Source: Cornus controversa (taxonomy: Eukaryota; Streptophyta; Magnoliopsida; Cornales; Cornaceae). Taken from it: 64,000 bases of DNA. A program made the position numbers and the translations under genes. Position 1 is the stretch's first letter, and the number at the start of each line of letters is the position of its first letter. Below the pieces are notes generated by a model that did no database searches, was not told the origin of the DNA, and was given only the letters and a program-made list of their open reading frames with translations. The stretch lies in assembly GCA_026545225.1 (NCBI GenBank), contig CM048845.1:57326033-57390032 (forward strand), given 5' to 3'. Of the stretch, positions 1-64,000 are shown piece by piece.

Positions 1-237
1 GAATAAACTCAAACCACCAATTTTTGAAGTTATACTCACAAAGGGTTCCAAATTGAATTCTTCTATATGGCCGCTATGTGGTATACCTAAAATCAAGAAG
101 TTTAAGATATAAGAACAAGATATATACAAAAAAAAAAAAAAAAAGAATGAAAGAATTTCTAGCCTAAGAATTAAACCAGATTTAATCTTCCAATGGCGAC
201 AATTAAACCGTAGTCCCCGGCAACGGCGCCAAAATTT
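1..237 (-). mobile_element. 5' leader of a truncated gypsy element (element X)
   Basis: Read on the minus strand, this is the untranslated leader that follows the 5' LTR in this gypsy family. It matches the leaders at 13614-13909 and 54848-55132. It contains a primer binding site at 214-231 whose complement is the 3' end of plant tRNA-Asp(GTC), the primer typical of Athila-type elements. Gag and the rest of the element lie beyond the left window edge. No coding sequence is present here. Confidence 0.85.
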
Positions 238-1667
238 TGATGTGGTCGGAACTAAATTATATTGTAAACTTAATTTTGCCCTTTTTTATATCAAAATATA
301 ATTTAACCACTCGCAAGAGCACGAATCTTTGCAGATAAGGTTCTATATAGAGGGTATCGATCCCACGAGGACTAGTCGTTAATTGTCATAAAGAAAGATT
401 AATTCCACTTTAATTCTAAAAACAGGTTTTTGGTTTTGTGTTAAAAACTATTGCATAAATGAAATGACAATAAAATTAAAGAGTAAAGTTGGGAGAGAGA
501 ACTAGGGTTGGTTTCCACCACTAGCCATTCACATGTTCATAAGTGTAGCAAGCAAGGGATTCATTAATTAAATACCTAACAATGTCATTAGGCTTGTGAC
601 CTCAATGACATATCAAAAGATTAATGTGTGTGCTAACCTATCATAATCCATCTTCAACAAGTATAGCTCCTCAACCTAACTAACTACCTAATTACTCTAC
701 TCTCTAAGTGAACACTACATGCATCCAAACTACCTTGTCTTGGCATGGTCTATACAAACTAACATCACACATTCATTTAAACACCATTATCTAGCCATCA
801 TTTGCACTTCTTGTGGAATATGCAAATGTTGTGCATTCAAGTGACAAAACTTACTCTAAGACAAGAATAAATTCCATATCAAATGAATATATAAAAGAGA
901 TGTATTTGTGTACATAATCACTAGGCTAAATAATCAACATTTAATTACAAATCCCAAGAGCTACAAAGATGAACAAGTTTACATGGCTAGGGGTTGAAAC
1001 CAACACCCTAGTAGAAGAGTTAGTTGATCATGGTTGCCTTGCACCCTTCCATTGATGAAGAGAATGAAGCTTCTTGGTCTGGTTCAGCTATCCTCTTCCT
1101 CTCCCGAAGGTCTCTCTGCTGATCTTCTTGTGTGTATTGAGAGATATATGAGATATGTGGCTTTTGGTGCTTTTTATATGCTTTTTGGCTCCTTTTTCTC
1201 CTTTGGGCCCACCATATATATATATATATCATTATATATATCTCTTGTATCAAGAAGGCCCCCAAAAGTCTTGTTCAAGTCAGACAATCCCCCTAAGTCG
1301 TGCAAAAAAAAGGGATTTTATTGCAAGTGGGAGAGCAGGTGAGCAAGTGGCCAAGTGGACTCTGTAGAGTTTCGATTGATCAAAACTGAATCTCGATTGA
1401 TCGAGATTTCGATCAATCGAAATGAGATTTCGATCAATCAAAATCTCGATTGAGCGAAATCCACATCTCGATTGATCGAGATGCCTTGGCAACAATTTCT
1501 GATTTCTTCTCTTGACTGCAGAAAGCTTCCAACTTTGCTCCTTTTACTCCAATACCTGCAAAACATCAAAAACACAAAAATACCGTAAACATATCTCGGT
1601 AAACGCAAAAACAAAACTAACATATGCAATAAAGAGGGTTCAAATGCATAGAATTGAACACTTATCA
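238..1667 (-). repeat. 5' LTR of element X
   Basis: A 1430-bp LTR in minus orientation, with TG at its U3 end (1666-1667 on the complement) and CA at its inner end (238-239 complement). The inner end abuts the tRNA-Asp primer site. Its inner terminus (TGATGTGGTCGG read on plus) matches element Z and not element Y, so X and Z belong to one subfamily. It holds a TATA-like AT tract near 1214-1245 and the palindromic TCGATYRATCGA array at about 1370-1482. The outer flank begins CAGGC at 1668. Confidence 0.9.
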
Positions 1668-1720
1668 CAGGCTCAGGCCCAAAACGGACAATATCATACC
1701 ATGTGTTGGAGCGGGGTATT
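1668..1720. other. Short spacer between two gypsy pieces
   Basis: About 53 bp that match neither the LTR nor the gypsy 3' region. It may be the remaining target DNA of element X. No feature is recognised in it. Confidence 0.4.
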
Positions 1721-2326
1721 ACAATAATGTTGCGTCTAAGTTTGGGGGTGCGGTATGCTATACCACTTGCATATGCATGCAATGTTCAGTCTTTGTGTTG
1801 ATTGTCATTGTAGAGCAGTTTTTCTGTTTCTTGATATTTTCGCATGCTTACTATGATGTCTTGCTTTTTAAAGGCAGATCATTCGAATAAATGTCCAAGG
1901 TAAATGCAGCAGGTAATTAAGAACTTTAACATTGTAAATACCTGCACTTTTGCAAGCTATGTAATAGGTTAAAATGATCCACATTTTTGTTCAAATATGA
2001 ATATATACGGTTCTTGCCCTAAATTTGTCGTTAACCGCACAAATTCGCACACATGCATTTTAAACTGTGGGGTATAAGTCTGATGGAGAATTTTGTAAAT
2101 TTTTGTTTTTATTTGAACAGCTTAAAGAATTAGTTCTTCCGGTTGTTGTAAAAAAAAAAATGCAATAAGCCTTCTCACTTAATAAATCGGATCTCTATGC
2201 CTCATTAAGCATAGAGTATTCGCGTATAAGTGTGCAAGGTTAAGCAATAATAAGCGGGTGGCTTGTTTAAGCTCATCGCCTTGTAAGCTCGGTTATTAAG
2301 TCCGAGGGGTGTTTCTTCACCTAATG
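1721..2326 (+). mobile_element. Gypsy 3' untranslated-region fragment, plus strand
   Basis: This matches the 3' untranslated region of element Z (about 61095-61717) in plus orientation. It includes the internal polypurine-like motif TAAGTTTGGGGGTG at 1737-1750 and the conserved tract rich in 'ataagcgggtggcttg'. It stops abruptly at ...CACCTAATG, where the LTR of element Y begins, so it is the target into which Y or a precursor inserted. No ORF2, LTR or primer site remains. Confidence 0.75.
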
Positions 2327-3750
2327 TGATGTGGCTAAACTCGAATTATATTGTACGCTTAATTTTGTCCTTTTTCATCAAAATATAATTTAACCACTCG
2401 CAAGAGCACGAATCTTTGTAGATAAGGTATTATATAGAGGGTATCGATCCCACGAGGACTAGTCGAGATTGTCTTAAAGGAAGATTAATTCTACTTTAAT
2501 TCTAAAAATAGATTTTTGGATTTTTGTTTATAATCTATTGCATGAATGAAATGACAATAAAATAAAGAGTTGAGTTGGGAGAGAGAGCTAGGGGTGGTTT
2601 CCACCACTAGCCATTCACATGTTCATCAGTGTAGCAAGCATGGGATTCATAAATTAAATGCCTAACAATGTCATTAGGCTTGTGACCTTAATGACATATC
2701 AATGTGTGTGCTAACCTATCATAATCCATCTTCAACAAGCATAACTCTTCAACCTAACTAACTATCTAATTACCCTACTCTCTAAGTGAACACTACATGT
2801 ATCCAAACTACCTTGTCTTGGCATGGTCTATACAAGCAAACATCACACATTCATTTAAACACCATTATCTAGCCATCATTTGCACTTCTTGTGGAACATG
2901 CAAATGTTGTGCATTCAAGTGACAAAATCTACTCTAAGACAAGAATAAATTCCAAATCAAATGAATATATATATAAGAAATGTATTTGTGTACATATTCA
3001 CTAGGCTAAATAATCAACATTTAACTACAAATCCCCAAGTGCTACAAAAATGAACAAGTTTACATGGCTAGGTGTGTCAACCACACCCTAGTGGAGGAGT
3101 TAGTTGGTCATGGTAGCCTTGCACCCTTCCATTGATGAAGAAAGTGAAGCTTCTTGGTCTAGTTCAGCTCCTCTTCTTCCTCTCCCAAAAGTCTCTCCTT
3201 TGATGGTCTGATGTATATTGAGAGATATGTGAGATATGAGAGATATGACCCTTTTTGTGTGCTTTTTGGCTTCCTTTTCAACCTTGGGGCCCACCATATA
3301 TATATATATATATCAATATATATATCCCTTGTATCAAGAAGGTCCCCAAGGGTCTTGTTCAAGTCAGACAATCCCCTTAAGTCGTGCAAAAAGGGGGATT
3401 TTGTTATAAGTGGGAGAGCAGGTGAGCAAGTGGCCAAGTGGGTTCTGCAGAATCTCGATTGATCGAGATTGGATCTCGATTGATCGAGATTTCGATCAAT
3501 CGAAATGAGATCTCGATCAATCGAGATTTTGATTAATCGAGATCAACATCTCGATTGATCGAGATGCCTTTGGCTGCAATTCTGATTTTTCCTCTTCAGC
3601 TGCAAATAGCTTCAAACTTTGCTCCATTTACTCTAATACCTGTAATACATCAAAAACATAAAATACCGTAAACATATCTCGATAAACGCAAAAACGGAAC
3701 TAACATAAGCAATAAAGAGGGTTCAAATGCATAGAATTGAACACTTATCA
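2327..3750 (-). repeat. 3' LTR of element Y
   Basis: A 1424-bp LTR bounded by TG/CA and preceded on the minus strand by the polypurine tract at 3751-3764. It resembles the 13910-15349 LTR at roughly 97-98 percent by eye. It lacks 8 bp near 2700 and has a shorter TA tract. The palindromic array lies at about 3464-3566. The left flanking pentamer is TAATG (2322-2326). Confidence 0.9.
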
Positions 3751-5555
3751 CACCCCTAAACTTACATATTGCTAGTCCCTTAGCAATACGATATTACAAA
3801 AATAAAACTAACTATCTTATACAAAAGTTTAATCATGCTCAGTCATCAACTAGCTAAAAGGCGATCATTCGTTCATTTCACAGTTGGCAAATGCAAAAAG
3901 TATTACAGAACTATGTGGTCATTAGCAAAAATGGACTTGCACAAGCTATAAATAAATGACGGTCCCCACATAATGGCCAGTCCGAACAAACATATCAGTC
4001 CCGACCCCAAAATCCTCTTTGAAAAGTGAACATGAATTCTAACGCGTGGCTTTTGACATATTTGGAGAAGAAAACGAACAAATCTGTTTTTAAAAGAAAA
4101 ACTCATTGAAAACGCTCGCCACAGCCGTTCATTATCACAAAACCTTCATGATTGCTCATGTGCGGATGACCGTGCAATGCTTAGCTCTTTTTGCTTTCTT
4201 GTAAGCCCATGTAACGGCATTGGGCCAATGACTCCCAAACCAATTGGCTTTAGGGCATTAGGTGAAGAAACACCCCTCGGACTTAATAACCGAGATTACA
4301 AGGCGATGAGCATAAGCAAGCCACCCGCCTATTATTGCTCAACCTTGCACATTTATACGCGAATATTCCCTGCTTTGAGGCATAGAAATCTGGTTTATTG
4401 AGTGAGAAGGCTTATTGCAGATTTTCTCTTTTTTTTTTTTTACAACAACCGCAAGAACTTATTCTTTAAGTTGTTCAGATAAAAACAGAAATTTACAAAA
4501 TTCTCCCTCAGACTTATACCCCACAGTTTAAAATGCATGTGTGCGAATTTGTGCGTTTAAGGACAAATTTAGGGCAAGAACCATACGTGTTCGTATTTGG
4601 ACAAAAATGTAGACCGTTCTAGCCTACTATATAGCTTGCAAAAGTGTGGGTATTTACAATGTTAAAGTTCTTAACTACCTACTGCATTTACCTCAAACAT
4701 TTATTCGGATGATCTTCCTTTTAAAAAAAAAAATCAAGACATCATAGCAAGCATGCAAAAATATTAAGAAAACTGCTCTACAATGACACTCAATACTAAG
4801 ACTGAACATTGCATGCATATGCAAGTGGTATAGCACACCGCAGCCCCAAACTTATATGCAACATTGTCCGCAATGTTTGGACAAGAAGAACAAGGAAAGA
4901 AGTTACCGGGATTGTTGAATGCGACAAAAATGGTATTCCACAGTAGCGGTCATCCTACAAATAGGAAAAACCTGCACAGAACACCAACTGGATACCACGA
5001 GCATTAAAAGGAACAAAAAGTAAATAAACAGAATATAATGAAATAATTATGCACAAACGGACAATGCCAATATCACTGTATATCTATGGGTCTGAACTGG
5101 TGTTTTTCGATTGTCTAAGAGGTCTATGCGATAAGATATTGACTATCCAAGCACGCTAACGTATAGCACGCAAAGGGGCTGCCTTTCTTTATTACCGCCA
5201 TACTGTGTTGAAGCAATCTCAACAGTATTGGAAATTTAAACCAGGCGGTAATAAACGGAAATCATCAACTGAATCGCATATAACAATTAGACAAGTGGTA
5301 CTACATACATAGTCAAAGTATAGAGAACAGATATATTGACAGAAAGCAAAAATAAAGACAGTAAAGATGCACATGTTATAACCGAAAAGATAACTGTATT
5401 CCATATATATATAAAATGAGTTCAGTACCAAGCGTACATGCATCTGGAATACTCAAAAAGAAACGAAAAATGAAAGAAAACATGGCCAACATGGCCTATC
5501 AAACATATAGAAAGAAAAATACAGAAAGTAAAACAAAAAAGACAAATAAATGCAG
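3751..5555 (-). other. 3' untranslated region of element Y with two polypurine-like tracts
   Basis: About 1.8 kb between ORF2 and the 3' LTR with no convincing reading frame. Its counterpart in element Z is 60416-62229, and part is repeated at 1721-2326. The terminal polypurine tract (3751-3764, TAAGTTTAGGGGTG on the minus strand) touches the LTR. A second copy of the motif is at 4842-4855 (TAAGTTTGGGGCTG on minus). The conservation in three copies suggests a functional or structural role. Confidence 0.75.
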
Positions 5556-6778
5556 CTACTCGAGGGCGGGTGGTGGTGGTGGTGGCTCGGTGGGAGTGGA
5601 GGTGGAGGTGGAAGCTCGACCTGCGAACAGGGACTGCAGGTCCTGCCGGAAGGCTCGGAACTCGTCGAGAATCGCCCTCTGACCCTGTGCCAGAGAAGAA
5701 ATGTCCGAACGAATGCCCTCCAGCTGACTCTGCGTCACCTGGACGTGCTCGTCAAAACCCTGCTGGAGCCGCTCTACGTCAGCCGCCAGGTAGGAGTAGC
5801 CAGTCGCTAAGATGTCATGCCGCTCTGCAGGCATATCCATCTCCTCCTCCTCCATCTCCTCATCCTCGGACTCATCCCCTGCAGGCTCTCCCTCCTCCAT
5901 CTCCTCTGGGGCATCCATATCTACATCGTCAGGTGGATCGCCTTGGTGGTCCTGTCGCTCTAAGTGTCGCATCACCCTCTCCCACTGAGCAGATGTGAAG
6001 CAGGTGGGCGGTGCCAATTGAATGTCAGTCTGACTGACCGGTATACTGGCACTACTGAGAAAAGCGGCGATCAGGAAAGGAAAGGGAAGCTGCCAACTCG
6101 CTGCTCGCCTCATCCTCTTGTTGACGAGGCCATCCCAGACTTTGTACATCTGCCCCCAGATCAGCGACGGGATAGAAAACCAAGTGCCCGTGTGGAAAGC
6201 ATAGAGGCAACGGAGGAGGTCGCCCCTGCGCTCTGCCACGTGCTGCAGAGGACACGCGTTCTTGATGAGAACGATGTCCAAGAACCAAAATCTGCTCGGG
6301 CACATCAATTTGGACGTGCAATTGTGACTGGGCATGGTAAACACCCCGCCACACATGTCCATCACGATCGAGAACAGTGTCGTGTCTGTTGGGAGCGCGG
6401 CCTTGTAAAGTGGTCGACCGTCCTGGTCAACCATGTCTGGTGGCTGCTGGTGAGGGATGCCGAGCATCTGAGCAATCCAGCTCGGCGTAATCAAAATAGT
6501 GACGGTGCCCACGACCGTCTCTAGTGTATCCGGCGTGGTGCAGGAGTAGGTCATGTGATCGTAAAAGACCTGCACTAAGCGCTCGTGTGCCACGTCGGTG
6601 GGAGGCACACATAGCCAGTTGAGGCAACGCCTCCTGAGTTCGGCGACAGTCCACGCACTGTCGGGACGCCTCTCGAACTCTGCCAAGTCAAAAATCTGCT
6701 TCGGGTGAAACTTTCGAGACCGGAAGACTCGCCGGGCACGTCTCTAACTGCACCGGGGGCATTCTTCACCCTCGCCAT
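5556..6778 (-). pseudogene. ORF2, post-integrase protein of element Y (5' end frameshifted)
   Basis: The likely start is the ATG at 6776-6778, judged from element Z (59192). A missing G near 6733 throws the first residues out of frame; the open part runs from 6686 to 5556 (376 aa). The protein has a globular N-terminal half resembling what plant annotations call a putative plant transposon protein domain. This is followed by a strongly acidic Asp/Glu stretch, a predicted amphipathic coiled-coil region (Gln/Leu/Glu rich, last 70 residues) and a Pro-rich tail ending EPPPPPPALE. I see no signal peptide or membrane segment, so it does not look like an envelope protein. Its position after integrase is that of the 'env-like' ORF of Athila elements. 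The molecular function is unknown. Confidence 0.7.
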
Positions 6779-7161
6779 AGCCTCGGAACAGTCTGCACTT
6801 TATTCCAAAAATTACGTAAATAAAACTAAACTAAGGATAAACTAAAAGAAGAAAAGTGAAAATGAGGTCCTAGTCCATGATGCTGACGAGAATTCAAAAA
6901 GTCTCTCTCAAAGAGACAATGCGAGCGGATGCAATCGAAACAATGGGCCGCAGTTACAAACCGTACACTAGGCATTTGAAACATAGAGAGTGCAAAATCT
7001 CAACCCTACATGAATTCCTACCCCCCGACTCTCACAAAATTTCATTACAAACACCGCAAATGCACCCATCCAACCCAATATCATCTAACTATATTTATTA
7101 CACCGTAAAACTATCAAAAATAGCGAGAGAGTACACAAAATGTAGCCATGCATCACTTACC
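6779..7161 (-). other. Putative intron and leader upstream of ORF2 (element Y)
   Basis: On the minus strand a GC-rich leader ends at 7161 and is followed by a canonical donor GTAAGTGATG starting at 7160. A pyrimidine-rich, AT-rich stretch then leads to GTGCAG, with the acceptor AG at 6794-6793. The ORF2 ATG follows 14 nt later (6778). The implied intron is 368 nt. Element Z keeps the donor (58785) but has AAA where Y has AGA at the acceptor. This is inference from splice consensus in two copies, with no transcript evidence. Confidence 0.55.
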
Positions 7162-7410
7162 TCAAGAGGAAGAAGATGAACGGCTCAAACAGAAGAAGAC
7201 CCACTCGCAGCCGCGAAGAGAAGAGCGAGCGAGTGCTAGTGGCAGCTTTGGACGATGTCGAACGGTGGGTGATGATCGGCGATGAAAGATCACGTGCAGA
7301 ATGGTGCTTGGCGGGCTCTGGATCGCTCGGAGAAGAGAAGGAAGTCGGATGGTTCTTTTGAAATGAGAGGGAAGCCCAACGGTTTAAATAGGATTTCAGC
7401 TCACGTGCAG
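7162..7410 (-). promoter_or_regulatory. Putative internal promoter and leader exon for ORF2 (element Y)
   Basis: Read on the minus strand: CACGTG (G-box core, 7402-7407), then TATTTAAA (7383-7390), then a GC-rich pyrimidine-biased leader of about 200 nt up to the splice donor at 7160. The same elements in the same order and spacing occur in element Z (58539-58544, 58556-58563, donor 58785). Conservation of these boxes between two diverged copies supports a promoter. No transcription start is proven. Confidence 0.5.
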
Positions 7411-7421
7411 GCATCGCGTGC

Positions 7422-7803
7422 ATCTCGATTGATCGAGATGTGCATCTCGATTGATCGAGATTTCGATTAATCAAAATCCAACTTCGATCAATCGAGATTA
7501 CCTTCGATCAATCAAAATCTCTCCTTCGCTTAATCGAGCCTTTCTTTGGTGAATCGAGACTTTTAATTCGATCAATCAAAAATTTATTTAGTTTAATCGA
7601 AATTTACTTTGATTAATCGAAATTCCTCTTCGATTAATCGAAATTTCTGATCAATCGAAGACCAATCGAAATGCTAACAAAGAATACTACCTCTCAGGAC
7701 TTTTGGATTTGTAATTCTCTGCAATTTCTCGATCAATCGAGACGGAAATCTCGATCAATCGAGATCTCGATTGATCGAGATCTTGGCTTCGATCAATCGA
7801 AAT
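7422..7803 (-). repeat. Palindromic TCGATYRATCGA array between pol and ORF2 (element Y)
   Basis: About 380 bp made largely of imperfect copies of an 18-bp palindrome, ATCTCGATTGATCGAGAT, with variants such as TCGATCAATCGA, separated by short irregular spacers. It lies just upstream of the inferred ORF2 promoter. The same motif forms shorter arrays in every LTR of the family. It is neither a classic tandem repeat nor a CRISPR array, because unit orientation is symmetrical and spacing varies. Confidence 0.85.
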
Positions 7804-7974
7804 GCTCAAAAACAGTCAGCTTGAGTTATGCTTCAGGGACTTGGATTTTTTGGGAATTAGATACTACATTGCTTAGATACCAACTTTAACTTGGATTAAA
7901 GGGACATCATGGAAGCATGATAGCTACCATGGCTATGCCACCTTACACGTCTATGGCATGACGTTCGGATCGGC

Positions 7975-10900
7975 TCACGAGTCAAATATACGGGATCCGT
8001 CAAAGTGACGACATCCACGTATTCGGTGGTAACTCGGTCATCCACACATACTTTTAAGCGCTACCCATTTACTTTGAACAACGAGCCATCTTTCAAGTCC
8101 TTTAATTCCACCGCTCTGTGGGGAGCGACGGAATTAACCAAAAATGGACCATCCCAACGGGAGCGAAGTTTTCCGGGAAACAAATGGAGGCGTGAGTTGT
8201 ACAACCATACTTTTTGGCCTGGCGAAAATGTTTTGACTCGAATATTACGATCATGAAAGGCTTTGGACTTTGCCTTATAGATTTTTGCATTCTCATACGC
8301 GTCATGTCGCAATTCTTCCAATTCACTTAATTGAAGCTTTCGATTAGATCCGGCCTTTTGCATGTCAAAATTAAAAGTTTTAGTGGCCCACATAGCTTTA
8401 TGCTCCAATTCTACCGGAAGATGACACGCTTTGCCATAAACCAACCGATAAGGTGACATTCCAATGGGAGTTTTATATGCGGTTCGGTATGCCCATAATG
8501 CATCGTTTAGTCGCAATGACCAATCTTTCCGGTCAGGCCGAACAGTTTTCTGAAGAATGTTCTTAATCTCCCTATTGGATACCTCTACTTGGCCACTGTT
8601 TTGAGGATGGTATGGGGTGGCTACTTTGTGTGTGACGGAGTATTTGGTAAGTAAGGTTCGAAGGAACCGGTTACAGAAATGTTTACCTCCGTCACTGATG
8701 ATGGCCCGAGGCGTACCAAACCGGCTAAAAATATTAGCTTGAATGAATTTAACCACGACTGCGTGATCATTGGTTTTGGTAGCAACGGCCTCTATCCACT
8801 TAGATACGTAGTCTACCGCCACAAGTATGTACTCATGACCAGTAGAGGGTGGAAATGGTCCCATGAAGTCAATGCCCCACACATCAAATATCTCAATAAT
8901 AAGAATAGGGTTAAGCGGCATCATGTCCTTCCGAGACATCGCGCCGAGGCGCCGACATCGCTCACAAGAGCGGTAGAATAAATATACATCCCGATGAAGT
9001 GTTGGCCAGAAAAATCCGCATTGAAGAATTTTTGCGGCGATTTTCTTAGCACTAAAATGTCCCCCACAAACGAGTGTATGGCAAAATTTCAGAATGCTTT
9101 GGAATTCACTGTTGGGCACACACTTACGAATTATTTGATCGGGGCAATATTTGAACAATTGAGGATCGTCCCAATAATATGATCGTGATTGGGAGAGAAA
9201 ATGATCCTTCTCTTGTTTGGTCCAAGAAGATGGTATTTTACCGGTTGCCAAGTAATTAACCACATCTGCATACCAAGGGATACTCTCTTGAGAAATAGCA
9301 AAGAGTTGTTCATCCGAGAAGGAATCACAAACTGGAATGGAATTATGGAGGGATTCAACAAGAATTCTAGAAAGGTGGTCAGCCACCACATTTTTAGTTC
9401 CCTTTTTGTCCCTAATTTCAAAATTGAACTCTTGCAACAAGAGTATCCATTGGATCAACCTAGGCTTGGTGTCCTTTTTGGCCAAAAGATGCCGGAGGGC
9501 AGCATGGTCCGAATAGACAATGACCTTTGAACCTAATAAATAAGCTCGAAACTTGTCTAATGCAAATACTACCGTAAGCAACTCTTTTTCCGTTGTGGTA
9601 TAATTGATTTGAGCCTCAGAAAGGGTTTTACTCGCGTAATAAATGACATGTGAAAGTTTGTCTACTCGTTGCCCTAAGACCGCACCCATGGCATAATCGG
9701 ATGCATCACATATGATCTCAAATGGGAGAGCCCAATTTGAAGGGATTAGAATTGGGGCGGTTGTGAGCATGGTGTGGAGTTTTTCAAAAGTGTTAAGGCA
9801 CGCTTCGTCAAAGGTAAAGCAAGATTCTTTTTCAAGAAGGCGACACAAAGGCCGAGAAATCTTGCTAAAATCTTTGATGAAACGGCGATAAAAGCCCGCA
9901 TGCCCAAGGAATGAACGAATCTCTCTCACCGTTGATGGTGGAGGAAGTTTGAAAATGAGCTCAACCTTGGCTTTATCAACCTCTATTCCTCTCTTAGACA
10001 CAATGTGCCCTAGGACGATACCCTCTTGAACCATAAAGTGGCTCTTTTCCCAGCTAAGAATTAGGTTGGTCTGTCGACATCGTTTGAGAACACTAGATAG
10101 ATTTTGGAGGCATGATTCAAATGAAGGCCTAAAAATAGAAAAATCATCCATGAATACTTCCAAGAATTTTTTCATCATGTCCGAAAAGATAGACATCATA
10201 CACCGTTGAAAAGTTGCCGGTGCATTGCACAACCCAAAGGGCATGCGTCTATAAGCAAATGTGCTGAAAGGACATGTAAAGGTGGTTTTCTTTTGGTCCC
10301 TCGGGTCTATAGCAACCTGATTATAGCCGGAGTATCCATCTAAAAAGCAATAAAAACTTTACCCGGCTAATCTCTCCAATATTTGATCAATGAATGGGAG
10401 GGGGAAATGATCTTTCTGAGTGGCTGAATTTAATTTCCTATAATCTATGCACACTCTCCAGCCCATGGTGGTGCGTTGGGGAACTAATTCACCCTTTTCA
10501 TTTGGTTGCACCGTAATACCTGACTTCTTTGGAACCACTTGAGTGGGACTAACCCACTTGCTATCTGAGATGGGGTAAATAATTCCCGCATCTAGTAACT
10601 TCACCACCTCCTTCATTACAACGTCCTTCATATTTGGATTTAATCGACATTGTGCCTCCCTTGAGGTCTTTGCATCTTCTTCCAAGTGTATGTGGTGCAT
10701 ACAAATAGAAGGGTCTATTCCCTTAAGATCTGCCACACTCCATCCTATTGCTTCCTTGTGCTCTTTTAGCACTTTGATGAGTTCCATCTCTTGATCATTG
10801 GTGAGACTGGAAGTAATAATGACTGGAAGGGTCTCATTAGCACCTAAGAAAACATACTTGAGTGTAGTCGGTAGAGGCTTGAGCTCAAGTTGTGGGGGGG

Positions 10901-11021
10901 AAATTAGAGAAGGAGTTTGGGAAGTTTCGGACAAAGGAGGCAAGGGTTCCTTTAGAACTCTCCATTTAGGCACGTCCATGACAGTGTTGACATCGAGCAT
11001 TGAGTTAACTTCACAAATAGA
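7975..11021 (-). pseudogene. pol: pol: reverse transcriptase, RNase H and integrase of element Y
   Basis: One frame broken by TAA at 10359-10361 and TAG at 8061-8063. RT: the region around 10400-10460 holds WRVCIDYRKLN, and the catalytic FMDD is near 10145-10155. RNase H: acidic residues in ICDAS, EKELL, YSDH and VADH. Integrase: HHCC zinc motif (two His near 9060-9080, CERC near 8955-8965), then the D,D,E core in GIDFMGP, ISDGG and GQVEV, then a GPF-type C-terminal motif (SRWDGPF). The numbering of the 727-aa open segment starting at 10244 puts the integrase triad at D459, D518 and E554. No chromodomain follows. All catalytic residues seen are intact and both interruptions are Gln-to-stop changes. 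A 1-bp deletion near 7985 also alters the last residues relative to element Z. Confidence 0.9.
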
Positions 11022-11786
11022 TTACTCAACGTCAAAATCATCATAGTTGAAGTGATTTAGGCATGCCTCTAGAGGATCCTTGGAAAGAATAGAAGGAAGT
11101 GCTTCTTGAACAAGGTCGTCCACAACATCGACACAAAAGCACTCACTTTCGTCTTCGGATGGGTGGTGGGAAGCATTGAAGATGTTCAAGCGGACTTTCA
11201 TATTCTCGAAAGAGATGTCCATCACTCCGGTACGGCAATTAACGCAAGCGTTTGCCGTGGCCAAGAATGGACGACCTAGAATGATAGGAATATGTCGATT
11301 TGGATTTTGGACCGGTTCTGTGTCAAGGACTATGAAGTCCACCGGAAAATAGAATTTGTCCACTTGAATGATTACATCCTCAATTATGCCACGTGGTTGC
11401 TTCACCGAGCGGTCGGCGAGTTACAACACAACCGTGGTATGCTTGAGTTCCCCCAAATCTAGTTGTTGGTAAATAGAGAATGGAAGCAAATTGACACTAG
11501 CCCCTAAATCAAGAAGTGCCCTTTCAAAAGATTGATTTCCGATGGTGCACGAAATGGTCGGAGCACCCGGATCTTTGAATTTAGGAGGGGCTTGGTGTTG
11601 GAAAATGGAGCTTATCTGCTCAGTTAAGAGGACTTTCTTAGGAACATTATTCCTGGATTTGTGCTTTTGCGTGCACAAGTCCTTCAAGAATTTAGCATAG
11701 GAGGAAATTTGTCGAATAGCATCAAGGAGAGGGAGATTGATCTTTACTTGTTTGAAGATCTCCATCATGTCTTGGATTTTCTCTCC
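11022..11786 (-). pseudogene. Retropepsin-like protease region of element Y
   Basis: This is in the same frame as gag and pol, interrupted by TAA at 11421-11423 and ending at TAA 11022-11024. The active-site motif is LLDLGASVNLLP, with DLGA in place of the more usual DSGA or DTGA, a form common in plant gypsy elements. A second conserved block, IILGRPFLATA, lies downstream. The protease would cleave the Gag-Pol polyprotein in the virus-like particle. At both stops the corresponding codon in element Z is CAA (Gln). Confidence 0.85.
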
Positions 11787-13613
11787 TTACTTCCCAAAAT
11801 GAGAAGGTTCCTTCAATCTTTGAGGAAAAGGAATCGGAGATTCAAAAGAAGTGTCAAGATTTGTATTTGATGATGACACAACTTCACTTGCCTTTCCTTT
11901 TGGATTTAATGGGATGTTATTCAAATTTGGATTCAACGGAAATAATTTTGGATTTAATTGGGATTCTTTTGGATTTGCGGATTGCTCATTGAATTCCTTC
12001 TTCTCTTCCTCCCCTACCTTGGAATTGATGATTTTACCACTCCTTAAGGTGGTGATTGATTGAACTTGCTCCGGAGGAGCATTGCAAGTTGAAGATGATG
12101 GATCCTCAATCATATGAACACCCTTAGGATTTGCCACCGGTTGACTCGGCAACTTACCTTCCTCCCTTCTATTTGAGGCATTAGCTAGTTGCCCGATTTG
12201 AGCTTCTAACCTAGCCATAGATTGAGCATTAGCTTCAAGCTTAGCGATTGATTGAGAATGAGTTTGCAATAATCGGGTATTAGCCTCAAGATTTCTTATC
12301 ACTCTTTCTTCAAAGCCTTGGCTTCTCGGAGGAGGTGGTGGTTGTTGGTAATTGGATCTTTGATGGTAGGGTTGAGGATTCGGCCTATAATGAGGCTGTT
12401 GAGATTGGGAATTAAAAGAATTTTGCCCTTAAAAAGAGGGACTTGATTCTTGAGGTTTCCATGAAAAAGCCGGATGGTTCTTGTAACCAGGATTGTACGT
12501 GTTTGAATATGGATCATTCATTTGTTTGGAGTACAAGGCATTCGCTTGCTCTTGAGCATAATCGGGAGATTGCCCGGCAATAGGACAATCTCGTACAAAA
12601 TGTGAAGTACTATAACAAAACGAACAACCTTCCTGATTTTGAACAGGTTGGCTTGGAGTAGGTAGCCCATTTTTCATGATTAAATCCATTTTTCGGGATA
12701 GAGGTTCTACTTGCATGGCAACCTCATCTACCCGTGAAATTTCATGCACTCCTCTACAAGGTTGGGTGGCCTTCCCTTTCATAGTGGAAGAGCGTTGAGC
12801 TGAATTGTTGCTTAGGGTTTGAAAAAGTTTCCATGCCTCATCAGGGCTTTTCAAAAGGTATCCACCCCCACACGCGGAGTCTATCATTTGTCTATGTTGC
12901 TCACTCACCCCATCATAAAAGCTTTGCACTAGCTGCCATTTTGGGACAACATGATGCGGACAAGATTTTAAAAGATCTTTTAACCTCTCCCACGTCTCAT
13001 GGAATTGTTCTTGGTCAATTTGGGTGAATCCGGTGATTGCTCGCCGAATATCACTTGTCTTACCCATTGGGAAGTATTTTTTTAAGAACTTTATTTGCAT
13101 CTCCGCCCAAGAATGGATTGAATTAGGTTCTAAGGAATTGAACCAACTTCTAGCTTTATCTTTTAGGGAGAATGGGAACATACGCAGCTTTAGATCATCC
13201 TCCGTAAAGTGTGGTACATGAATAGTGGAACACACAGAAAGGAAGTAATCTAAGTGCCGGTATGGATCCTCATTAGGGAGACCATGAAAGCTATTAAGAA
13301 GATTGATGGTGGAGGATTTTATTTCAAATTGATTTGCTGCTACATCCAGAAATTGGATACATGAAGGTACTTCAAATGTAGTCGGAAGGTAAAAGTCCAT
13401 AAGCAACTCTCCTTGAGGAGGTGGAGGTGGAGGTGGAGGTGGTTGTTCATGATTAAAAGGAGGTAGTCCGGGAGGTTGTCTTTCATTTGGATCCATGTTT
13501 CCAGTCCTAGGCAATATAGGGTCCCTAGAGGTTCCTCTACGTTGTCTAAGTGTTCTTTCAAGTTTAATATTACAAGGAAGCAAAGGAAGTGACAAGGACC
13601 GTCTACCTAGCAT
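11787..13613 (-). pseudogene. gag: gag of element Y: capsid, zinc knuckle and linker
   Basis: Start ATG at 13613, about 300 nt after the primer site. The first open segment (13613-12429, 394 aa) contains a Pro-rich stretch (PPPPPPPPP), a retrotransposon capsid domain (around WFNSLEPNSIHSWAEM) and one zinc knuckle CX2CX4HX4C (CSFCYSTSHFVRDC). TAA stops at 12429-12431 and 11787-11789 replace Gln codons seen in element Z. The linker is rich in Asn, Pro and Gln and includes a short heptad-like segment. It would form the virus-like particle and bind genomic RNA. Confidence 0.88.
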
Positions 13614-13909
13614 ACATTAATTATAGAACAACACCTCAATACACCAAAATAAATAAATTAAACAATAATATATACAAAAAGAATAAAAGAACTCAAACCA
13701 CTAATTTTAGATTTTATACTCACAAAGGGTTCCAACTTCAATTCTTTTCGACGCCCGCTATGTGGTATACCTAAAATCAAGAAGTTTGAGCAATAAGAAC
13801 AAAATATGTACAAAAAGAATGAAAGAATTTCTAGCCTAAGAATTAAACCAGATTTAATCTTCCAATGGCGACAATTAAACCGTAGTCCCCGGCAACGGCG
13901 CCAAAATTT
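13614..13909 (-). other. 5' leader and tRNA-Asp primer binding site of element Y
   Basis: Untranslated leader on the minus strand. The primer site (13886-13903) is the complement of the 3' end of plant tRNA-Asp(GTC) over 18 nt including the CCA. It is separated from the LTR by a 6-nt spacer. The layout is identical in elements X and Z. Confidence 0.9.
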
Positions 13910-15349
13910 TGATGTGGCTAAACTCGAATTATATTGTAAGCTTAATTTTGTCCTTTTTTATCAAAATATAATTTAACCACTCGCAAGAGCACGAATCTTT
14001 GTAGATAAGGTTCTATATAGAGGGTATCGATCCCACGAGGACTAGTCGAAATTGTCTTAAAGGAAGATTAATTCTACTTTAATTCTAAAAACATATTTTT
14101 GGATTTTTGTTTATAATCTATTGCATGAATGAAATGACAATAAAATAAAGAGTTGAGTTGGGAGAGAGAGCTAGGGGTGGTTTCCACCACTAGCCATTCA
14201 CATGTTCATCAGTGTAGCAAACATGTGATTCATAAATTAAATGCCTAACAATGTCATTAGGCTTGTGACCTTAATGACATATCAAAAGATCAATGTGTGT
14301 GCTAACCTATCATAATCCATCTTCAACAAGCATAGCTCTTCAACCTAACTAACTACCTAATTACTCTACTCTCTAAGTGAACACTACATGCATCCAAACT
14401 ACCTTGTCTTGGCATGGTCTATACAAGCAAGTATCACACATTCATTTAAACACCATTATCTAGCCATCATTTGCACTTCTTGTGGAACATGCAAATGTTG
14501 TGCATTCAAGTGACAAAATCTACTCTAAGACAAGAATAAATTCCAAATCAAATGAATATATATAAGAAATGTATTTGTGTACATATTCACTAGGCTAAAT
14601 AATCAACATTTAACTACAAATCCCCAAGTGCTACAAAAATGAACAAGTTTACATGGCTAGGTGTGTCAACCACACCCTAGTGGAGGAGTTAGTTGGTCAT
14701 GGTAGCCTTGCACCCTTCCATTGATGAAGAAAGTGAAGCTTCTTGGTCTAGTTCGGCTCCTCTTCTTCCTCTCCCAAAAGTCTCTCCTTTGATGGTCTGA
14801 TGTATATTGAGAGATATGTGAGATATGAGAGATATGGCCCTTTTTGTGTGCTTTTTGGCTTCCTTTTCAACCTTGGGGCCCACCATATATATATATATAT
14901 ATATATATATATCAATATATATATCCCTTGTATCAAGAAGGTCCCCAAGGGTCTTGTTCAAGTCAGACAATCCCCTTAAGTCGTGCAAAAAGGGGGATTT
15001 TGTTGCAAGTGGGAGAGCAAGTGAGCAAGTGGCCAAGTGGGTTCTGCAGAATCTCGATTGATCGAGATTGGATCTCGATTGATCGAGATTTCGATCAATC
15101 GAAATGAGATCTCGATCAATTGAGATTTCGATTAATCGAGATCAACATCTCGATTGATCGAGATGCCTTTGGCTGCAATTCTGATTTTCCTCTTTAGCTA
15201 CAAATAGCTTCAAACTTTGCTCCATTTACTCTAATACCTGCAGTACATGAAAAACATAAAAATACCGTAAACATATCTCGATAAACGCAAAAATGAAACT
15301 AACATAAGCAATAAAGAGGGTTTAAATGCATAGAATTGAACACTTATCA
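13910..15349 (-). repeat. 5' LTR of element Y
   Basis: A 1440-bp LTR in minus orientation, bounded by TG/CA. It carries a long TA tract (14886-14925), which is the probable TATA region, and the palindromic array at 15051-15165. The outer flank is CCTGC (15350-15354), inside an older plus-strand LTR of the same family. Confidence 0.9.
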
Positions 15350-16390
15350 CCTGCTCTCCCACTTTTAACAAAATCCCCCTTTTTGCACGACTTAGAGGGA
15401 TTTTCTGACTTGAATAAGACACATGGAGATATTAGTGATATAGTTGGTATATATATTGCTATATATATATACATGGTGGGTCCCAAGGATGAAAAGGTAG
15501 CCAAAAAGCACAAAAGGAGCCATTTCTCTCATATACAAGATATACATACTTTGAGACTTTTGGGAGAGGGGAAGAGGGAGCTGAACCAGACCTTGAAGCT
15601 TTATTTTCTCCATCGATGGAAGAGTGCAAGGCTGCCATGAGCAACTAACATCTCTACTAGGGTGTGGGTGAAACCCCTAGCTATGTAAACTTGTTCATTT
15701 TTGTAGCATTATTTGGGATTTGTATTTAAATGTTGATTATTTAGTCTAGTGACAATGTACACTTATACATTTCTTATATATATTCATTTGATGTTGATTT
15801 TATTCTTGTCTTAGAGTAGAATCTTTCATGTGAATGCACAACATTTGCATCTTCCACAAGAAATGCAAATGATGGCTAATTAATGATATTTAAATTGAAT
15901 GTGTTGTTCTTGCTTGTATAAACCATGCCAAGATTAGGTAGTTTGGATGCATTTAGGTTCACTTAGAGAGTAGGGTAATTAGTTAGGTTGAAAAACTATT
16001 CTTGTTGAAGATGGATTATGATAGGTTTGCACACACATTAATCTTTTGAGATATATATGTTATTGAGGTCACAAGCCTAATGACATTGTTAGACATTTAA
16101 TTTTATAAATCCCAAGCTTGCTACATTTATGGACATGTGAATGGCTAGTGGTGAAAACCACCCCTAGTTCTCTCTCCCAACTTTTAACTCTTTAAATTTA
16201 TTGTTATTACATTCCATGCAATAGTTTTAAAACAAAATTCAAAACCTTATTTTTGGAATTAAAGTGGAATTAATCTTTTTTCAAGACAATTAACAACTAG
16301 TCCTCGTAGGATCGATACCCTCTATATAGAACCATGTCTTCAAAGATTCGAGCTCTTACGAGTGGTTAAATTATATTTTGAAAAAGGGCA
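15350..16390 (+). repeat. Old plus-strand gypsy LTR fragment
   Basis: This aligns in plus orientation with the LTR of element Z from about 53757 onward (starting at CCTGCTCTCCC) and fades out near 16390, before the LTR end. It is more diverged than the other LTRs. Its 5' part is missing at the boundary with element Y. No primer site or gag follows. Confidence 0.8.
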
Positions 16391-17559
16391 AAATTAATCA
16401 GTCTCACACCCCTCTTCATTCTGTCAAGGCTTTGATGTGGAACACCTCAGACTTATGATTGCAACAACTCGTCCAACTGCTGTAAACTTCCAGCTAACGT
16501 CACCACCCTTATAGAAAGGTTGCTGGAAGAACCAAAATACTCAGCAAGTATTTAGTTTCCTTCGTAGTGCAATCTGGTCACCTTTCTTCCTTAGCAAGCA
16601 AGGAAGCGAAGAACCTTCAGTCCAATGTTCTGATCAGCAAATCGATTTGATGCAGTCTCTGAGCAGCTAATCAGAAGTAGAACACCATCCTAAATATCAC
16701 TCGTGTAGTATGGATGTATGTTTAAAAAATAAATAGCCCTAATTATATTGTATATACTTTCTCTCTCTAAAAATTATATTCCAGGGCTTATATGTAGAGA
16801 AAATATGAATACGTATATATAGGAAAGGAAGTTCTAATTCTAATTGGAAAAGAAGTTAAATACCAAAATAGAAATTTCCTAAAAGTTTCAAACCCAATAG
16901 GAATCAGGATTTCCGTCAAAATCTATTTCCTATTTGGAACAGGCTAAGTAGGACCGGTGCCAAATAAATAGGACCGGTGGGACTTTTTTAAAAACCTGCA
17001 GAAACTAAACTGTCGAGAAAAGTTGGACCGGTCCTAAATATTGGGGACCGGTCCTATTTTGAAAAACCCTAAATTTTGCATTTAAACCCTAGTTCTTCAA
17101 AATAGGCTCGGAACTAAAAAGTGCAAAGTGTCCTCACCATACTTACCTGTACTATATGGTGTTCTAACTGATTTGTCTGTATTCATGCACTTGAATATCA
17201 GCTTGTAGTAGTCGATGATCGATACAAAGAATAAATCAAAAATTACAACTCGATCAATCAAGTTTTGATCACCGAAATATGCCAATTACAAATTTATATC
17301 TCACAAATGCAACTTAAATATCATAAGTAGCATTGGTGAATTTAAAAAATGTAAAGTTCTTCGTAGAACTGCAACCAAGTGCAAATTTAGTCTTGATTGG
17401 AAAACCCATTAATGAAATAAATCTTGGACCAGCCTCTCAACTCATTAGATCTTTGAGATTCTGAATCTTCATATTAGAATAGTCTTTAACATGAAAATAA
17501 AATTGTTTAAATACAATACATAAAATGCGAAACGAAAAAAATAAATTACATTGACTTCC
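16391..17559. other. Unassigned intergenic sequence
   Basis: No gene or transposon was recognised. A cluster of GGACCGGT motifs, two of them full GGACCGGTCC palindromes, lies at about 16950-17055. Only short, non-conserved reading frames are present. Confidence 0.4.
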
Positions 17560-17813
17560 TTCAGGAATAACAGAATTACATGGACCTCCTTTGTTGAGTC
17601 AAATACTACACCGGCCACCAACAACATTTCTGATGGAAATTGTTAAGTGCAGTTTTACATTTTTGCCCTTATATTGTCGTAGTATTCTAATGTGAGAGAG
17701 AGATTGAGAAATGAGAATCAACAAATAGGGGTGAACCAAGTAATTTTTTAATCAACCGGAGAAGCCGGTGTAATTATGTTATGCTTCAGTAAAGGTGAGG
17801 TAATTACCCGAAT

Positions 17814-17866
<53 letters not shown>

Positions 17867-18060
17867 AACAAATAACATTACGTTAGAGGTAAAATACAAA
17901 TTCAGCACAATAATATAGAAATAGAATAGATGATTATCATAAATACTCCATACACTCATATTTATACATGTAAAGTAATTATAATTATTAATATAATATA
18001 TTGATCTAATATATCTCAATAATCAATCAATTTCAATCCTTCCATATCTAGTCCGTAATA
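17560..18060. repeat. Dispersed repeat, uninterrupted copy
   Basis: About 500 bp that align at roughly 80 percent by eye with 27370-27428 joined to 31880-32285. It includes the tracts around GGTAATTACCC and CTAATATATCTCAATAATCA. A TA microsatellite (about 17818-17865) is inside. This copy lacks the insertion seen in the other and so serves as its empty site. The repeat's identity is not known. Confidence 0.7.
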
Positions 18061-19043
18061 CAAAGAAAGAAAAAGTGAACATATATTTTCTTTGAAATAA
18101 TCTTAAGAATTAATTGAGGCAAATAATCAATATATCTTTAAGCAATTCTCATAGTGTAGTGGTAAATTTATATATATGTAAAATTATTTTTACAATTTCG
18201 AAGCCATGAACGAAATTGTATAACGTGCACCAATTTTTACCCCCACTCTAAGTTCCCAATCAATAATAGGCTTGCTCAAATATTAGGGCCTGCTCAGGTG
18301 TGGACTTTATGCATAACGTGCACCAATGTGCCTTGAAAGTAATCTTATGATTTTCTTGGGAGGCAAGTATTATTATGAAAAATGAAATTACGATAAACTA
18401 TTTACTATTTTCTCTCTCTCAGCACTAATCAGCAGCACCAAGTTTATTATATTAATTCTGTTTCTAAATTCTTGATCAAATTAATTACTATGTATAGGTG
18501 AATATATATGTTGACATGAATGCTTTCTTTAGTAACTATATGTTATGTTGAGTGATATTGTCTAGAATAAAAAAGTTCTTTTACGTGACTAAAGTTTCTT
18601 ATTCACTTTACTCATTTTTCTCTATTAGTCTTTGGTGTCTCTTTACTATATGTTCCAAACTCAATTAACGAGTTGAAAAGCTCTCTCTCTTTCTTCATGT
18701 AGCCAGTCACTATATTATAAGATATTCTTATTATCTTCTTTTTTTTTCTCTATTAGTCTTTGGTACCTCTGACTTGCAAGGTACCAATTCATGTTTTAAA
18801 TAAAGCGAATTTTGAGAAAACTCTTTTCTTATATTCCTGCTTAATGATGAAATTATTTGTTTGTTTATGATTTAGGTTTATGGTAATGGACATTCAAGCA
18901 ATGGATTGTGAATAATATACAGTGGTATATATACAGAGACACTCACAATTTAATCCTTTCAATCTTTGATTGGTTATGGGAAGCAATATTTCTTTTCTTA
19001 TTTCTCTTCATGAATTTCGTTTGTTTAATCGCATCTTTTCATG

Positions 19044-19082
<39 letters not shown>

Positions 19083-19360
19083 CATATGTAGCAGCATGTG
19101 AAGATATTGGCGTTCAAATAAGAGCATGCAATATACTCTTTCCTCAATATATTACTCAACGTGACCATAATACAATACTAAGAGTGACATGTGCTATTTA
19201 AGAATAGCTTTAGAAGCGGAAATATATATACCTTAAAATAGCATTAAACAAACTCCTCAGAACAAATTAAGAAGCTTTCTGTTAAAACAGAACATTGATA
19301 AGTCAACACTTCAAGTGTGCGTCAAAACAAAAACATTGGCATGGAAGCTACTCTTGAAGT
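18061..19360. other. Unassigned AT-rich sequence with a TA microsatellite
   Basis: No gene was recognised. A (TA)n run lies at about 19046-19078. A short direct repeat around TCTCTATTAGTCTTTGGT occurs near 18620 and 18746. Confidence 0.4.
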
Positions 19361-19432
19361 TATCAGAGCCAGGTTTCGATCCTGGGACCTGTGGGTTATG
19401 GGCCCACCACGCTTCCGCTGCGCCACTCTGAT
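19361..19432 (-). tRNA. Initiator tRNA-Met(CAT)
   Basis: The minus strand reads as a complete 72-nt plant initiator tRNA-Met. The acceptor stem ATCAGAG pairs with CTCTGAT, including the A1-T72 pair typical of initiators. The anticodon loop CCCATAACC carries CAT, and the T-loop contains GGATCGAAACC (B box). The A-box region is TGGCGCAGCGG. T runs that can end Pol III transcription follow on the minus strand near 19327-19335. No intron. It delivers the first methionine in cytosolic translation. Its 3' end is the complement of the primer site of the copia element 600 bp away and of the chromovirus remnants further on. Confidence 0.97.
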
Positions 19433-20035
19433 AGATTATAAGTTCTGGCAAAATAATAATATTGATTTTAATATAAAAAAAATGCATTAATATTAAAAAG
19501 AAAATAATCATGTTATTGAATCTTCCCACATTAATTTGTCTACTATGGAGTACTATCCAATGTTAATCCTCTCTCTGTCTGGGCCGGGTGTTGGGGTGGA
19601 AGCGGTAAATCATTAGTTATGATATCCCTTCTCTTTGGTGGCCGTGAGTGAGGTGTATTAAAAGGTTTGTTTTTGAGGGCGAGAGGTCATTACATTATCC
19701 TTATCTTAATTTCATATGAATGAGGTTAGCCACATAAATTATCGTCATTTGAATAAGAATTCATCAAGAAAAATGTGAGAGGCTGGTTTTCTTTAATACT
19801 AGCTTGCAAACTCCTTTGTGATGAATGATGATAGAAGTACATAATGGGATGTTTTAACATATTGGATATTGAAGACATAAATAAGGAAACAAGCACAATC
19901 CCCACTAGTGAATTGGTCCATTAATACTCAAACTAGCTCAAACTAACTCAAACTTGATCAAAAGATCAAAGTCACATGTTCTTAATAAATTAAAGGGTTA
20001 AGTGCAAAAAAATTCTGCTATATATAAATTGTGCA
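19433..20035. other. Unassigned spacer between tRNA gene and copia element
   Basis: AT-rich sequence of about 600 bp upstream (5') of the tRNA-iMet gene. No gene or clear transposon was recognised. Confidence 0.4.
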
Positions 20036-20242
20036 TGTTGCGAGAGAGAGAGAGAAACTGTATATGTATATTATCAACTATATGTCACAAACTACATTAC
20101 AATAGAACATATATATATATAGGCCATATAGAGAGAGAATCATGGGATAGAGAGAGAATTAAGGGAGAGATTATGGGGGAGAGATTATAGGAGAGAAAAT
20201 AGGGACACATGTTACATATGATACATATGTGATATACTAACA
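20036..20242 (-). repeat. 3' LTR of the copia element
   Basis: A 207-bp LTR beginning TGTTGC and ending TAACA on the plus strand, preceded on the minus strand by the polypurine tract at 20243-20255 (a GAGGGGGGA run). It has GA-rich and TATA-containing stretches. Confidence 0.93.
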
Positions 20243-20255
20243 TCCCCCCTCAAAC

Positions 20256-20940
20256 TTAAGTAGGTAAAGAAGAAAACAACTTAAGTTTGGAAACCAAATC
20301 ATAAAAACATCCTGGCGGATGAGCTTTGGTGAAAATGTCGGCCGTCTGATCAGCAGAACTGACTGAAAATAGACGAATTGTGCCTTGAAGTACATGTTGA
20401 CGGACAAAATGACAATCAATTTTAATATGTTTGGTACGTTCATGGAAGACGTCATTATGAGCAATCTGGATGGCACTTTGATTATCACAACAAAGTGTTG
20501 TAGCAGTAGAATGTGAAATACCCATGTCCTCAAGTAACCATCGAAGCCAAAGAAGTTCTTGAGTGGTATCAGCAAGAGCACGATATTCAGCCTCTGTACT
20601 GGAGCGTGAAGTGATAGATTGTTTCTTGCTGCGCCAAGAAATAAGAGAATCACCCAAGAAGAAGCAATAGCGGTAGTAGAGCGACGATCAGTGGGATCTC
20701 CAGCCCAGTCAGCATCAGAGTAGGCACGAAGAACAAGAGAAGAATGAGCGGAAAAGTGAAGCCCTTGAAACATAGTACCTTTGATGTATCGAAGAATGCG
20801 AAGAACAACATCATAATGGGTAGATCTTGGAGCTGATAGGAATTGACTGACAATGTGAACTGCATAAGCAATGTCAGGGCGAGTAACTGTAAGATGGACA
20901 AGGCTGCCAACCAATTGTCGATACAATGTTGCATCACTAA
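20256..20940 (-). pseudogene. Copia RNase H domain and end of pol
   Basis: The C-terminal part runs in one frame to the stop at 20256 (segment 20657-20256) and contains SSTEAEYRAL, LLWLRWLL and DNQSAIQIA, typical copia RNase H blocks. The preceding block (LYRQLVGSLVHLTVTRPDIA) is in another frame. A 4-bp duplication near 20952 shifts out of the RT frame and a 1-bp loss near 20672 shifts back. It degrades the RNA strand during cDNA synthesis. Confidence 0.85.
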
Positions 20941-22022
20941 GCAGGGTACCATGCATCCAGAGGAGTGAGACGCATGTTAGTTTCCAGAGGAGTAGAAGAT
21001 GTTTTACAATCAGTGAGAACAGCTTTAGCAAGAATATCGGAGGCATACTTGGCTTGTGAGATATAATAACCACTAGAATCAAAATGAATCTCAAGACCCA
21101 AGAAATAGCTCAGGTGACCAAGATCCTTCGTCTCAAAATGATGACTAAGAGATTGTTTGAGAGTAGAAATGCCGTCAAGATCATCTCCAGTAATTATCAT
21201 ATCATCAACATAGAGAAGTAGAAGAGTAATGCCAGATGCAGCCTTGCGAATGAAGAGGCCATAATCATAAGAGCTAGGTGTAAATTCAAAATTGCCAATA
21301 ACAGAGCTAAATTTTGCAAACCAAGCTCGAGGAGCTTGTTTAAGACCATATAGAGCACGACGAAGTTTGCAAACTTGATGAGGAGAGTGATTATATCCAG
21401 GAGGAGGTTTCATATAAACTTCTTCTGCAAGATCCCCATTGAGAAATGCATTTTTGACATCCATTTGGAAAAGAATCCACTTACGAACAGCAGCAACTGC
21501 AAGTAAACTGCGAACAGAAGTCAATCGGGCGACAGGAGCAAAAGTCTCCTCATAATCAATACCATATTCTTGTGTATAACCTTTAGCAACCAGACGAGCT
21601 TTGTATCTTTCCACAGAGCCATCAGAATGAGTCTTAATTTTGTAAACCCATTTACAACCAACAACAGTTTTTCCAGAAGGTAGATCAACCATGTCCCATG
21701 TATGAGATTGGTCGAGAGCATGTAATTCATCTGTCATAGCTTGTTGCCAATGAGGATTAGAACTAGCCTCTTGATAAGATTGAGGTTCATGATGAGATAA
21801 AATAGTGGAGAAACAATGATAGTCACAAAGGTAACCTGGTGTGGATCTTACTCGATCTGAATGACGAGTACCATCAGATGGCTCAATGGGAAGGATATCA
21901 GATGTAGAGGATTCAGCAACAGAATCATCAGTAGGAGCAGACCCATCAGGAGAGATCGTATGTTGGAGCTCAGAGGGAAGTGGAAGATCTGGGGAGATAG
22001 GAAGAGTATTTGGTGAAGCTGA
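20941..22022 (-). pseudogene. Copia reverse transcriptase
   Basis: The open segment 21737-20937 (266 aa) carries the copia-type RT: VGCKWVYKIK, RYKARLVAKGY, QMDVKNAFLNGDL, ALYGLKQAPRAW and the catalytic LYVDD. A short variable linker joins it to integrase, with an in-frame TGA or TAA-type stop near 22023-22025. The active-site residues look intact. The frame is lost at about 20952 through a short duplication. Confidence 0.88.
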
Positions 22023-22860
22023 TTATTGATCGGCGGTCGGTGGGTGGGTGGTGTCTATGTCAGAAGGAAAGAGATCAACAGTGGGATCACTAAAGAAGAA
22101 CGATGTAGATGGAGAAGATATATAAAACTTAGAGAGAGATGAGAACATCTTATGTTCCCAAAAGATGACATGACGAGAGATACGTAATCGTTTAGAGATA
22201 GGATCCCAACAACGATAACCCTTGTGTTCAATCCCATAGCCTAAGAAACAGCAAAGACGAGCACGAGGTTCTAACTTGGTGTGTTCATGTGGTTGAAGGA
22301 GGACAAAACAAGCACAACCAAAAACCTTGAGAAGATTGTAGGAAGGGGTAACACCATATAGACACTCATAAGGAGATTGATTTTGGAGGATAGGCATGGG
22401 AACACGATTGATGGTATAAATAGCAGTAAGAGCTGCTTCCCCCCAGAACTTTTCAGGACATGAACTGGAAATAAGAAGAGTGCGAACAGTATCCAAGATA
22501 TGTCTGTGTTTACGTTCAGCTCTCCCATTTTGTTGAGAAGTGCCAGGACAAGAATAATGAGAGACGGTACCATGTTGACGAAGAAACTTGAGAAAATTAG
22601 TTTCCTTGTATTCCATGGCATTATCGGCACGAAAAATTTTGATAGATCTTAAAAATTGGGTTTTGACCATATTGACAAAATCATAGTAAAGTTGAGGTAA
22701 CTCAGAGCGATTATTCATTAGGTAGAGCTAGGTAAACCGAGAATAATCATCTATGAAGATAACAAAATATTTTGACCCCCCCCCCCCCATTGTGGAATGA
22801 GGAGAAGGTCCCCAAACATCAGAATGGACTAAATCGAAAGGAGCAGTTGAAACAGAGTCA
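22023..22860 (-). pseudogene. Copia integrase core
   Basis: The core acidic residues are visible: the first Asp in HSDVWGP (just upstream, near 22815), the second in FRADNAMEY and the Glu in QQNGRAERKHRHI. A TAG at about 22725-22727 interrupts it after DDYSRFT, where related elements have Trp. A run of 13 C (22777-22789) encodes a Gly run and may be a slippage site. The preceding zinc-type block (WHSRLGH ... CLHC) lies at about 22890-23000. Confidence 0.85.
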
Positions 22861-23930
22861 CTTTTATTAAAAGATAAAGCTGGTTGTTTTCCAAGTTGAC
22901 AATGTAAACAAGTGACATCATCATTTTTGACAGACCCTAATAGACCAGTGGTCACTAAAGAGCGAAGGCGCCCAACAGAAACATGCCCTAGTCTGGAATG
23001 CCAGAGGTTGAAAGAAGGAGTTGTAGAGGTGGATGTAGCAATAGAAGAATGATGAGAAGGAAGATGAAGATTGACGAGCTCAAATAGTCTTCCAACTTTA
23101 CGGCCTATCCCAAGGATCTGTCCTGTTTGAGGATCCTGTACAGAACAACCAGAAGAAGAAAAAAGAACATTAAGTCCAAGTTCACATATTTGACCAACTG
23201 AGATAAGATTAAGAGTAAGTTCAGGTATGTGAAAGGTCTCAGAGAGTGTAACATTGGGGGTGGATACTTTTCCTGTATGATTTACTTTCATATAAGATCC
23301 ATCAGCAGTGGTAATAAGAGGAGTGCGAGTAGTAAAATTTTGGGAGATGAAGATGGTGGAATCAGAAGTCATGTGATTACAACAGGCAGAATCAAAAAAC
23401 CAAGAAGAGTTACCAGAAGTAACAGACATAGCAGTAGAGTGAGTACCAGAAGTAGAGAGGAGTTGTTGGAGCAGATCCCTTAGATCATTGGTAGAGACAG
23501 ATGATGTGGAGTCTAGCAAAGAAGATCCTTCAGCTGTAACAGCCGTGACAGATGAGGGACTAGACTTAGGTTTAGCATTGCGAGATGTGGTTTTGTAAGG
23601 ATGCTTAAAACAATCTCTCTGATAATAACCAGGGCCTTTCTTGTGACAAAATTTGCAGACCCTGATGGGGCAGTTCAGAAGGGCATGATGAAGATCATGA
23701 CAGTAAGTACAACCTGGTTGAGAAGAAGATTTAGATGAGGATTGACTGACCTTGTGGTAGGGTGTAGCAAGAACTGTATCGGTGGTCTGTGATGGGAGAT
23801 TCTGAGATGGAAGAGTTCCAAGATGAGTTTCCTCTGATAGAAGCTCAGAGACAGCACTTTCTATAGTGGGAAGTGGATGCCTGTGTAGAAGAGAGGCTCG
23901 AACGGATTCAAATTTATCAGTGAGAGCCAT
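22861..23930 (-). pseudogene. Copia nucleocapsid knuckles, protease and pre-integrase region
   Basis: In frame with the segment above. A zinc knuckle-like motif is CTYCHDLHHALLNC, and a second is degenerate (CKFCHKKGPGYYQRDC, with the usual His position disturbed). The protease motif reads WFFDSACCNHMT, with Ala where the catalytic DSG/DTG normally has Gly. The GAG-pre-integrase segment WHSRLGH...CLHCQLGK follows. An in-frame TAA at 23949-23951 separates it from gag. Confidence 0.82.
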
Positions 23931-23948
23931 GAGAAATGTTATTAAGTG

Positions 23949-24430
23949 TTACTGATCTCTGTAAGTAGTGAACTTCTGGGTATCCGTAGAACAATCCCAT
24001 GTAGGTTCTGAAAGTGTTAACTGATCCCAAATAGCATACATTTCAGAAAGAAAGTTATGGATAGATTGACCAGGCTTCTGAATAGTACAATGAAGAGTCC
24101 TCTGGAGTTGAAATTGATGAGCTAGATCAGTAGTGGTGTACCTATTCTGAAGAAAGTCCCAGACTGCTTTGGCGGTATCGAAACGACCAAATTGAAGGCC
24201 AATAGAGGAAATGGAGGTATTACAGAACCATGTGATAACTTGATAATTTTTTCTATCCCAATCATCAAATCGTTCTGCATATTTGTCGTTGGCTTCAAAT
24301 TGTTCTTGCTTAGGTTCAGTAATAGTACCAATGATAAGACGCCAAAGCTTACGGCCCTTCAAGAAGCTTGTCATTGCCGAAGCCCAGGAGGAATAATTGG
24401 GGCCATCAAGAATAATATTAATAGGTTACG
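23949..24430 (-). pseudogene. gag: Copia gag (UBN2-type capsid)
   Basis: The region 24374-23949 encodes a UBN2-like capsid segment: LKGRKLWRLI, AVWDFLQNRY and LQRTLHC, the usual plant copia gag blocks. Homology begins upstream of the first Met, at about 24410 (GPNYSSWASAM), with a stop in the preceding N-terminus near 24425. It ends at TAA 23949-23951, in the same frame as the following segment. Confidence 0.82.
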
Positions 24431-25536
24431 ATACATCGGAGCGTTCCATGGATGCAAAACTTGAATTTTTTTATTTTTTTTCACACCAAAGTTAGAATAG
24501 ATTTGTTGTTGATGACGCAGGCAACAATGACAACTCTGACGTTACGAAGAGAGTGAGGTTGGGTCTTGTGTTTGGAAACAATATGGGTGACGTCTGGTGA
24601 TGGAGTGTGGTTGCGGCTGGTGATGGAGGTTGATGGTGGTGGTGATAATGGGTGGAACGAATAATGGTTTTATTTAAGTTGGCTTCTGGATTTGATAGAC
24701 TGGATGAGAGAGAGATTCTGGATGTGTATTTGAGGAGTTGGCTTCTGGATCTGATAGACTAGATGAGAGAGAGATTCTGGATGTGTATTTGAGGAGTTGG
24801 CTTCTGGTGATGGAGATTGCTGGTGATAGTCTGGATGTGTATTTGAGGAGTTGGCTTCTTTGATGCTGGTGATAGTGGTGGCTTCTGGATCTTGTCGGTA
24901 GGATCGGACTGAGACCACGAATAGTGGATGGCATCGCAGGTGGTGAAGAACCACGAAGCGGCGACTGATGGTGTTGCGGGTGGCGGAGGACCACGAAGCA
25001 GCGACTGGTGGTGGAAGTGTTGTGGCGGAACCTGGTGGCGTCACAGGCGACTGATGGTGGAAGTGTTGCAGCGGCAACTGGTGGCGTCGCAGATGGTGGA
25101 CTTGATGCGATGGCAACTGGTAGCGTCGCAGAGGGGTCTGGTGTGGGTCTGTATGTTGTGATGATGGTGGGTCTGTTGGTGGATTCTGTGATTGAAAATA
25201 TAAAAGATAATAATAATAAAATAAAATTACAAATAGGTGAATCTTGAGATCAGTGGGATGAATGGGTTGATTGTAGTCGTTGAACAGTGGGTCTTGATGA
25301 GCTTTGGTTGAATAATGACTTATGTGTATGGTAGATTAGCTTTGGTTGAACACTGGATTATGTGTATGGTTGAAAAGTGGGTCTGGCTTTGGTTGAACAG
25401 GATTCTGGAGGACTATGTGTATGGTAGATTGTAATGGTGGCTACAGATGATGAACAAGAACCTTAAAGTGGAAGAACCTTAAAGTGGAAGACTGGATTGC
25501 AGATGGTGGTGGACCTAAAGTTGACGAAGATAACTA
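24431..25536 (-). other. Copia 5' leader with short tandem repeats
   Basis: About 1.1 kb of non-coding leader. It contains two to three units of a roughly 60-bp direct repeat (24675-24860, around GGAGTTGGCTTCTGG) and a run of GGTGGCGTCGCAG-like motifs (24950-25130). Small reading frames here are low-complexity and not believable as genes. Confidence 0.6.
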
Positions 25537-25550
25537 TGGCTCTGATACCA
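25537..25550 (-). other. iMet primer binding site of the copia element
   Basis: The plus strand TGGCTCTGATACCA is identical to the last 14 nt of initiator tRNA-Met with its CCA, and it directly abuts the 5' LTR. This is the standard primer site for plant copia elements. Confidence 0.95.
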
Positions 25551-25757
25551 TGTTGCGAGAGAGAGAGGGAAACTGTATATGTATATTATCAACTATATGT
25601 CACAAACTACATTACAATAGAACATATATATATATAGGCCATATAGAGAGAGAATCATGGGATAGAGAGAGAATTAAGGGAGAGATTATGAGGGAGAGAT
25701 TATAGGAGAGAAAATAGGGACACATGTTACATATGATACATATGTGATATAGTAACA
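25551..25757 (-). repeat. 5' LTR of the copia element
   Basis: A 207-bp LTR nearly identical to 20036-20242, with about three substitutions. It is followed by the target duplication GTGCA at 25758-25762. Confidence 0.93.
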
Positions 25758-27369
25758 GTGCACAAAGCATCGTTTCATTTAAATATGAGCATATAACCTT
25801 TAAATATTTGAAAAGTCTATGCAAATATCTCTTTTGTCAATTCTAACAAAAAGAAATCGTTAAGCCAAGTTCTTTAATATATTCAAGGTCAAAATTTTTT
25901 ACACTCTACAGATAGTAAAAAAAGGCTTAGTTTGTGCAGAAAACAGGCACTTTGCATTATTTCACATGCTACCTTGAAATAATAAAAGACAAATAGGATC
26001 TGCTTATGTTTGAGAGTTAGATGTAGCTCTTGAGTGGCTAGATGATTGTATTATGTTGCAAGGTCTCTGGGTATTCCACCATTTACTTTAGCATATTTCT
26101 GAGATATATCCTTCAATGTCAGCCTACCAAAAATAGTCTTTAAAATAGTCAAGTCTGTGGGAACGGTCACCTATCTGCTAATGATGATTTAATTCTTTAC
26201 TTTTTCTTAAGTAATCAAATTGACATAGAAGATACGTTTAATCTATATACACCTTTCCAACAACGCTTAGATTGAATGGAGGGTCCTATCGAATCTCTTG
26301 CTTTTGTTCTCTCTTTTCCAACTCGGCAGAGAATTGTGAGAAGAAGAAATAAATGCAACTCCATTTTATTTTTTAACTTGAGTTGAACTGAGGTATTCTT
26401 CATCCATGAGATCTAAAACCACTGCTTAAGGTTTGTGGAAGGGTTCAGAACATCATTGTTACCAGCAGAAGAATGAACCGATGATTCCACTTCTTTGGAT
26501 GATGACAAGGAAAGGTTATATAAAGAAAGATGCACAAAGTGTGCAATCCCACCTTGTGAAATTTTGAAACTATAAAGTTTAGAAGTAACATTGGTAAATT
26601 TCGAAGGGTTAAGTTGATAAAACACCTTGTTATATAGATTTTGTGGATTTCACACCCCTCTAGTTCTAATTGTGCAGATAACTCCATTGGATTTGAAAAA
26701 ATTATGCAAGTTGGTACCTTACGTTAGATATCTGTTTAGTTTCGCCCAATAATTTGATCACGTGATGAATACATGTGTAGCTTTAATGAAGTAAAAGACA
26801 AAATTGCCCTTTCTTGTTTCCAACATGGTGCGTGCACGCACATGCGCACACACACACACATATATTATATGTATCGTGGAAAACCAACAGGCTCCCCACG
26901 CTGCTCTGGCAACCCCGATAAGTGACCAAAATATTCACTACAGTCGAAGGCCATTATGCCCAGAAGAGTGAGGGTTTAGTTGGCCAAACCCTAAGCTAGA
27001 TGATTGGATGTCACATTGCCAGTGATGGTTGGTTTTGGAGGTTTTGTGGTGGAGTCTTGGGATTTGATGCATAAGAGTGAGGATCTGGTTGGAGAGAGAA
27101 GGAGAGATGTGTAGAGAAGAAGATGGTGTTGTTGTTGATCTGGTGTTGCTAAGAAAGCTGACTCGTCAAATTGAAATTGATCTAGATTCAATGGCCTCTG
27201 ATCAAATTGAAACTTGTTTGCAATTGGTATTTTGAAACATATAGGCCTTGAAATTGATTGTTTTTTTTTATGGAAATTTCAGACAGGTTTGTTGGTTTTC
27301 ATCTTCTAGAGTGTCTTCGTCATTAACAGTTTGTTCTTTGGTGAGAATTGTAGAGACAGATAGAGAAGA
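25758..27369. other. Unassigned intergenic sequence
   Basis: About 1.6 kb with no recognised gene, RNA or transposon. A short CA-repeat tract (about 26837-26862) is present. Small frames near 26445-26687 have no recognisable motif. Confidence 0.4.
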
Positions 27370-27428
27370 GGAATAACATAATTCCATGGACCTCTCTTAT
27401 TGAATCAAATACTATGGCAACTAACAAC
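27370..27428. repeat. Dispersed repeat, second copy, left part
   Basis: This matches 17562-17634. The match resumes at about 31878, after the inserted DNA, and continues to about 32285. Confidence 0.65.
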
Positions 27429-27507
27429 TAGGGTTGTTCATTTAATCCATGAATTCGATCTGATCCAATCTGATCCATGTGGATCCTATCAAATTTTCAG
27501 TCATACG

Positions 27508-27699
27508 TGTAGACATTAAAAAATTACATGATGGACCAAAAATATAATTTAGACTTATCTTCAGTTTAGCCCATTTTGAAATGTTGTCCAATGAGTCAGA
27601 CAATTTAAAGATTAGGTCTACTACAAATAAATGAGTTATGGACTGGTCTAAATTGTCTGAGAAGTCCAAGCCCACTTAAAAATGGGTCTAATGGATAAT

Positions 27700-27739
<40 letters not shown>

Positions 27740-27900
27740 TATTTCTAATTATCAACAAAGATAATTACTATGGATAATTATCAAAATTATCATAAAAGAT
27801 AATTATAGGATAATTATCAAAAAAAATAAAGTTACAAATCTACCCCTTCGGTGAACCTATAAATAAAGGTTCAGAGGTGGGAGAAAGATGGACCAGAAGA
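27508..27900 (+). repeat. Left LTR of element W, U3 portion only
   Basis: It aligns with 30428-30796 apart from the variable TA tract (27698-27741). It ends at GGACCAGAAGA, about 35 nt after the CCTATAAATAAAGG TATA box, so roughly at the expected transcription start. The remaining R-U5 part and a primer site are absent. Confidence 0.75.
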
Positions 27901-27944
27901 GTTTAGGCTCCCCGATACAAGCCTAAACTGTCGATGATTCTCTA

Positions 27945-28115
27945 TGACACGAGTATAAACTGTCTATAAAAAAAAAAAAAAAAACCACTCCTTGACATGA
28001 GTATAAACTGCTTACCAAAAAAATATGACACTCCTTAACACGAGTATAAACTGTCTGCATGAAAAAAAAAATAACCACTCCTTGATATGAGTATAAACTA
28101 TCTTTACAAAAAAAA
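27945..28115 (+). repeat. Tandem repeat 1 in element W (about 55 bp units)
   Basis: Three to four units built on GAGTATAAACTGTCT, an A-run and CCACTCCTTGA. The unit length varies because of the A-runs. Confidence 0.75.
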
Positions 28116-28199
28116 ATTAAAGCTTGCAAGAGAAGAGTTGGGTGACCTGACCTGCCGTCGAGATATTGACGATATCTGCTGCATCGTGGTGATTGGCCT

Positions 28200-28875
28200 G
28201 ACCCCGAAGGGACAATAAAAGTGACACCGAAGTGCAGTAAGAAACCCCGAAGGGACAAAAAAGTGACACCGAAGTGCACTAAAGGACCCCAAAGGGACAA
28301 TAAAATTGACACCGAAGTGCACTAAGGGACCCCGAAGGGACGAAAAAGTGACACCGAAGTGCACTAAGGGACCCCGAAGGGATGAAAAGTGACACCGAAG
28401 TGCACTAAGAGACCCCAAAGGAAAAAAAAAGTGACACCGAAGTGCACTAAGGGACCCCGAAAGGACAATAAAAGTGACACTGATGGGATAATAAAAGTGA
28501 CACCAAAGTGCACTAAGGGACCCTGAAAGGACAATAAAAGTAACACCGAAGTGCACTAAGGGACCCCGAAGGGACGAAAAAGTGTCACCGAAGTGCACTA
28601 AGGGACCCCGAAGGGACAATAAAAGTGACACTGAAGTGCACTAAGGAACTCCGAAGGGACGAAAAAGTGACACCGAAGTGCACTAAGGGACCCCGAAGGG
28701 ACAATAAAAGTGACACCGAAGTGCATTAAGGAACCCTAAGGGACGAAAAAGTGACACCGAAGTGCACTAAGGGACCCCGAAGGGACAATAAAAGTGACAC
28801 CGAAGTGCACTAAGGGACCCCGAAGGGACGAAAAAGTGACACCGAAGTGCACTAAGGGACCCCGAAGGGACTAAT
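28200..28875 (+). repeat. Tandem repeat 2 in element W (42-44 bp units, about 16 copies)
   Basis: Each unit combines GTGACACCGAAGTGCAC, TAAGGGACCCCGAAGGGAC and either AATAAAA or GAAAAA. By eye there are about 16 units. The two linker types (AATAAAA and GAAAAA) often alternate, which suggests a higher-order double unit. The minus strand stays open for 175 codons (28631-28104) with a recurring GPLVHFGVTF block. I regard that as a by-product of a 42-bp unit lacking stops. Confidence 0.88.
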
Positions 28876-29289
28876 GAATGACGTTAGGAACTCCATATTC
28901 TGAGAGAAGCAATTTGACCTACAAGAATTGACCCAAAAAAAAATTGAAGCTTACAAGAGAAGAGTTGAGTGACTCGCGTAAAATTGTCTTCCTAGATGAG
29001 TTCAATGGATCTGTATATTTTTGGAAGGAACGCAAAGGTCGAGTAGAGCCTACAAGTAGAAGCTGATTTGGAAAAAAAAAAAACTAGTTCTTTTTGAAGT
29101 TCAGCTTGATGTACACTTGATTGCAAGGATTTGTAATACATGAAATAGTTTAGGAGAGATGGTTTGGATTTATATTAACTCATCACTAGGTCTCAAGTTC
29201 AAAACCAGGAAAGCAGCATGAAAATCCTTTTTTCTTTTTTTACACATTCAGTCACCTGCCATGTCATCGTCCAATCAGCATTTAGTGCC

Positions 29290-29875
29290 TAGTCATCAAA
29301 GAGAAGTGTACGTGAAAAAAAAAAAAAAGAGAGAAAGTGGCGGCTAGGAGAAAAAGAAAAAAAAAAGTGGCGTGAAGGTAGGTGAAGAAGGAAGAAAGAG
29401 AGAAAAGAAAAAGAAGAAGAAGTGGCGTGAAGGGAGAAGAAAGAGAGAGAAAAAAAAGAAGAAGAAGAAGAAGTCAGCGTCAGTGAAGAAGAAGAGGAAA
29501 GAAAAAAAAAGGGAAAATGCCTACTCTTTGTGAAGAGAAGAAAAGAAAAAAAAAGAAGAAGAAGAAGAGAGAGAAAGAAAAAAAAAAGTGAAAAGAAAAG
29601 TGTGTTGTCATTGATGACAAATCAGTGAAGTTATACATACGGAAGATATATGATGTAAAGGAGGAAATAAAGGAAACAGCAAAGAAATACGTAACAGGCG
29701 ACAGAAGAAAAAAAAAGAAGAAACAAGAAGCAAAAGGCAACGGCAGAAGAAAAAAAAAAGAGACAGACAGAACAGGAAGAAAGGAAAAGAAGAGACAAAA
29801 AAAAAACGAAGATAGAAAAAAAAACGCAAAGGCTGCATGTGTCAAAAAAAAAGACGAGAAAAAAATATCCACCTT
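29290..29875 (+). repeat. Purine-rich low-complexity tract in element W
   Basis: About 600 bp of almost pure A/G on the plus strand, with AAGAAGAAG and A-runs. It includes a direct repeat of a segment containing AGTGGCG. Long frames in either strand (poly-Lys or poly-Phe) are artefacts of composition. Confidence 0.8.
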
Positions 29876-29999
29876 TGTGTGAGGCGTGAGTTTCTTTCAA
29901 TTTCCTTTCAATGATAGTTCTTGAATTTCTCTAATGTGAAAGGTCTGAAGTGTAGATTACATATATATAGTGGCGGAATTGATCCTATTTGTTATTGGA

Positions 30000-30300
30000 T
30001 TTTTGAAGACTGCACTTTGGTTTGGAAAGGAAAAAAAAATCTTATTTGCAACAGGATTTTCAGGTCTTCAATTTCATTTGGACAAGAAAAAAAAATCATA
30101 TTTGCAACAGGATCCTTAAGCATTCAATTCCACTTGGACAAGGGAAAAAAATCCTATTTGCAACAGGATCCTTAAGTGTTCAATCTCACTTGGACAAGGA
30201 AAAAAATCCTATTTGCAACTGGATCTTCAAGTCTTTAGTTCCGCATGGATAAGAAAAAAAAAGTCCTGTTGTGTTCAAGACTCCAATTCAACTTGACAAA
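30000..30300 (+). repeat. Tandem repeat 3 in element W (about 58 bp units)
   Basis: About five units with ATTTGCAACAGGATC, TTCAATTTCACTTGGACAAG-like and A-run segments, upstream of the polypurine tract of the 3' LTR. Confidence 0.8.
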
Positions 30301-30427
30301 GAAGACATCCTCTTTGCAATTGGATTTTCGCAAGAAAAAAAAAACTTTGCGAAAATTAAATACTTCAAGTCCCGCTTTAAATACGTGACAAGCTCAATAT
30401 AGCACGAGACTTGAAATGGGGGCAATT

Positions 30428-30618
30428 TGTAGGCATTAAAAAATTACATGATGGACCAAAAATATAATTTGGTCTTATCTTCAGTTTAACCCACTTTGAA
30501 ATGTTGTCCAGTGAATCAAATAATTTAAAGATTAGGTCTACAACAAATAAATGAGTTATGGACTGGTCTAAATTATCTGAGAAGTCCAAGCCCACTTAAA
30601 AATGGGTCTAATGGATAG

Positions 30619-30654
<36 letters not shown>

Positions 30655-31105
30655 AATTATCCATTGAACTCATTTTTAATTATCAACAAAGATAATTATT
30701 ATGGATAATTATCAAAAGAAAATAAATTTACAAATCTACCCATTCGATGAACCTATAAATAAAGGTCCAGAGGTGGGAGAAAGATGGACCAGAAGATTCT
30801 CAGAAAAGCTGAAACTCTGCAGAAGGCTTCACTCAAACTCCAAAGCTCCAAGCCCCTAAACCCTGAAGAATAATAACAATAAGCACATCATCCACATGCC
30901 GTTCTTCACCAAAGTTACAATCCAATTCAAGATCAAGCTCTAGTAGCCCTTGAAGCCGGATTACCAAAGAGATCGAATCAGAGGAAGTTATCTTTCTTTC
31001 GTAAAGATTTACAGAGGATTGTACCATTTTTCTTAAATTAATAAAATTGTTTATTTGTCACTAATTTTCGTTCCTAAATTTTCGGACACAAAATTTATGT
31101 GTACA
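30428..31105 (+). repeat. 3' LTR of element W
   Basis: 678 bp beginning TGTAGGCATT and ending TGTGTACA, directly after the polypurine tract. It contains a TA tract (30620-30651) and a TATA-like CCTATAAATAAAGG at about 30750. Confidence 0.8.
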
Positions 31106-31234
31106 ATACCGATCAATGACAGATTTATAAAATAGGAATCCATAGTTTACGGATCAAATTATGAATTAGGGTTTTAGAAATTTGAGTCGATTCGTGAATC
31201 CGATCCATGGCGATCCGTTAGAATATACCATACG

Positions 31235-31235
<1 letters not shown>

Positions 31236-31301
<66 letters not shown>
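31236..31301. repeat. Compound (TA)n(GT)n microsatellite
   Basis: A run of TA dinucleotides followed by about 20 GT dinucleotides, inside the right part of the hAT-like element. Confidence 0.95.
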
Positions 31302-31302
<1 letters not shown>

Positions 31303-31877
31303 CATAATTATATCTTATTATCTTTTAACCCTAAACCTAGACCACCATCACCTAATCTGATCACAGAGTACTAGTCCCAGAATAATACATTTGTAATAAT
31401 AGTAATATTAGAGTAATCCCATGGCCCAATATAAATTTATCTTAATAATAGAAAATATAGTCCCAGGCCCAAAGTACCGTATATTTTTTATAAATTAGGT
31501 TGAATTTCATCATTCTATTAGTATCTCATAATTGAGTTAACTTTTGATTGGTACCCATCATTCTAATATAAAACTGAACATACATGAATAAAAACAAACC
31601 AACTCACTCATAAAAGTTTTTGGTTTGGCCCATATTTTAGGATATTGCATTCGTAAAATATATTGGGCCATGGCTAAAAAATTGAAATTGGGCTATGGTT
31701 AAAAAATAATAATATTGGACTATGTAGAACAAGCCCAATTCGATCTAATCCGTAGGAATTCTTAATTCGATATTTCACAAAATGTATCGGATCGGACCAA
31801 GTCTTTTCACAGATTAGGTCGGATTATATTTTCTCCAATCTGTTGACCACAAATTAGATTAGGATTGCTAGGAACAT

Positions 31878-32285
31878 TTCCTTTGGAAATTTTAAACTAC
31901 AATTTTACATATTTGCTCTCAATAGTTATTATATTTTTCTAGTCTACTAATGTAGGAGAGAGATTCATAGTAGAGTACCAACAATAGGGGAGAACAAAGT
32001 AATTTTTTTAATCAATGGAAGAAGCCAATGTAATTATTTTATGCTTTAGGAAAGGTGGGGTAATTACCCAAATACAAAAACAAAAAAAAAACAAAAAAAT
32101 GACATTAAACTAGAAGACATGGTAAAATACAAATTGAGCACAATAATATAGGAGGAGAACAATTGCATGGACTCCTATAAACATGTAAAGAAATAATAAT
32201 TTTTAATATAATATATTTATCTAATATATCTCAATAATCAACCAATTGCAATATTTCCATTTCTAGTCCTTGATGCAAAAGTAAA
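31878..32285. repeat. Dispersed repeat, second copy, right part
   Basis: It aligns with 17634-18060, including GGTAATTACCC and the CTAATATATCTCAATAATCA block. See the uninterrupted copy at 17560-18060. Confidence 0.7.
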
Positions 32286-32629
32286 ATTTTATCAAAGTAC
32301 TTTCAATTATATTGTAAAATCAATTCGATGCAAAATTATATAAAAAATTAGAGTAGACATACCAAAAAATGCCCAATCGTAATCCACCACCTTATACAAC
32401 TATTTACATTATTAATCACTATGAAAATGAGTTAGATTCATATCATATATAAAAAATATTTCAAAATAAAAGGCTAATATAATGGCAAAGAAATGAGTTG
32501 AATATAGTGGATTTATAAATTTTTACTCAAAAAATGTACGCAGAACAAATTGTTAGATCGTCTCCAAGCCTTTCTACCCAAGAATTTACAAGTTAATTCC
32601 AATAATTAAAGACATATCATGTCATAACC

Positions 32630-33500
32630 TTTTGACCACCCACCATGCTTATTGTACTATGTCGGGCGCTTGCCCTCTAACCCAACAGCTTAATCCATTG
32701 GGTAGTGATGTATACCCACCCATATATACCCATCACTCTCCTCATCCAGATCTGATAAGGTATCGCACTTGCAAACTAGCACCAGACTATCCCCCCCCCC
32801 TTGTGTGGTGTGGTAGGTTGCTTGGTTGTCATTCCATGTATCGTGACGGGGTTGGCGCACACTGGAGTTGTATGGGCCGAAGAGATGTGTTATTGGAGTC
32901 GCCACTTAACACTAAGTTTCAGTGTGCTAGGTTACCTCAAATGTAAGAAACTACATGTATAACCCATTGAATGACTACTATGTGGTCTTTCAAAACTAAA
33001 TTAATGGATTCATGGGTTTGATTATGTGTAAAGAAGGTGTTAGGCATGTCACAACATCCGTACTAAGTACGATTACCTAATTTTCAAGATATTTTTCATT
33101 TTGAAGATGATTGTGTTCATAGAGGGATCTAGCATGTATATGTATATGAGTAAGGAGGGAAGAACGAGGAGGGGGAGTTTGGGGAAAGGTATGACGAAAC
33201 TTGGGGTTACCCAAGTTGCTTACGTATCACGGTGGAAGGGAATCAGGTAAAATGTAGTTCGAGTATGGAATAGATGGAGTGTATGAAATATATGTAGTGG
33301 ATGGAAATGACTGATGAAATGTGATAGAGATGGAAACTGGTAGTGGAACTAAATCCGAGGCTATCCAGACTGCCTATGTACCTTAGGGGTGCCCAAGGAT
33401 CAGGTCGAATGTATTTTGGTAGAAAGGGATTAAGGTCTCCAAGATCGTTTATGAAGTCGAGCAGTATAATATCCGGGCACAAAGTGTGTCGAGTTTAAGG
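32630..33500 (+). mobile_element. Probable remnant of a Tat/Ogre-like gypsy 5' leader
   Basis: Phrases such as TTGGAGTCGCCACTTAA and AAGGTGTTAGGCATGTCAC, followed later by tracts like CTGCCTATGTACC, resemble from memory the conserved leader of plant Tat-branch gypsy elements. No LTR pair, primer site or coding region is recognised. The stretch from 32286 to 32630 holds nothing I can name. The assignment is tentative. Confidence 0.4.
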
Positions 33501-33531
33501 ACTTTAAAGATCATACTTGAAATTCTAGTAG

Positions 33532-35308
33532 TGTCATGCCTTGATTTGTGATTCCCGAAACCCAAGGTGACATCGTCTATTAAACCCTAATGAACTGTCT
33601 CAACCTTTAGTTTACTGTGGATGCTTAATACCCATAATGCACATGTATATGCACTGCTCAACATACTTCTACCCTCAATGGGCCCCACACACTAATTCAT
33701 ACTTTATATGTCCAACATAGTGGGTGGACTACAATTTCGCACAATTGAATATAGAAATCCTGAAATTCTACCAAAGGTCATCTTCAAGCCAACTCCTCAT
33801 TTCTCAATACTCATACATTCTCTATAGGATACTAACCATTCTATATTATCCTTACATCTTTCACATAATCCAAACCCATGCATTAATACATTCCTCAAGA
33901 GTTGCAAACTTGCCACACATACAACTACTCAAGTCCAGAACTCCACTCCTAGTGTGACTGTAACTTGAAATTGAAACCTACACCATTGGATAGAGGATTC
34001 AAAAATACTTAATTTCAAAAAAGGAATCACCTCAATCGGAGTTCTAGCAAAAAAAGTTATGCCCGTCGAAGTTGTGACGTCGAGTGGTAGCACACAGGAA
34101 CTTCCAGGCGTCTGGAAATTCTTTTAAGGGTTTGAAACCTTAGTTTCAAGCGTTTGAAACTATTTTCAAACATCTGGTTTCATGCCAAATTAAGGGTTTC
34201 AAGTCTCGGGAACTTCTAGAAGGCTGGGGGTCATAGTTTCAGACGTCTGAAACTTCCCGGGCCACCAGTTATGAAACCTCCTATTTGGCATCCAAACCCC
34301 ATCCAAATAACATTTTGATACCCTCAAGTCCATACATAAACATCTATACATTATCCAACATGTAAATGAAACATAAATTCTTCATTCTTACATCTCAAAT
34401 CATACATTTCATCCAAATCATACATCTCACACATGTGATCACATACATATTCAATATTGCACATAATCACATATGCACATAAAATTAGCATAAATGTAGT
34501 CATGCTCTCAACTTCTCACATTTCACATTCTAGCCCCTCATGCTATACATATCACAAGGTACATCAACTTGCACATAATAATCATAGAAGAATGAGAAAT
34601 CTCACATCTTAATCCTGCTCACCACCCATATGCATATAAACACACCTTACACCTCACCATTTCACCCGAAACCCTAAAATCAGCAACTAAGTGAGAAGGA
34701 GAACCATTACCTCAAATTTGAAATATTTCCAAGCAATCTCCAAGAATTTCACCGAGGTCTATATTTTTGAAACACAACTTTGTTCGGTTCGAACTAAAGC
34801 CTTTGCCGCCCTCTACGTGTTGTCATTTTTCAACGAATCCCACATCCAAGCTATAATTAGTCGAAATGTAAAGAGAAGGTGGAGGCATGATGTTAGGATA
34901 AAGAAGAGAGAAAAAGTGGTGTGAGAAATGGCTAAGATCTCCCAGTCCTAGATATCTATAATATCTAGGGTGCCAAATGACTAAAATGCCTCGGGCCACT
35001 TATCGTACCCTCCCAACCTCCGTTTTCAATTTTGAAAGCTCCTATAGCCTTGAAATCACTTTTTTAACACCCTAAATATTTCATTTAGTCTAAAATCAAA
35101 AATAATTATTTTTTAGAATTCTCATGCCCCTCCGTTTGACCAAAAAGTCAAACTTCTCTAAATGTTCCCAAAACTTTCCGAAACCTTAATACAACTTCCA
35201 AAACATGTTTCTCACACTTAGAACATGCTTAACATCCTCAAAAATGTATTTATGGTAATTATGATGCTTAAAAATGAAAATCGGTTAAAATTGATCATGG
35301 TCTCTACA
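33532..35308 (-). repeat. Chromovirus (Del/Tekay-like) 3' LTR
   Basis: On the minus strand it starts TGTAGAGACCATGATC (complement of 35308 downward) and ends with a TGACA-type terminus at 33532. A polypurine-like tract (35309-35320) adjoins the U3 end. It shares about 650 bp of recognisable similarity with 45680-46347, including a GTTTGACCAAAAAGTCAAAC palindrome. It contains several GTCTGAAAC-type repeats (34100-34260). Confidence 0.65.
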
Positions 35309-38300
35309 ATCTCCCTAGTTTCAAGGAATTTCATCCTTAAAATTAGAAACATACTCCAAGTTTTTGAGTGTCGTCACAAAATCTTTAGTGACCTCTCCTA
35401 ACTCCCTTATAATACAATACTTAACTAGTTCGATCACGTTCCTCTTCCCAACGAAGGGTAAGGAAAACTTCTCTATGATGGCGTCTCAAGATGCATGAAA
35501 CTCTCATTTTTCATCTCACAACTGATCCTTGAATCCTTTTAATTCCACCAATACCACAAAGTACGGTTCAACAAAAATCTTACTGCTTACTTGTCACATC
35601 AATTTTCTTTGGTTAGCAACTAACTTAAAACTAAATTAACGGTATTCCCTTCGTTGTTCTCTAATGACATCAAAACTGGTCATGTCCCAAAAACTGAGTT
35701 AACTCCATATAACAATCAAACTTCGACCTCTTAGGGTTATATTACCTATAATGGTACATTAATACACAAAACTGTGCCTTGAAGACATTATTCTATTAAA
35801 ATAATTCCAAAATCAGCAACTTTCTAAGGACCTTAAACTGTCTCCTCAAGTATCTTAACAAGTACCACAACATGACCTCAAGAGTGGTTTGAATCTAACC
35901 TTCTCTTACCATCATGAACCCTTTGATAAGCATTTTCTTGTTTACCTACAACTGCATGTCCCAGTAATAGCTTATATTAACCTTTCTTAGCCATATATCC
36001 ATCTATGAGTAAATCTTTTAGACTCAAAATACTTAGACCTCATTTCTTTACTCATCAATATTCGATAAGTCAATTCTATAACAACTTAGACCTAGCACAT
36101 TATAAGAAAAACACTAACTAAAGAAAAATATCCGGCCGGACCATTTTCCCTCGTTAGCCTAACTATGTCAATATGTCATGCCCTCCCAACTTCAATTCCA
36201 TCAAACCTGTAACCATAGTCAATGGTTAGTTTTATATGGAAACAACACTCCATTTAACCTTTCTCAAAGTCCTAGGCATTCTTAACTGGGGTCTATCACA
36301 ACTCGTATTACTTAACTATCTTGAGTTTACTCAAGCTCAAATCTTTGGTCTGTCTCATCAAAGCCCTAAAACTAGAATCTCTAGGCGACAATAATACATC
36401 CACACACACCACATGACATCTAACATAAACGCTTATACACCCCGTATAATCACATAAGCTTTGTTAATAACCTAGCATATCACATACTGCATACTTAAGG
36501 TTTTCCAAAACCAAACCAAACAGTGCATTATTCTCGCTAATAATCTCCAGTTTCTCTTTCCACACACACTAGGCTCTAACCCATAACACTAGAGTCTAGC
36601 ATAATCGGTGCATCTCAAATGCTCTAAAGTAGTATAACCACAGAATGATCTAGCTAATGTGAGTGGACAATTCCGAGACAGTCACAAGTTGCATAGACAA
36701 TTCTGAATGATCATATAACCCCGACAATATGTTGGTTATTGCCAATTGTGAGTGGATACTCTGACGCTCACAAAGTCATAGGCAACTCCAAATTCCAGGC
36801 CTCAGCCTTTGTATGATGGGATAACTCCAATGATCATACCCTAGTGGTTAATTTCACCACTTCCATGACATAGTTGGGTAACTCTGAACCCCATGTACGG
36901 TTCACTTACACAATCCTCTGAAGCACTTACTTTCTAGAGTCCACAGTCTCTACCTCAAGACCTATCCAGTCCATCTCTATCTTTAGTCTAAGGTAATATT
37001 CTCGACTAATCATATCAATCACTCATAGTGATAGTTCCCAATTATTGGGATCATCATTTTTCAAAATCATTCCATCATTATTAAACATAATTTTTTTCAA
37101 CAATCGAACCATTCTGGGCTTAGTCCACAATTCTGTGCATCACTATAACACAAAGCACATCAATCTAGTGCACATCACAAACTCACTCACCGACAAGGCA
37201 CATGACAGTGTACTTACCAATATAAATCACATAAATTGTGTACTTGTCACAACAAGCCACATAACTCCGTCCAGTCTCATAGACTATAACCTGATGGAAT
37301 CTAACGCCAAGTTTAGGACCTTACATTTCACTAATTTAACTATCTTATTACATCCTTTCTAATTCTAAGGAACTAGTTAACAGTTGGAGAGAAGTCCTTT
37401 CATATAGCATTTCACTTTAGATAACATTTACCAATGAGAGTTTGAGATCACCTACAGTAGCCTTATAATAACCATACAACGACCGCAGCCCACTGCGTCT
37501 ATCACGTCTACTATGTCCACGTCTTCCTCCTCATAGGAAGAAATCATCCTCACTTTAAATACTACATATCAGGGTCCTCACCTGCTGTCAACTTATCCAT
37601 CATTTAACATCATATTCAACCTTTATCACATAACTTTCAATTCATCTCACATAATCCCAACGTCTCATTTTCAGATGTACAAATCGTCATAGGTTCATTG
37701 ATTCAAAAAATTCAAATCAATTCCAAACCCTCATCCTACTATCTCAATAGTATATCCTAAACATACCTTGTCTAGAATCCCAGTATCACAATACCATCAA
37801 TAGCCTTAGTCAATTAACTGACCTCGAGTCCTCAATAGTTGTGCAAAGATTGCAACGCTAATATAAACCACTACCAAACTCTCAGTTTGGAAAACATTAA
37901 GGTAAATAATACATTTCCCAAGAATCCCAGACTACACTCTCAAAGTCCTTCACAACATGTCTATTTCAAGATCACAATCCACTCAATTTCAAACCTCTAC
38001 CTAGGTTTACCAATCCTCAACCCAGAATTTCTAGGTGGTAACTACATGTCATTACTAGCCATGCAACTCATAATGCAACAATAAAATGCAATGCTCAGTC
38101 ACATGAATCAAGTTAGCCACGTAGCATATAACATACAACATGCTAAATCAAATATGACTCACACCATGCAAGATATGACATATGATGCATCTAAACAAAC
38201 TGATACCCTAGCCCTCGACTAAAACTAGGAAAATACCTTTGACCACATACGGTCTTGGTATATCCTTTGCTAGAGCAAGCGTGAAAACACGGCACAGTTT

Positions 38301-38603
38301 CCTCTAGTATACTAACATATGCTAGAATGTGGCACACCAAGAGTGGTTGTCTCAATCCTTAACCTCAAATTAATCCATAATTCCTTCTCATCCTTCGTCC
38401 AAGGTACTCATACCTATGGCTTTGATACCCTAGGTTTCCAAACCTAATGCTTTAATAGTAATTCAAAAATTATCAAATCCCTTTCAAATCCAAACGTGAT
38501 TCAACCTTTATCCATTGCCCCAAGGTATTCCAACCTAGTGTTCAGACAATGGGCCAATACCCATCGTCCTCAAGTATTCAAATCTAATGCTCTGATAAAC
38601 TAC
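35309..38603 (-). mobile_element. Decayed interior of a minus-strand chromovirus
   Basis: About 3.3 kb lies between the LTR above and a degenerate iMet primer site at 38589-38599 (complement TTTATCAGAGC). No frame carries a recognisable gag or pol motif. I call it the interior only from the boundary signals. No 5' LTR is recognised after the primer site. Confidence 0.45.
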
Positions 38604-38857
38604 ATGTGAATACATAGGTATTCACTTACAATCGAAAGGGTCATAGTTGATGGAGATATTGGCATTTCTGAGACAAAACCTTAAAATCGTCAAAATAATA
38701 AAATAACATAAAACTATACAATAGCTTCAATTGAGGGCTTAAGATACATAAGTAAGGGCGCGTGAATGCACAAAATTCATCATTTATCACCTTTTAACCA
38801 CATTTAGATGGTGTTCACAATATATTTCATTTTTTCATGTTGAGAAAATAAAAACCA

Positions 38858-39075
38858 GATCCATCGCATGTGTTAAGTTAGACGAATATAGAAGATGAGA
38901 AAGATGTGTTATATGAGGAATAACTAGTGGAGATTCTTGACACTAGCGTCCAATTGTTGAGGGGCAAGACCATTCCATTGGTCAAGATTTTATGGAGACA
39001 CCACGGTCTAGAAGAGGTTACTTGGGAAAGGGAACAAGAAAGTTCACTCCAACTACTCGGATTTGTTCGTTTCAT
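38858..39075 (+). pseudogene. Chromovirus pol C-terminus with chromodomain
   Basis: The plus frame begins DPSHVLS, has two in-frame stops (TAG near 38882, TAA near 38921) and continues VEILDTSVQLLRGKTIPLVK then ILWRHHGLEEVTWERE. This is the C-terminal integrase tail and chromodomain of Del/Tekay-type gypsy elements. The aromatic residues in LWRHH and TWE are those that help bind histone tails in the family. The rest of pol is absent upstream. Confidence 0.85.
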
Positions 39076-39120
39076 AAGGTATGTTCGATTTCGAAGGCAA
39101 AATCTCCTTAGGTGGGGAGG

Positions 39121-40248
39121 TATAGAGATTCAAATTTTTTTTATTCTTATTTATCTATTTATTTATTTTTTGAAATAGGATTGTAGATAGATATGCATAT
39201 ATTTTATTCATGATTTACATATGTGGAAACTTGTTTAGAGGTCCGGAGAATTTTTTGAGCCATTTGGCTCATTTTGGGTCGTCAGGGCCTAGGACGCGGG
39301 TCTGGTGGGCCCAGGAATCCAGATATTTTTTAAAAAAATTTATTTTTGGTTTTAGACAATTTGAAATTTTAAAATAGATAAAGAGTTGATTTCAGGGCCA
39401 CAACTGCTTTCGGATTCAAAAACGGAGGTTGGGAGTGTACATTAAGTGACCTATGGGCATTTTGGTTATTTCGTGCCCTAGAGCTTATAAATATCAAAAT
39501 CCTAGATATTTACTCATTGTTTAAGCTCCTAAACAGCCAAATCTATCTCCCTCTCTCTCTCTCATCTCTTGTCATTTTTCTTCATTCTCTCTTGGATTTA
39601 GAGGTTCTAAAGTGAGTTTTTGAAGTTGCCGATGAAGGAAAGTTCATTCTATGTGATAAGGGCATCGATTTGAACCAAAAAAGAGAGGTTTGAAGAGTTT
39701 TTGATTTGATGGATTTAGAGTTTTTCTAGAGATTAGATCTCTTGAGGTAGGGGGTGTGTTGTGTTTCAATACAAATTTTGTTTCATCTTAATGCATAAAA
39801 TATGAAGTTTTCAAATTATATATGAGAAATTGGGAATTTATGATGAAATTCATGACTTAAAATTGATACATATATGTTTTCTTTGATTGAAAGTTGTTGA
39901 ATTATGATTTAAAATGTAATTCTTGTGATTTTATGCCAAATGTGATATATGTGTTGCATATATGAGGTTTATGTGCTGTATGTTAAAACCCTATATTTCA
40001 ATGTGAATTATGTTAAAATGATTAGTTTTGTATGTGCCGATATAGTTCATTACATAACATGCTAGATATGAACTTAGGGCATGATATGGATGCTATTACA
40101 TCGAGAACGTGTGTATGTGTGTGCTAAATGTGACATGTTTAACGTATGTGGTGATGGCTCAGAAAGTGACTCATGTGAAAAGTAGAGGGGAAAAAGATCC
40201 TCCTGGTTTAAAAGAAAATACCTCAAAATTGCACAAGAGGGGTTGTGA
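39121..40248 (+). repeat. 3' LTR of the plus-strand chromovirus, left part
   Basis: It begins TATAGAGATT directly after a polypurine tract (39106-39120, GGTGGGGAGG) that follows the chromodomain. It parallels the complement of 45950-46347. It is cut at 40248 by the minus-strand element V, and its continuation is at 49501-50130. Confidence 0.65.
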
Positions 40249-41325
40249 TGTGACACCCCCTAATTTACATGCATAAGTTGGCCAGGCTTATACACAAAAA
40301 TTAGGAAATATCGACACATGATAATAAACAAGCATAGAGTACAAGATACATGAAATAAATTAATATATTTATATTGTGGAAAGAAAACTAATAAATTACT
40401 TAAATCTCCAAGTCCATAAAACCTCAATGTTTACAACTCGGAGATCCCGTAAACCAAGACCCCTAATTCAAATCCATAAATCAATATTTACAAAACTGAA
40501 AAGATATCTAATAATTAAAGATAGAGTCCGTACAATGAACAACTAGAAAGAGTAGATGATCAAGAGCTACGAGAAACAAGGAAGTTCTCAACACTGTGGA
40601 TGGAACCGTCTATGACCTGAAAGTTTATCAATAACAAGTAGGTTAAACCCACGAGCAAGTCCACTCTACTACATCCCAATCAGAGAATCGATAAACCAAT
40701 CATCTCCCATCTAAATAACCTAAACTACATGATAAATACACAAATTTCATGTTTATAACACAATTGATGAACAATTTTACATAATATAGAAATAATAACA
40801 AAATATAATTATAAAAAGGCAATCCTGATATGCCTTACATATATTGGTGAGACTGCTTATTAGCTAGCTCCCAATTCTGTTTGACAATCCTGACATGCCA
40901 TATATATATATTAGTGAGACTATTTATTAACTAGCTCCCAATTCCGTATGGCAATCTTAACATACTGTATATATATATATATATATATGTATACATATTA
41001 GGGAGACTGCTTATTAGCTAGCTCCCAATTCCGTATGCCAATCCTAATATGCAGTATATATATTAGTGTGACTGCTTATTAGGTAGCTCCTAATTTCGTA
41101 TGGCAATCCTGACATGCCGTACAATTCTACATAATAAAAAGAAATAATAATATATAAATGTATATAGGCAATCCTAACATGCAATATATATATTAATGAA
41201 ACTACTAATTAGCTAGCTCTCAATTCCTTATTGCATTCTATGCTCCTGTAACACATCTTTTGCATTTATTCATCATTACAAAGAGTATATTAAATGCACA
41301 TAAATATGTATTTAAACTAATTTAT
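40249..41325 (-). repeat. 3' LTR of element V, truncated
   Basis: It aligns with 47610-48585, including several units with GGCAATCCTGACATGCCGTA and CTGCTTATTAGCTAGCTCCC spaced by TA tracts. Similarity stops at about 41325, so roughly 800 bp of U3 are missing. Confidence 0.75.
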
Positions 41326-41339
41326 CAATGTTTTCTCTA

Positions 41340-42358
41340 CTGCTTCGGCATATACTTTCAACCCCAAAATGGACACATAAGGCCTAACTGAATGGTGAAG
41401 GCCATTGACAAACCTCCATGTCTTCTCCTCCTCATCTCTCACTACTTCGGGTGTGAAATCTGAAATTTATATTCTGTGACGATCATGCCATCATAAACCA
41501 AATCCCCAAACTACTTTCTCAAAGCCCTCCACTTTGGTTAAGGAAAATAATGCTCAATGAATAGAGTCTTGAACTCTTCCCATGGCATTGTCTCGACATC
41601 GTATCGGTCACTCACCGACTTCCACCAATGTTCAGCTCCACAAAAAAAAAGGTAGCAAGAATTACTTTTATGTCATCATCAGGTGTGGACATCATTTTTA
41701 AGTGTTTTCTCACTTTTTTCAACCAATTGTTCGCTATCAACAGATCAGAACTCCCCTCAAAGCTAGGAGGCATCAATTTCTTGGATCGAATGATGAATTT
41801 GAATCTCCTTTCAACCTTACCCTCTTCCAGTTGCACTACCGATTGTTGTACCTCATTAGCGGCTGCCCTCACAAAGTCATGGAGAGCCACAATCATGTTA
41901 TTAATCAAACGATCACCCTCGGGTACCTCACCCCCAACTGCCCTTCTTCAGCTTCTAAGCGGTATATTTCTATCTATTCAACATATAGGTCACACAAAAA
42001 TTTATCACATGTTATATGTTCAACAAGATCAAATAGCTACACAACATATCAACATGTTATCACTTTTGCACGTAACATATAGACATGCTTCTCAACATAT
42101 GCTTAGTAACATAAACATGTTCTCAAGTCAACACATAACATATAATGAATAACATGTGTTATAACATAAGCACTTCACATTTTTATCATGTAAGCACATT
42201 TCACACACACATAAGTTCTCATATCAACTATATCATGTCTACATATGTTTCTAGGTTATCAAACTCAAGGTCAGAACCAATCATAAAACTATACATGAAA
42301 CAACCTTTGCCCGTCGTCCCTAGGTATTCGACCTAGTTAAGTTCTAACAATAGGCTAT
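41340..42358 (-). pseudogene. gag: Chromovirus gag remnant
   Basis: The minus frame 41908-41612 reads PPSFEGSSDLLIANNWLKKV and a following block like HLKMMSTPDDDIKVILATFF, the start of a Retrotrans_gag capsid domain. It is truncated at the low-coordinate side and followed by no pol. It sits next to the degenerate iMet primer site at 42359-42370 (complement TGGTATTAGAGC), as expected for a minus-strand element whose 5' LTR begins at about 42374. Confidence 0.75.
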
Positions 42359-42373
42359 GCTCTAATACCAAGT

Positions 42374-43440
42374 TATCACGCCCCAAAATCTGGACAGCCG
42401 GGACTCCCCCAGTCCAAGCCCAAATTCTAGTTTGTGAGGTGTCATGATTGCCTGATCGTCACTCCAAGACCCGGACAACCATGACAAGTTATCATTATCA
42501 CCCTCAGTTCCAACCCGGACCACTAAAAACATTACCAACAGTAGAAGTCTTTATGTGCAAATTCACTTCAAGTCTCCTATATGGATTACTTGAGTTCAAC
42601 CCTCAATCGTTGTTCTTATAATATAGCAGAAGCTTAACAAATTCATGATGAGTCCCAAGGTAGGACACATGAACTCTCGCGTATTCAATAACTCAAAATA
42701 ACCCACATTCAGGTTTCGGTCGACTGATGGGTGTCCCACCAGTCAACTAAAACCTGGGCAATTCATCAGCTGGTTACCTCTCAGCTTCGGTTGGTTGAAT
42801 GACGTATTTAAGTCGGCTGAAAGGCTATTTCAGTCGGCTGAAGGGCTATTTCAGTCTACAGATGTAAACATTCAGTATCTCACTCTTTCGATAGGCTGAA
42901 GGGTGTGTCAACTAGCTGAAACTCTCCAGACCCTGTTTCTCCCTATTTTCAAGCCTTAAGTTATCCTCCACAAGGTTCATAACTCAAAGGAGTCATTCTA
43001 TGCATACATACACCTCATTTTATCAATTCATTAACAGAACCATTCTCACAAGTTTATACATGTGCAAAATAAACATAAATAAAAGATCAACATTTAAACA
43101 TTTAGCATTCTATCATGCTCAAAAGCATGCTTATAATGTATGAGATCATAAGTTATGAAAAAAACACATGCTTAGAAACTGTATTTAAACGTATCAAACC
43201 ATGAAGTATAGCAATACATGTTATCGAAGTTGCCTATCGATAGAAATTATGAAATCTCACACTTGGTCCATTTTGTACTCAAATCTCATTCTATCACCCT
43301 AGAATTATCCATACAACCTTGCAAGATAATTGAAGTGGTAATCATCATACATTTCATACAATTAGTCATCAATTCATAAACATAGGATCCTTTCATACAT
43401 TGAATTCAAATCATACATTTTATAAATGTGGTCCTCCAAT
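42374..43440 (-). repeat. Minus-strand chromovirus LTR, R-U5 side
   Basis: It begins next to a degenerate iMet primer site, with a GGGGCGTGATAA-type end on the minus strand. It contains several copies of a GTCGGCTGAAGGG-like repeat (42720-42920). The U3 side may be the piece at 45140-46347, if the plus-strand LTR between them inserted into it. Confidence 0.55.
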
Positions 43441-43445
43441 AAATA

Positions 43446-43545
43446 CTCGGTGAAATCTCAAATAAAGAAAAGGAAGTCACCTTGGAGTAGGTAAATACTC
43501 GGTGACTGTGGTCTACCTACCTTGGAGTAGGTAAGTACTCAGTGG
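43446..43545 (-). repeat. Hairpin-forming repeat block, minus orientation
   Basis: Two full copies and a partial copy of a 28-bp unit whose ends (CACC/GGTG) and inner arms (GAGTA/TACTC) are complementary. The same unit appears in the opposite orientation at 44985-45130, on the other side of an LTR. Confidence 0.8.
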
Positions 43546-44952
43546 CAGAGTCAGAATAGTGTAGGAAGTGTCTCGGTTATATGATTTGGTCAAGAATCAT
43601 GTTAGGGTTTCGTGTTGAGTCCGAGAGAGAGACAAGTGTGTGGTTAATGCTTTCAATTCAAATTGTGAAGCATGATATGTGTTTAATGCATTCTCATATA
43701 TATATGCATTGCTTGTGAATGAACATGGTATATGTTGGATGATACATGTAATGTAGTGACATGGATTTATGTAGGTTGTGTCAAGTCGGCACTTAGGAGG
43801 GTTGGGGAACCTTTATTGAGCCATAGTGGTGCTCACCCCTTTATTCTAAACTCTTTTATAGATAAGGCACCGATGACGAATGGGACTTGAGTGCCCAAAT
43901 GGAACTCTAGTAGTATTTTGCTACATTTTGGAATATTGTATATTTGGCTATCTGTGCCGACTTGTGGCACGTTGATTATGAAATTATAGTCATAGTTGGA
44001 TTTTTTAGCATTTTGGACCTTATGCATGAAATCCTTATAATGACTATAAACTTATAAGCCATTTGGACTTGAGATGTATATTTTGGACCCAATGAATGTT
44101 TTTGGGATTATATAAATGTTGTAGTTACATTACCATATATGTAACTTATCTTCTCCATTTGAATCCTGTGTAGATAAAGATGAGGTTGGTTTTATGATAA
44201 TTTGTGGACATATGTTGAGATATATGTAATCTTGATGGGAAAGAATATAGATTATGAGATCTTTGTGATTCAAATATGTGATTTGATAAATGGGTATGAT
44301 GGTATAGTATTTCTAGATGATTTGGGTGTTGTTGGATGAGTTTTATGTATTTGAAAGGTTTAGATATGAGTATTGGGGTGAATTTTGGTCGAAAAGTTGT
44401 AAAATGGGTTCCAGGTTGTATGAGTCGACTTACTCCTTTCTATAAGTCGACTGATTTAGACAGTGTATTTTAGAGCTTTTTAGAGCAGCAAATAAGTCGA
44501 CTGATTCACTTAATAAGTCGACTGATTCACTTCCAGGTTGAATAAGTCAACTGACTCTTTTCTATAAGTCGACAAATGTAAATTTTCAAAATCTGAAATA
44601 AGCATAACTTAGTCATTTCAAACCTGAATCAAGTGATTATTTTCTTGAAATCAAGTATTTTGAAACCCTCTTTCCAATGGTTTAATTTCCAGCCTATAAT
44701 GTTGGACGTACAAGGAGTTATGTATCCATAATTGTGTGAGGAAGTCATTTGAAAGGTGTATGGTGGAGGCCCATTGGGATTAGTTGATGTTGAGTTGTGT
44801 GTATATGTATGTACACCTATGTGTATATATATATATATATGTGCATGAATGTGATTAAGCTTTCGCAGTGTTTGAGGGTAAGAGAGTCCATTGGGATTAA
44901 TGGATGGGTTAACCTCCAGTTTCCTAGGAGTCGGGGATTCCGGGGTGTGACA
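43546..44952 (+). repeat. Plus-strand chromovirus LTR (5' LTR or solo LTR with primer site)
   Basis: It ends CCGGGGTGTGACA at 44952. An iMet primer site, TGGTATCAGAGC (44956-44967), follows after a 3-nt spacer. It contains four to five ATAAGTCGACTGA repeats (44420-44575). The start is approximate. Gag is absent beyond the short leader. Confidence 0.65.
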
Positions 44953-44984
44953 GAGTGGTATCAGAGCTTGATACTATCACGAAT

Positions 44985-45130
44985 CACCGAGTATTTACCT
45001 ACTCCAAAGTGATTGGGTAACTTTTGGGAATCCCCACCAAGTATTTACCTACTCCAAGGTAATTATATCCCGATGACCGAGAATTTACCTCCTCCAAGGT
45101 GATTTAACCACTCTAACACCCTCACCGAGT
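44985..45130 (+). repeat. Hairpin-forming repeat block, plus orientation
   Basis: Four imperfect copies of the same 28-bp unit (core GAGTATTTACCTACTCCAAG), 40-50 bp apart, in the leader just downstream of the primer site. Confidence 0.8.
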
Positions 45131-45139
45131 ATTGTCCTA

Positions 45140-46347
45140 CTCTAGGCAATTCGACCACTTTCTTTGTTTCCTCACAATGGCCCCATATATGCATTTCGAA
45201 CATATTGTATCAAGCATTCAACATTCATGCTTCATAATGCATTATCTAGTTATAAAGGAGCATTGCATGCATCACATCTCCACAGCCCACACATAGCACA
45301 TATATATAAACACATTCATATAACCTCTTATATGTATACAACTTCAAAATTAACATACTTTACTCATGCTACAATCAATGCATAATTTTAGCACATAGAA
45401 TAATCATGCATTCAACCACCACATATTTCACATATAATCACATATATGACACAAGATCATGCATTTGCACATAAACTCTAAATTGAGCACATAACACCTA
45501 TATACCTAATTTCTTCATTTCACACACTTTAACCCACATGCTAAAACAAACACAAGGAACACCAAATGTGCAAAGATAGGATTTAATAGAAAGAGAAAAT
45601 ATGACTTTCCACCCCTCTAACTCTCCTAAGACATGTATTACACAACCTACACCTCTCCTCTTCACCCGAAACCCTAGAATCGATAATTAGGAGAGAAGAA
45701 GAACCCCTACCTCGAAAATGAAGACCTTCCAAGCACTTCACCAAAGATCCACTGATGTTTACCTTGCCGGATAGCAAATTTGTTTGGTTCAAATGGAAGC
45801 CCTAGTCGTCCCCTACGTATCTCCCTTCTTTGGCAAAACCCGAATCACACCCGAAGGCCTCCGAAACTTAGAAAGAAGGAAGAGGGAGAAAGAAGAGAAA
45901 GAAAGGAGCCATGGCCTACTGCTGGGACATTAGAGATATTAAATATCTCTATCACATCTGATATTTAAAGTCCCTAGGCTACAAAAAGACCAAAATGCCC
46001 CCAGGCCATTTAACGTACCTTCTTGGGCTCTATTTTTGACTTCGAAAACTCCTACGGTCTTGAAATCACTTATTCTACTCTCTAAAAATTTTATCTAAGC
46101 TATTCCAAAAAATAAATATTTTTTAGGAATTTTTCAGATTACCGGGCCCACTTAAGTAGCATCTCGGGCCCCGGTTTGACCAAAAAGTCAAACTTCTCCA
46201 AATCTTCTGAAAATTTTCAAAAACCTCAAATTAACCTTCCAAACATGTCTCCCACTCCGGAAAAATCCATAACATCATTCAAAACGCATTTATAGCGAAA
46301 ATGATGAAAAATCGATAAATCGGCCAAAATTGGTCATGGTCTCTACA
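45140..46347 (-). repeat. Minus-strand chromovirus LTR, U3 side
   Basis: The complement starts TGTAGAGACCATGACC at 46347. It resembles the LTR at 33532-35308 over at least 650 bp. It is joined directly to the RT fragment at 46348, which it truncates. The low-coordinate boundary is approximate. Confidence 0.6.
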
Positions 46348-46950
46348 TCACACTTCTTAAACTTTGCATACAACCGGTGGTCTCTCAATGTCTACAACAC
46401 AATACCGAGATGTTTGGCATAATCCTCCTATAACCTAGAATAAACTAAAATGTCATCGATGAAAACAATAATAAATTGGTCTAGGTAGGCCCTGAACACT
46501 CTATTCATTAAATCTATGAAAACAGTCGAGGCAATTGTCAACCCAAAAGGCATAACCCAAAACTCAAAGGATCTATATCTGGTAAGAAATGTTGTATTTG
46601 GTACATCCTACTCCCGAACTCGAAACTGATGATACCCGAATCTCAAGTCTATTTTTGAGAAGTAAGTGGCACCCTTCAGCTGATCGAACAGATCATTAAT
46701 CTTAGGAAACGAGTACCTGTTGCAGATTGTGACCTTATTCAATTCTCTGTAGTTTATGCAAAGGTGAAGAGACACATCTTTCTTCTTCACAAACCACACC
46801 GGTGCTCCCCACGGTGAAGTACTCCTACAAATAAGTCCCTAACTAAGAAGCTGTTGAATCTAGTCCTTCAGCTCCTTTATTTCCAAAGGTATAATTTTGT
46901 ATGGGGCCCTAGGAATAGGTTTAGTGCCTAGGGCTAAATCAATCACAAAA
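46348..46950 (-). pseudogene. Chromovirus reverse transcriptase fragment (element V)
   Basis: The minus strand reads, with several stops and frame changes, [39 protein letters not shown], the catalytic FIDDILV (near 46455-46475) and LRDHRLYAKFKKC, where it is cut by the LTR at 46347. These are standard Ty3/gypsy RT blocks in order. The catalytic Asp pair is retained. RNase H and integrase are missing. Confidence 0.88.
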
Positions 46951-47595
46951 TCTATCTCACAATTAGGTGGTTGCCCTGGAATTTCCTAAAACACATCCTG
47001 AAAGTCTCACACTACTAGAATAGTATCCATGAAAATTGTAATTCCCTCCTAAGACTCCTCATTGATAAAGAATAAGTGAGTGCTAGACCATCCATTTGAT
47101 TAGGGCATAACAACCAAATACATCTCCGAATCCAGTATAGCAAAAATAATTGTCTTATCATGGCAATTAACCTAAGCATGATAATGCAATAACTAATCCA
47201 TCCCAAGTATGACATCATATGAATCCATGTCCAAGACTAACAAATGTGCTAAAAATCGAAGTCCACCAATATCAATAGTGACTTGCCCATAACTTTTTCA
47301 TAAAACTGTACTAACTCCCAATGGTGTAAAAATGCTAAGAGAAGGACTATAAAGCTGAGTCACTAATCTAAATAAAGAAACAAAAGATCTAGACACAAAA
47401 GAGTGTGATGCACTAGAATAAAAAATAACTCAACCAAGTCTACCATGTAAAGGAAACATACTCTCAATACCCCAATAACAGACTAAAAGATAGAGTACAA
47501 TGAGTCCTATACTTAGGCTCTATTTATCAGAATACGCAACAGAAAAGATATCATCTGACAGACCCTAAGGACCTAAGAATGCATAAACCTATAAT
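46951..47595 (-). pseudogene. Degraded protease/gag-end region of element V
   Basis: It lies between RT and the primer site on the minus strand, where gag and protease should be. It is too short for a full gag. I can see weak protease-like sequence (around YDVILGMDWL-type residues near 47180-47220) but no intact motif. Confidence 0.45.
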
Positions 47596-47607
47596 GCTCT
47601 GATACCA
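47596..47607 (-). other. iMet primer binding site of element V
   Basis: The complement is TGGTATCAGAGC, a perfect match to the 3' end of initiator tRNA-Met. It lies two bases from the LTR end. Confidence 0.85.
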
Positions 47608-47609
47608 AC

Positions 47610-48287
47610 TATAACACCCCCTAATTTTCATGCATAAGTTGGCTAGGCTTATACACAAAAATTAGGAATATCAACACATGATAATAAACAAGCATAGAGT
47701 ACAAGATGCATGAAATAAATAAATAAATATATATATATATATATATAGATATATATAGATATTGCAGAAAGAAAACTAATAAATTAAATAAATCTCCAAC
47801 TCCATAAAACCTCAATGTTTACAACTTGGAGATCCTGTAAACCAAGGACCCCTAATCCAAATCCATAAATCAAAGTTTAAAAAATCAAAAAGATATCTAA
47901 TAATTAAAGATAAAGTCCCCACAATGAACAACTGGAAATAGTAGATGATCACGAGTTACGAGAAATAAGGAAGTCCTCAACACTATGGCTGAAACTGCCT
48001 GTGACATGAAAGTTTATCAACAATAAGTAAGTTAAACCCATGAGCAAATCCTCTCTACTACATCCCAATTAGAGAATTGATAAACTAATCATCTCTCATC
48101 CAAATAACCTAAACTACATGATAACTACACAAATTTCATGCTTATAACATAATTGATTAACAATTTTACATTATAATGAACAATAACAAAATATAATTAT
48201 AAAAATGCAATCCTGACGTGTCGTGTATATATTGGTGAGACTGCTTATTAGTTAGCTCCCAATTCCGTATGGCAATCCTGACATGCC

Positions 48288-48332
<45 letters not shown>

Positions 48333-49500
48333 TGAAACTGCTTATTAGCTAACTACCAATCCGTATGGCAATCCAGACATGTCGTACAATTCTACATAAT
48401 AAAAAATAATAATAGTATGTAAATGTATATAGGCAATCATAACATTCCATATATATATTAATGAAACTGCTAATTAGCTAGCTATCAATTTTGTATTGCA
48501 TCCTCTGTTCCTGTAACACATTTTATACCTTTATTGATCCTTACAAAGAGTTGGTTAAATGCATATAACTATGTATTTAAACTAATTTATTGTTTTTCAC
48601 AAAAAAAATATATATATAAAATTCACATAATCCACATCATATTGGGTCGTTTTTGATTGAGAATGTGTCTCTTCGAGTCAAAATATATTCGTCAAAAAAT
48701 TTGTCCTATATCGACACATTCACATAAATTAAATAGAAATACATACAACACCATTTAATTCACTAAATATAAATTTCATAAACAAAATCCTAGATTTTGG
48801 CAACATATATATCTCCAAAAATAAAATCCTAGTTTTTATCAATATATAAATTAGAAACGAAACCCTAGTTTAACGCAATACATTCATGCTTTATAAAAAA
48901 TATACATATACATATAAATATGGTTTCAGAGATTAAGAGTTTATAAATTCAAAACAAAGGTAGAAATCATGTAAATGTAAAGCCCTTTGCCCAAAATCAC
49001 AATTCTTTAACTCCTCTTCTCAAATCCTCCCTAGGATTTGTATCTCTCTCTCTTCCTCTCTATATATCTCTCTCTCTATAAAAATATACATATAATGAAA
49101 TTTATAGAAAATCCTAATATATTAACATATAAATATTCTTCCTTAAAACATATGGGCTTGGGCCTAAATTAAATAAAATCATCCATTCCCCCTATGAGCC
49201 CAAATATACATTAAAACAAAACCCAACCCAAAAAAAAAAGAAAAGAAAAATAAAAGGTCCAACCCTCACAAACAAAATAAAAACCTAATATATATATATA
49301 TAATACAAAACATTTAATAAAACTACTATACACTTATTTAAAACAACCAAAGCATTTAATACCATACAATTAGCATCTAAATTAAACATAAATAAACACA
49401 TTGACAAAATTTAAATTAAAGCATTTAAAACACTCACAAATTAGCAGTCTAAATAAATAAATGACCCATTTAAATAACCTCAAAATAACGGGGTATTACA
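47610..49500 (-). repeat. 5' LTR of element V
   Basis: About 1.9 kb, with TGTAATACCCCG at its outer end on the minus strand and a GGGGTGTTATA terminus beside the primer site. It has GT/TA microsatellites (48290-48329) and another at 47727-47758. Confidence 0.75.
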
Positions 49501-50130
49501 TCTGACCTATGGGTTAGTAGCCCGAGAATAACTATGGATTGGTACGGGGCATAAGCATGTATCGGAGTGTGTTAGTGTGAGCACTATTCGGAGGATTATA
49601 TGAGAGAACTATGACTTTTGTGTTGGTTATTATGTTCGAGTTGATTATTATGATTATTGTCATATTGAGACATTTGATTCTTTTGTGCTTTAAACATGTG
49701 ATACTTGTGTTAATTGTGAATTGTCATGTATATGACGTGTATGACATGTACTGTGAGAATTGTGGCTTTTGACTAGAATGCTAAGAAGCCTGACACGTAG
49801 TTATGCTATGCATTTGTGTTTTTATTATATATTATCATGAAATATGAGGCTTGGGTGGATTGCACAACATATAACCATGAGCATGTGGAATTTGCTCACC
49901 CCCCTACATTAATAATTTCAGGTCATGGCAAGGAGATTACAGATTTCAACCAACCTTGAGTTAGGTGTAGAGTTGAGAAAATCATTTTTGTTGTTTTGTT
50001 TATGCATGTCCGGGATGTGAACATGGTACATTTAGTTATGTGCAATGAGGTTCCATTTTGGGAAAGTTGTATATAGGCACTTATGCATTGAATGATGATT
50101 TTTGGATCAATGTATATATTTCAAACATGT
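49501..50130 (+). repeat. Continuation of the plus-strand chromovirus LTR
   Basis: It resumes after element V with the target duplication TCTGA. Its tract with GCTCACCCCCCTACA parallels GCTCACCCCTTTATT at 43831-43846 in the plus-strand LTR. The 3' terminus is not found, so the end is approximate. Confidence 0.5.
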
Positions 50131-52608
50131 TTTCGTTTAAATGGTGGTAAAAACTATGACTATTTTTTGTCGGTTTTCTTTTTATTTTTATTTATTGGCA
50201 TATAAGTGATTTAAATAATTATGATGAACCAAAAGGGAGAGGGAGTGAATAGGTTCTTCAATTTTTCTTCCTAATATTGCAAGTTTTGGCTGGCACATGT
50301 AATCACACAATTAATGGACACACAAATTTATAGAGGAAACCCCAAGGTGGGAAAAAAATGTCTTCAAACTAAGCTCCACTATGTCTGAAAGGGTAGTACA
50401 GTAATTCTCTCAATCACTCTCTCACTCACCCAACTCATAACATAGTTCGCTCCATCACTCACCCAGTTCACAACCTCCCTAAACCTAAACCACTCTCACC
50501 AAATCTCACAACACCTTTTTCGCTTTTAATCCCAACTTAGGCTTCCCAAAGCCTAAGCTATCTCACCTCAATCTCACAACAATCACTCATACTCCCCATG
50601 TCCAAAGTATCCCAATACTTGGACTATACATAGTGATATTGGAGTCAGTTCAATGTCTTGAGCAACGACAAAGTCTTCAAGCTTCGTATGTTGGTCTTCA
50701 AAAGGATGATTTTCAAATCTTCAAACTCTAAAAGTTAGTCTTCAAGGTCTGGTAAGATAATGACTTGGTCACTTGTCTTCTTGACATATCATGACACTTG
50801 AATTTCTTCAAAGATAGGTCGTCAATTTGTACAGCCTCGAGTGCAGCTGTAACATAAGTCAGCTCTTTCAAGGAATCCCGTCTTCAGCTTACTAGCTTTT
50901 CATTCAACTTGATGTAATCCTTCTTAACAGCTGTCCTGGTATTCCTTTGTCATTGTACCTATTCTTAAAATAGACACAACTGCAACTAGAGTATAAATTA
51001 GTAGCTCAAGCAGTTTAAAACATAAAGAGCATGAACACATTTAAGCAAAGCATAATTCAACATTTTCGCACTATAAAATCAGCAATATAAAACAGCTCAA
51101 TCAGTTCATTTATTCAGCATATTTAGCACAAATTAAACTCCAAGACAGCACACTTTTAAACCTAAAATCAGCAAGTATAGTCTCCTCAAATCAGCAATAT
51201 AAATTCATAAATCAGCAATGATCAGCAATTTTTCAGCATAAAAAATCAGCAAAGTGAATAGTAACTTTCAGCATTAGAAATCAGCAATTTGAACAGTAAG
51301 TTTCAGCATTAGGAATCAGCAAGTGAACAGCATTTTGGACGGCAATTAAACCTCAATTCAGCAACAATGATTTCAGCAATATCCAGCAACACGATTCAAT
51401 ATCCAGCACACTAAATTTTCAAAAAGATTTCAACAATTTCCGGAACCAAGGTTCAATATCCAGCAGCAACAAAATCCAATACAGCATTTTCAAAAACTCA
51501 GAAAGGCAAATTGAATTAGTCCAAATCAGCATAGTTTCAAACTCAAAACAGCAAAATAATTAGCCCCAACTTAGCATAGATTAAACCACAAAATTTCAGT
51601 AATATCAGAACTAATTCAAGAGCAAAACTGAGCTTAAGCTTGTCAGCCAGTCTATATGTATAATCCACTTAACAATTTCAAATCTAATTTTGTGTGCATG
51701 TGAATATGTTTAAATAAAATCAATTCAAGAATAATCAGAGTTCAATCAGGTAAGCTAGTGAGAGTGTTCATTTACGGATCAATGACAAATTAAAACCAGC
51801 AAAACAGAGTCTACATAAGATGATTTAGCAGCTATAGATTCCGAAAAACACATACTCACTTAACCTTCATGAATGACCTTGTGAAGCTTCCATTGAATTT
51901 GCAGCCTTCCTCACAAATCAAATCATGAGATCATCAAAGAGAAATCCAAAAATACAGACCATGAGCTCTTCTTCAAGAAGCGATTCACATATCAAAACAA
52001 GAACCCATGTCGCTAGATGACCATGAGCTGAAGACAGTGATGTGAGATTCCGATGTCTACAACCATGGACCTTCACTCTAAACTTTGATCTATTTCGGAC
52101 AAAACATTTGCTCTGCTAAGGACGAAAAATATGCTCTGTTGTAGATAAACGATCATGAAACAGACTTGCTATGTTGATTCCGGCAACGAAGATGATTCAG
52201 AACACTGTAGCTGACGGAGGCGAAGAGAGTTTCCATTTCTGGCAAAGGTATTTCAGCTGATCGACAACCATAGATGTAATTGCAGGCTTTCTCTCTCTAC
52301 TTCTCTCTCTCTAGCTCATTCTCTCATCATTTATCACTTTGAGCTCGCACCTCTCATCTTCTTACGCTTTGCACAGCGCCCCTTATTACCCCTCTGTTTT
52401 TTTTTTCCCTTAAATATATAAATAGTAGGTATTGCGGGTGCCGATGGTACTATAAAACAAAAAATTATTGAACTGAAATAAAAACTGATTTCATATAATC
52501 AATGTGTCAATAAACAAATAGACATAATGAAATTGTGACATAATCAACAAATGGTGACAAAGAAATTGTACATGTACTATTACAGAATATAGAAGATAGT
52601 TAAAGCCA
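50131..52608. other. Unassigned sequence with a CAGCA-rich segment
   Basis: No gene or transposon was identified in about 2.5 kb. Between about 51080 and 51550 I count 23 CAGCA motifs, mostly as TCAGCA(A/T), in an otherwise AT-rich background. CT-rich tracts occur at 52285-52330. Confidence 0.45.
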
Positions 52609-52758
52609 TCACTTTGGTCTTCCCAAAACCTCTCCAACTTTCTTCCCATATTTGGTAGCCACACCACTGCCACGATTCTTCTTGCACCCTTCGAGGATTG
52701 AGTCTGGATTGTTGTCCCATTGATCAGCCCATGATGTATCAGAACTGTTCCTTCCATC
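52609..52758 (-). pseudogene. Small decayed plant gene fragment (function unknown)
   Basis: One minus frame of 49 codons (52758-52609) begins DGRNSSDTSWADQWDNNPD and later has KKVGEVLG. That style recalls, from memory, a family of small plant proteins of unknown function. An ATG at 52757 is out of frame with it. A 1-bp change near 52620 would restore GKTK in the next frame. I read it as a broken host gene or exon. An alternative frame (52757-52491) is longer but of unlikely composition. Confidence 0.35.
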
Positions 52759-53426
52759 TCAATATACTACTACTGCCAAACTTCCAATGGAGTCTCCTGG
52801 TCAAGCCCAAAGCAAGATGATGGTGATGATGATAATAGAGAGATACAACGAAAAGTGGGCCTTCTTGGGCGAAGCTCCTACAGAAAATGGGGTGGTGATG
52901 GTGAGGTCGACTGGTATATGCAAGATATGAAAAAAAATAAATAAATCAACTAACAGAGAGAGAGAGAGAGTTATATAGGATCCGCAATATATGAAGCAAT
53001 ATATAAAAAAGAAAAAAAAATAATGAACTAACACAGAGAGAGAGAGAGTGTGTGTGAGATACAGGATCTACAATATATATAAAAAAAATAAAAATAACAC
53101 AAAGAGATAGAATAAATTTCCTTTGTATTTCAATAAAAAAAAAATTTCCCAGGGAATATCCAACAAAGTCTTTTGGGTTCTAGTCTCTACTGAATATGAA
53201 ATTATGAACTATCCAGTAGCAATGTACCATTTTAAAATTTTAATACAAAGCAAGGAATTTTGCATCCTTCCAGTGGAGACCAAAATATGGAGCAGAAGAA
53301 TTTTCAAATTTTCATGTGAAAACAAAGAGAAAGTTAAGATGTAAAGTGAGACTGAATTATAATATAAACAAATTTGTGGACCCACATCAAATCTGAACCC
53401 AAATTACTTTCACTTCTAAAGATACA
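52759..53426. other. Unassigned flank left of element Z
   Basis: AT- and GA-rich sequence with GAGA runs at 52953-52972 and 53034-53050. No gene was recognised. The last five bases, ATACA (53422-53426), are the target duplication of element Z. Confidence 0.5.
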
Positions 53427-54847
53427 TGATAAGTGTTCAATTCTATGCATTTGAACCCTCTTTCTTACATACGTTAGTTCCGTTTTCGCGTTTACCGAGA
53501 TATATTTACGGTATTTTTTGTGTTTTTGATGTTTTGCAGGTATTGGAGCAAATGGAGCAAAGTTGGAAGCTTTCTGCAGTTAAGAGAAGAAATCAGAAAA
53601 TACAACCCAAGGCATCTCGATCAATCGAGATGTTGATCTCGATTAATCGAAATCTCGATTGATCGAGATCTCATTTCGATTGATCGAAATCTCGATCAAT
53701 CGAGATTCAATCTCGATCAATCGAGATGCTGCAGAGCCCACTTGGCCACTTGCTCACCTGCTCTCCCACTTGTAACAAAATTTCCCTTTTTGCACGACTT
53801 AGGGGGATTGTCTGACTTGAACAAGACTTTTGGGGGCCTTCTTGATACAAGAGATATATATAATGATATATATATATATATGGTGGGCCCCAAAGGAGAA
53901 AAAGGAGCCAAAAAGCACCAAAAAGCCACACATATCAGATATATCTCTCAACACACAACAAGGGAGGGAGAGACCTTCGGGAGAGGAAGAGGAAAAGCTG
54001 AACCAGACCAAGAAGCTTCATTCTCTTCATCAATGGAAGGGTTCAAGGCAACCATGAGCAACTAACTCTTCTACTAGGGTGTTGGTTTCAACCCCTAGCC
54101 ATGTACACTTGTTCATCTTTGTAGCTCTTGGGATTTGTAATTAAATGTTAATTATTTAGCCTAGTGATTATGTACACAAATACATCTCTTATATATATTC
54201 ATTTGATTTGGAATTTATTCTTGTCTTAGAGTAGATTTTGTCACTTGAATGCACAACATTTGCATATTCCACAAGAAGTGCAAATGATGGCTAGATAATG
54301 GTGTTTAAATGAATGTGTGATGTTAGTTTGTATAGACCATGCCAAGACAAGGTAGTTTGGATGCATGTAGTGTTCATTTAGAGAGTAGAGTAATTAGGTA
54401 GTTAGTTAGGTTGAAGAGCTATGCTTGTTGAAGATGGATTATGATAGGTTAGCACACACATTGATCTTTTGATATGTCATTGAGGTCACAAGCCTAATGA
54501 CATTGTTAGGCATTTAATTAATGAATCCCATGCTTGCTACACTTATGAACATGTGAATGGCTAGTGGTGGAAACCAACCCTAGTTCTCTCTCCCAACTTT
54601 AAACTCTTTACTTTTCTTGTCATTTCATTCATGTAATAGTTTCTAAACATAAATTCAAAAATCTGTTTTTTTGAATTAAAGTAGAATTAATCTTCCTTTA
54701 AGACAATTGCGACTAGTCCTCGTGGGATCGATACCCTCTATATAGAACCTTATCTACAAAGATTCGTGCTCTTGCGAGTGGTTAAATTATATTTTGATAA
54801 AAAGGGAAAAATTAAGCTTACAATATAATTTAGTTCCGACCACATCA
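53427..54847 (+). repeat. 5' LTR of element Z
   Basis: 1421 bp, TGATAAGTG...CCACATCA. The palindromic array is at 53616-53727. The TA-rich TATA region is at about 53853-53881, so the array lies in U3 about 130-250 bp upstream of the likely promoter. Confidence 0.96.
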
Positions 54848-55132
54848 AAATTTTGGCGCCGTTGCCGGGGACTACGGTTTTATTGTCACCATTGGAAGAT
54901 TAAATCTGGTTTAATTCTTAGGCTAGAAATTCTTTCATTCTTTTTGTATATATTTTGTTCTTATTTCTCAAACTTCTTGATTTTAGGTATACCACATAGC
55001 GGGCATCAAAGAGAAGTAAACTTGGAACCCTTTGTGAGTATAACGCCTAAAATTAGTGGTTTGAATTCATTCATTCTTTTTGTAAAGATTATTGTTACTT
55101 TGTGTATTGAGGTGTTGTTCAATTGTTAATGC
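54848..55132 (+). other. Leader and tRNA-Asp primer site of element Z
   Basis: The primer site TGGCGCCGTTGCCGGGGA (54854-54871) is complementary to the 3' end of plant tRNA-Asp(GTC) and lies 6 nt from the LTR. The rest is untranslated leader up to the gag start. Confidence 0.93.
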
Positions 55133-57973
55133 ATGCTAGGTAGACGGTCCTTGTCACTTCCTTTGCTTCCGTGTAACATTGAACTTGAACGAACACTTAG
55201 ACAACGTAGAGGAACCTCTAGGGACCCTATATTGCCTAGGACTGAAAACATGGATCCAAATGAGAGACAACCTCCCGGACTACCTCCTTTTAATCATGAA
55301 CAACCACCTCCACCACCACCACCTCAAGGAGAGTTGCTTATGGACTTTTACCTTCCAACTACATTTGAAGTACCTTCATGTATCCAATTTCTGGATGTAG
55401 CGGCAACTCAATTCGAAATAAAGTCCTCCACCATCAATCTTCTTAATAGCTTCCACGGTCTCCCTAATGAGGATCCGTACCGGCACTTAGATTACTTCCT
55501 TTCCGTGTGTTCCACTATTCGTGTACCACACTTTACGGAGGATGATCTAAAGCTGCGTATGTTCCCCTTCTCCCTAAAAGATAAAGCTAGAAGTTGGTTC
55601 AACTCCTTAGAACCTAACTCAATCCATTCTTGGGCGGAGATGCAAATAGAGTTCTTGAAAAAATACTTCCCAATGGGTAAGACAAGTGATATTCGGCGAG
55701 CAATCACCGGATTCACCCAAATTGACCAAGAACAATTCCATGAGATGTGGGAGAGGTTAAAGGATCTTTTAAAATCTTGTCCGCATCATGCTGTCCCAAA
55801 ATGGCAGCTAGTGCAAAGTTTTTATGATGGGGTGAGTGAGCAACATAGACAAATGATAGACTCTGTGTGTGGGGGTGGATATCTTTCGAAAAGCCCCGAT
55901 GAGGCATGAAAACTTTTTCAAACCCTAAGCAATAATTCAGCTCAACGCTCCTCCACTAGGAAAGGGAAGGCCACCCAACCTTGTAGAGGAGTGCATGAGA
56001 TTTCACGGGTAGATGAGGTTGCCATGCAAGTAGAAGCCCTATCCCGAAAAATGGATTTAATCATGAAAAATGGGATGCCTACTCCAAACCAATCTGTCCA
56101 AAATTAGGAAGGTTGTTCGTTTTGCTATAGTACTTCACATTTCGTGCGAGATTGTCCTATTGCAGGGCAATCGCCCGATTATGCTCAAGAGCAAGCGAAT
56201 GCCCTGTACTCTAAACAAATGAATGATCCATATTCAAACACGTACAATCCTGGTTACAAGAACCATCCGGCTTTCTCATGGAAACCTCAAGAATCAAGTC
56301 CCTCTTTCCAAGGGCAAAACTCTTTCAATTCCCACTCTCAGCAGCCTCATTATAGGCCAAATCCTCAACCTTACAATCAAAGATCTAATTACCAACAACC
56401 ACCACCTCCTCCGAGAAGCCAAAGCTTTGAAGAAAGAGTGATAAGCAATCTTGAGGCCAACACCCGCTTATTGCAAACTCACTCTCAATCAATCTCTAAG
56501 CTTGAAGCCAATGCTCAATCTATGGCTAGGTTAGAAGCTCAAATCGGGCAACTAGCTAATGCCTTAAATAGAAAGGAGGAAGGTAAGTTGCTGAGTCAAC
56601 CGGTGGCGAACCCCAAAGGTGTCCATATGATTGAAGATCCATCATCTTCAACTTGTAAAGCTCCTCCGGAGCAAGTTCAATCAATCATAACCTTAAGGAG
56701 TGGTAAAATCATTAATACCAAGGTAGGGGAGGAAGAGAGAAAGGAATTCCAAGAGCAACCTAAAAATCCAAAAGAATCCCAATTAAATCCAAAATTGTTT
56801 CCACTAAATCCAAATTTGCAAAATACCCCTTCAAATCCAAAAGGAAAGGCAGGTGAAGTTGGGTCGTCATCGATTCCAAATCTTGACACCTCTTATGAAC
56901 CTCTGGTTCCTTTTCCTCAAAGATTGAAGGAACCTTCTCATTTCGGGAAGCAAGGAGAGAAAATCCAGGACATGATGGAGATCTTCAAACAAGTAAAGAT
57001 CAATCTCCCTCTCCTTGATGCTATTCGACAAATTCCCTCCTATGCGAAATTCTTGAAAGACTTGTGCACTCAAAAGCGCAAATCTAGGAATAATGTTCCT
57101 AAGAAAGTCCTCTTAACTGAGCACATAAGCTCCATTTTCCAACACCAAGCCCCTCCTAAATTCAAAGATCCGGGTGCTCCGACCATTTCGTGCACCATCG
57201 GAAATCAATCTTTTGAAAAAACACTTCTTGATCTAGGGGCTAGTGTCAATGTGCTTCCATTCTCAGTTTACCAACAACTAGGTTTGGGGGAACTCAAGCA
57301 TACCACGGTTGTGTTGCAACTTGCCGACCGTTCGGTGAAGCAACCACGTGGCATCATTGAGGATGTCATCATTCAAGTGGACAAATTCTATTTTCTGGTG
57401 GACTTCATAGTCCTTGACACGGAATCGGTCCAAAATCCAAAGCGTCATATTCCTATCATTCTAGGTCGTCCATTCTTGGCCACGGCAAACGCTTGCGTTA
57501 ATTGCCGCACCGGAGTGATAGACATCTCTTTTGGGAATATGAAAGTCCGCTTGAACATCTTCAATGCTTCCCACCACACATCCGACGATGAAAGTGAGTG
57601 CTTTGGTGTCGATGTTGTGGAAGACCTTGTTCAAGAAGCACTTCCTTCTATTCTTTCCAAGGATCCTTTAGAGGCATGCCTAAATCACTTCAACTATGAT
57701 GACTTTGACATTGAGCAATCCATATGTGAAGTCAATTCCATGCTCGATGTTAATACTGTCATGGATTTACCTAAATGGAGATTTCTGAGAGACCCCTTTC
57801 CTCCGTTGATTAATTCTGTCGCTCCCCACGGAGCGGTGGAATTGAAGGACTTGAAAGACGGCTCGTTGTTCAAAGTGAACGGGCAGCGCTTAAAAGTGTG
57901 CGTGGATGACCAAGTCACCACCGAATACGTGGATGTCGTCACTTTGACGGATCCCGTGTATTTTGACTCGTGA
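55133..57973 (+). pseudogene. gag: gag-protease fused in frame to the integrase tail (element Z)
   Basis: A single frame from ATG 55133 to TGA 57971-57973, interrupted only by TGA at 55907-55909 (Trp in Y) and TAG at 56105-56107 (Gln in Y). It carries a Pro-rich N-terminus (PPPPPP), a capsid domain, a zinc knuckle CSFCYSTSHFVRDC (56117-56158), an Asn/Pro linker, the protease motif LLDLGASVNVLP and IILGRPFLATA. At about 57808 it passes directly from the post-protease segment (PKWRF...PP) into the last part of integrase ([15 protein letters not shown]). RT, RNase H and the integrase core are absent, but the reading frame is preserved. It could encode particle and protease only. Confidence 0.9.
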
Positions 57974-58140
57974 GCCGATCCGGACGTCGTGCCATAGACG
58001 TATAAGGTGGCGAAGCCATGGTAGCTATCATGCTTCCATGATGTCCCTTTAATCCAAAGTTGGTTTGTATCTAAGCAATGTAGTATCTAATTCCCAAATA
58101 TCCAAGTCCCTGAAGCATAACTCAAGCTGACTGTTTCTGA

Positions 58141-58523
58141 GCATCTCGATTGATCGAAACCAGGATCTCGATCAATCGAGATTTCGATTGATCGAGATCT
58201 CAATCTCGATTGATCGAAAAATTGCAGAGATTTGCCAAGTCCAAAGTCCCGAGAGGTAGTATTCTTCGATTGCACTTCGATAGATCTTCGATCGATCAAA
58301 AATTTCGATTGATCGAAAGAAAATTTCGATTGATCGAAATAAAATTTCGATTGAATGAATTAAATGTTCGATTGATCGAAGTAAAAGTGTGATTCAGTGA
58401 AGGAATTTTTGATTGATCGATGAGACAATCTCGATCGATCGAAGTTGATTTCGATTGATCGAAGTGAAATCTCGATCAATCGAAATCTTGATTGATCGAA
58501 ATGCACATCTCGATCAATCGAGA
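58141..58523 (+). repeat. Palindromic TCGATYRATCGA array upstream of ORF2 (element Z)
   Basis: About 20 imperfect copies of TCGATYRATCGA and of the longer ATCTCGATTGATCGAGAT, with irregular spacers. It is the counterpart of 7422-7803 in element Y. It ends 15 bp before the conserved CACGTG. Confidence 0.88.
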
Positions 58524-58538
58524 TGCACGCGGGGCCTG

Positions 58539-58784
58539 CACGTGAGCCGAAAGTCTATTTAAACCGTTGGGCTTCCCTCCCATTTTGAAAGACCATCCGA
58601 ATTCTTCTCTCCCTCTGTGCGATCCAAGCCTTCTCCAAGCACTCCCGAGCACTCGATCTACCATTCCCGATCATCCACCGCCATCCGACGCAGTACGAAG
58701 CCGCCGCTAGCACTTGCGCGATCTCCTCTTCGCGGCTGCGAGTGGATCTTCTTCGGTTGAGCCGTTCATCTTCTTCCTCTCGAG
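58539..58784 (+). promoter_or_regulatory. Putative internal promoter and leader exon for ORF2 (element Z)
   Basis: CACGTG (58539-58544), then TATTTAAA (58556-58563), then a GC-rich, C/T-biased leader up to the splice donor at 58785. The arrangement is the same as in element Y. The GC content rises sharply here compared with the AT-rich LTRs. The probable start would be 25-35 nt after the TATA box, near 58590. Confidence 0.55.
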
Positions 58785-59191
58785 GTAAGTAATGCATGGC
58801 TATATTTTGCATACTCTCTCACCATTTCTGATAGTTTTATGGCGTAATAAACATAGTTAGGTGATGTTGGGGTGGATGGATGTGATTAAAATATCTGTAA
58901 TGAGATTTTGTGGATTTCGGGGGGTAGGAAGTCATGTAGGAGTGAGATTTGGCATTCTTTTTGTTTAAAATGCTTAGTGTATGGTGTGCAACCGCGACAC
59001 CTTCGTTTCGGTTGCATCTATTCACATTGCCTCTTTGAGAGCGTTTTTTTTTTTTTTGCATTCTTGTCAGTACCATAGACTAGGACTTCATTTTTATTTC
59101 TATTCTTTTAGTTTAATCGTAGTTTAGCTTTCTTCTTATTTATCTTTTATTTACGTAATTTTTGGAATCAAGTGCAAACTGTTCCGAGGCT
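58785..59191 (+). other. Putative ORF2 intron (element Z)
   Basis: Donor GTAAGTAATG at 58785. The T-rich tract (59041-59060 and 59105-59165) is followed by TGCAAAC at 59173-59179, where element Y has TGCAGAC, so the best acceptor appears lost by G-to-A. An alternative AG lies at 59187-59188, just before ATG 59192. The presence of the intron in the DNA copies means the packaged genomic RNA was unspliced here. Confidence 0.5.
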
Positions 59192-60415
59192 ATGGCGAGG
59201 GTGAAGAACGCCGCCGATTCTGTTCGCGACGTGCCCGGGCGAGCCTTCCGGTCTCGAAGGTTCCACCCGGAGCAGATTTTTGACTTAGCCGAGTTCGACA
59301 GGCGTCCAGACACCGCGTGGACGGTTGCCGAGCTCAGGAGGCGTCGCCTCGACCGGCTATGTGTGCCTCCCACCGACGTGGCACACGAGCGCCTCGTGCA
59401 GGTCTTTTACGATCACATGACCTACTCCTGCACCGCGCCAGATACACTACAGACGGTGGTGGGCACCGTCACGATTACGATTACACCGAGCCGAATTGCG
59501 CATATGCTCGGCATCCCTCACCAGCAACCACCGGACATGGTTGGCCCGGACGGTCAGCCACTTTACAGTGCCGCACTCCCAGCAGACACGACGCTGTTCT
59601 CGATCGTGATGGACATGTGTGGCGGGGCGTTTACCACGCCCAGTCACAACTGCACGTCCAAATCGTTGTGCCCGAGCTGATTCTGGTTCCTAGACACCGT
59701 TCTCATCAAGAACGCGTGTCCGCTGCAGCACGTGGCAGAGCGCAGGGGCGACCTTCTCCGTTGCCTCTATGCTTTCCACACGGGCACTTGGTTTTCTGTC
59801 CCGTCGCTGATCTGGGGGCAGATGTTCAAGTTCTGGGACGGCCTCGTGAACAAGAGGATGAGGCGAGCAGCTAGTTGGCGGCTTCCCTTCCCTTTCCTGA
59901 TCGCCGCTTTTCTCAGCAGTGCCAGTATACCGGTCAGTCAGACTGACGTCCAGTTGGCACCGCCCACCCACTTCACATCTACTCAGTGGGAGCGGGTGAG
60001 GCGACACTTAGAGCGACAGGACCACCAAGGTGATCCACCAGACGATGTAGATATGGATGCCCCGGTGGAGGCGGATGAAGGCGAGCCAGCAAAGGGTGAG
60101 TCCGATGACGAGGAGATGGAGGAGGAGGAGATGGATGTCGCTGTAGAGCGGCATGATATCTTAGTGACGGGCTATTCCTGCCTGGCGGCTGACATAGAGC
60201 GGCTCCAGCAGGGTTTTGATGAGCACGTCTAGGTGACGCAGAGTTAGCTGGCAGGCATTCGGGCGGACATTTCTTCTCTGGCACAGGGTCAGAGAGCGAT
60301 CTTAGACGAGTTCCGAGCCTTCCGGTAGGACCTGCAGTTCCTGTTCGCAGGTCGAGCCTCCACCTCCACTTCTACTCTCACCGAGCCTCCACCACCACCA
60401 CCCGCCCTCGAGTAG
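59192..60415 (+). pseudogene. ORF2, post-integrase protein of element Z (four in-frame stops)
   Basis: Start ATG 59192 (MARVKN), end TAG 60413-60415; 407 codons in a single frame. Stops: TGA 59678-59680, TAG 60230-60232, TAG 60245-60247 and TAG 60326-60328. The three TAGs match CAG (Gln) in element Y. The domains are as in Y: basic N-terminus, globular domain with VPPTDVAHERLVQVFYDHMT and MLGIPHQQPPDM, acidic DDEEMEEEEMD, coiled coil, and a Pro tail. It is markedly GC-rich compared with gag. No membrane segment is visible. The function is unknown. Confidence 0.8.
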
Positions 60416-62229
60416 CTGCATTTTATTCATCTTTTATGCTTTACTTTCTGTATTTTTCTTTCTTTATTTTTGATAGGCCATGTTGGCCATGTTTAGTCTC
60501 TTTCTGAGTATTCCACCTACATGTACACTTTGTACTCAAACTCATTTTCATCTATATGGAATACATTTATATTTTCTTTTATACCATGTGTTATCTTTAC
60601 TGTCTTTATTTTTGCTTTCTGTCAATATATCTGTTCTCTATACTTTGACTATGTATGTAGTACCACTTGTCTAATTGTTATATGCGATTCAGTTGATGAT
60701 TTCCGTTTATTACCGCCTGGTTTCAATTCCCAATACTGTTGAGATTGCTTCAACACAGTATGGCGGTAATAAAGAAAGGCAGCCCCTTTGCATGCTATAC
60801 GTTAGCATGCCTGGATAGTCAATATCTTGTCGCATAGACCTCTTAGCCAATTGGGAAACACCAGTTCAGACCCTTAGATATACAGTGATATTGGCATTAT
60901 CTGTTTGTGCATAATTATTTCATTATGTTCTCGTTATCTATTTTTTGTTCCTTTTAATGCTCGTGGTATCCAGTTGGTGTTCTGTGCAGGTTTTCCTTAT
61001 TTACAAGATGACCGCTGCTGTGGAATACCATTTTTCTCGCATTCTGCCATCCCGGTAACTTCTTTCCTTGTTCTTCTTGTCCAAACATTGAGGACAATGT
61101 TGCATATAAGTTTGGGGGTGCGGTATGCTATACCACCTGCATATGCATGCAATGTTCGGTCATTATATTGAGTGTCATTGTAGAGCAGTTTTTTTCTTTT
61201 TGATATTTTTGCATGCTTGCCATGATGTCTTGCTTTTTAAAGGAAGTCATTTGAATAAATGTCCGAGGTAAATGCAGCAGGTAGTTAAGAACTTTAACAT
61301 TGTAAATACCCGCACTTTTGCAAGCTTTATAGTAGGCTAGAACGGTCTACATTTTTGTCCAAATTCGAGCACGTACAGTTCTTGCCCTAAATTTGTCCTT
61401 AACCGCACAAATTCGCACACATGCATTTTAATTTGTGGGGTATAAGTCTGAGGGAGAATTTTTGAAAATTTCTGTTTTTATCTGAATAACTTAAAGAATA
61501 AGTTCTTCCAGTTGTTGTAAAAAAAAAAAAAAAAAAAAAGAAATAAAAAGAGAAAAATATGCAATAAGCCTTCTCACTCAATAAACCGGATTTCTATGCC
61601 GCAAAGCAGGGAATATTCGCGTAAAATTGTGTAAGGTTGAGCAATAATAAGCGGGTGGCTTGCTTACGCTCATCGCCTTATAAGCTCGGTCATTAAGTCC
61701 GAGGGGTGCTTCTTCACCTAATGCCCTAAAATCAAGTGGTTTGGGAGTCATTTGGCCCAACGCCGCTACATGGGCTTGCAAGAAAGCAAAAAGAGCTAAG
61801 CATTGCACGGTCATCTGCACATGAGCAATCATGAATGTTTTGTGATAATGAACAGCCGTGTCGAACATTTTCAATGAGTTTTTCTCTTAAAAACAGATTT
61901 GTTCATTTTCTTCTCCAAATATGACAAAAGCCACACGTTGGAATGCATGTTCACTTTTCAAAGAGGATTTTGGGGTTGGAATTGTTATATTTGTTCGGGC
62001 TGGCCATTATGTGGGGACTGTCGTTCATTTATAGCTTGTGAAAGTCCATTTTTGCTAATGACCACATAGTTCTGTAATACTTGTTGCATTTGCCAAATGT
62101 GAAATGAACGGATGATCGCCCTTTATCTAGTTGATGACTGAGCCTGATTAAACTTTTGTATAAGATAGTTGATTTCATTTTTGTAATATTGTATTGCTAA
62201 GGGACTAGCAATATGTAAGTTTGGGGGTG
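60416..62229 (+). other. 3' untranslated region of element Z with two polypurine-like tracts
   Basis: 1.8 kb without a convincing frame, conserved with 3751-5555. The internal motif TAAGTTTGGGGGTG is at 61107-61120 and the terminal copy is at 62216-62229 beside the LTR. A poly-A-like run lies at 61519-61540. Confidence 0.8.
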
Positions 62230-63650
62230 TGATAAGTGTTCAATTCTATGCATTTGAACCCTCTTTCTTACATATGTTAGTTCCGTTTTTACGTTTACCG
62301 AGATATGTTTATGGTATTTTTTGTGTTTTTGATGTTTTGCAGGTATTGGAGCAAATGGAGCAAAGTTGGAAGCTTTCTGCAGTCAAGAGAAGAAATCAGA
62401 AAATACAGCCCAAGGCATCTCGATCAATCGAGATGTTGATCTCGATTAATCGAAATCTCGATTGATCAAGATCTCATTTCGATTGATCGAAATCTCGATC
62501 AATCGAGATTCAATCTCGATCAATCGAGATGCTGCAGAGCCCACTTGGCCACTTGCTCACCTGCTCTCCCACTTGCAACAAAATTCCCCTTTTTGCACGA
62601 CTTAGGGGGATTGTCTGACTTGAACAAGACTTTTGGGGGCCTTCTTGATATAAGAGATATATATAATGATATATATATATATATGGTGGGCACCAAAGGA
62701 GAAAAAGGAGCCAAAAAGCACCAAAAAGTCACACATATCAGATATATCTCTCAACACACAACAAGGGAGGGAGAGACCTTCGGGAGAGGAAGAGGAAAAG
62801 CTGAACCAGACCAAGAAGCTTTATTCTCTTCATCAATGGAAGGGTTCAAGGCAACCATGAGCAACTAACTCTTCTACTAGGGTGTTGGTTTCAACCCCTA
62901 GCCATGTACACTTGTTCATCTTTGTAGCTCTTGGGATTTGTAATTAAATGTTGATTATTTAGCCTAGTGATTATGTACACAAATACATCTCTTATATATA
63001 TTCATTTGATTTGGAATTTATTCTTGTCTTAGAGTAGATTTTGTCACTTGAATGCACAACATTTGCATATTCCACAAGAAGTGCAAATGATGGCTAGATA
63101 ATGGTGTTTAAATGAATGTGTGATGTTAGTTTGTATAGACCATGCCAAGACAAGGTAGTTTGGATGCATGTAGTGTTCACTTAGAGAGTAGAGTAATTAG
63201 GTAGTTAGTTAGGTTGAAGAGCTATGCTTGTTGAAGATGGATTATGATAGGTTAGCACACACATTGATCTTTTGATATGTCATTGAGGTCACAAGCCTAA
63301 TGACATTGTTAGGCATTTAATTAATGAATCCCATGCTTGCTACACTTATGAACATGTGAATGGCTAGTGGTGGAAACCAACCCTAATTCTCTCTCCCAAC
63401 TTTAAACTCTTTACTTTTCTTGTCATTTCATTCATGCAATAGTTTCTAAACATAAATTCAAAAATCTGTTTTTTCGAATTAAAGTAGAATTAATCTTCCT
63501 TTAAGACAATTGCGACTAGTCCTCGTGGGATCGATACCCTCTATATAGAACCTTATCTACAAAGATTCGTGCTCTTGCGAGTGGTTAAATTATATTTTGA
63601 TAAAAAGGGAAAAATTAAGCTTACAATATAATTTAGTTCCGACCACATCA
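62230..63650 (+). repeat. 3' LTR of element Z
   Basis: 1421 bp, collinear with 53427-54847, with about 19 differences by eye. The palindromic array is at 62419-62531. It is followed by the target duplication ATACA. Confidence 0.96.
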
Positions 63651-63655
63651 ATACA

Positions 63656-64000
63656 CTCATCTAAAAATATAATGCAAATCTCGTTAGCACAAATTGTATC
63701 ACCCACCACCCTTTAAACCAAGACTAAGAGAACCAGCAAATCTATGACTATATTCACCACCATGCACTACTCTTTATACATGATCTCAATTCCAATTCAG
63801 ATAAATATATCCAAAGAAAGACAATGTTAGTTAAAGCCAATGTATAATTCAAAATTACAACCCTTCATAATCTAGGCAGCTATAAATCTAGCACCCAAAT
63901 GCAAAAGTGACAAAGTAAATCATGGAGGTTTCTCCATATTTTGAAATTCAAACATCAAACACTTCCATTCTCAACTTTCGCAGTTCCAAATAAAGGATTC
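63656..64000. other. Unassigned right flank
   Basis: AT-rich sequence beyond element Z. Nothing was recognised. Confidence 0.5.

Follow-up and report, generated by a model that had tools for sequence, protein, structure and literature searches.

One palindromic box in the LTRs and upstream of ORF2 of an Athila-like retrotransposon in Cornus controversa: candidate sites for a shared dimeric regulator

The question raised by this locus is why one short palindrome is repeated both in the LTRs of a plant retrotransposon and between its pol and ORF2 genes. The analyzed DNA, a stretch of 64,000 nucleotides of the Cornus controversa genome (772 Mb in 61 contigs) that is called the window below, contains two Ty3/gypsy LTR retrotransposons of the Athila-like type and, at its left edge, one LTR (about 248-1667, minus strand) belonging to a third element, which runs past that edge. 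The plus-strand element (53427-63650) is flanked by the target-site duplication ATACA (53422-53426 and 63651-63655). Its LTRs (1421 bp; 53427-54847 and 62230-63650) are 98.7% identical to each other, and the element is therefore young; gag and the protease region are present, and most of pol is gone. The minus-strand element (about 2327-15349) encodes RT, RNaseH, and integrase in the gypsy order. Both elements contain a sense open reading frame, ORF2, located 3' of pol: in the plus-strand element (59192-60232) it is broken by stop codons, and in the minus-strand element (5556-6743) it has an open stretch of 394 residues with a weak match to PF20167. Thus the layout is Athila-like, with gag, a gypsy-order pol, and a sense ORF between pol and the 3' LTR. 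We take the window elements to be Athila from their primer-site and layout features; the name also draws on the PF20167 likeness described in PMC11728184. The box array, the internal promoter region, and ORF2 are kept in derivatives without most of pol, namely the plus-strand element and locus L079. A decayed copia element (20937-24425, minus strand; RVT_2, integrase SH3-like, gag_pre-integrase, and copia-type gag) also lies in the window.

The core of the palindrome, TCGATYRATCGA, occurs exactly 43 times in the window, compared to a mean of 0.02 and a maximum of 1 in 100 shuffles. As the first-pass annotation had claimed, arrays of this box are present in all five LTRs, upstream of the TATA tract (about 53853-53881, in the sense of the element), and larger arrays precede a second TATA between pol and ORF2. 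At two mismatches or fewer, each LTR array contains six boxes: 53617-53724 and 62420-62527 in the 5' and 3' LTRs of the plus-strand element (both with spacings 22-16-21-16-21), 15054-15161 and 3455-3562 in the 5' and 3' LTRs of the minus-strand element, and 1372-1479, also on the minus strand, in the LTR of the left-edge element. One of these had been placed at 3464-3566; the array is real, but its first box, at 3455, had been missed. The pre-ORF2 arrays, with 15 boxes at 58146-58521 (plus strand) and about 15 at 7425-7800 (minus strand), lie in element sense upstream of the TATA-type element TATTTAAA (58556-58563 and 7383-7390, respectively). No boxes were found in a sixth LTR fragment (about 15341-16397), whose start lies downstream of the array position. 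Between the LTR array and the TATA tract (53732-53780), there are repeated CANNTG motifs (CACTTG, CACCTG) that are largely kept across copies and are a possible counterpart of the internal G-box described below.

Genome-wide, the exact 18-mer is found at 15,665 places (7928 + 7737), and its reversed control at none. All 40 sampled box-cluster loci, built from the first 100 places listed (all on contig 1, 0.76-4.04 Mb), match the LTR or pre-ORF2 flanks of the Athila-like family. Searches with the pre-ORF2 promoter segment and with the LTR start yielded 1631 and 1365 first-look candidates, respectively; 40 were scored in each case, and all 40 of the former matched. The internal set comprised 42 rows after exclusion of L029 and L035, which have no upstream-flank match; one row, L009, is the window copy again. 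LTR loci L045, L060, and L073 were left out, the upstream match being absent. The 35 LTR rows were reduced to 33 for the analysis of constraint (L044 and L057b, in which the array is cut off, were omitted), and to 32 for the count of spacings and substitutions, where L033 was omitted as well.

The first-pass annotation had proposed a comparison of boxes with spacers, and it came out in favor of constraint on the box cores. Eleven divergent internal copies, hand-picked from one genome and of common ancestry, were compared pairwise. Their cores differ by 0.092 and their arms by 0.185, the spacers by 0.205, and the flanks by 0.125 (upstream) and 0.222 (downstream); for transversions, the values in the same order are 0.011, 0.060, 0.073, 0.067, and 0.082. 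The transversion values of the 33 LTR copies are 0.005 for cores and 0.002 for arms, as against 0.070 for spacers (only 10 columns) and 0.044-0.045 for flanks. None of 2000 random sets of 12-mers had transversions as low as the boxes, either in the internal or in the LTR copies; with non-CpG differences as the measure, none of the 2000 internal sets but 20 of the 2000 LTR sets reached values as low. The internal arms are no better kept than the spacers, in contrast to the LTR arms, which differ by 0.061.

The cores change mainly at their two CpGs, by C>T or G>A: position 1 shows C>T 79 times (66 internal and 13 LTR) and position 10 shows G>A 73 times (56 and 17), while the inner CpG bases vary less (20 and 43 changes). 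An exception is a T>A change at core position 8 shared by 18 internal boxes. Such mirrored changes fit a dyad-symmetric site in methylated DNA, as would be expected of a dimer on double-stranded DNA. Within 11 LTR pairs, among which L089/L090 and L091/L092 may duplicate each other, CpG positions differ at 9 of 225 places in boxes versus 23 of 301 in flanks (p = 0.098, not significant), and other positions at 1 of 471 versus 121 of 14333; this is a hint that the boxes may be protected from CpG methylation.

Neighboring boxes are separated by 16-17, 20-22, 41-43, or 82-84 bp in 653 of the 663 intervals in 41 internal and 32 LTR copies, that is, by about 1.5, 2, 4, and 8 turns of DNA. These intervals are only suggestive of helical phasing, since unequal exchange between repeats gives similar steps and the copies share ancestry. 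The commonest change in array length is 21 bp (16 of 53 gaps). The order of parts in the LTR array is gcatc, box, 10 nt, box, 4 nt, box, gatctca.., box, 4 nt, box, 9 nt, box, 5 nt, TGCAGAG, and block 1 of the internal array (58146-58217 in the plus-strand element) reads gcatc, box, 10 nt, box, 4 nt, box, gatctca.., box, 5 nt, TGCAGAG. The exit TGCAGA or TACAGA was seen in 34 of the 41 internal copies and in 31 of the 33 LTR copies. Sharing this order, block 1 looks like a displaced LTR array minus one box pair, though the opposite direction of transfer is possible too. Between the internal blocks, a non-box stretch at 58226-58290 (AAGTCCCGAGAGGT.., with TTCGAT half-sites spaced by about 11 bp) is kept in most of the 11 divergent copies.

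Downstream of the internal array, a TATA-type element is present in all 41 copies: a scan of the full 820-bp stretch found TATTTAAA itself in 39, and two have variants identified from the alignment. The 75 bp before it contain a G-box in 37 of the 41 sampled copies (CACGTG at 58539-58544 in the plus-strand element and 7402-7407 in the minus-strand element) and an exact 18-mer in 33 of 41. Some 200 nt of leader follow the TATA-type element, and after them comes a GGTAAGT donor (11 of 11 divergent copies); the acceptor TGCAG/AC is located 14 nt before the ORF2 ATG in seven of the eight copies that reach it, the exception being the plus-strand window copy. This count was made without rows L012, L017, L031, and L037, which are in the wrong orientation, and L043, L056, and L068, which end before the acceptor. 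The leader intron occupies 58785-59177 in the plus-strand element (GGTAAGT donor, acceptor before ORF2 with one letter altered) and 6793-7160, from GTAAGT to TGCAG, in the minus-strand element.

Leader and ORF2 start are found 30 or fewer bases apart at two places genome-wide, both being exact donor-acceptor joins, and the unspliced acceptor context occurs 368 times. Since two genomic copies lack exactly this intron, the leader intron is genuine, and spliced RNA has been reverse-copied into the genome at least twice. As read by eye, the two intron-less copies belong to different subfamilies, and both have the array and gag-pol-derived sequence upstream; therefore their RNA began upstream of the internal TATA, presumably in the LTR.

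We suggest, with a probability of about 0.72, that the boxes are sites for a dimeric DNA-binding protein that co-regulates the LTR and ORF2 promoters of one element. They would form an enhancer-like array bound by a dimeric protein that recognizes double-stranded DNA. The LTR array would serve the LTR promoter, producing genomic RNA and gag-pol, and the larger internal array would serve a second promoter, that of ORF2, to which the G-box, the TATA, a leader exon, and the spliced intron of the leader also belong; with the boxes in common, the LTR and ORF2 transcripts would rise and fall together. Binding, initiation at the internal TATA, and co-regulation are what we infer from sequence features. 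A dimeric factor driving both promoters was proposed in the first-pass annotation; core constraint, dyad symmetry, and the conserved TATA-type element, G-box, and spliced intron speak for it, whereas the intron-less copies came from a longer RNA. Co-regulation of LTR and ORF2, proposed at the same time, may soundly be inferred and is strengthened by the order of block 1, which matches that of the LTR array, and by the recurrence of the design in two other families. As for the binder, no plant factor for the box motif was found by title among the open-licence papers listed, motif and DAP-seq papers included, and the letters of the box led there to papers unrelated by title. We lean slightly towards a host factor rather than the ORF2 protein.

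The two other families were identified by a PF20167 search of the genome (4447 candidates, 150 scored, 30 loci fetched). The Athila box was missing upstream of the ORF in 29 of these 30 loci, L109 having two near-matches; at least two family palindromes were found upstream of the ORF in 28 of 30, the exceptions being L100 and L109. By their hallmarks, families B and C are copia-type. In family B (20 loci), what we take to be the copia RNaseH motif lies upstream of the ORF in 17 of 20. The ORF is preceded in this family by 4-15 AAAGTCGACTTT-like boxes, many of them paired at 22 bp; for instance, 13 boxes were found at L103, compared to 0.2 in a Markov control. No clear TATA was seen between the family B array and the ORF. 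Genome-wide, AAAGTCGACTTT is mildly enriched (172 places versus 140 for the reversed control), and it is the clustering that stands out. The family B element at L111 has purine-tract repeats and an apparent LTR start after the ORF, and the next stretch, L130, contains four boxes followed by CTATATATACAT; the same order is seen in L129, which comes from a repeat present in several copies at distances of 7.5 kb. Rows of this repeat, with three copies at C2:62200602-62216009 and two at C2:49124364-49132185, suggest tandem elements sharing LTRs.

In family C (9 loci), 2-4 GGACCGGTCC-like boxes precede the ORF in eight of nine loci, with spacings 20-44-20 in the best copies, and 3-4 boxes lie past the ORF in the 3' LTR of all nine, before CCTATATATATG in the three that were read out. 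A 30-mer containing the family C LTR box pair occurs exactly 610 times in the genome (control 0). Among 24 PF20167 matches on contig 1 below 81.8 Mb, counted by eye among the 30-mer matches listed, 13 sit between same-strand copies of this 30-mer 6.4-6.6 kb apart; of the rest, three belong to family B and eight are not so flanked. An exact family C LTR box pair of the GGACCGGTCC type is also present in the window (about 17025-17054, minus strand; contig C1:57343057-57343086), which thus contains a second palindrome-bearing family. Constraint is mixed in these two families, and the internal cores of family C are no better kept than their spacers. In 14 of the 20 family B loci, divergence is 0.098 in cores, 0.234 in spacers, and 0.140 outside; the respective values are 0.084, 0.051, and 0.190 for family C internal arrays and 0.042, 0.078, and 0.092 for family C LTRs. 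Random sets were as low on transversions in 29, 19, and 59 of 1000 cases, respectively. In one genome, the palindrome differs by element family while the layout and the ORF type stay.

ORF2 is under purifying selection and conserved as a protein, with dN/dS of 0.22-0.33 in seven of seven comparisons, which are non-independent, all being made against the same minus-strand copy. The window ORF2 matches PF20167 (Transposase_32) with 29.2 bits (E = 1.1e-6), below the curated cut-off of 45 bits. Its parts are ordered as a basic start, the PF20167 region, an acidic stretch (net charge -22 over residues 241-320), a helical C-terminal region (with a predicted helix, partly confident, at residues 306-376), and a proline tail; the structure model has a mean pLDDT of 40.6. 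In the family B ORF (432 aa, locus L111), a basic start and a PF20167 region scoring 95 bits are followed by an acidic stretch, then by a heptad-like region towards the C-terminus, and finally by a proline tail; the family C ORF has a basic start and a PF20167 region scoring 91 bits. Profile comparisons gave E = 3.8e-6 for C versus B, 0.00047 for Athila versus C, and 0.017 for Athila versus B, and common descent of the three ORFs is probable. A large protein database contained no ORF2 homologues at E <= 0.001 among 4197 candidates. The sole match of the ORF2 profile in PDB was a keratin at chance level (E = 0.57).

Several other explanations of the arrays can be weighed against these data. Neutral satellite-like repeats, homogenized by slippage and exchange, could account for the 21-bp changes of array length, but homogenization would reach the spacers as well, while only the cores are kept and the spacers differ within and between copies; moreover, the LTR and internal arrays hold one motif in different surroundings, and we consider this origin hardly credible. 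Action of the boxes as RNA, with palindromes forming transcript hairpins that work through small RNAs, was an alternative in the first-pass annotation and has been argued for maize Sirevirus palindromes (Bousios 2016, as cited in the available part of PMC10760457). The RNA of the internal array indeed folds better than its shuffles (z = -10.75, 0 of 100), although strong folding is expected of any palindrome array. The changes in the boxes disfavor pairing in the sense strand: at the outer pair of the sense RNA, pair-breaking C..A combinations outnumber wobble-keeping T..G ones by 214 to 42, a relation that antisense RNA would reverse, and at the mirrored outer CpG bases C>T is about as frequent as G>A. 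An RNA role is thus improbable. It is also unlikely, if less strikingly so, that no internal promoter is in use and that ORF2 is expressed from spliced RNA started in the LTR, the internal array having another role or being an LTR relic. In the two spliced, reverse-transcribed copies, sequence from 5' of the array is retained, so that RNA presumably begun in the LTR was spliced at this intron; splice acceptors precede the env-like genes of Athila and Bagy2 (cited in the available part of PMC2829016), and the resemblance of block 1 to the LTR array would suit a relic. However, the intron is within the ORF2 leader, and therefore its removal leaves ORF2 far from the 5' end of the genomic RNA; furthermore, a gene expressed by splicing only would not need the TATA-type element, the G-box, and the array, all of which are kept.

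A different proposal concerns the binder: the ORF2 protein could be a nuclear dimeric regulator of its own palindromes, acting in a feedback loop as a transactivator or an anti-silencer. We regard this as possible but doubtful. It would be in line with the family palindromes upstream of the ORF in 28 of 30 PF20167 loci of other families, with the change of palindrome along with the ORF2 family under a constant layout, with the conservation of ORF2 as a protein, and with the region order common to the Athila and family B proteins, the basic start and PF20167 region recurring in family C; nuclear localization signals are predicted in a sunflower Athila ORF similar to PF20167 (PMC11728184, available part). 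On the other hand, no DNA-binding fold was recognized, the structure model is poor, the Athila PF20167 match stays at 29 bits against a cut-off of 45, and L100 and L109 have no upstream boxes. LTR boxes also occur in Sireviruses that have no extra ORF, according to the available part of PMC2829016, and a single hydrophobic stretch at the usual membrane threshold (1.60) makes an envelope-like role possible. Somewhat more speculative is the generalization that PF20167-type ORFs, called env-like, are family-specific transactivators or anti-silencers that bind their own palindromes, in a module recurring, with different palindromes, across copia and gypsy elements. If true, an element would run a self-reinforcing switch through palindromes of its own family that lie both in its LTR and ahead of the ORF.

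A constrained family palindrome common to the LTR and the region upstream of the ORF makes the choice between ORF protein and host factor directly testable. What plant env-like ORFs do is a matter of controversy according to the available part of PMC7264820. As far as our searches of the open-licence literature show, four points are new: such arrays occur in a gypsy element, their constraint has been measured, the leader contains a spliced intron, and the palindrome switches by family under a constant layout and ORF type.

In foamy viruses, the transactivator Tas acts on both promoters. As in the Athila-like element, one retroelement has two promoters, an LTR and an internal one (PMC7828637, available part), and the internal promoter is for an accessory gene; the sequences are unrelated, and a transactivator of the Athila-like element is hypothetical. 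The second analogy is with the Arabidopsis VANDAL elements, whose VANC proteins act in sequence-specific anti-silencing, binding of VANC having been shown. In the portion of PMC5735166 available, the VANC motif is, like the boxes, short, element-specific, dense in non-coding parts, family-dependent, and turned over by repeat gain and loss; in contrast to the Athila-like element, VANDALs belong to the DNA transposons and have a non-palindromic motif, and VANC binding is demonstrated while the boxes are putative binding sites. Both the foamy-virus and VANC comparisons are analogies. Among plant gypsy elements, Grande expresses an extra gene from its own promoter, the accessory gene23 encoding a nuclear protein (cited in PMC7264820), but gene23 is antisense to gag-pol, and the available part of that paper describes no shared palindrome array. 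The sunflower Athila-type element also has a sense ORF with partial similarity to PF20167 and predicted nuclear localization signals, while no box array is described in the part of PMC11728184 available.

The closest precedent is the "repeated motif" of Sireviruses, as described in the available part of PMC2829016: many short palindromes in the LTR upstream of the TATA and again upstream of ENV where it is present, with a family-specific sequence and a proposed internal promoter. The Athila-like palindromes likewise are present in multiple copies before the TATA of the LTR and recur ahead of the extra gene that follows pol. Among the elements compared in that study, the repeated motif was called Sirevirus-specific; the same layout thus also occurs in a gypsy element. 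The differences are that the Athila-like element is Ty3/gypsy, with the order RT-RNaseH-integrase, and not Ty1/copia, and that its core, TCGATYRATCGA, does not have the CGG-CCG signature, which is also absent from Tnd-1 (same source); constraint, spacing, and the spliced leader intron were measured in the Athila-like element. The Athila-like array would work like the Sirevirus motif, yet it is not a member of that group, being in a gypsy element and having another core. Repeated purine tracts, seen at L111, are a Sirevirus hallmark in the same source, and the family C palindrome GGACCGGTCC fits the Sirevirus signature.
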